From IMG/VR virus record IMGVR_UViG_3300037089_000374, positions 1 to 29,646 of that record: a stretch of DNA of 29,646 bases. One strand, written 5' to 3'. Of the stretch, positions 1 to 29,646 are shown in pieces. Each line of letters begins with the position of its first letter. Position 1 is the first letter of the stretch. The position numbers were made by a program, and so were the translations under genes. The notes beneath the pieces were generated by a model, which made no database searches, was not told where the DNA came from, and saw nothing but the letters and a program-made list of their open reading frames with translations. The stretch is from a virus.

Positions 1-117
1 ACTGTGTCCGCGATAATTGTTGAAATATAAGCTGTTGGAAAAGATGATCCAATACTCCCAATGGATGATGTTGATGTGTATGCGTTAAAGTGATTAGCCG
101 TAACTGTGTCCGCGATA
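1..117. repeat. 15-bp direct repeat inside the partial fibre gene
   Basis: The 15 bases at 1-15 (ACTGTGTCCGCGATA) recur exactly at 103-117. The 102-bp spacing equals 34 codons, so the repeat keeps the reading frame and encodes the recurring IADTV motif. The array may continue beyond the left edge. Confidence 0.6.
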
Positions 118-197
118 TATCCTGACCCAGGTAATAATGTCGCAAATGTTGCGATAGAATTTAATAAAATAGCGATAATAATAATTGTTTTTTTCAT
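1..197 (-). CDS. Tail fibre-like protein with signal-peptide-like N terminus, partial
   Basis: The frame opens with ATG at 197 and stays open to the window edge, so only about the first 65 residues are visible. AGGAG lies seven bases upstream of the start, just after the stop of the preceding tail-fibre gene. The first 19 residues (MKKTIIIIAILLNSIATFA) look like a cleavable signal peptide, which is odd for a phage structural protein. The rest is rich in Ser, Thr, Ala and Ile and carries the hexad IADTV twice, 34 residues apart, encoded by a 15-bp direct repeat. That resembles the repetitive shaft of a fibre or an adhesin. Its place at the end of the tail operon suggests a fibre or receptor-binding component, but a secreted or surface protein is possible. 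The function is inferred from context and composition only. Confidence 0.6.
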   Translation of the reverse strand, partial: MKKTIIIIAILLNSIATFATLLPGSGYIADTVTANHFNAYTSTSSIGSIGSSFPTAYISTIIADT

Positions 198-223
198 AGT
201 TTAGCTCCTATTTTCTTCATAGC

Positions 224-760
224 TTAACCCCTATAAGCAACGTCATCCCACGTTGCCCCATTCCATTTTTGTGTAATAATTTTTGTCCCATCCGAATACT
301 CGCGATAAGAACGAGCCTTCGTTGATGAATTATTAAAATAGTTATAAACCGGATCAAGCACAATTGACCAATCTGTGTCGAGCGTGCTTCCCGGGGCATG
401 ATTTAAATTCGTATCAATTAACGATCGATACACGATCCCTGAAACCTGACAAAATGAGCCAATGTAGTAAGTTGCGGTGGCAATCCACTCAGGAATCCCA
501 GATTGAAAAAGGTAGGCTAACTGGTAAGTCTCTAAATAATGTAAGGAGTTGGTATCTTCTAATGTTGGAAGTAATGAGCCAGATGTTGAAACCATTAAAG
601 CGTCACGCCACCCTTGATCATACTGTGCTAATGCTTGTATTGTCTCGGGGTCAGTGGTTGTAATCGGAGCGCCAGCAGCTAAAGAACCGTACTGGCGAAT
701 ATCCCCGGAGGCCGCGCTGTTTCCAAATATTTTTAAGTTTTTTCTTGCTAAAGCTGTCAT
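224..760 (-). CDS. Short tail fibre / distal tail structural protein
   Basis: 178 residues. The N terminus (ARKNLKIFGNSAASGDIRQY) with the following YGSLAAGAP, the middle YLETYQLAYLFQSGIPEW and a later segment with YYIGSFCQVSGIVYRS are recognisable features of a widespread family of short phage tail-fibre-like proteins. In these, a conserved attachment domain is followed by a small beta-rich module resembling a carbohydrate-binding fold (Trp, Tyr-x2-Gly, then Tyr-x-S). It follows the DUF2612 gene, where fibres usually begin in myovirus tail operons. The start at 760 is set by the overlap of its GGAGGG ribosome binding site with the end of the hairpin element described next to it. Role in the particle: probably baseplate-bound fibre, possibly receptor binding. 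Family recognition is from memory. Confidence 0.7.
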   Translation of the reverse strand: MTALARKNLKIFGNSAASGDIRQYGSLAAGAPITTTDPETIQALAQYDQGWRDALMVSTSGSLLPTLEDTNSLHYLETYQLAYLFQSGIPEWIATATYYIGSFCQVSGIVYRSLIDTNLNHAPGSTLDTDWSIVLDPVYNYFNNSSTKARSYREYSDGTKIITQKWNGATWDDVAYRG

Positions 761-772
761 TTTCCCTCCAAT

Positions 773-832
773 AAAAAACGCGAGTTACTCGTTTTATCGA
801 ATGACTCGCGTTCAGTGTATCTGATTAGCGAT
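773..832 (-). terminator. Hairpin leader element, copy 1 (intrinsic terminator or attenuator before the fibre gene)
   Basis: On the minus strand a 9-bp stem (AACGCGAGT/ACTCGCGTT, 777-812), probably extended inward with one mismatch, is followed by a run of six U. Four bases after the U-run lies the GGAGGG ribosome binding site of the fibre gene, then ATG at 760. The 26 bases at 807-832, which include one arm of the stem and the upstream flank, are identical to 15365-15390 in copy 2. It begins directly after the stop codon of the DUF2612 gene. No promoter fits between the hairpin and the start codon, so the fibre gene must rely on read-through, or the hairpin acts after transcription (RNase III site, RBS control). 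Confidence 0.7.
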
Positions 833-838
833 AAATAT

Positions 839-1582
839 TTAAATTAATGAATCCCTATAAGATATCATACTCCCATTTATAATATTACCATAACTGCAAA
901 AACCTTTACTAGCAATTAATAAATAATTTGAGTAGTCGCAAAAACCAAATATGGTTGTCGGATCAACGTTTTGAATTAGATGAAGAAGCACACACGCTGG
1001 TACAGGGAAAATGCCAAGTAATGCGGCTAATTTAAAAATCTCCCCATAGTCGATTGGAACCAAAATGGTCATGGACATATTCTCGTTGTCGTACACAAGT
1101 GACGGTAGGTCAAACAAATCATATAAAATTGTTTTTAATAAATAATAAGTTGATCTTCCCACATTAAATGCTATTTTTAATTGAATTAATATACGAAGTT
1201 GAGCGTCAGTTAATGTAAAAACTCCGTTGGAGTAAGCCATGTAGGAATACATCTGACCCGATGGGCTAGGTAGAGTTGTGTAAGTTCTCATCCCCGTCCG
1301 ATCTGTAAGGTCAGATGTGATATATGTTATAAATTCACAAAATAGCCGTGTCGGATCATAGCCTTGTACATTGCGCGGCACTCCCACATATTTTCCTAGA
1401 ATTGTTAACTGCTCTCCAACTGCCGTGTCAAGGTCAAATGCCCGTTCAAGATCATAGGGTACTCCGGCCATAAACAACTCAGTCATTAATGCATTTACTG
1501 TTTCCAGAGCATTGTATTGTTCCGAGTATTGATAAATTAATAGCGATTGATAATAGTCAACAAAGTTTTGTAGGTTAGACAT
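839..1582 (-). CDS. DUF2612-like baseplate protein (P2 gpI position)
   Basis: About 247 residues. It resembles DUF2612 phage proteins, which follow the gpJ-like wedge gene and precede tail fibres, so the likely role is in the outer baseplate, joining wedge and fibre. The pattern fits: an N-terminal helix (NLQNFVDYYQSLL), then GEQLTILGKYVGVPR, then ALTDAQLRIL-type segment (seen as FTLTDAQLRILIQLK), and a C-terminal IFGFCDY segment. I chose ATG at 1582, which overlaps the preceding stop by 8 bases and gives an N terminus like the family's. An in-frame ATG at 1606 would add eight residues. Neither has a clear Shine-Dalgarno sequence, so translation is probably coupled to the upstream gene. Confidence 0.75.
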   Translation of the reverse strand: MSNLQNFVDYYQSLLIYQYSEQYNALETVNALMTELFMAGVPYDLERAFDLDTAVGEQLTILGKYVGVPRNVQGYDPTRLFCEFITYITSDLTDRTGMRTYTTLPSPSGQMYSYMAYSNGVFTLTDAQLRILIQLKIAFNVGRSTYYLLKTILYDLFDLPSLVYDNENMSMTILVPIDYGEIFKLAALLGIFPVPACVLLHLIQNVDPTTIFGFCDYSNYLLIASKGFCSYGNIINGSMISYRDSLI

Positions 1583-2771
1583 CGCTGATTGATATATTAG
1601 TTGCATCCAATGTGAAATAATTCACGAGCGTTTTAGGGTCTAATAAGTCCACGTATGACATTCCGTTGCCGCTAACCTGCATATCTTGTAAATAAATATT
1701 GGTATATAGGTCGTAAACCATTGCCTCAAAATAAGATTTGTTAGCTTCCTGCCCAATATTAAATGAGGAGTTTAATACCATCTGCTGCTTGATATAATCT
1801 TTGTCCACTGACCCATCACCCGTCAAAACACGAACCCCAAATTTAACATATAACGGCTCGGCCACGGCATTGTCATATTTTACAATAAATAGACCACCGT
1901 CAATCTCTGTAATATTTACTGCAATAGATCCCCTCATACCAGAACCGCCGCTACGTGATTCATAGATAACATTTCCAATCTCGGCACTTGTGGCTGTTGA
2001 CGCTTTTACAATTATCCAATATGAGTGAGCGGTAATTCCATTCGTGTCCGTTATCGCCGTATTGTTTTCAAGAACGGAGCAATCTTCAACGCCTGCCAGA
2101 GCCAGCAATGAGCCAATCATTGACTCTTTAAAACCGGTTGATAATATCGCTGTACTGCGTTGTTGCCTGAGCCGCAATTGCACATCACTTTCCTCGTCTT
2201 GACCGACGATCAAAGTTGTCGCGGAATTATTGACCGATTTCACGCCTAGCGTTATGGTGATAATGGTCGTTAATGTATTAATAGCCGCAATATTTACACC
2301 CATTGTCTTTGCGGTAAACAAGCAGGAATGAGTGCCGGCTGCTGTGATGGTTTGGCTGGTTGATAAATACCACTGAGTTCCAGCCGAGTCCGAGATTGCA
2401 AAAGTTCCGGTTGGGGCCAACGACGAGTCAACCCCGTCGAGCCCTATCAAATTTAAAGCCCGGTCTGTAACAATATCCACATATACGGTACTGTAAACAC
2501 CCGCCTTACGGGTTAAATTATTTAAGGCCACACGAGAGTCAAGATTAACGCCTATTGCTTGTTGCGGGTCAAATGATGTATAAATAGACGCCAAAAAACT
2601 GGTTAAATCTTGTATCGCCTGAGCAAAAATATTCATCATCTGTCCATCAGGGGAATTTGAATCCAAATTAATATCTGCACCATATATATTTTGATAATCT
2701 GCAGTTAAATTTGCTAAAACCTCAGATAAAGTGGTGATGATTAGTCCGTTTGTGTCGAGACTGTTTGGCAT
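1575..2771 (-). CDS. Baseplate wedge protein, gpJ / gp47-like
   Basis: 398 residues, a normal size for the Baseplate_J family (P2 gpJ, Mu gp47). These proteins form the wedge ring around the hub of contractile tails. Supporting features are the N-terminal segment DYQNIYGADINLDSNSPDGQ, the following region with an AIQDL helix and VGVNLD-type turn (here IGVNLDSRVAL), and the mid-protein GQDEESDVQLRLRQQRS with its conserved acidic Glu-Ser-Asp followed by Arg-rich helix, then AGVEDCSVLENNT. It begins in a TAATG overlap with the gp25-like gene and ends overlapping the DUF2612 gene, as in known baseplate operons. The family call is strong from motif order and position. Confidence 0.9.
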   Translation of the reverse strand: MPNSLDTNGLIITTLSEVLANLTADYQNIYGADINLDSNSPDGQMMNIFAQAIQDLTSFLASIYTSFDPQQAIGVNLDSRVALNNLTRKAGVYSTVYVDIVTDRALNLIGLDGVDSSLAPTGTFAISDSAGTQWYLSTSQTITAAGTHSCLFTAKTMGVNIAAINTLTTIITITLGVKSVNNSATTLIVGQDEESDVQLRLRQQRSTAILSTGFKESMIGSLLALAGVEDCSVLENNTAITDTNGITAHSYWIIVKASTATSAEIGNVIYESRSGGSGMRGSIAVNITEIDGGLFIVKYDNAVAEPLYVKFGVRVLTGDGSVDKDYIKQQMVLNSSFNIGQEANKSYFEAMVYDLYTNIYLQDMQVSGNGMSYVDLLDPKTLVNYFTLDATNISISDV

Positions 2772-3127
2772 TATACTGGTACCTCCACGGTATTTGTTTG
2801 GTTAGTTGTAAAAAAGGTGTTGATATCATAATAAACCGTCATAAGTCGTTGTGCCGTATCAAACACGGACTCAACGGTATTTATTTTTACAACCCCGTAC
2901 GATCCCATAATAACACGACGAATTTCATTTAAAAACAAATCTTGATCTTTTTGGCCTAAAATGGAAAACCAGTCAACGCCATCCTGCAAGGCGAAAAAAC
3001 AATCATTTTGGAACGATAACAACCGTGTTTTAAGATTCATCATAATAGCGTCGTTGTTCTTCAAGTAATTTTGTTTTCCCTGCCCAAATGTCCAGTCCCC
3101 TGATCCTGTAAGATTTCTAAATATCAT
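2771..3127 (-). CDS. Baseplate wedge protein, gp25 / gpW-like
   Basis: 118 residues. It sits between the spike and gpJ-like genes, the standard place of gp25/gpW-family wedge proteins, which help form the inner baseplate and are linked to sheath initiation. The N-terminal GDWTFGQGKQNYL followed by a helix with LLSFQNDCFFALQDGVDW matches the myophage variant in which this small protein carries a characteristic FxxDCFF/G-x-DW segment. The start overlaps the preceding gene's stop in ATGA. Assignment rests on length, position and this segment; a distant search would settle the subfamily. Confidence 0.7.
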   Translation of the reverse strand: MIFRNLTGSGDWTFGQGKQNYLKNNDAIMMNLKTRLLSFQNDCFFALQDGVDWFSILGQKDQDLFLNEIRRVIMGSYGVVKINTVESVFDTAQRLMTVYYDINTFFTTNQTNTVEVPV

Positions 3128-3789
3128 GATAATACCTCCGCAATACTGGTTTTTACTTGCTCAAGGGCCGTCACTGACGCCGGCGTTAAAACGTGGTTGG
3201 TAGGGCTTCCGAATGTCGCAATATTTTCAACTGCTGATATTAAACTATTTAACAAAGTTTTAAGATCGTTTTTTGAGTTCTCAATTAAAACCTTATTGGT
3301 TAGTTTAACTCGTGTACTACCGTAATTTAATTGGGTGGATGAATTATCATAATTGCTTATGGCGGATGCTAATGACCTAAATCCAACAATGGCCAACCCA
3401 TCAGCAAGGCTATGAACTCTCGTTGTGTTTGGAATATTGGTTCCTCCCGACTCAAACCAGTTATCAATGTCCCTGTCCGAGAATAGAACCAGACAATCAT
3501 CACCTTCACTTGTCGGCACCCTAATACCCCCCGCCGACCCCGAGACAATCATAACCGGCACATCAACTAATAAAGGGAAGTCGACTATTTGTGTTTGTAA
3601 AGTATTCTGGTCGGGATAAATTTCTTTGCTTAAAATCTCAACTGATGCCGTTTGAGTGTCTGCGTCGAATGAATTTATCTTACCTATTAAATGACAAAAT
3701 AGTGTGTTTTTGGTCTTGGCCTCTTGTAGGTCTAAGACCGTTTTAAGTGTAGGCTCGTAAGTTTGCCGAAATATTTTAGCGTTTTCCAA
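3124..3789 (-). CDS. Baseplate spike protein, gpV / Gp138-like
   Basis: 221 residues. The N-terminal part fits the OB-fold of the Gp138/gpV spike family: strands around LIGKINSFDADTQTASVEIL, then VDVPVMIVSGSAGGIRVP, then GDDCLVLFSDRDIDNWFESG. The last motif, ending in Asp-x-Trp-x3-Gly, is typical of these proteins. The C-terminal half would form the trimeric beta-prism that pierces the outer membrane or cell envelope. It is shorter than many spikes, so the needle tip may be short or supplied by another protein. The gene overlaps its neighbours on both sides (hub gene by 14 bases, wedge gene by 4). Confidence 0.8.
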   Translation of the reverse strand: MENAKIFRQTYEPTLKTVLDLQEAKTKNTLFCHLIGKINSFDADTQTASVEILSKEIYPDQNTLQTQIVDFPLLVDVPVMIVSGSAGGIRVPTSEGDDCLVLFSDRDIDNWFESGGTNIPNTTRVHSLADGLAIVGFRSLASAISNYDNSSTQLNYGSTRVKLTNKVLIENSKNDLKTLLNSLISAVENIATFGSPTNHVLTPASVTALEQVKTSIAEVLS

Positions 3790-4675
3790 TTGAGTACCCC
3801 GATGCCATAAAATTTAAATACACGGTCGTTGTGCATTCTCCCCCAGCTACCGACCCCGATATAATTCCCTGATGTGTAAAGCCTGTTACCTCATAGCTTT
3901 CATTATTGTAAATCGGATTGACTAAGCTATTTAACTTAACCCATTGTTGGGTCTCAAGACCCGGCGTAAAAATCATCTTAAAAATCAATTGTGTGTCATT
4001 ACGCTTGGGGGTGTCGAGTAATCCATCATTAAAATCTATGACTGCAATTAATCCCGGCTCAAACACCTCAGTTTTACCATCAGACCTTTCTTTATTCAGA
4101 ACGTAAAGCCATCGATCCTCAATAAACGTTTTTGTTGATGCAAACGATGTTATCAACCCGTATGGCTCGCCGATATACGCCTGCCCCCTCTTGGCAATAA
4201 AATCTGAAAAACTATCAGATACATAAGTACCTGTTAAATTGGGCATATACCCTGATAGACGGGACAATAAATCCCGAAAAGACTCGTCTTTGTCCACAGT
4301 AACAGATGCTACACCGTTATTCGTCGCGTCACCGCCATCCCACGCAAATATCTCCGTTATAATATCTTTACCTTGACGATATGAATAGCATTGCCTAACG
4401 GTGCCATCAAATATTTTTACTAAATTACTGGCGTCACCATAACCTGCATTGAAAATAATTTGTCGTCTTGTATTAGTTGCATAAAGTTCATGATAAATTA
4501 AATTGCGGGTATCAAGTTTTAAATTGTACAGTTTGAAATTCGCCTCATTTAATGAGGCCATATTATGCTTTTTAACCATAAATTCACAGGTTATCGGGTA
4601 ACTAATATCTAGCCAATTACCTGACAAACCATCTTGTATTGATAAAGTGTAATTACGGCCAAATTTAAGTGCCAT
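3776..4675 (-). CDS. Baseplate hub protein, gp27 / gpD-like
   Basis: 299 residues. It lies between the plug-like and spike genes, where contractile phages encode the hub that connects tail tube to spike. The N-terminal beta-rich region (FGRNYTLSIQDG, then ISYPITCEFMVKKH), the segment IIFNAGYGD...VKIFDGTVRQ, and a following FAWDGGDA stretch agree with hub proteins of the T4 gp27/P2 gpD fold, which have an xxAGY...F.G.V core in their tube-like domain. Sequence identity in this family is usually low, so position contributes much of the support. Confidence 0.7.
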   Translation of the reverse strand: MALKFGRNYTLSIQDGLSGNWLDISYPITCEFMVKKHNMASLNEANFKLYNLKLDTRNLIYHELYATNTRRQIIFNAGYGDASNLVKIFDGTVRQCYSYRQGKDIITEIFAWDGGDATNNGVASVTVDKDESFRDLLSRLSGYMPNLTGTYVSDSFSDFIAKRGQAYIGEPYGLITSFASTKTFIEDRWLYVLNKERSDGKTEVFEPGLIAVIDFNDGLLDTPKRNDTQLIFKMIFTPGLETQQWVKLNSLVNPIYNNESYEVTGFTHQGIISGSVAGGECTTTVYLNFMASGYSIGKR

Positions 4676-5021
4676 TTGCTATTTGTCCGGTGATTAATGA
4701 GTCTAAATATATCCGGTCGTCTTGGGTTAAAACATAAATCTCAATTCTTCCCGTTGTAAAATCTGTTTGGAATGCCGGGTCATATATATCGGTTGAGGAT
4801 ACGGAGATATCAAAATTGATGATGCTTTGCCATTGATACAGCAATGAAAATGTACTGGTTAGTCTCGCATAATTTAATGTTAATTTTGGGTGAGATATGG
4901 CATAAAACCAACTATTTTGACTATCCACATATTTTAAGCTTAGTGATAATAGGCTATTGTCTTCAAGCCTGATATTAAAGTTTTGTTGAGGTGCGTCAGT
5001 TATGCATTGAACTTGAAACAT
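4665..5021 (-). CDS. Small baseplate protein, plug-like (Pam3 gp18 / DUF6983-like)
   Basis: 118 residues, beta-rich. The order of features (an NFNIRLEDNSLLSLSLKYVD segment, a Trp-Phe-Tyr, and later GRIEIYVLTQDD) resembles the small proteins located between the hub-associated and hub genes in Pam3-like cyanophages and related myophages, annotated there as baseplate plug or DUF6983. A plug would sit inside the hub. It overlaps the hub gene by 11 bases and the previous gene by one. I am moderately sure that this is a baseplate component and less sure of the exact subfamily. Confidence 0.55.
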   Translation of the reverse strand: MFQVQCITDAPQQNFNIRLEDNSLLSLSLKYVDSQNSWFYAISHPKLTLNYARLTSTFSLLYQWQSIINFDISVSSTDIYDPAFQTDFTTGRIEIYVLTQDDRIYLDSLITGQIANGT

Positions 5022-5914
5022 TAAAACCCCCCTATAAATTCAGAACATTTTTTAAATAAATTACCGGTGCCGGTTCTGTCGGCGATCCCCGCAGCAGCAC
5101 TCTTTAATAATTTCTGTGATGATCTTATCTGATTGTTTACAGCCGGTGATAACATGTTCGAATTAAAGCCAGCCGATGACGCATAAGACAAAGTGCTGGT
5201 AAACCTCATTTTTTTAAATCTAATCACCATCTCGGATACACTACGTGTATCACCTTGGGTAATGGTTATCATCTCAATGGCCATATTATCAAATGACTTC
5301 CATGGGGTAATGATAGAAAAAATCTCTTTTGATTGCCAAAGATTGTAAAAGTACTCAAATGCCTGCGTCTGCTTGGTCGATTTGCTTGTATTTGCCCCGA
5401 TAATAGATGAATACATTGAATATAAATCGTCGGATACTTTTGTTGCGTTTTTTATCTGTGTTTCCACCCGAGAAATAGTATTTAAAACGGTTTGAGTGGC
5501 CATACTAAATGCCGGACATAAATTTGCTATTGGGTTAAATGTCCTCACACTATTGCTGGCAGACGTTGTAATAGTTTGTACGTTCGCCTTCAATTCTGAT
5601 ATCGACCCTTTTACCGATATAATTTCCGGCTTAATAGCTATATGATCCTGCAACGGTGAATTGTCTTCTGAATAATGGTCGGTTATATCTGACTGAAGCG
5701 TTATCGAGTCTTCATCAACTACGTCAAAATAAAAACCATCTATGTATGTGTTATTTCCTGGGAATTGCGGGTTTTTATTTGGTCTCACTAAGGCTTTTGC
5801 CGTTGTTGTTACCGCCGTCTTAAAAGGTGATGAATCAAGAAATGAGGTCAACCGGGTGGTATTGGCTTTTAGCTCATTTGAAAAACTTTTTAGGGATGTT
5901 GATATAATATTCAT
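5021..5914 (-). CDS. Baseplate / tail-hub-associated protein (Dit-like N-terminal half)
   Basis: 297 residues, directly after the tape measure gene and overlapping it in ATGA. Residues around 60-110 show DGFYFDVVDEDSITLQSDIT followed by a His-Tyr, DHI and PEIISVKGSISEL, a pattern seen in phage proteins that follow the tape measure in DUF3383-type myophages and are predicted to be Dit-like or hub-collar components. The segment IITPWKSFDNMAIEMITITQ with its Pro-Trp near two thirds of the length also recurs in that group. A hydrophobic or LysM-like domain is not evident. The exact structural role is inferred. Confidence 0.55.
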   Translation of the reverse strand: MNIISTSLKSFSNELKANTTRLTSFLDSSPFKTAVTTTAKALVRPNKNPQFPGNNTYIDGFYFDVVDEDSITLQSDITDHYSEDNSPLQDHIAIKPEIISVKGSISELKANVQTITTSASNSVRTFNPIANLCPAFSMATQTVLNTISRVETQIKNATKVSDDLYSMYSSIIGANTSKSTKQTQAFEYFYNLWQSKEIFSIITPWKSFDNMAIEMITITQGDTRSVSEMVIRFKKMRFTSTLSYASSAGFNSNMLSPAVNNQIRSSQKLLKSAAAGIADRTGTGNLFKKCSEFIGGF

Positions 5915-7674
5915 GGCCTAGCAAATCCCATATTTTGGGTCGGTATCTGAGTATAAGTATCATTGATTTGACGCTGGAAAACCTTTTCCACTAAATTTGC
6001 CGTGACTTGAGGGTTGTTAGCCTCGTGGATTGTAAAATTATTTGTTATTGAGTGCCCCTTCACTGAAGCAATTTGACTATTAATGTCATTTTTTCCGCCA
6101 ATGAGATTGTTTTGTGATGATTTAATAATATTATCACTTTTTTCTGTCGAGACAGGGGCGTTTGATAAAAGCGAAGGAAGTTTTATAATTCCACCTAGAA
6201 TGATGTCACTAACCTCATTTATCATTTTTTCATTTTGTGATGATTTAATAATATTATCACTTTTTTCTGTCGAGACAGGGATGTTTGATAAAAGCGAAGG
6301 AAGTTTTATAACTCCACCTAGAATGATGTCACTAACCTCATTTATCATTTTTTCAAATGGAGCGGTATAATTTAAAGCTTTTTCAAAATATTCTTTTTGC
6401 TCTTTGGTGTATTTTAAATACTCGGTGCTTTTCCGGAAGGTATCGACGTCCGACGTATTGACAGCCCCGTGAGCATCTCTTCCCTTGTTATATGCCATCT
6501 GAAGTTCCGGTGACTTTTCCATTGTCCTGTATTCTTTAAATGACAAGCCGCCCTTTGCTTTTGTGTTTGTAAATTCCATAACTTTCTCAATTACATTAAC
6601 AAAAAAGCCTAGCAAAACCGACGCTCTATCTAACCAGTATGATATAATTTTAAATACAACTTCACCCAAAACTTTTGCACCTTCTAAAGCCTGAACTAGC
6701 TCTCCTGACACAATATCTTTTAAGCTTGTAAATAACGGCTTAAAATCTTTCATCCAATTGGGTAAAAAATCTATTTTTTTGAAAAACTTCTCGATTCGGC
6801 CAATAATACTATCACCGCCCTTTAGATATACATAAATGTCATCCAATATTAAAAATAGTGCCAGAAATGCTGCCGTTATTGGCGCAAAGGCAACCATTGC
6901 CACTGCCCCTATAGCCACTAACGCAGTTTTTAATATCGGGAATTGCTCTATTAATCGGCCTGTATAACGGAAAGCGTCCTGTGCGCCCATTGATATATGT
7001 TTGTAAATCTCAAGTGTTCCCTCTAAAGCTGGTTTTAATGCAATAACAATACGGCTTATAGTTGATGATAATGTGAAGGTTAAATCTTTTAATGTGCGAT
7101 TTAACTCAAGCAATTTCGCATATTCTTTCTCGGATAAAATGAGTTCTTTATTAACCTTTCCCAGCTCAAACGCTTGACTTCTGAAGATATTTAAAAAATT
7201 CTGACCTATTCCCATCTGTCCCATAATCTGCGAGGCTATTGCCGGCGGCATATTGGCTGTCGCTGATCTAACTCTTTCCAATACTTTAAAAGTGTCCTGC
7301 TCTCGCACGTTGACACCTAAAAGATAAAAGGGACGAGCGTTCCCGCCACCCATTAAAATTTCCGCTTGAGCTTTCTGAATGGATTTTATTGTTTGGACAA
7401 GGTCTTGGCCGGATACATTATTTTGTTCTGCTGCGTACTGCCATATTTTCATCTGTCTGGCAGATAACCCCGTTTGAAGTGCAAAATTACTATATTCAAC
7501 GGCCCCTCGGATACTCTCTTGTGTTGTCAATGATATCGCCGCAGCTATGCCAGCAATTTCCATTTTGGTTTTTAGGCTCGAATTAAATAAGGAGTCTAGC
7601 CCTGACTTAAAGCTATTTAGTCCGGTAGCGTCCCCCTTTGCCCCTATCGAAACAAAAAATTCTCCAAGTTTCAT
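5911..7674 (-). CDS. Tail tape measure protein
   Basis: 587 residues, the longest protein of the minus arm, located right after the frameshifted chaperone as expected. The N terminus (KLGEFFVSIGAKGDATGLNS) is typical of tape measure proteins, followed by long helical stretches. A hydrophobic segment at about residues 249-278 may be the part that inserts into the host membrane on DNA entry. Residues about 440-522 contain a 41-residue tandem duplication with only a few differences. Tape length sets tail length, so the duplication would lengthen the tail by one unit. The gene starts inside the ATGA overlap with the chaperone fusion frame and ends in another ATGA. Confidence 0.88.
   Translation of the reverse strand: MKLGEFFVSIGAKGDATGLNSFKSGLDSLFNSSLKTKMEIAGIAAAISLTTQESIRGAVEYSNFALQTGLSARQMKIWQYAAEQNNVSGQDLVQTIKSIQKAQAEILMGGGNARPFYLLGVNVREQDTFKVLERVRSATANMPPAIASQIMGQMGIGQNFLNIFRSQAFELGKVNKELILSEKEYAKLLELNRTLKDLTFTLSSTISRIVIALKPALEGTLEIYKHISMGAQDAFRYTGRLIEQFPILKTALVAIGAVAMVAFAPITAAFLALFLILDDIYVYLKGGDSIIGRIEKFFKKIDFLPNWMKDFKPLFTSLKDIVSGELVQALEGAKVLGEVVFKIISYWLDRASVLLGFFVNVIEKVMEFTNTKAKGGLSFKEYRTMEKSPELQMAYNKGRDAHGAVNTSDVDTFRKSTEYLKYTKEQKEYFEKALNYTAPFEKMINEVSDIILGGVIKLPSLLSNIPVSTEKSDNIIKSSQNEKMINEVSDIILGGIIKLPSLLSNAPVSTEKSDNIIKSSQNNLIGGKNDINSQIASVKGHSITNNFTIHEANNPQVTANLVEKVFQRQINDTYTQIPTQNMGFARP
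6111..6356. repeat. 123-bp tandem duplication in the tape measure gene
   Basis: Two adjacent copies, 6111-6233 and 6234-6356, differ at about four positions. The period of 123 bp equals 41 codons, so the frame is kept. Each unit encodes the segment that starts EKMINEVSDIILGG and ends DNIIKSSQN. Confidence 0.95.
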
Positions 7675-8257
7675 GGTGTTTCCTTATTTAACTCAAAATA
7701 TGCGTTTTCGTATTGGTTGCAAAAATACTCATATTCCAACGCGCTCATCACATACTCTGATGGCATAGCCATAATTTCATTTATGGTCCCATATCCCGCC
7801 CGCGATAGTTTTAATCCTATTAAAATTAAATCATTACAATTAATAGCCGTTTTAGGTAGTCGCCGGCTGCTTATTTCGACGGATTCAGTAATCCTAAAAC
7901 GCTTTTGGGTAAAAAAGGCATCAAATTATATTTGAGTACCTCCCATAAAACGATAATGTAGTCTGACCGTGACTCTAGTGATTCAAAGGTATCATTTGAT
8001 ATTTTTTGGCCGTTATACAATGCTCTGTCTAATGCAGGTCTTAAATCTGATAACATTTGATCGGATGCAATAAAATGACAAACTATATTTTTCAACGGGG
8101 TTAAATCGCTTGACATGATGTCGTTCAAATTAAACCCTGATATATCAACATCTTTCATTTCTCTTAAAACAGATTGAGACAGTTTAAATCCTGCCTCAAC
8201 ACTTAACATTGTGATCTCAAGTTTCGCGCCGCTCTGTAGCGTAATGGTTGTGTTCAT
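7671..8257 (-). CDS. Tail assembly chaperone, long -1 frameshift product (gpGT-like)
   Basis: The upstream frame (start 8257) can shift -1 at TTTTTTA, 7910-7916. The -1 frame has no usable start of its own; it is open from shortly before the slip site to a TGA at 7671-7673 that overlaps the tape measure ATG in ATGA. The joined product has about 116 residues from the first frame plus 79 from the second, about 195 in all. The downstream part contains RAGYGTINEIMAMPSEYVMS followed by ALEYEYF, the kind of segment found in the T half of phage tail chaperones. Gene order (tube, chaperone G, GT, tape measure) is classic. Without the shift, about 200 bases before the tape measure gene would look empty. 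Confidence 0.85.
7871..8257 (-). CDS. Tail assembly chaperone, short form (gpG-like)
   Basis: 128 residues, starting one base from the tube gene's end (8257). Helical composition, a location between tail tube and tape measure, and a -1 shift site 13 codons before its end identify it as the short tail-assembly chaperone, which in lambda-like systems coats the tape measure during tube polymerisation together with a small amount of the frameshifted long form. The segment with KISNDTFESLESRSDYIIVL and the terminal MPFLPKSVLGLLNPSK can be seen. The sequence itself is not conserved enough for me to name a family. Confidence 0.8.
   Translation of the reverse strand: MNTTITLQSGAKLEITMLSVEAGFKLSQSVLREMKDVDISGFNLNDIMSSDLTPLKNIVCHFIASDQMLSDLRPALDRALYNGQKISNDTFESLESRSDYIIVLWEVLKYNLMPFLPKSVLGLLNPSK
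7910..7916 (-). promoter_or_regulatory. Programmed -1 ribosomal frameshift site T TTT TTA
   Basis: In the upstream frame the codons read CCT TTT TTA CCC, so the heptamer is T TTT TTA in the X XXY YYZ register, the same slippery sequence used by HIV-1 gag-pol. After a -1 slip the next codon is ACC and the frame runs 79 codons into the chaperone T part. The next in-frame stop upstream in the -1 frame lies about ten codons earlier, confining the shift to this neighbourhood. I did not identify a definite downstream stimulatory stem. Confidence 0.8.
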
Positions 8258-8706
8258 TAGGAAATGCTCCTGCTTTCAGCCGTAAACTTCATCATATAAA
8301 TTGCCACGCCTTGCTCAACATCGCCCTCAACGTTTGTTTTAAACTCAGGGTTGCTTTTTGTAAACACTCCACCGGTTAACATGTAATTGTCGGCACCGGC
8401 TGAAGGGCCAAGCATCCTGGTAACGTCAATGCTTAATAAGCTAAAATTGTTAAAATTACTCTTCATTAACGATAACGCTGTAAGAATCTTTTTATCATCG
8501 TCGCAGCCTCTTAAGACTTTTAATGTAACATCCACAACTTTTCCCATTTCATTGAATGAATAAATGGCTACACCGTCTTTTCCTCGTTTAACATTTACGA
8601 TATCATTTGGGAATGCAATTGTTAAAACGTCACCACTTACAAACCCCGTAAAAATGTCGCCGTTAAATTTTATAGTATCATTGCCTGTAAAACATACTTT
8701 ACCCAT
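8257..8706 (-). CDS. Tail tube protein
   Basis: 149 residues, immediately downstream of the sheath gene and upstream of the chaperone, the standard tube position. The protein is beta-rich and contains paired features of tube proteins: NGDIFTGFVSGDVLTIAFPN near the start, RGKDGVAIYSFNEMGKVVDV (sensor for the repeated beta-hairpins) and DVEQGVAIYMMKFTAE at the C terminus. It resembles the small tube proteins paired with DUF3383-type sheaths (DUF3277-like). A ribosome binding site with AGGAGG precedes the start at 8706. Confidence 0.75.
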   Translation of the reverse strand: MGKVCFTGNDTIKFNGDIFTGFVSGDVLTIAFPNDIVNVKRGKDGVAIYSFNEMGKVVDVTLKVLRGCDDDKKILTALSLMKSNFNNFSLLSIDVTRMLGPSAGADNYMLTGGVFTKSNPEFKTNVEGDVEQGVAIYMMKFTAESRSIS

Positions 8707-8720
8707 AATCGTAACCTCCT

Positions 8721-10214
8721 TTATTTGTTGACACTAATAATAATGTCAGATGAATGAATTGCTCCTTGGTACTTAATTGCAACTTGAATGACTGGGGATT
8801 TTCGGTCTTCCCGATCAGCTACCGACTGGCTCGATATAGGTGATGAATACAAGTAGTATCCTTTTTCAATAATATTGCGTAAAAAGTTTGCTTGGTCACC
8901 AAACGTATCCGCTGCTGTCCACGTACCGGGCCCAACAAACCGATTTGATACGGCCTGATCGCATAATAGCCGGATAGCTGATTTAATCGCGTCCATACCA
9001 TCCTCGGTCTGAGGAATTTTTGTGGCTGTCGTCGCTAGAACATTAAAAACGTTTACTTGTAAAGAAAGCTTAAACCATAACAGATTAAAAATATCATCAA
9101 AAAAACTATTTGTACCGCTTGAATAAATCTTTGATAAATTTGCAATCAATGGATAACAATCTGCACCAACGGCTAACGCTTTTCCTAGTATTGTCTGGGT
9201 AATGGATGTGTCACCCGTGATACCTGTTAGCGTTTTTAAATGCTGCGTTGTGGTAGTGTTTGATGCGTTAAAATTAACGGCCATACCTCTCGATGCATAG
9301 GCTGCTGCGAAAATACGCGCGGTCTGATCTGATACGGAGTAATAAAGACAACGTGTATTGGTATTTCCCGCTGATCTAACATTGTCAAAGTCGCTTGACG
9401 AATTTAATTGAGTTACATCACTGGATGGGAAAAATAATAGTTTATCAATTCCCTGAACATAAGTCGCTAATGCACTGCCGTTGACTTCGCTAGTTAAACT
9501 TTTTGTTGCTAAAATACCTTGATAATAGATGATGTCCTTTGTTCGGATAATAGCGTTTTTAACGGTCTCTGTAGCACCAGATGCCTGTCCATCAACGGTG
9601 GTTCCTAATAAAACGTCCAGATATCCAAGTGCGGTAATGTCGGTACCAGATGATGCCGCTTGAATTTTTACTTTTGATGCCGCGCCAGTGGTAGCAGACG
9701 TAAAAACAATGGTTCCTCCTGATACTGCCGCCGTTACTCCCGATGCTGTGATACCCGCACTTATTATGCTTGCAATATGAGCTAACGTTGGAGCCACTCC
9801 AAAAGATAATCCTGTAATAGTTGTGTATGTGCTAGCCGCGTCAATTTTAACCTTTAATGCGCCGTTAGCAACACTGTCAAAATTGCTTGTATTTAAACTG
9901 ATGTCGGGAGTGTTAAAAGTGCCCGCCGTTGCTGATGTGGTTAATAATGGGATGACTACTAATTTACCACCACCAACTAAAATATTTGGTGCCTGTGCAA
10001 AAATGGCTGTCGCTTGTAAAAATGTCTCACTGGCAGACCCCCATATTGTTGCAACAGTGGTTGGGTCAGTATATACATCGTAAACATCAGATAATGGAGT
10101 GACTGGCGTCTCTGCTGTAAAAATAGCAATATTTGATGTGCTATATTCAGCTGCCCCCGCAGATGCTTGCGAAACGCTTACGCTTACAATATTTGCAATA
10201 TTAATCTGGTTCAT
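8721..10214 (-). CDS. Tail sheath protein, DUF3383-like
   Basis: 497 residues. The N terminus (NIVSVSVSQASAGAAEYSTS, then IAIFTAETP) and the YTDPTTVATIWGSASETFLQ segment with its following QAPNILVGGGKLVVIP resemble the DUF3383 sheath-like proteins of myophages, in which the region after the Gly-rich turn is an inserted domain and the C-terminal third forms the core ring. The C-terminal DREDRKSPVIQVAIKYQGAI with SSDIIISV strand would supply the donated arm linking sheath subunits. AAGGAG lies eight bases before ATG 10214. Expression at high level is expected, and the gene begins a run with well-formed ribosome binding sites. Confidence 0.85.
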   Translation of the reverse strand: MNQINIANIVSVSVSQASAGAAEYSTSNIAIFTAETPVTPLSDVYDVYTDPTTVATIWGSASETFLQATAIFAQAPNILVGGGKLVVIPLLTTSATAGTFNTPDISLNTSNFDSVANGALKVKIDAASTYTTITGLSFGVAPTLAHIASIISAGITASGVTAAVSGGTIVFTSATTGAASKVKIQAASSGTDITALGYLDVLLGTTVDGQASGATETVKNAIIRTKDIIYYQGILATKSLTSEVNGSALATYVQGIDKLLFFPSSDVTQLNSSSDFDNVRSAGNTNTRCLYYSVSDQTARIFAAAYASRGMAVNFNASNTTTTQHLKTLTGITGDTSITQTILGKALAVGADCYPLIANLSKIYSSGTNSFFDDIFNLLWFKLSLQVNVFNVLATTATKIPQTEDGMDAIKSAIRLLCDQAVSNRFVGPGTWTAADTFGDQANFLRNIIEKGYYLYSSPISSQSVADREDRKSPVIQVAIKYQGAIHSSDIIISVNK

Positions 10215-10229
10215 AAATTTACTCCTTTT

Positions 10230-10748
10230 TTATTTGTTTGTTTTGACCAAATATGAATACGTGTCAAAATAATTAATGCTTTTAGTCATTTCTAGCGTCG
10301 AGTAAACATGTACTGACGCGTGATACCTATTTAATCTTGCAGCTCCCTCCAAATAGGATAAATCAATAAAATTTATTGGTAATCGGCATATTTTAATATT
10401 ATATTTTTCCTGTTGCTGTTGGCTATAAACCGATTGCAGCGCTATGATGATTTCATATCGGCGCAATAATGCCTGTATTCCTTTTGACATTATATCAATG
10501 CCGATTATCTCAAGTTTTTGAATTGTCTTCGTTTCGGTGTATCCGGTTTCTGAAGCATAGCTTTGAACATTACTTCCACAATAAACGATCGCGCTTATGA
10601 TGGAGAGGGACACATATAAATCCTCGTTTGGTGGTATGTCCCATTTTTGATTATACACCAAAACCTGATTTTCATTTAATACCAATTCAGCTCGGATAAT
10701 ATCGCATAAAATCTGAATGGGCATTGGTTCCGGAACATTATTTGTCAT
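10230..10748 (-). CDS. Neck / tail terminator-like protein
   Basis: 172 residues with the start at 10748, where ATGA overlaps the previous stop. A longer in-frame start at 10808 would give 20 extra residues embedded in the preceding gene and looks spurious. The N terminus MTNNVPEPMPIQILCDIIRA is helical and is followed by VYNQKWDIPPNEDLYVSLSI, a pattern of the small protein encoded just before the sheath in this phage type. Position between the connector genes and the sheath suggests a tail-terminator or sheath-initiator role. The protein family is not recognised with certainty. Confidence 0.5.
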   Translation of the reverse strand: MTNNVPEPMPIQILCDIIRAELVLNENQVLVYNQKWDIPPNEDLYVSLSIISAIVYCGSNVQSYASETGYTETKTIQKLEIIGIDIMSKGIQALLRRYEIIIALQSVYSQQQQEKYNIKICRLPINFIDLSYLEGAARLNRYHASVHVYSTLEMTKSINYFDTYSYLVKTNK

Positions 10749-11143
10749 GGTTTGGCATAATCCTTTATAGCGTGATATTCCACATATCCGTAACTGTCCC
10801 AGTTCCAAGTTCCTAAAATTCTGTAATTTTCTCCGTTATATTTAATAATGTCGTCCGTGTTTAAAACTAAGCCCGGCAACGCGTGAATTTGTAGCCATTG
10901 CCAAGACCGCTGACCTTCAGGTTTTAATAAAAGGTCTTTCCGGTTTAGTGGCTGGACAACGCCCATAAAAGTTGTATCAACAAACGTCTCAGTCATTAAT
11001 CCACCACTTACGCTTTGGGCTTTAACACTAAACGTAATAGCCCTAAACCATCCACGCAATGTCCCACTCATAATTGGTAGCGATGCTGTGTTTTGATCTA
11101 GCGTCATTATATTTGCGTTAAAGATAGGTGACACGTTGCTCAT
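10745..11143 (-). CDS. Head-tail joining / neck protein
   Basis: 132 residues, mostly beta strands. The segment TFMGVVQPLNRKDLLLKPEG followed by QRSWQWLQIHAL and ILGTWNWDSYGYVEYHAI closely matches a common pattern of phage neck proteins in which VQP...L...PEG...W precedes a small beta-barrel. It lies between the gp10-like and terminator-like genes with 4-base overlaps at both ends. The likely role is closure of the head-tail interface. Confidence 0.6.
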   Translation of the reverse strand: MSNVSPIFNANIMTLDQNTASLPIMSGTLRGWFRAITFSVKAQSVSGGLMTETFVDTTFMGVVQPLNRKDLLLKPEGQRSWQWLQIHALPGLVLNTDDIIKYNGENYRILGTWNWDSYGYVEYHAIKDYAKP

Positions 11144-11685
11144 TGTGATACCACCTGACTTGATACTGACTTTCTTAATTGTGCGGTATCAATACCAATG
11201 GCTGATGAGCCTTTTAACTTGATGGTGATTGGCGATAATCCGGGCCACTTTCCATCCCCCTCTGTTTCAAACGCCTCTTGAATTTTATCTTCAACTATCG
11301 CTCCAATAATCTGTAAAGAATCGTCCTGCTTTCCCCTTTTCGCCATAAGTTCAATAATTTTTTTGTCTTGTTTTATGATATTTATAATGGATGACGTGAC
11401 GGAAGCCATTAGCCAAGGCCGCGCCGGTACCTTTTTACTAACAACACCAAATTCTAATGATGCCCCCACGTCAGCGTTAGATGGGTTTTCTTGATAAGTA
11501 CGTAGTAATCCTTCTCGGATAGACTCGGGAATGGATTCATCATTTTTAAACTTGTTATATCGGGATAGTAAATAGTCGTTATTACGCGCCGCACCCTCTG
11601 ATAATACGCCCACTTTTACATAGGATCGACCTGCAAAGGCTTTTTTTAACTTTTCCAATCCATCTGTGTTGTATTTAATATCCAT
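11140..11685 (-). CDS. Head-tail connector, HK97 gp10 / Mu gpG-like
   Basis: 181 residues. The opening KYNTDGLEKLKKAF and YVKVGVLSEGAA, the central ASLEFGVVSKKVPARPWLMA and the C-terminal KWPGLSPITIKLKGSSAIGI with D-T-A-Q-L-R-K-S after it are diagnostic for the gp10-like / virion-morphogenesis (Mu gpG) superfamily, whose members complete the connector between capsid and tail. ARPW(L/F) and D(T)xxLRxS are the most recognisable elements. It starts one base from the previous gene's stop and ends in ATGA. Confidence 0.8.
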   Translation of the reverse strand: MDIKYNTDGLEKLKKAFAGRSYVKVGVLSEGAARNNDYLLSRYNKFKNDESIPESIREGLLRTYQENPSNADVGASLEFGVVSKKVPARPWLMASVTSSIINIIKQDKKIIELMAKRGKQDDSLQIIGAIVEDKIQEAFETEGDGKWPGLSPITIKLKGSSAIGIDTAQLRKSVSSQVVSQ

Positions 11686-12128
11686 TATGCTGGTGTGGTT
11701 GTTCCGGCGGCTATAACAAAATTTCCAATCAGACGAGGGATAATGTTTGCTAAATAATGAGTTCCATATCGGGTGGTGGCTAAAAAGGTATAGTATGGGT
11801 TCTTTTTAATGGTGTCGGGAATGGAAAAAGACTCTGATACACTTCCTACGATTTTTGATTCAGTCAGCCAAGGAAAAGACCCGTTAATTCCCTGTGAACT
11901 AGTCATAAGATCATTACATAAATAATGTGCTGTTAACCATAAAAACTCAATGGTGTATTCTGCTTGTGAACTAAAAAGTGCTTGATTGATATTTAATGCC
12001 GCCAGGTTAATGGCTTTATCGATGTCAGCATCAAGCACTTTTGTCGGATCTGTCTGATCCGCGGCGTATTGGAAATCACGAGTAAAATATGCTTTAAAAT
12101 CAACTTTAGTCGGGTTTGTATACGCCAC
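11685..12128 (-). CDS. Head completion / adaptor protein, DUF4054-like
   Basis: 147 residues. FKAYFTRDFQYAAD near the start, then an all-helical centre with EFLWLTAHYLCNDL and late PYYTFLATTRYGTHYLANI match DUF4054 phage proteins, helical adaptor-type proteins that bind below the portal. The C-terminal Tyr-Gly-x2-Tyr/His-Leu element is typical of the family. Located just after the capsid genes and before the gp10-like gene, as expected. Confidence 0.75.
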   Translation of the reverse strand: MAYTNPTKVDFKAYFTRDFQYAADQTDPTKVLDADIDKAINLAALNINQALFSSQAEYTIEFLWLTAHYLCNDLMTSSQGINGSFPWLTESKIVGSVSESFSIPDTIKKNPYYTFLATTRYGTHYLANIIPRLIGNFVIAAGTTTPA

Positions 12129-12142
12129 ATTATCATCCTTTA

Positions 12143-12451
12143 TTAACTGTTTTTCGTCTCGCCGGCGGATTGCGTAATACTATCATCGCGCTTGGTAATT
12201 ACTTTTGTCTTAGAAACGGGTGCTGAGCGATCTGGTAATTGTACTGGTGCAATTATTGCTTTTGGTTCGACCGGCTCGACTTCTGTTTTTTCGGTTTTCT
12301 TGATTTTCAAAGGTTCCATTGCTTTAAACGCTTGTGGATACATACCCAAAACGCGAGTCCCTTCTTGGTCATCAACCTCAAAAGTCTCTCCAGCATCAAT
12401 CATCCCAAAACTAAATTTATACTGCGCAGACGAAACATTTTGCATTAACAT
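12143..12451 (-). CDS. Small protein between capsid and adaptor genes
   Basis: 102 residues. The first half (QYKFSFGMIDAGETFEVDDQ, then GTRVLGMYP) looks like a short beta module found in small phage proteins that follow the major capsid gene. The second half is a low-complexity tail rich in Lys, Glu, Pro and Thr ending SAGETKNS. A role in head completion is suggested by position only. The start at 12451 has AGGAG eight to ten bases upstream. A plus-strand frame of the same length here is a shadow. Confidence 0.5.
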   Translation of the reverse strand: MLMQNVSSAQYKFSFGMIDAGETFEVDDQEGTRVLGMYPQAFKAMEPLKIKKTEKTEVEPVEPKAIIAPVQLPDRSAPVSKTKVITKRDDSITQSAGETKNS

Positions 12452-12470
12452 TGTTGACTCCTCTTATTGT

Positions 12471-13520
12471 TTAAGTATGGTCGAAATACATAACTTCTAA
12501 ATCGCGGTAAATAGCTGTTCCCGTGAACTGGCCATATCCAACATTTTGGAAGTTGAAATTATCTAGGCTGTTGAATTGCGTTGCTGTTAAATCAACAGGG
12601 ATATTCATTGTCATGGTTTCTTTGTTGTGCCGGTACAACGCATAACGATAAACATTTGCGCTGCGTGTTGACATTTGAGCTAACTCGCAATATGCCTGCG
12701 GCAGAATTTTGAATTGCTCTTCAGGATCACCCGCGCCAATACCAAACCCAGCTAAAACAACTTTAAAAGCGTCTTCCAAATATTTAATTTTGGAAATATT
12801 CGGGAATTGCACTGATGCTGCAGCACCTAATCCTAAATAGTCACTTGCCGGAATAACAAATCGGTTGGGGACAGTTGTGCTGTTGGTGTTGGCAAAATAT
12901 TCAGCTAACAAGATAGCTACAAAATTTTGAAAGTCATCGGCACCTAAAGTGCTGATCATATCCGTAATTGTAGTTGTGTTTGGCGTTACGTTTGCATTGT
13001 TCAATAAACCAGTAACGCTGGTGTCTGTCGGATGGCCAAGCATACAAATTTCTTGCAATCCTAAATCCCACTCTTTCTTGCGTGCTTCTAATGAGTTGGT
13101 GATCAGGTCGAAATTTAATGACATCATGGCTTGATATACATCGAAAATGCTATACCCAACTTGTTTTCCCCAATTTAAAATAGGGACGTTCATCGGTTTA
13201 ACGGTGGTAGTTACTTTTGACAATCTGGAATTGTTCCCAGTATTAATTAACCCATCCCAAAAAGAACCTCCAACGGGCGCGGTTAATAACCGGATTAAAT
13301 TTTGTTGAAAAGCACCATATCCTACTCGAACGGGTACATAGCTACTCATTTTAAACTCGTAAAATTTTGCATGAGTTAAAATATCTTTCTCGATTTGGGT
13401 TAGTGTATCAATAGTGAATTGATATGCTGAGTCCTGTGTTGAAATACTATTTTGAATCTGTTTGTGATTCATGTGTGGTAGTGGCTGGACGTCTTCTAAT
13501 CTTAAATCTTGGTCTGACAT
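12471..13520 (-). CDS. Major capsid protein, DUF2184-like
   Basis: 349 residues, a normal size for an HK97-fold capsid protein without a large delta domain. The segments FTIDTLTQIEKDILTHAKFY, MSSYVPVRVGYGAFQQNLIR and VPILNWGKQVGYSIFDVYQA and the later LGLQEICMLGHPTDTSVTGL with LLN after it agree with the DUF2184 group of phage capsid proteins. The Lys-rich N terminus may be an assembly region, but no cleavage site is evident. It follows the protease/scaffold and decoration genes. AAGGAAAGGAG precedes the start. Confidence 0.85.
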   Translation of the reverse strand: MSDQDLRLEDVQPLPHMNHKQIQNSISTQDSAYQFTIDTLTQIEKDILTHAKFYEFKMSSYVPVRVGYGAFQQNLIRLLTAPVGGSFWDGLINTGNNSRLSKVTTTVKPMNVPILNWGKQVGYSIFDVYQAMMSLNFDLITNSLEARKKEWDLGLQEICMLGHPTDTSVTGLLNNANVTPNTTTITDMISTLGADDFQNFVAILLAEYFANTNSTTVPNRFVIPASDYLGLGAAASVQFPNISKIKYLEDAFKVVLAGFGIGAGDPEEQFKILPQAYCELAQMSTRSANVYRYALYRHNKETMTMNIPVDLTATQFNSLDNFNFQNVGYGQFTGTAIYRDLEVMYFDHT

Positions 13521-13536
13521 ATTCTTTCTCCTTTCC

Positions 13537-14001
13537 TTATGATTTCTGAAAATCTAATTTAACACGGATGAGTTGGCCTTTAGCTGATGCTGCGTCCAAC
13601 GCGTACCCAATACGTTTGCCAGAATTTTGTGTTAAAACTTGTTTGTCTGCGACAACCCATTCAACGGCTCCCCCTGCGGAAATTGCCGTATTTGCTTCCA
13701 TCCATACATATTCTCCATCAATGGCGATTTGTGTGTAATTGCCTTTTACATAGGTGTTTTTCTTGACGCTGTAAATAATGACTCCAAACTGTGCAACAGT
13801 ATTGACCGTCACCTGATCCACAATTGGTAAATGGTCTGAGGTTCCAGACGCTAAAAGTACAACATCACCAACATATAACGCGGTGGCTACGCTACTCGCG
13901 TAAATTTGTACGCTTAATAATGACTGTGGCGATAATTGTAGGTCTAAAGTACCTACGGAATTTTGGACATTAAACTGGTTTAAAAAAGCATTTGATGTCA
14001 T
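13537..14001 (-). CDS. Capsid decoration / cement protein
   Basis: 154 residues, beta-rich, without cysteine. Placed between protease and major capsid genes, the usual position of head decoration proteins. The arrangement LYVGDVVLLASG, then an FGVIIYSVKKNTYVKGNYTQ segment and IGYALDAASAKGQLIRVKLD at the end, resembles small beta-barrel cement proteins of the DUF2190 type, in which G(Y/W)AL..A...GQ.I.V is a late strand pair. Function is inferred from place and fold pattern. Confidence 0.65.
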   Translation of the reverse strand: MTSNAFLNQFNVQNSVGTLDLQLSPQSLLSVQIYASSVATALYVGDVVLLASGTSDHLPIVDQVTVNTVAQFGVIIYSVKKNTYVKGNYTQIAIDGEYVWMEANTAISAGGAVEWVVADKQVLTQNSGKRIGYALDAASAKGQLIRVKLDFQKS

Positions 14002-14021
14002 TTGATCTTATTCCTTTCTTT

Positions 14022-15311
14022 TTAATATTTTTCGCTTCCAGCTTTGTACTGAGATTCTTTGCTCATGTAAGCTGAAATAGCGTTAGAACCGGATTGATTT
14101 GACAACTGGTTAAGCTTGTCAAAGTGAGACTTATCTGCTTTTTTTGAGTTTGATTTAATAGTCTCTTTTTTTGTTTGGTCTTTATCTTCTTCGATTGATT
14201 TTGACTTGTCTTCGTCATCATCATTTTTCTTGTCTGACTTTTTTGATTCATCATCATCATTCGATTTTTTATCTTCGTCGGATTTTTCGGATTTTTTAGA
14301 TTTGTCTGACTTTTTTGATTCATCATCATCATTCGATTTTTTATCTTCGTCGGATTTTTTAGATTTGTCCGCGTCCGATTCATTTTTTTTCATATAATGC
14401 TTTTTAAGATCGCTGACTTTATATTTTTCCCCATTGTGTTCGACCTCATCGTCGTCACCTAGATAATCGTTTTTTTTATGCTCCGGATCGGATTCCTCTT
14501 CTTTGATGAACTCCTTTAGCAGTTTTGAGACAGGTACTTCTTCACCATTAATTTTGACTAAACGATCATTGTCATCTGTAATACGTTGCTCTGGTTCTTT
14601 ATCTTCGTTTTTTTTATTTGACTTCAGAAAAAACTTCATTTGTTTTACTCCTTTTTTAGAATTTAATTTAATTGACGCCCCTTCATATCTGGGGTTTTCA
14701 ACTAATGCTAAATGATTTCCACTAAATTCGAGGATTTCATTGTCATAGTGCGCGGCGTGCCATTCGCCTCCTTTCGAGTCTTTCCTAACGGCATCGTAAG
14801 CACAAGATACCGACCAATTATCGTCTTTAATTTTCTTTTTGCCGTCATCCCCGTGCATTACCCCCCTGGCGTGATACCATCCATCCTCTGCACAAAAATA
14901 AACATCGTGGATATAGCCCTGCGCCTTGTCTTCCATATTACCCGGTGCCAACTTATCATCATGATTAATTATTACCGGGCGACCTATAAACGTCCTAACA
15001 AATTTATCAATTGTGTCCTTCTTCAACAAAGATACACCCTGATTGATATCTTCATAACTGGCGATCCCCGGCTCAATAAACGCTGAATCAAATGGCTCGC
15101 CCCAATCCTTTGCGTTTTGTTTTTGTTCTTGAGTATAATAATGTGGGTCTTTTTTTAAATGGTCGCGCACAATACCCCCAATGATTAAAGGATCCTCGCC
15201 TACTGTCTCAAAATGCTCGGAAGCTTCTTCGTTTAATCCTTTTAAAAAATCTTCTGAGTATTCATATTGAATGTCTTCAGCGATCTTTTTTGCGTCTTCT
15301 TCATCAAACAT
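14022..15311 (-). CDS. DUF2213 prohead protease with acidic scaffold-like tail
   Basis: 429 residues. The first 220 residues match DUF2213 phage proteins, regarded as capsid maturation proteases: FIGRPVIINHDDKLAPGN with His117, WSVSCAYDAV with Ser167 and Ser169 as candidate nucleophiles, and EFSGNHLALVENPRYEGA. Residues after about 225 form a long charged tail of Ser, Lys, Asp and Glu with 24-residue repeats (DEDKKSNDDDESKKSD), ending in an Asn/Gln/Ser-rich segment. Such tails commonly act as the internal scaffold, so protease and scaffold are fused here. The start at 15311 follows GGAG eight bases upstream, directly after hairpin element copy 2. Its catalytic residues are proposed from motif resemblance. 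Confidence 0.8.
   Translation of the reverse strand: MFDEEDAKKIAEDIQYEYSEDFLKGLNEEASEHFETVGEDPLIIGGIVRDHLKKDPHYYTQEQKQNAKDWGEPFDSAFIEPGIASYEDINQGVSLLKKDTIDKFVRTFIGRPVIINHDDKLAPGNMEDKAQGYIHDVYFCAEDGWYHARGVMHGDDGKKKIKDDNWSVSCAYDAVRKDSKGGEWHAAHYDNEILEFSGNHLALVENPRYEGASIKLNSKKGVKQMKFFLKSNKKNEDKEPEQRITDDNDRLVKINGEEVPVSKLLKEFIKEEESDPEHKKNDYLGDDDEVEHNGEKYKVSDLKKHYMKKNESDADKSKKSDEDKKSNDDDESKKSDKSKKSEKSDEDKKSNDDDESKKSDKKNDDDEDKSKSIEEDKDQTKKETIKSNSKKADKSHFDKLNQLSNQSGSNAISAYMSKESQYKAGSEKY
14231..14374. repeat. 72-bp tandem repeat in the protease/scaffold tail
   Basis: The stretch starting at 14231 recurs from 14303 with nearly the same bases for about 58 positions. The 72-bp period equals 24 codons and encodes the charged unit with SDEDKKSNDDDESKKSDK. 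Recent in-frame duplication of a low-complexity scaffold tail is the simplest reading. Confidence 0.85.
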
Positions 15312-15323
15312 CGTTTTTTCTCC

Positions 15324-15390
15324 AAAAAAAAACGCGAGCCAACAAGTTTATATTCTTGTTAGTTCGCGTTCAGTGTATCTGATTAGCGAT
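15324..15390 (-). terminator. Hairpin leader element, copy 2 (before the prohead protease gene)
   Basis: On the minus strand AACGCGA/TCGCGTT forms the base of a stem (15331-15370) that continues inward with eight more pairs and one mismatch, followed by nine U. The GGAG ribosome binding site begins immediately after the U-run and the start codon of the protease gene follows at 15311. Bases 15365-15390 are identical to 807-832 of copy 1, but the upper stem and loop sequences differ while pairing is kept, which is compensatory change and argues that the RNA fold matters. It looks like an intrinsic terminator, yet its location right before a start codon suggests attenuation or a processing site. 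Confidence 0.72.
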
Positions 15391-15434
15391 CAGATTCTAT
15401 TTAATTATTTAATCAGATTCTATTTAATTATTTA
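15389..15434. repeat. 23-bp perfect tandem repeat
   Basis: Two exact adjacent copies, 15389-15411 and 15412-15434, of a 23-base AT-rich unit that begins ATCAGATTCT. It sits just upstream (in transcription terms) of hairpin element copy 2 and overlaps the stop codon of the small gene at 15428-15595. Confidence 0.95.
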
Positions 15435-15595
15435 TCTACCCGCACTTTATCAATTATGCGATCCCATCCTATACATTTTTTATGATGTATTATCAGGTGT
15501 ATTTCTCCAAAGTCCGGCAATTCCGGTGATTCAAGTCCAATTTCTAAAAAAAAACGGGCTGACGCTTCTGGAATTTTATCCTTTTTTACAGTCAT
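15428..15595 (-). CDS. Small hypothetical protein (55 residues)
   Basis: An ATG at 15595 opens a 55-codon frame ending at TAA 15428-15430. The product begins MTVKKDKIPEASARFFLEIG and contains GEIHLIIHHKK and CIGWDRIIDKV. Its composition (mixed charged and hydrophobic, one Trp, one Cys) looks like a real small protein. It fills the otherwise empty stretch between the 67-residue gene and hairpin copy 2 and points the same way as its neighbours. No convincing Shine-Dalgarno is seen. A plus-strand frame covers the same bases but would run against the operon. No function can be given. Confidence 0.45.
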   Translation of the reverse strand: MTVKKDKIPEASARFFLEIGLESPELPDFGEIHLIIHHKKCIGWDRIIDKVRVDK

Positions 15596-15649
15596 GCTAA
15601 TTTCATTTTAACAGACGTCCTACGTAAGTCAAACAAAATAGGCGAACAA

Positions 15650-15853
15650 TTATGATAATGTCCCCGTTCCTGGCAAGCCAGACCCCCCACCTAATGCTCC
15701 TGGGATTGTTACCATAACCGTCGCTGTTTTAATGTAGGTGTCAATTGCGTTTGACATATACGCCGCAAAATCTGCTTCGCTCATCTGCGAGCCTTTTGCT
15801 GAGTTAAATATTGATAATAGTGATGCCTGTAATGTTGCGGGATTAAGTGCCAC
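15650..15853 (-). CDS. Small phage protein of the head region
   Basis: 67 residues starting with GTG at 15853. GAGGT lies five bases upstream, and the start codon overlaps the last codons of the Tad2-like gene. It begins MALNPATLQASLLSIFNSAK and continues with an Ala/Asp-rich helix and a Gly-rich C terminus (GALGGGSGLPGTG). Very similar short proteins with a MALNPxxL start and a hydrophobic helix are frequent in myophage head or baseplate operons, but their role is unknown. The family impression is from memory. Confidence 0.6.
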   Translation of the reverse strand: MALNPATLQASLLSIFNSAKGSQMSEADFAAYMSNAIDTYIKTATVMVTIPGALGGGSGLPGTGTLS

Positions 15854-16115
15854 TTTTTACCTCTTTTAGAATGATAATGTCCCAGTCATTTGCCAATAAC
15901 TCAATAATTGACGGATTCCAAGGCGCGGATATATACGGCTGTTTCTCATCTAATGTTCTCATCCTAACCATTAAAATAGGGGTGAATCCCATATCTTTTA
16001 CATCGCTTTTTAGCTGGATCAGATGAACTGACATGTCCGACTGCTTCCAGCATTGCCGCTGAATAATCTTTCCTGATTTGACGGCTTCAAGTGCTACTGA
16101 AAAACTTGTTAACAT
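15843..16115 (-). CDS. tad2: Tad2-like anti-Thoeris protein (DUF2829)
   Basis: 90 residues, the normal size for DUF2829. The pattern SFSVALEAVKSGKIIQRQCW fits the family's N-terminal motif (F-x-x-ALEA-h-K-x-GK-h-x-R-x-x-W), and PYISAPWNPSIIELLANDWD fits the C-terminal motif (PYI...PW.PS..dlLA.DW). Known Tad2 proteins bind the Thoeris signal molecule 1''-3' gcADPR and so block this NAD-depleting defence; here that activity is inferred from the family. It sits between the minor head gene and the small GTG-start gene, co-transcribed with capsid genes, whereas immune evasion genes more often lie in early regions. GGAAAGGAAG precedes ATG 16115. The central region diverges from the canonical family, so ligand specificity is open. 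Confidence 0.75.
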   Translation of the reverse strand: MLTSFSVALEAVKSGKIIQRQCWKQSDMSVHLIQLKSDVKDMGFTPILMVRMRTLDEKQPYISAPWNPSIIELLANDWDIIILKEVKSGT

Positions 16116-16135
16116 TTCTTTTTCTTCCTTTCCTT

Positions 16136-17122
16136 TTATTCAAAAATTGGCCGTGCTACGCATCGGCATCCGTAATCCTCTCCTGGATTTGCTCGCTTCC
16201 CTGTCAAATGATTCACGACTGGCGGATCATCCCAGCTAAATATCATTCCATCTAAGCTCTTGTGATCTTCGCCGGCCTTGACCTGAGATGGATTTGCCGG
16301 CCGAACCCGTAGATCGTGAGATGTTGACCATTTATATTTTGTTATTCCAATTTCCTTGTATCGTGATTCCCTGAATTTTGAGACTAAAAGACTCGTCTCT
16401 TGACTGGCTAAAAATACGGCCTTCTTTCGCGCAATATTATACTCGTGCATTAAAACCTCGGATAGCCTGATCCGTTTTGGTGCTTTGCTTTCAAGCCTCT
16501 TAACCATAGCTTGCCTCATGTCTATCACCATTTTGTCAGAGAAATTCTTGACATCTAATTCTAAATTATTTATATATTCACGGGCTATATCCGATCGGTT
16601 TACGTCTGTCAGATTGGGTATAATACTAATATCAGCAGATTTAATTGATGATATAAATTGATCCTGCAACCTGTCTACTGTGCGAAGAAGGATATCTTTT
16701 AACATTGACGGATTAAATATAGGATGAACCTCTTCCAATGATTCTAATAGACGCGTTTGCTGAATCGAGTTTGATTGATTTATATCTCTTAATAATGCGG
16801 ATAACTCAATTGGTAATTTTTCTTCTTGTAGCTCAAATGCCTTTTTTGATGAGACATAACGTGCCCCTAAATCGTGCAATGCTCGGCTCGTTGAAGCATT
16901 AAAATTCCCATAGACAAAACCGTTATCATAAATAAGTAATCCATCCCGTAATGCATGTATTAAATTGGGATAATCGGTTCGTGCATTAAAAAATTTTTTG
17001 CCGTCTTGTTGAAATGTCTGGTTATGGATTTTTTTTAGTATAGCTGAGAATATACATAATAAAATGGTTTCTAGCTCTTTGATCTCTTTTTTGGGTGCTA
17101 TTATCGGTTTTAAATACCGCAT
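16136..17122 (-). CDS. Minor head protein, Mu gpF-like
   Basis: 328 residues. The C-terminal third carries the diagnostic Phage_Mu_F layout: YKWSTSHDLRVRP, then EDHKSLDGMIFSW, DDPPVVNHLTGKRANPGEDY and GCRCVARPIF. In the family these are the R-x-R/C-H..LDG..F...PG..Y-x-CRC-x-a-P series. The first two thirds are helical and probably interact with the portal. These proteins are minor capsid components injected or bound around the portal. The gene follows the portal by three bases, the usual order. Confidence 0.9.
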   Translation of the reverse strand: MRYLKPIIAPKKEIKELETILLCIFSAILKKIHNQTFQQDGKKFFNARTDYPNLIHALRDGLLIYDNGFVYGNFNASTSRALHDLGARYVSSKKAFELQEEKLPIELSALLRDINQSNSIQQTRLLESLEEVHPIFNPSMLKDILLRTVDRLQDQFISSIKSADISIIPNLTDVNRSDIAREYINNLELDVKNFSDKMVIDMRQAMVKRLESKAPKRIRLSEVLMHEYNIARKKAVFLASQETSLLVSKFRESRYKEIGITKYKWSTSHDLRVRPANPSQVKAGEDHKSLDGMIFSWDDPPVVNHLTGKRANPGEDYGCRCVARPIFE

Positions 17123-17125
17123 AAT

Positions 17126-18598
17126 TTAACTGGTTCCCTGTACCCTTACTTGCGCGATGCTTTGATCCATGTCTTTAATATATTCGGGTAGCTCAGGCTC
17201 TCGTTTGCCCGCCAATATATCTGATTTAATATTGATGATTTTATCGGTCTTCAGCGCGTCCCCAAATTCCTCCTCAGTTAGTAATCCGCGGTCATATAAA
17301 TGTAAATATCGATCTTGCTTTGATGATTTTATCGTTTCGGCCTGCTCTTCATTCATGATCCGTAACGATTCAAATTCAATCTCCAGGTTAGGTATAAATC
17401 CAAATAACTTTTGACAACATATTTCAATTAATTTGATGATATGACCCTTGCTTTTCGATCTAATTTCCGTCTCAACCATGGAATTATAATTCTCGATATC
17501 ATCCTCGCCTGAACTAAATCCCGATGCTGACAATCCAAACAGTTTAGCTAATGGCATTTTCAGGTCGGCAGCAATTCCTATTCGGTTCTGTTGCAGTATC
17601 TCAGCTAGTCCCGAAAATGTAATTTGCTTCTGATCATACTCATCTTCTTTGTCCATAGTAACGGCATTCATATAATTTTTTTGTGAATTGGTAATGTCGA
17701 TTTGCGCCTTAACCATCCGGGCACTATCTCCTGTCAATAGGGACGCGTTGTACCCCTGTATTTTATAAATATCAATTTTTGCCTCGTCAAGCAATTCATA
17801 AATTAAGTTTTGGTTTTTTATATATGCGTTAACGGATCGTAACATTCGTTCGACCTCTGACAATCCCCACCCCTGCAACTGGCGGCGTATAAAACTTGGT
17901 GCTTCTTTGCCGGAGAACTTCAAAATCCGTGTTTTATGGATTGGTTGACCGTAATAATTATATGGACATGCAATATCGTCGGCTAATGACCAACTATAAA
18001 GCATTTCCCACCGGTCAGCGCTAATAAAAGATAGTGGCGTATCTCTCCCAATCAATTCAATTTTTAACTCGTCGGTTGGGGTTTGGTCAGTATTTATTAT
18101 AATACCTGCGCCGCCAAATAATCGTTGCCATTTTAAGGCCGATCTTAAAACGTCCCAAACATTTTGGCCTTTTTCGTTAATACGCGTTTCCATAAATCGT
18201 TGGAGTTCTTCGATGTCGTCGGAATTTAGTTCGTCTGATTTTATTTTTAATCCGCCCCGAAACGCATCGTCTACAGGTTGGTCAATTGCCGTTTGTAAAA
18301 CGCCATATGTATTATAGGCGTATGACAACAATGTCCTATTTAGTGTTAATAGTGCGTAGGCATTACTATTAATAAGCTGATCTTGAGATGATAACGGAGA
18401 ATATGACGTACCCGTCGGTAAAAAATCTAGCACATTCAAAAACCCTGAATCGTTGTTGACACGTTTGACATCGGCCTGATATTGAATTTGATGAATTTCA
18501 TTGGGTAACGACTGAATTGGAGTCATAACCGTTGGTTTTTGTGGGTTTTGTTGCGGCATTGATGACTGAATGTAATTATTCCGTCGATTTTTTGACAT
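17126..18598 (-). CDS. Portal protein, DUF1073 / gp6-like
   Basis: 490 residues, a usual length for phage portals. The motif LSYAYNTYGVLQTAIDQPVD followed by DAFRGGLKI, then VWDVLRSALKWQRLFGGAGI and the helical KPLAKLFGLSASGFSSGEDD region (seen as MPLAKLFGLSASGFSSGEDD with IENYNS) mark the DUF1073 portal group. The portal forms the dodecameric ring at the capsid vertex through which DNA passes. It lies directly after the large terminase and before the Mu F-like gene. Ala-rich or Gln-rich tails are only slight at both ends. Confidence 0.88.
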   Translation of the reverse strand: MSKNRRNNYIQSSMPQQNPQKPTVMTPIQSLPNEIHQIQYQADVKRVNNDSGFLNVLDFLPTGTSYSPLSSQDQLINSNAYALLTLNRTLLSYAYNTYGVLQTAIDQPVDDAFRGGLKIKSDELNSDDIEELQRFMETRINEKGQNVWDVLRSALKWQRLFGGAGIIINTDQTPTDELKIELIGRDTPLSFISADRWEMLYSWSLADDIACPYNYYGQPIHKTRILKFSGKEAPSFIRRQLQGWGLSEVERMLRSVNAYIKNQNLIYELLDEAKIDIYKIQGYNASLLTGDSARMVKAQIDITNSQKNYMNAVTMDKEDEYDQKQITFSGLAEILQQNRIGIAADLKMPLAKLFGLSASGFSSGEDDIENYNSMVETEIRSKSKGHIIKLIEICCQKLFGFIPNLEIEFESLRIMNEEQAETIKSSKQDRYLHLYDRGLLTEEEFGDALKTDKIINIKSDILAGKREPELPEYIKDMDQSIAQVRVQGTS

Positions 18599-18618
18599 AT
18601 CTTCATTATATACACATT

Positions 18619-19830
18619 TTAGCGCATATTTCTATACACATCGAAAATTGATACGTTCCTTTTAATCAAAAATGATAATGCATATCGCAACGCGTCAATA
18701 ATATGATTGTGCTTATCAACAATATCTCTCAAAATTTCACTTGTGTTTTTGTCTATTTTATAGGCATATCTTGCAAACTCGTCAGCTGTGTTTTTACATC
18801 GTGGGTGGATAATTATTTTTTCAAATGATTTCAAAAATGCAATCCCGTCTTCAATTGATTCTGGCCATTTTGGGGCTGGATCAATATTGAATCCATGGCG
18901 TTTTACGTATGATATTGTCTCCGGCCTGGACCAATCACCCAATATTTTAATTTTTCGAATATCTGGTATGCGATCAAATGCGCTTGGTAATGCGTCAATT
19001 TCAATCCCTACTCCGTACGCCTCATAATCGATAAATAGCCGGCGACCTCGTATAAAACAACGCAACGCGGCAAACGGATCAGATGAGAACCCCCAATCTG
19101 CGCCACCGTATAATCGACCATCATTTTCGGGGTTGTACGGCTCAAAATCATCTACTTTATATTTTTCCTTAAAAATAATTGAATCGGATAATTTTTTCGG
19201 CTGGCCTTCCCAGATATTCAAATATGCGTCATAATCCACGCGTTTAATGTATTCCATTTCCTGTCGCAAAACCTCGGGGAAAAATGGATTATCATAATAA
19301 TTTACTTTTTGAATATATGCGTTCGGCGGCGTATTGACTATAAAACGCTGATAGGTCGCATCCGATTCGTTTTCGGGATTAAACGAGATAATTATTTCTG
19401 ATTTTTCTCTCCGGATTGTTGGTATTAGAATTTCCCAATTATCATGTGTTACATATTGCGCCTCTTCGATCCAGCACCAATCGACGCCCTCGGTTGATTT
19501 GATTTCCGCGATCTGGCGCGACAATCCCTTAAAAATAATTTCGGACCCTGTACACGAAATTATGGAATCTTGCTTGATAATAAAATTTTTGGATAGCCCT
19601 AATGTAGCAATTCGGTCGCTCAAAAGTTTGTGCACCGAATCTCTAATTGAATTTTGAAACTGGCGGGTACATAGCCCGCGATATTTACCTGAAATGGATT
19701 TGATAATACGAGTGTCCGCAACCCCCCAGGATTTGGCCCCGCCTCTCCCTCCATAAAGAACTTTATATCGTCTATCCGAGAATAGGCACCGCGCTATTTT
19801 TACAGGTAATTGTAAACTTAAATTAGTCAG
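18619..19830 (-). CDS. terL: Terminase large subunit without a conventional start codon
   Basis: The frame is open from a TAA at 19831-19833 to 18619, 403 codons, and codes for the ATPase-nuclease motor that packages DNA. Walker A is YGGRGGAKSW (residues 26-35 when counted from CTG 19830), Walker B VDWCWIEEAQ (116-125), and the coupling motif IISFNPEN lies soon after. Nuclease acidic residues lie in YGGADWGFSSDP, ILGDWSRP and HIIDALRYAL. No ATG, GTG or TTG precedes Walker A; the first GTG (19635) would delete it. I take CTG 19830, which overlaps the small terminase stop and has GGGG nine bases upstream. A rare start, a +1 shift from the terS frame, or a base error are alternatives. Confidence 0.85.
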   Translation of the reverse strand: MTNLSLQLPVKIARCLFSDRRYKVLYGGRGGAKSWGVADTRIIKSISGKYRGLCTRQFQNSIRDSVHKLLSDRIATLGLSKNFIIKQDSIISCTGSEIIFKGLSRQIAEIKSTEGVDWCWIEEAQYVTHDNWEILIPTIRREKSEIIISFNPENESDATYQRFIVNTPPNAYIQKVNYYDNPFFPEVLRQEMEYIKRVDYDAYLNIWEGQPKKLSDSIIFKEKYKVDDFEPYNPENDGRLYGGADWGFSSDPFAALRCFIRGRRLFIDYEAYGVGIEIDALPSAFDRIPDIRKIKILGDWSRPETISYVKRHGFNIDPAPKWPESIEDGIAFLKSFEKIIIHPRCKNTADEFARYAYKIDKNTSEILRDIVDKHNHIIDALRYALSFLIKRNVSIFDVYRNMR

Positions 19831-20239
19831 TTATTTTTTCCCCGTCTGGATACACCCCAGATTCTATGGAGGTTGCCGGCATTATATTGATATTTAAAGG
19901 CAGCAGCTGGCTCAAAGTCGCCCCGCCGCTCATCAACTCAATGGGAGACAGCACTTTGCCCTCTGTCCGATCCAAATAGGTCTCGATCCCCTTATAGTTT
20001 CCCTTAACCGCATCGGCGCAAACACGTAATGCGATCAATTCCGAAACAGACATTTTCTTTTTCAGTATTCCTTCGAGTTGCGGCAATTTTAACTGCGAAA
20101 CGTCAATTTTCGCATTCAAAAACTTTTTGAGATACGTCGAAATAAAATGAGGGCTTTTTTTTGAGCCATTCCCAGGAATTGGCCCATGTCCTTTTTGAAA
20201 CGGTTTTAAATTTTCTGGAACTCCACCTTTTCTTGGCAT
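19823..20239 (-). CDS. terS: Terminase small subunit
   Basis: 138 residues, directly upstream of and overlapping the large terminase frame. The N terminus (PENLKPFQKGHGPIPGNGSK) resembles the Lys/Gly/Pro-rich start of DUF5681-like small terminases. The segment LRVCADAVKGNYKGIETYLD with the following RTEGK is the typical helix-turn before the C-terminal part (GD..A...LLDRTEGKP in relatives). It binds the packaging site and regulates the motor. The gene begins two bases after the methyltransferase gene in this operon. ATG at 20239 follows AAAGGAG. Confidence 0.75.
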   Translation of the reverse strand: MPRKGGVPENLKPFQKGHGPIPGNGSKKSPHFISTYLKKFLNAKIDVSQLKLPQLEGILKKKMSVSELIALRVCADAVKGNYKGIETYLDRTEGKVLSPIELMSGGATLSQLLPLNINIMPATSIESGVYPDGEKITD

Positions 20240-20240
20240 C

Positions 20241-21407
20241 TTATCTCCTTTTTTTCTCGATTTTTATATCTGGATCAAGTTTTTTCATTCTATTGATAAT
20301 TATCTGGCAATATTTTGGATCGATTTCGATTCCAAAACATCGTCGATTTAATTGATAACATGCAACCATTGTGGTCCCTGATCCCAAAAAGCAATCATAA
20401 ACAATTTCATTTTTTAAAGAGCTGTTCATTATAAATTCAGACAATAATTCAACTGGTTTCATTGTCGGATGTCCTTCATTTCTAAATGGCTTTTTAAAAT
20501 CAAAAACGGTTGTTTTTGTTCGATCATTTATGAAATAGTGTTTCCCAGGTTTCCAACCATAAAGAATGGGTTCGTGTTGATAATGGTAATCGCTGTGACC
20601 AAGTACCAGTTGTCCTTTATTCCAAACCATGCATTGGTGCAGCGCATTAAAATCAATCATCGTTTTCATGAATCCAAGTTGTAACATTCCCTGCGGGCAT
20701 GTTACGTAAATTGAGCACCCATCTTTTGCGGCGGTGAATGCAGCGGTGAATGCAGCGGTGAATAATTCGTGTGTTTTTTCTGGCGTAAGCGCATCATTTT
20801 CTATTTTAAGGTTTTTCTCTGTTTTGCCTACATATTTAACACCATATGGAGGATCAGTAACGATTAAATCAATTTGATTTCCGGTGAGTAATTTTTCAAC
20901 ATCATAAATCATGGTGCTATCCCCACATAGAAGCCGATGATCACCAATCTCAAACAAATCGCCTGAAACAATATCTGTTTCAATTTGATCTGGTATTTCA
21001 TAATCATCATCAACAGCATCAATTTGTTCAGCATCGATATTAAAATCAAACTCTTTAAAACCCCAATCCATCAAATCGCTTTTGTCAAAAAATGAATTAA
21101 GGATATCAAAATCGAATTCGCCTGTATTTTTGTTAAGCCTAATATTTAGTTCTTTTTCCTTTTCTGGCGATAGATCAACGTAAAAAACGGGTATTTCGTT
21201 ATGCCCGAGCTTAGACCATACTTTTAAACGTTGATGCCCGCCAATAACGATATTTTTTCGATCAGGATTTGAATTTGCAATGATCGGATCGACGATACCA
21301 AATCTTCCAAGTGATTGCCTTAAATCGGATTCTTGTTTTTCGGATAGTTTTCGTGGATTGTATTCTGCTGGCATTAAATCGGATATTTTTACATTTATGA
21401 TTTGCAT
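20241..21407 (-). CDS. ParB-nuclease-like domain fused to DNA adenine/cytosine methyltransferase
   Basis: 388 residues. Residues 1-110 form a ParB/Srx-like domain (GRFGIVDPIIAN, then IGGHQRLKVWSKLGHNEIPV). Residues about 150-388 form an N6_N4_Mtase domain: DLFEIGDHRLLCGDST, catalytic TDPPYGVKY with DPPY at 185-188, HPTMKPVELL at 313, and the AdoMet site YDCFLGSGTT (337-346), then GIEIDPKYCQ. Such fusions are common in phage genomes, where the methylase may protect viral DNA from restriction. It lacks a recognisable Shine-Dalgarno, and a -10-like box ends seven bases before ATG 21407, so the message may be leaderless. A 12-bp repeat expands a Phe-Thr-Ala-Ala element after the catalytic site. 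Confidence 0.9.
   Translation of the reverse strand: MQIINVKISDLMPAEYNPRKLSEKQESDLRQSLGRFGIVDPIIANSNPDRKNIVIGGHQRLKVWSKLGHNEIPVFYVDLSPEKEKELNIRLNKNTGEFDFDILNSFFDKSDLMDWGFKEFDFNIDAEQIDAVDDDYEIPDQIETDIVSGDLFEIGDHRLLCGDSTMIYDVEKLLTGNQIDLIVTDPPYGVKYVGKTEKNLKIENDALTPEKTHELFTAAFTAAFTAAKDGCSIYVTCPQGMLQLGFMKTMIDFNALHQCMVWNKGQLVLGHSDYHYQHEPILYGWKPGKHYFINDRTKTTVFDFKKPFRNEGHPTMKPVELLSEFIMNSSLKNEIVYDCFLGSGTTMVACYQLNRRCFGIEIDPKYCQIIINRMKKLDPDIKIEKKRR
20728..20763. repeat. 12-bp triplet repeat in the methyltransferase gene
   Basis: Three adjacent 12-base units (GCAGCGGTGAAT on the plus strand; first unit with one change) span 20728-20763. They encode repeated Phe-Thr-Ala-Ala in the minus-strand protein. 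The array is in frame, so copy number could vary without breaking the gene. Confidence 0.9.
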
Positions 21408-21413
21408 ATATAA

Positions 21414-21441
21414 AAAATAGCATAAAAAATTTATATTTCAA
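21414..21441 (-). promoter_or_regulatory. Candidate promoter of the methyltransferase-terminase arm
   Basis: On the minus strand TTGAAA (21436-21441) is separated by 16 bases from TATTTT (21414-21419). A transcript starting six or seven bases farther on would begin at or next to the ATG at 21407, which fits the missing Shine-Dalgarno. The boxes match the consensus only partly, so this is a tentative call. Confidence 0.4.
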
Positions 21442-21507
21442 TACATTTTTGGTATATAAAGGTGAAAAAAGCTAAAAACTAAAGTTAAAATCGGACATTT
21501 CGAACAT

Positions 21508-21630
21508 TTAATCAAGTGCAAATCTTTGTTCATTCGATTTTCCAAACCCCTTAAACTCGATTTTAGATGTATATTTATCAAAAAAATCCAGAACAAACGC
21601 ACATAAATCCGCATCATCCGTTATATCCAA
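21508..21630 (-). CDS. Possible 40-residue protein or gene remnant
   Basis: Reading the minus strand between the two divergent arms, a frame with protein-like character ends at TAA 21508-21510. It is open far upstream but has no ATG; TTG at 21630 with AGGG eight bases before it is the only plausible start and gives about 40 residues (MDITDDADLCAFVLDFFDKY, then TSKIEFKGFGKSNEQRFALD). The sequence before the TTG continues as RLFIYTNIRVENLD. The composition looks coding, but it may be the tail of an eroded gene now overlapped by the promoter region of the plus arm. No function can be given. Confidence 0.3.
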   Translation of the reverse strand: MDITDDADLCAFVLDFFDKYTSKIEFKGFGKSNEQRFALD

Positions 21631-21665
21631 ATTTTCAACCCTGATATTAGTGTATATAAATAGTC

Positions 21666-21720
21666 GTTGACAATAGCTACTATATATAGTATTATTAATA
21701 TATAAAGTTGAGTTGTCAAC
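21666..21720 (+). promoter_or_regulatory. Strong promoter with palindromic operator, plus arm
   Basis: TTGACA (21667-21672), a 17-base spacer, and TATTAT (21690-21695) form a near-consensus sigma-70 promoter. A perfect 14-bp palindrome, TACTATATATAGTA (21678-21691), lies between and over the two boxes. An 8-bp inverted repeat, GTTGACAA (21666-21673) and TTGTCAAC (21713-21720), brackets the start region. AAGGAGGT and ATG 21747 follow. The arrangement suggests a repressor-controlled early promoter. Confidence 0.7.
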
Positions 21721-21746
21721 TCTAATAAATTTAAGGAGGTTAAATT

Positions 21747-22910
21747 ATGAATCCAACAATAAAAAATCATAAAGAAAAAATAATAGGTTATAAAGCTTTT
21801 AAAAAAGATGGGGATAAAATATTTACCGATGGAATGGGCCATTCTAAACGAGTATATTTTGAAGAAAATGGTATATATGAGACAGATGGCCTTCCTGTTT
21901 TATGCGAAAATGGTTTTCATTTTTTTAGACATTTTTGTTTTGCTATCGATTATTTAGAACCTGAAAACGTAATCCACAAAATTGAAACAATAGGAGACGT
22001 TCAGGAAGATACAGAAAAATGCGTAACAAATAAAATAAAAATTCTAGGTTTTTGTTATGAAGAATTTGAATCACACCGAAATAATGGCGACCAAAATAAT
22101 GGCGACCAAAATAATGGCGACCAAAATAATGGCGACCAAAATAATGGCTACCGAAATAATTGCTGGAAAAATAATGGCGACAAAAATAATGGCTACCAAA
22201 ATAATGGCGACCAAAATAATGGCGACCAAAATAATGGCGACCAAAATAATGGCTGGCGAAATACTGGCTGGCAAAATAATGGCTCCCGAAATACTGGCTG
22301 GCAAAATAATGGCTCCCAAAATAATGGAAATAAAAATAATGGCTCCCAAAATAATGGCGACCAAAATAATGGCTCCCAAAATAATGGCGACCAAAATAAT
22401 GGCTCCCAAAATAATGGCTGGCAAAATAATGGCGACCAAAATAATGGCGACCGAAATAATGGCGACCGAAATAATGGTTGGAAAAATAATGGCGACCAAA
22501 ATAATGGCTACCAAAATAATGGCTCCCGAAATAATGGATCCCAAAATAATGGCTCCCAAAATAATGGCTCCCGAAATAATGGCTACCAAAATAATGGCTC
22601 CCAAAATAATGGCTCCCAAAATAATGGCTCCCAAAATAATGGAAATTTTAATTATTGTAATGGATTTGAAAATTGGTTTTGTACAAAAAAACAATTTTTT
22701 TTACTGGATAAAAAAATAAAAGAAATACCTCAAGAATTAAAAAATATAGATTTATGTTGGTTTGAATTAAAAAAAGAAGAAAATTTTAATTATAAAAAAG
22801 CTTGGTCGAGATGTCCCGCTAAAATTTTAGATCAATTTCGTAATATACCAATTTTTAAAAAAGAAATTTCAAAGGAAAAATTTTTCAAAATAACTGGATT
22901 AAAATTATAA
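21747..22910 (+). CDS. DUF7666-like protein with 37-unit pentapeptide array
   Basis: 387 residues; AAGGAGGT seven bases before ATG. Residues 1-90 resemble DUF7666-type phage domains: IIGYKAFKKDGDKIF, YFEENGIYETDGLPVLCENG and FHFFRHFCFAIDYLEPEN, a Tyr-Lys-Ala-Phe ... E-x-DG ... C-x-x-GFHF pattern of unknown function. Residues about 112-299 are 37 tandem pentads NNGxx (x4 is Asp, Ser, Tyr, Trp or Asn; x5 is Gln, Arg or Lys), like Pentapeptide_2-type repeats that may fold as a beta-helix. The last 85 residues (FCTKKQFFLLDKKIKEIPQE ... KAWSRCPAKILDQF) form a separate domain. No catalytic residues are evident. It is first in the plus arm and has a broken paralogue at 24058-24553. Function unknown. 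Confidence 0.8.
   Translation: MNPTIKNHKEKIIGYKAFKKDGDKIFTDGMGHSKRVYFEENGIYETDGLPVLCENGFHFFRHFCFAIDYLEPENVIHKIETIGDVQEDTEKCVTNKIKILGFCYEEFESHRNNGDQNNGDQNNGDQNNGDQNNGYRNNCWKNNGDKNNGYQNNGDQNNGDQNNGDQNNGWRNTGWQNNGSRNTGWQNNGSQNNGNKNNGSQNNGDQNNGSQNNGDQNNGSQNNGWQNNGDQNNGDRNNGDRNNGWKNNGDQNNGYQNNGSRNNGSQNNGSQNNGSRNNGYQNNGSQNNGSQNNGSQNNGNFNYCNGFENWFCTKKQFFLLDKKIKEIPQELKNIDLCWFELKKEENFNYKKAWSRCPAKILDQFRNIPIFKKEISKEKFFKITGLKL
22080..22643 (+). repeat. 15-bp minisatellite coding for NNGxx pentapeptides
   Basis: Thirty-seven tandem 15-base units (AATAATGGCGACCAA and variants) plus a final partial unit. Codons 1 to 3 are nearly invariant (three units carry a Cys or Thr exchange). Variation is concentrated in codon 4 (gac, tcc, tac, tgg, aat) and in the first base of codon 5 (caa, cga, aaa). 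Copy-number change by slippage would stay in frame. Long open frames in other phases, including a MATKI frame and an antisense frame, are by-products of the repeat. Confidence 0.98.
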
Positions 22911-22923
22911 ATAAGGAGAACAA

Positions 22924-23025
22924 TTGAAAAAATACAAAACGCCTAGTTATGTTAGAAAACAGCTCGAAAAATATAAATTAAAAGCTGTATCAAAAGGAGT
23001 GCAATCGAAATGGCCGATCTGTTAG
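22924..23025 (+). CDS. Possible small basic protein (TTG start, 33 residues)
   Basis: TTG at 22924 is preceded by AAGGAG five bases upstream and follows the previous stop by 13 bases. The product begins MKKYKTPSYVRKQLEKYKLK and is strongly basic. The good ribosome binding site and position favour a real small gene; the short length and lack of any known relative argue caution. A second good ribosome binding site inside its end leads to a 12-codon frame at 23010. Confidence 0.35.
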   Translation: MKKYKTPSYVRKQLEKYKLKAVSKGVQSKWPIC

Positions 23026-23093
23026 ATCAATTTGATAAGTTTGGATGATGCATGGCTAAAATGGCTAAAAAAAAATGAAACGGAGGAAAAATA

Positions 23094-23282
23094 ATGATAG
23101 TAATTGAAACGAAAAAAGAACTAAATGCCTTTAAGCTCGAACACAATATAAAGAGATTGCCGCGCGCCGGAAGATCAATCGTGATAGCGATACCAAAGTA
23201 CAAAAAAATACTTGGCAACGAATTTGACATAGAGCTGTTTTTTAATGAAAATAGCCAAAAATGGTGTACCCAAATAATATAG
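23094..23282 (+). CDS. Hypothetical protein (62 residues)
   Basis: ATG 23094 has CGGAGG eight bases upstream. The product (MIVIETKKELNAFKLEHNIK ... RAGRSIVIAIPKYKKILGNE) has an alternating strand-helix-strand character, is basic, and ends with a WCTQII strand. I do not recognise a family. It belongs to the run of small early-type genes after the pentapeptide gene. Confidence 0.6.
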   Translation: MIVIETKKELNAFKLEHNIKRLPRAGRSIVIAIPKYKKILGNEFDIELFFNENSQKWCTQII

Positions 23283-23324
23283 TCGTTAGACTAGTCTAAT
23301 TTTGTGTGTAAGGGAAATCTAAAA

Positions 23325-23615
23325 ATGAATATTGCGGGAACTATTATAGATCAGTTAGGCGGCTCAAAGTTTATGATAATGACAGGTTCAAAAAACTTTT
23401 TATCGACGGCCACCGGTATATTATTTCATATTGTGGGTTGTAAAAAATATAACAGATGTCAAATAAAACTAACAAATAGGGATGATTATGATGTCATGTT
23501 TTTCAGGCTAACCAGCCGGCTTGATATTGTCAGCGAAAAAGTTTTGAACGGTGTTTTTTGTGACGGACTGCAAGATATTTTCACATCTGAAACAGGGCTA
23601 TTATGCTCGTTATAA
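23325..23615 (+). CDS. Conserved phage protein (96 residues), function unknown
   Basis: I chose ATG 23325; a GTG at 23304 would add seven residues. The product begins MNIAGTIIDQLGGSKFMIMT, followed by GSKNFLSTATGILFHI, CQIKLTNRDDYDVMFFRL and a C-terminal GVFCDGLQDIFTSETGL. This combination (N-terminal I-x-x-QLGG-x-KF-x-x-MTG, and C-terminal Y-x-D-x-LQ-x-IF-x-x-x-TGL) occurs in many small phage and plasmid proteins of unknown role. Family impression is from memory. It sits with other small accessory genes. Confidence 0.7.
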   Translation: MNIAGTIIDQLGGSKFMIMTGSKNFLSTATGILFHIVGCKKYNRCQIKLTNRDDYDVMFFRLTSRLDIVSEKVLNGVFCDGLQDIFTSETGLLCSL

Positions 23616-23638
23616 AATTATATAAAAGGGGTTAAATT

Positions 23639-23785
23639 ATGAAGACTATATCTGATTTTGCTATATTTTTTCTTGAAATTATTCCTATTGTTTTTGGGCT
23701 GTCAATAATTATATCTATTATTGAGGTTGAGCTTGAAAAACGCGCATTTGAAAAAAAATATTTAAAAAATGTGGGGAAATTATAA
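23639..23785 (+). CDS. Small single-span membrane protein A
   Basis: 48 residues from ATG 23639 with AAAGGGG eight bases upstream. Residues about 5-29 (FAIFFLEIIPIVFGLS and then an IIISII run) form one hydrophobic span, followed by a charged cytoplasmic-type tail (EVELEKRAFEKKYLKN). Its stop TAA shares a base with the ATG of the next gene (TAATG), so both are likely translated together. Function is unknown; small paired membrane proteins in phages may be holin-related, superinfection-exclusion or membrane anchors. Confidence 0.55.
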   Translation: MKTISDFAIFFLEIIPIVFGLSIIISIIEVELEKRAFEKKYLKNVGKL

Positions 23786-23898
23786 TGACATTATGCCATT
23801 TAATTCAAGATATCGTTTTTACTGGATTGTTATTGTGGGGGGTAATTGTCCTAATTATTGTGACAATAGAATTAATAAGGGAGGTTGAAAATGGATAA
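23785..23898 (+). CDS. Small single-span membrane protein B
   Basis: 37 residues. The ATG at 23785 overlaps the previous stop, with GGGGA about eight bases upstream. A hydrophobic span covers residues about 11-29 (VFTGLLLWGVIVLIIVTI), followed by a short ELIREVENG tail. The gene overlaps the start of the following gene by eight bases. Paired with membrane protein A by coupling; its role is unknown. Confidence 0.5.
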   Translation: MTLCHLIQDIVFTGLLLWGVIVLIIVTIELIREVENG

Positions 23899-24061
23899 AT
23901 CTGTTGCTTATGTAAAGAAAATGCCGAATGCGGCTGTGTCGGTCAGATTAAGGGAAGAGCTGACGAAATTCAAAGATAGGGGTTTCTGGAGTCGTGGTGA
24001 GTATTGCGATTGGATCGCAGAGCAGCTGGATAGTTATGTTTACGAAGGAGTAACAAAATGA
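23891..24061 (+). CDS. Ribbon-helix-helix-like DNA-binding protein (56 residues)
   Basis: ATG 23891 lies seven bases after GGGAGGT. The product contains AAVSVRLREELTKFKDRGFW followed by SRGEYCDWIAEQLDSYV. A short strand (VSVRL), a first helix, a turn and a second helix beginning with Ser-Arg-Gly-Glu-Tyr fit the ribbon-helix-helix (Arc/MetJ) fold of small repressors. The stop overlaps the start of the next frame in ATGA, so the two are coupled. It could repress a plus-arm promoter. The fold is inferred from pattern alone. Confidence 0.6.
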   Translation: MDKSVAYVKKMPNAAVSVRLREELTKFKDRGFWSRGEYCDWIAEQLDSYVYEGVTK

Positions 24062-24553
24062 ATCCAACACTTAAAATTAATTCTGAAGAAATAATTGGAT
24101 ACAAAGCGTTTAAAACTGATGGGGCTGGAATTTATACTGATGGCAACGGAAATTCAGAACGACATTATTTTGAAGTTGGAAAAATCTATGAAATTGACGG
24201 CGATATTGAGCTATGCAAAAAAGGATTTCACTTTTTCCGTCATTATTGCTTTGCGATTGATTATTTGGAGACAAATAATGCTATTTATAAGATCAAATCG
24301 CTTGGGAACGTACAAGAGGTTTTGCACAAAAAAACAATTTTTTTTACTGGATAAAAAAATAAAAAAAATACCTATCATTTTAGAAAATTTAGATTGCTCA
24401 TGGTTCAAACTCAAAAAATCTGAAAAATTTTCCTATAAAAAAGCGTGGGCACGATGCCCTGAATCAGTTTTAGATATTTTTAGATCGATTTCTGAATTTC
24501 AATCAAAGTCTGCAAAAGCTAAATTTAAAAAAATAACCGGAATAACGTTATAA
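24058..24553 (+). pseudogene. Broken paralogue of the pentapeptide protein, array deleted
   Basis: The first 93 or so codons (MNPTLKINSEEIIGYKAFKT ... YFEVGKIYEIDGDIELCKKG, FHFFRHYCFAIDYLETNN) match the N-terminal domain of the gene at 21747, ending at GNVQE. The C-terminal domain (FCTKKQFFLLDKKIKKIPII ... KAWARCPESVLDIF ... FKKITGITL) follows at once, but one base out of phase: the N-terminal frame stops at 24352-24354. The whole NNGxx array and both its flanks are missing. This is best read as a deletion of the array with an out-of-frame joint at about 24315. A7 and T8 tracts right after the joint could permit slippage. The N-terminal half may still be made as a 98-residue protein. Confidence 0.75.
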
Positions 24554-24566
24554 AGGGGATTAAAGA

Positions 24567-24606
24567 GTGGCCGATTTTATCGCTTGACTTTTGATAAATC
24601 GGCCAC
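24567..24606. other. Long hairpin with 14-bp stem
   Basis: GTGGCCGATTT(T)ATC at 24567-24581 pairs with GATAAATCGGCCAC at 24593-24606, with one bulged T. No T-run follows on the plus strand, so it is not a standard terminator. It lies just after the broken paralogue. It could stabilise the 3' end of the transcript or be a protein-binding site. Confidence 0.6.
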
Positions 24607-24656
24607 ATGTCAAAAACCTCAAGCACAAAAAAAAATCAAAAAAACTCATTTTATCC

Positions 24657-24731
24657 AAATAAGCCACGGTCATAATTGTAAATTCCGCGTATCTATCGGA
24701 AATTCAATTTTCACGTGGCTTATTTTTTTTT
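24657..24731 (+). terminator. Intrinsic terminator closing the first plus-strand operon
   Basis: A 12-bp stem, AAATAAGCCACG (24657-24668) with CGTGGCTTATTT (24714-24725), closes a long partly self-paired loop and is followed by a run of T to 24731. It lies after the broken paralogue and before the non-coding region. Confidence 0.75.
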
Positions 24732-24739
24732 CGGCGGTC

Positions 24740-24950
24740 AAACACCATGAAAAAGCGTGAAATTATTTTATGTCATTTTTATCACTTACCATTTTACATT
24801 CCGCGGAATGGTTTACAAAAAAATTCCATCCATCGGATATATTTATATATTTATTATTTATTATTTATTATTATTAACGTAAATTCTGTGTAATGAGTAG
24901 CTAATAGGGGGGTTGGTTATCGTGGATAAATGGCTTTTTTTAAGTTTAAG
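24740..24950. other. Non-coding AT-rich stretch with a GC palindrome
   Basis: No convincing gene is seen. It holds a perfect 14-bp palindrome CATTCCGCGGAATG (24797-24810), flanked by ACCATT/GGTTT-like arms, another TTCCGCG copy upstream at 24683, a long A/T run with TTATTATTTATT-like repeats (24850-24880), and a GGGGGG tract at 24907-24912. The palindrome is a candidate operator. Confidence 0.4.
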
Positions 24951-24952
24951 TT

Positions 24953-25194
24953 TTGAAGTTTTATTCAACATTTATTATTTTAAAATTTATAATTACTTGA
25001 ATTTTTATTCAATATTTATTTTTAATTCTTGAATTTTACTTAAAAATAACTTAAAGATTACTTAAATAATAATTTAAAAAAATGGCACATTTTGAAGTAA
25101 ACCGGCTTTTTTATTCAAGATTTATTAAATATTTCTTGAATAAAAATTCAATTTATAATAATATAACTTTAATAATCTTAAATTTTTATTCAAG
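24953..25194. repeat. TTGAA/TTCAA half-site cluster with 11-bp-phased ACTTAAA repeats (candidate operator array or origin)
   Basis: Ten TTGAA or TTCAA half-sites fall in about 240 bases: 24953, 24964, 24997, 25008, 25029, 25092, 25114, 25136, 25147 and 25189 (approximate first base). Two pairs form the inverted repeat TTGAAT-N4-ATTCAA (24997-25012 and 25136-25151). A longer direct repeat TTTTATTCAA-x-ATTTATT occurs near 24959, 25003 and 25108. ACTTAAA occurs three times at exact 11-bp steps (25038, 25049, 25060). TATAAT at 25154-25159 lies right beside one inverted repeat. The ribbon-helix-helix-like gene at 25208 follows. The site could serve autorepression, replication initiation or both. 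Confidence 0.65.
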
Positions 25195-25207
25195 AAAGGG
25201 AGTCAAA

Positions 25208-25630
25208 ATGGAAAAAGAGTTAGTGTCAAAATTTTTGAAAAGCTGTGAGGGGTCAAAAGAAGATAAACTATCAACACATGGCATTCTTTTATCACCTGGG
25301 GATTTAGAAACCATTAATCAATTTTTTGAAAGATATGGATATTTGAAAAAAGGACGTTTTTTCAGGGCGGCAATCATGTTATGTATAAAAGATATTTTTG
25401 ATTTTGAGTTAGTATCAACGGTCAGCCAAGAATCCATAGAACCAAAAGCAAAAGAGTTGAAAACAATGGATACACCGGCTTATACAGGGACACGTCAGAA
25501 TACCTCTGTAACCGTTGATGGCAAAACATACATACCCAGTTATGATGAAGACGGTATGGATCAGTATGGAACCTATAAATTCGAGGTTGACGGGGCATTA
25601 GAAATCCAAGGTATTGTTAAAAAGCAATAA
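25208..25630 (+). CDS. Ribbon-helix-helix-like protein A with extended C terminus
   Basis: 140 residues from ATG 25208, with GAAAGGGAG eight bases upstream. An upstream in-frame start at 25082 is unlikely because it would translate the half-site cluster. Residues about 27-60 (HGILLSPGDLETINQFFERY, then GYLKKGRFFRAAIMLCIKDI) fit a ribbon-helix-helix DNA-binding fold and match the gene at 25739 closely (KKYPYFRKGIFFRSAIMFTI). The C-terminal third contains VTVDGKTYIPSYDEDGMDQY and a terminal YKFEVDGALEIQGIV strand set, not shared by the smaller paralogue. It may bind the half-sites just upstream, which would make it self-regulating. Function is inferred. Confidence 0.65.
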   Translation: MEKELVSKFLKSCEGSKEDKLSTHGILLSPGDLETINQFFERYGYLKKGRFFRAAIMLCIKDIFDFELVSTVSQESIEPKAKELKTMDTPAYTGTRQNTSVTVDGKTYIPSYDEDGMDQYGTYKFEVDGALEIQGIVKKQ

Positions 25631-25675
25631 TTGTCCAATATTTTTTTTGCGCACACAAATACATATTAATTTAAA

Positions 25676-25704
25676 TTGACATTATTATAAAAATCCTATA
25701 TATT
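25676..25704 (+). promoter_or_regulatory. Sigma-70-type promoter for the DNA-metabolism operon
   Basis: TTGACA (25676-25681), 17 bases, TATATT (25699-25704). It lies between the two ribbon-helix-helix-like genes and 35 bases before ATG 25739. It would drive the genes through the helicase and primase. Confidence 0.65.
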
Positions 25705-25738
25705 TATAATAATCTTATAGTAGAAAGGCGGTGATATA

Positions 25739-25939
25739 ATGATTGAGAACTTCAAAGATATTTTTATGCGTGAGGGGGTCAATGATCAACCAGATAACTT
25801 GCAAAGCACTTCATTGGCTATCTCATTATCGGATACTGATGAAGCGGAAATTGAGGCATTTTTTAAAAAATATCCTTATTTTCGCAAGGGGATATTTTTT
25901 AGGTCGGCAATTATGTTCACCATCAGGCAATACAACTAG
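25739..25939 (+). CDS. Ribbon-helix-helix-like protein B
   Basis: 66 residues. The start at 25739 follows AAGGCGGTG about seven bases upstream. LAISLSDTDEAEIEAFFKKY and PYFRKGIFFRSAIMFTI give the short strand, helix, Arg/Lys-Gly turn and second helix of a ribbon-helix-helix protein, matching residues of the gene at 25208 but lacking its C-terminal extension. It is first in the operon behind the promoter at 25676, which suggests a regulatory role for the downstream genes. The two probably arose by duplication. Confidence 0.65.
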   Translation: MIENFKDIFMREGVNDQPDNLQSTSLAISLSDTDEAEIEAFFKKYPYFRKGIFFRSAIMFTIRQYN

Positions 25940-25956
25940 CCATGAAAGGGGTTTTT

Positions 25957-26409
25957 ATGGACGGTATACTGGATCAAACCATAGCAGACGCCTCAAAATT
26001 TCTTGAGGCAAAAAAAGTAATTGATGATCATTTGACTGATTTATTACAACGCCGGTATCAAGTAAGTACTTTAATTGACCGGATAACACATGAGATGATT
26101 GACGATAAAAAAGATGAGATCGAGCATCTTGAGTCTGAAATTGAAGGATTAATGCAAAAACTCAATCTCACCGATTTTAAATCGGCAAATATGTCGGTCG
26201 CATCATCTATATCAATGATACCAAAAATCATTGATGAAACAAAATTTCGCGAATTTGCAAAAATTCACCCACAAATACTCAAAAAAGAGACACCAATTAA
26301 ACTTGGCGAACTCAACAAATTAATTGATGAAGGGGTTATCCCGACATCTGAAGAGCATGGTCTTGATATTAGTCAAACCATAACAAAATTTTCATATCGA
26401 AAGAGGTAA
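25957..26409 (+). CDS. Coiled-coil protein, Gp157-like
   Basis: 150 residues from ATG 25957; AAAGGGG five bases upstream decides this start over the ATG at 25942. The N-terminal half is helical with coiled-coil character (DDHLTDLLQRRYQVSTLIDR, DEIEHLESEIEGLMQKLNLT). The C-terminal half contains FREFAKIHPQIL, KLGELNKLIDEGVIP and ends TKFSYRKR, a pattern (x-x-L-N-x-L-h-x-x-G-x-h-P ... S-x-R) common to small phage proteins near recombination and replication genes, including Siphovirus Gp157-type proteins. A helper role in DNA metabolism is suggested by context and resemblance. Confidence 0.5.
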   Translation: MDGILDQTIADASKFLEAKKVIDDHLTDLLQRRYQVSTLIDRITHEMIDDKKDEIEHLESEIEGLMQKLNLTDFKSANMSVASSISMIPKIIDETKFREFAKIHPQILKKETPIKLGELNKLIDEGVIPTSEEHGLDISQTITKFSYRKR

Positions 26410-26412
26410 ATT

Positions 26413-27153
26413 ATGGAAAAATCCAATACTGAGCAAGCGGTTATTCAACCAAAAAACGACCTATCCCCTGCGACATTGCCCGATTGGGGTGACGGGGCTG
26501 AAGATGTATCATTAAAAGATGTTAGTTTATCTTTTGTTAAAGTTATTCAAAAAACGTCAGGGGAATTTGATTCATCAGGCAATGGCGGCTCAAAAATGGG
26601 TGATTTTTTTGACACTATTTCCAAATTTAATTTCGGGAAGGAATTAAAAGTTGATATTTTAATGACCAAGTCAACATGGATTGAATTTGATGACAAAAAA
26701 GGCGTGAAACGACGATCTAATGACGGGACAACATGGGATGACGGGGCACCAATGAGCGACCATGAACATTGGGAGTTTAAAAAGACGTACTTTTTTATTA
26801 TGTTGAATAACTCAACTGAGATTTTCCCATCTATTTTATCGTTAGGCGGCAAGGCAAAAACTACCCGCACAACGGCTGCTAATATTATTAATGTGATTGC
26901 CCGCATCACACGTGGCTATACGCCCGAAGAAATTTATCGTCGGCCATACACATTCTATACCGAGGCAGAAAAGGGTGATAAAGGCGAGTATGCAGTTGTT
27001 AAATATAAGGTCTCAAATGAGAAAAACAGTGACGAGCGTTGCGCATTTTATAAATCTATTCGGGCTGACCTAAAGCGGTCGTCCGAACAAATTATAGACG
27101 CGACGAATAAAGATGTCCAAGACACTGGCGATGAACCTATTGATTTAGATTAA
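26413..27153 (+). CDS. Putative ssDNA-binding protein
   Basis: 246 residues. It lies between the Gp157-like gene and the helicase gene. The features LSFVKVIQKTSGEFDSSGNG, DGTTWDDGAPMSDHEHWEFK and the beta-rich centre are shared with phage proteins often linked to single-stranded DNA binding. The short acidic tail (DVQDTGDEPIDLD) resembles the tail by which SSB proteins contact partners. No nuclease or polymerase motif is seen. I infer an SSB-like role from tail and context; the family could also be a recombination helper. Confidence 0.5.
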   Translation: MEKSNTEQAVIQPKNDLSPATLPDWGDGAEDVSLKDVSLSFVKVIQKTSGEFDSSGNGGSKMGDFFDTISKFNFGKELKVDILMTKSTWIEFDDKKGVKRRSNDGTTWDDGAPMSDHEHWEFKKTYFFIMLNNSTEIFPSILSLGGKAKTTRTTAANIINVIARITRGYTPEEIYRRPYTFYTEAEKGDKGEYAVVKYKVSNEKNSDERCAFYKSIRADLKRSSEQIIDATNKDVQDTGDEPIDLD

Positions 27154-27165
27154 GAATTTTTACAG

Positions 27166-28746
27166 ATGCGACTAACTGCGCTCGGTAAAAATCTGGCGAT
27201 TTACTGCACCTATGCGGAACGGGAAATTCCCGTTTCGCTCGGTGGTAGGTGGTCATCTAAAAATAGGGTGTATTTATTAACGCCATCGATTATGCTTTAT
27301 CAGCGGATTATTGATGAGCTGCATGATGTTCACATTGAAATTGATCCGAGGGTAACTCATTATTTTGAGTCAAAAATAAACACTAGTGGGGGGCTGTCAG
27401 TTGATTTTCAGCCAAAAACAAAACCGTTTGCTCATCAAACACAAACAACTCAGTTTGTTTTAACTAACCAAAAATGTTTTATATTTTCCGAGGTGGGGGT
27501 AGGCAAAAGTAAAAGCGTTATAGATGCGGCTGACGCACGGATCCGTAACAACCAGGTATCTCAGATATTGGTGGTCTCACCGGCCTCTATTATGTGCAAT
27601 TTTGCCAACGAGATAAAAATTCATAGCCATTATGACGCATGTGTTATTGACGGGTCATTATACGAACGTCAACATCTGATCAGACAAAATGAGGCGCGTT
27701 ATCATATTGTAAATTATGACATGCTTCATAAACTACAAGTTAATTTGATAAATCACCAATACGGCATGATTATTTTTGATGAGATTCATCGGGTCAAAAA
27801 TCGGACGGCAATATCATCAAAAGCGGCATATGAGATAGCCCAATCAGTCACTTATCGTGTAGGGATGTCAGGGACAATAATTTGTAATAATTACGTGGAT
27901 ATTTTTAGCCCATACAAGATTATTGATAAAGCCGTTTTCGGAGAATCTTTTACGGCGTTTAAACAAATGTATTTGGTGATGGGCGGCTATATGGACTATG
28001 AGATTGTCGGGTATAAGCGCGAGAATAATTTAAAAAATATGGTTGCTTCGAATTCCATTTTATTTAAATTGCGGGACTTAATTGACATCCCTGACGAGAT
28101 AGTTGAGGTCAAAGAGTTTGAACTATCAGAAACAACTAAGACGGTTTATCGTAATGCACTTCGCGAGATGATGATTGAGTTCAAACATATTGAGAGGCCT
28201 ATTAGCAATACGCTGGAAAAGATATTGAGATTAACCCAAATTACATCGGGGTTTACGCTGGACAATGACGACAAAATAACCGACATAGGTGACGATAAGC
28301 TACAAATATTAAGTGATATTATTGATAACATAGAGGGGCAGGTAATTGTTTTTTGTCATTATCGGCACTCAATCGACAGGATCTCGGCGTTATGTTCTGG
28401 TAGGGGGTGGACATATTATACGTTTGACGGGAGGACTGCCGATAAATCAATTTACAAGAATTTTAATAATGGCGAGCGTAAAATCTGGATTGCACAATTA
28501 CAGACTAGTGTTGGATATAGTATTCCAGCGGCAAAACACGCTATTTTTTATGAGTTAGACCATAGTAGGGTAAATCATACCCAGTCAAAAGGGCGTAATT
28601 TACGTGTGGTGGGGAGTGATAAGGGCGCGTGTGTTTATATTTATCTGTGCGCAAAAAATACCATTGAGCTGAAAATTTATGATTCATTACTTGATAAGGA
28701 TTTTACGGCGGTCGATGCGCTAAAATATGTGAAGGGCGGCATTTAA
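27166..28746 (+). CDS. SF2/SNF2-like DNA helicase
   Basis: 526 residues. The motif order is that of a superfamily 2 helicase: Q-like element KPFAHQTQTTQF (about 86-97), Walker A SEVGVGKSKS (about 108-117), motif Ia LVVSPASIMCNF, DEIH box IIFDEIHRVKN (203-213), motif III GMSGTIICNNYVD, and in the second domain VIVFCHYRHSIDRI, AQLQTSVGYSIPAAKH and QSKGRNLRVVG with the motif VI arginines. SNF2-type phage helicases of this size support replication or recombination. It precedes the primase gene by two genes. Its start ATG 27166 lacks a strong ribosome binding site. Confidence 0.9.
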   Translation: MRLTALGKNLAIYCTYAEREIPVSLGGRWSSKNRVYLLTPSIMLYQRIIDELHDVHIEIDPRVTHYFESKINTSGGLSVDFQPKTKPFAHQTQTTQFVLTNQKCFIFSEVGVGKSKSVIDAADARIRNNQVSQILVVSPASIMCNFANEIKIHSHYDACVIDGSLYERQHLIRQNEARYHIVNYDMLHKLQVNLINHQYGMIIFDEIHRVKNRTAISSKAAYEIAQSVTYRVGMSGTIICNNYVDIFSPYKIIDKAVFGESFTAFKQMYLVMGGYMDYEIVGYKRENNLKNMVASNSILFKLRDLIDIPDEIVEVKEFELSETTKTVYRNALREMMIEFKHIERPISNTLEKILRLTQITSGFTLDNDDKITDIGDDKLQILSDIIDNIEGQVIVFCHYRHSIDRISALCSGRGWTYYTFDGRTADKSIYKNFNNGERKIWIAQLQTSVGYSIPAAKHAIFYELDHSRVNHTQSKGRNLRVVGSDKGACVYIYLCAKNTIELKIYDSLLDKDFTAVDALKYVKGGI

Positions 28747-28749
28747 ATT

Positions 28750-29034
28750 ATGAAGGATAAACAAGAAATGACATGGGAAATGGTTTTAGTTTTACAAAAG
28801 CTATGTAAGATTGCGTATCAATTAGATCGGCAAGGCCATCATTTATTTGTCGGCTATATAGCACACGTGAGGGGGATTGACATTGACCTACATATAAATG
28901 GATGGGAGCCGGGGAGAGAATGTGATTATATGCGGAGTTTTTATAGTGATACCAGCAATTTACCTGAGTTATGGCAGTTTTTAGATGACCTAATATCATT
29001 TATACAAGAAAAAGGCATAAATTTAAATGATTGA
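28750..29034 (+). CDS. Hypothetical protein between helicase and primase genes
   Basis: 94 residues, starting three bases after the helicase stop. The N terminus is helical (MTWEMVLVLQKLCKIAYQLD), then beta-like FVGYIAHVRGIDIDLHING with a Trp-Glu, then another helical segment LWQFLDDLISFI. Small alpha-beta proteins of this length are frequent in phage replication operons. I do not recognise a family. It overlaps the primase gene by eight bases, so the two are coupled. Confidence 0.6.
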   Translation: MKDKQEMTWEMVLVLQKLCKIAYQLDRQGHHLFVGYIAHVRGIDIDLHINGWEPGRECDYMRSFYSDTSNLPELWQFLDDLISFIQEKGINLND

Positions 29035-29646
29035 CGAGATTTTATCAAAATTAACATTTGATATTATACAGGGATATTTACCCAATAGCTCAACGTTTAA
29101 AATTAAGGGTCATGACTATGTTGGTCTATGTCCTTCAGGTCACGGGTCAACATCAAAAGAATCCTTCCAAATATCCACAATGTCACCAGTATTTAAATGC
29201 TGGAACTGCGGAGCGCAAGGCAACTATATTCATCTAGTAGAATTTTGCCGGCACGGCGTATCAAGCCAGGGACACGGGTATACGGAGACGTTTGCCGAGA
29301 CATGTAAATTTTTAGCTAATGAACTGGGCATACAAGAGGATACAAAATTTAGTTTATCGCCAGTAAATGAAACACTTTGGACTATCATTGACCTGGTAAT
29401 TACGTCCTATCAAACTCAAATCAATGAGCGCATATATAAAGAGCTTGAGACCCGGTACGGGTGGACAGATCGTGAGTTTATCCAATTTGAGAGGATAGGG
29501 TATGCAGGAAAATGTCCAGGGGAAGACCTTCTTGAGTTTTACACAGTTAATCAATTATTATCAACAGGCCTTTTTTATCCCGGGAAAAGAGGCGGCATTT
29601 TTCATATCTATCAAGATCGGATAGTATTTCCATATCAGGTGATGGG
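29027..29646 (+). CDS. DnaG-type primase / zinc-binding domain, partial
   Basis: From ATG 29027 the frame is open to the window edge, so only about 206 N-terminal residues are visible. Residues 30-70 carry a CHC2-type zinc site: LCPSGH (Cys35, His39), then FKCWNCGAQGNY (Cys58, Cys61), followed by IHLVEF, matching DnaG primases (C-P-F/S-H ... C-F-G-C-G-x-x-G). Residues 148-200 contain WTDREFIQFERIGYAGKCPG and a later FHIYQDRIVFPYQVMG, typical of the region before the TOPRIM domain, where DnaG has the I-F-P-I element. TOPRIM itself lies outside. It makes RNA primers for replication; the helicase two genes before is its likely partner. Confidence 0.85.
   Translation, partial: MIDEILSKLTFDIIQGYLPNSSTFKIKGHDYVGLCPSGHGSTSKESFQISTMSPVFKCWNCGAQGNYIHLVEFCRHGVSSQGHGYTETFAETCKFLANELGIQEDTKFSLSPVNETLWTIIDLVITSYQTQINERIYKELETRYGWTDREFIQFERIGYAGKCPGEDLLEFYTVNQLLSTGLFYPGKRGGIFHIYQDRIVFPYQVM

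Follow-up and report, generated by a model that had tools for sequence, protein, structure and literature searches.

Our results show that the window (the whole 29,646-nucleotide stretch of viral DNA analysed here) contains two identical 27-nt blocks, each predicted to fold as an antiterminator hairpin whose last strand is also the base of an intrinsic-terminator-like hairpin, one ahead of a head maturation protease gene and the other ahead of a tail-fibre-like gene. Each of these elements is probably a transcription attenuator, whose antiterminator would be held by something that we infer to be a small phage protein. The competing structure, the linked small gene and the occurrence of such switches in other phages go beyond the initial annotation of this DNA.

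The source record is a 29.6-kb fragment of a tailed phage, with terminase, portal, protease, capsid, tape-measure-like, baseplate and tail-fibre genes all on the minus strand. Judged by its portal and capsid proteins, its nearest annotated relative is Bdellovibrio phage phi1422 (~38-40% identity). The features on which the argument is built are the following:

224..760, minus strand: tail-fibre-like gene downstream of copy 1 (phrog_20878, E 1.4e-12)
758..780, minus strand: copy 1, U-run followed by the ribosome binding site (GGAGG) and ATG of the tail-fibre gene (from the sequence)
776..813, minus strand: copy 1, intrinsic-terminator-like hairpin, its 5' base GCGA (806-809) common to the antiterminator (-19.9 kcal/mol, z -5.2)
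806..832, minus strand: copy 1 of the 27-nt block, predicted antiterminator hairpin (exact repeat; fold)
14022..15311, minus strand: head maturation protease (DUF2213) gene downstream of copy 2 (phrog_530, E 1.3e-9; PF09979, E 4.5e-11)
15309..15333, minus strand: copy 2, U-run followed by the ribosome binding site and ATG of the protease gene (from the sequence)
15330..15371, minus strand: copy 2, terminator-like hairpin with another upper stem (-20.7 kcal/mol, z -6.9)
15364..15390, minus strand: copy 2 of the 27-nt antiterminator block, identical to copy 1 (exact repeat; fold)
15389..15434, minus strand: 23-nt exact tandem duplication giving a 7-bp hairpin, AUCUGAU(CGCUA)AUCAGAU (sequence, fold)
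15428..15595, minus strand: 55-aa ORF immediately upstream of copy 2, in the position of the DUF2292-like small gene elsewhere (by position)
15605..15632, minus strand: sigma-70-like promoter, TTGACT-16-(TGT)TAAAAT, upstream of the 55-aa ORF and copy 2 (match to the consensus only)

As expected of an attenuator, an intrinsic-terminator-like hairpin with a U-run stands ahead of the gene to be controlled. At both copies, the hairpin is followed by an immediate U-run, a GGAG(G) and an ATG (at 760 for copy 1 and at 15311 for copy 2), and for neither copy was any of 200 shuffled sequences as stable. The two copies are nearly identical except in the upper part of the hairpin with its loop, where the stems GUCAUUCG/CGAGUAAC and ACUAACAAG/CUUGUUGGC have no sequence in common but are each able to pair. 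These results bear out the arrangement described in the initial annotation, namely strong hairpins with a U-run, leading to the ribosome site and start codon of two different genes, and upper stems that differ and yet pair. They also uphold the exact identity of the repeat and correct its length, given as 26 bases, to 27 nt. No third copy of the block is present in the record at up to 3 mismatches in the 23-nt core. In relatives, the anatomy of the block recurs with other sequences; the block sequence itself was found in no more than two contigs of the public viral collection, both of the same virus. A partial match to the block in locus L094 was rejected, as it lies within an unrelated coding sequence.

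Folded alone, the block forms UCGC-uaa-UCAG(AUACA)CUGA-ac-GCGA, that is.((((...((((.....))))..)))), with an energy of -6.7 kcal/mol that is reached by 1.4% of shuffles (p 0.014). All of the repeat but the first base is covered by this fold. The terminator's 5' arm has as its base the closing GCGA of this fold, for which the upstream UCGC and the UCGC of the terminator's 3' arm are rivals. Because the 3' strand of the antiterminator is the base of the terminator, the two hairpins are mutually exclusive. In folds of the growing transcript, the outer helix of the antiterminator has a probability of 0.86-0.93 at copy 1 and of 0.62-0.87 at copy 2 as long as the end of the terminator is still to be transcribed; thereafter the probability is 0 at both. 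The segment preceding the stem, which had been noted as conserved and left unexplained, is now explained as the 5' part of the predicted antiterminator, pairing with the terminator's 5' arm. Attenuation, one of the functions initially proposed, is supported both by this pairing and by the recurrence of the anatomy in relatives. An RNase III site, also proposed, is unlikely judging from the anatomy, because the stems are mismatched and 15-16 bp long and the immediate U-run is a feature of terminators. As to the third proposal, control of the ribosome site is not favoured at copy 1, where the GGAGGG region is mostly unpaired in the fold of the 73-nt leader (two weak pairs), and the case is less clear-cut at copy 2, where the U-run can pair with the ribosome-site region.

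The same anatomy was sought in about 200 loci with related head modules, gathered via portal searches. A terminator-like hairpin lies at most 90 nt upstream of the protease in 9/68 lineages, versus 3/68 in the opposite-strand control. One of these nine, in L034, is the terminator of a tRNA and was excluded as a switch. Such hairpins are also found before the gene that follows the major capsid gene (6/38 lineages, phi1422 among them), and none was found before portal, head-morphogenesis, decoration or capsid genes across the compared lineages. The contrast is weaker when only genes with a gap of at least 60 nt are considered (9/40 vs 6/103, p 0.006). Each protease-leader hairpin, including those of L021, L143 and L163, which were added by a lower cut-off, was tested for a two-helix antiterminator using its 5' arm, only the upstream sequence being shuffled. 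An antiterminator overlapping the terminator before the protease is supported in the ten lineages other than the window (combined p 1.9e-7), as it is in the four lineages that were found once the idea was formed (p 0.0013). The score is unremarkable for terminators ahead of the gene that follows the capsid gene (p 0.73) and for 28 control terminators (p 0.87). The window's two elements score p 0.005 and 0.015. An alternative hairpin on the terminator's 5' arm is supported beyond chance, in the window itself by fold energy only. A strict descriptor gave 6 matches in 1 Mb vs 0, 4 and 6 in shuffled sequence, a total not above chance, and it is their position alone that is telling, 5 of the 6 real matches lying directly before the start codon of a protease or tail-fibre gene; the first descriptor was framed with several examples already seen. 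The pattern is rare among 398 sampled Pseudomonadota genomes, occurring in 2, one of which is the source of L091; no close relative of the L091 protease was found in viral contigs.

Covariation in relatives, which the initial annotation had put forward as support for regulation, is found in a subset of 13 switches and is not provided by the window's own two blocks, because these are identical. The commonest switch type is NGGU-a-UYGG(AAWAA)CCRA-GCCN, compared with which the internal loops are larger in the variant of the window. All 13 switches form the first three outer pairs (U-G, A-U or C-G for the first; G-C, C-G or U-G for the second; G-C, A-U or G-U for the third). Of these switches, 8 had been selected for pairing, the other five (L033, L091, L137, L143 and L163) having entered via their protease leaders. 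The second inner pair is U-A, C-G or U-G, and seven base pairs of the terminator are formed in 13/13. When the shared strand changes, its 5' partner changes too and the pairing with the terminator's 3' arm is kept, so that both helices are preserved across three strands; the U, G, C of most switches is replaced by A, U, A in L137, and the G, C, G of most by C, G, C in L143. The pairs were counted on hand-aligned columns because MAFFT shifted one row of the switch alignment.

Scanning the viral collection with an RNA pattern alone gave 32 distinct matches, and the new phages among them have other head genes. The switch precedes a head maturation protease of a different family in L250, a scaffolding protein in L275, proteins judged by their composition to be acidic and scaffold-like in L258, L270 and L277, and a virion structural protein in L287. 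Besides the window, two phages, G341 and G336, carry two switches. In G341, one precedes a virion protein gene (GGGU-cg-UCGG(AAUAA)CCGA-GCCC) and the other the tail sheath gene (GGGU-cg-UCAG(AACAA)CUGA-GCCC), the inner helix of the latter being identical to that of the window. In G336, the switches occupy the same two places as in the window: a small gene is followed by a hairpin leader and a DUF2213-type protease, and ~13.6 kb further on a second switch is flanked by phrog_587 and tail-fibre genes. The protease leader of G336 is a probable switch variant recognised by eye only, its loop falling outside the descriptor.

The scan also ties the switch to a small gene. Such a gene lies upstream in 9 of the 11 matches that complete the upstream pairing vs none of the 21 others (p 2e-6), some of these nine being lineages already known. 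In relatives, this gene is directly upstream of the switch, has 42-63 codons and encodes a protein with the motif FYGSIxIxFxNGxI. Leave-one-out profiles recover all members of the family except the window's ORF, most of them strongly and that of L016 at E 0.0016, and a profile search of the 48,707 frames of the fetched loci gave no further member. Several of the small proteins match DUF2292 (PF10055) weakly, with E values from 1.4e-5 to 5e-3, all below the Pfam gathering cut-off (best 20.7 of 22 bits), and in the open-access literature searched, where two papers mention DUF2292, none was found to assign it a function. The small protein is modelled as a helix and a beta-hairpin (pLDDT 85); neither a fold search of the PDB with it nor tblastn of four small proteins against annotated phages gave a significant match. 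The small gene and the terminator are gained or lost together across lineages. On the portal tree, the switch requires 9 gains or losses, at least 4 of them forced, with a label not significantly clustered either way, and the linkage of gene and switch is therefore not the result of a single inheritance.

Taken as an attenuator, the element could work as follows. As the leader is transcribed, the 27-nt block would fold first, as the antiterminator hairpin. The terminator, being more stable, would capture the shared GCGA as soon as polymerase has completed the 3' arm of the longer hairpin, and transcription would stop before the gene. If the antiterminator were held, polymerase would instead read through, and the head operon behind copy 2 and the tail-fibre operon behind copy 1 would be switched on at the same time. 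The holder may be a small RNA-binding protein of the phage, encoded just upstream of the head-operon switch; in relatives the candidate would be the DUF2292-like protein, and in the window possibly the product of the 55-aa ORF. A broader reading, to which we give an even chance, is that these elements belong to an unrecognised phage antitermination system, in which a DUF2292-like putative RNA-binding protein of ~45-60 residues and its cognate hairpin would be transferred jointly among unrelated phages and turn on the head operon, as well as tail genes through extra copies of the hairpin. Our analysis provides a concrete RNA switch, predicted in phages whose head genes are of several kinds, together with a candidate for its partner protein. 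If correct, it would give DUF2292-like proteins their first testable function and could offer a very small antiterminator usable in the laboratory.

The promoter, small gene and terminator lying between conserved late genes are also reminiscent of a moron cassette, in which a small gene would have been inserted along with a promoter of its own and a terminator of the ordinary kind, the hairpin merely ending this unit and late transcription reading through it. In the original definition, a moron is a complete transcription unit that has been added to a phage genome (PMC6316719). The order at copy 2 (sigma-70-like promoter, small ORF, terminator) has this outline, which copy 1 lacks, and the co-occurrence of small gene and terminator, patchy on the portal tree, is consistent with it. 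Morons, however, require neither an antiterminator nor second copies elsewhere. The overlapping antiterminator with its three-strand covariation, its absence at other terminators, and the second copies before tail-fibre or sheath genes that have no adjoining small gene (copy 1 of the window, L281 and the second copy of G341) are left unexplained by such an insertion, which we consider unlikely.

Constitutive leaky terminators could alternatively set the dosage of head and tail genes without any regulator; intrinsic-terminator-like hairpins devoid of an antiterminator do stand before the gene after the major capsid gene. This explanation is very unlikely for the switches, as it would make superfluous the 19-nt invariant sequence upstream of the stem, the alternative helix conserved through compensatory changes and the linkage to one gene family.

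Just as improbable is that the small hairpin serves to load a processive antitermination complex and does not compete directly with the terminator. Lambda N/nut, Q/qut and HK022 put likewise control late or delayed phage genes by overriding terminators and use small hairpins of the nascent RNA; they are processive and act on remote terminators. The 4-bp stems and A-rich five-base loops of the switches recall boxB in size. The switch hairpin is nevertheless built into the very terminator it opposes, its outer strand always overlapping and covarying with the terminator stem, which a remote site would not need, and no boxA-like conserved sequence was noticed by eye.

In several relatives, a distance of 6-24 nt separates the end of a sigma-70-like promoter from the switch (combined p 0.007); the nearest good sigma-70-like match to copy 2 lies 214 nt upstream, and no promoter is evident adjoining copy 1. 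That the 27-nt block is itself a promoter or a DNA operator, used by host polymerase with a phage activator or by a phage RNA polymerase, with the hairpin as a 5' mRNA stabiliser, would agree with these promoters and with the resemblance of TACACT to a -10 box, but is highly improbable, since a conserved -35 at the right distance is absent, the block sequence varies in relatives while the pairing stays, and a single-subunit RNA polymerase match is absent from the window (a fragment) and from 38 of the 39 related records, the sole match being weak and in a bacterial genome record. A promoter for a T7-type phage RNA polymerase was rejected, the window, as a fragment, having no convincing polymerase gene and the similarity being at chance level.

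Among known attenuators, the switch resembles in design those of RAT antitermination, where a small RNA-binding domain holds a hairpin overlapping the terminator (PMC3369936). As with BglG, LicT and SacY, the terminator's 5' arm is overlapped by a short hairpin, imperfect and with internal loops, and the two structures exclude each other. The switch differs in its RNA sequence and loop, in lying before phage head and tail genes and not sugar operons, and in being linked to a small DUF2292-like protein, modelled as a helix and a beta-hairpin, instead of a CAT/PRD protein. Inspection and Rfam revealed no relation to the RAT consensus, Rfam giving no match at gathering score and only weak unrelated ones in relaxed searches, and the linked small proteins match no CAT/PRD family, only DUF2292, and that weakly. 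Because RNA, protein family and target genes all differ, we do not file the switch as a member of RAT. The leaders controlled by ANTAR proteins (AmiR/NasR) similarly place a protein-stabilised antiterminator beside a terminator; their targets have two hairpins, P1 and P2 (PMC3369936), whereas the switch is one two-helix hairpin with an A-rich five-base loop. Targeted searches of open-access literature yielded no description of such attenuators for phage capsid genes.

In the window itself, the 55-aa ORF is possibly the equivalent of the small gene, by its position only. A family profile that excludes it fails to recognise it, it has no BLASTP match to the small protein of L016, and its single-sequence model is of low confidence and without the helix-hairpin fold. 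In copy 2, the 7-bp hairpin resulting from the tandem duplication competes with the antiterminator and could counteract it.

Over the second of the two predicted attenuator switches (minus strand, before the head maturation protease gene), Rfam gives a weak, sub-threshold hit at 15261-15366 (E 0.06) for the leader of ribosomal S15, which is probably due to chance. Low-complexity repeats occur in the protease gene at 14230-14366, within its C-terminal half. Between the 55-aa ORF directly upstream of this switch and the head-morphogenesis gene, a Tad2-like protein is encoded at 15843-16115 (PF11195, a Thoeris anti-defence family; E 4e-13).

In L096, a locus with a related head module, a terminator-like hairpin (11165-11265) is located just 5' of the gene that follows the major capsid gene, as is also the case in five other lineages. 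All these hairpins come without an antiterminator, and they could perhaps be leaky terminators setting dosage. In L034, another such locus, a tRNA gene (13296-13366) with a terminator after it sits just upstream of the protease gene.

In the window, at 18619-19822, the match of the terminase ORF to the large-subunit family covers only the C-terminal part of that family, and the 187 nt ahead of the ORF contain no listed ORF. The tape-measure-like ORF (5911-7674) harbours a tandem duplication of 123 nt (41 codons; 98% identical) at 6110-6355. In the ORF at 21747-22910 (DUF7666, phrog_14105), which has a partial paralogue at 24058-24475, a repeat unit of 15 nt (5 codons) recurs about 37 times at 21955-22900. 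Finally, the early region has AT-rich direct and inverted repeats at 24950-25200 that possibly constitute an origin.
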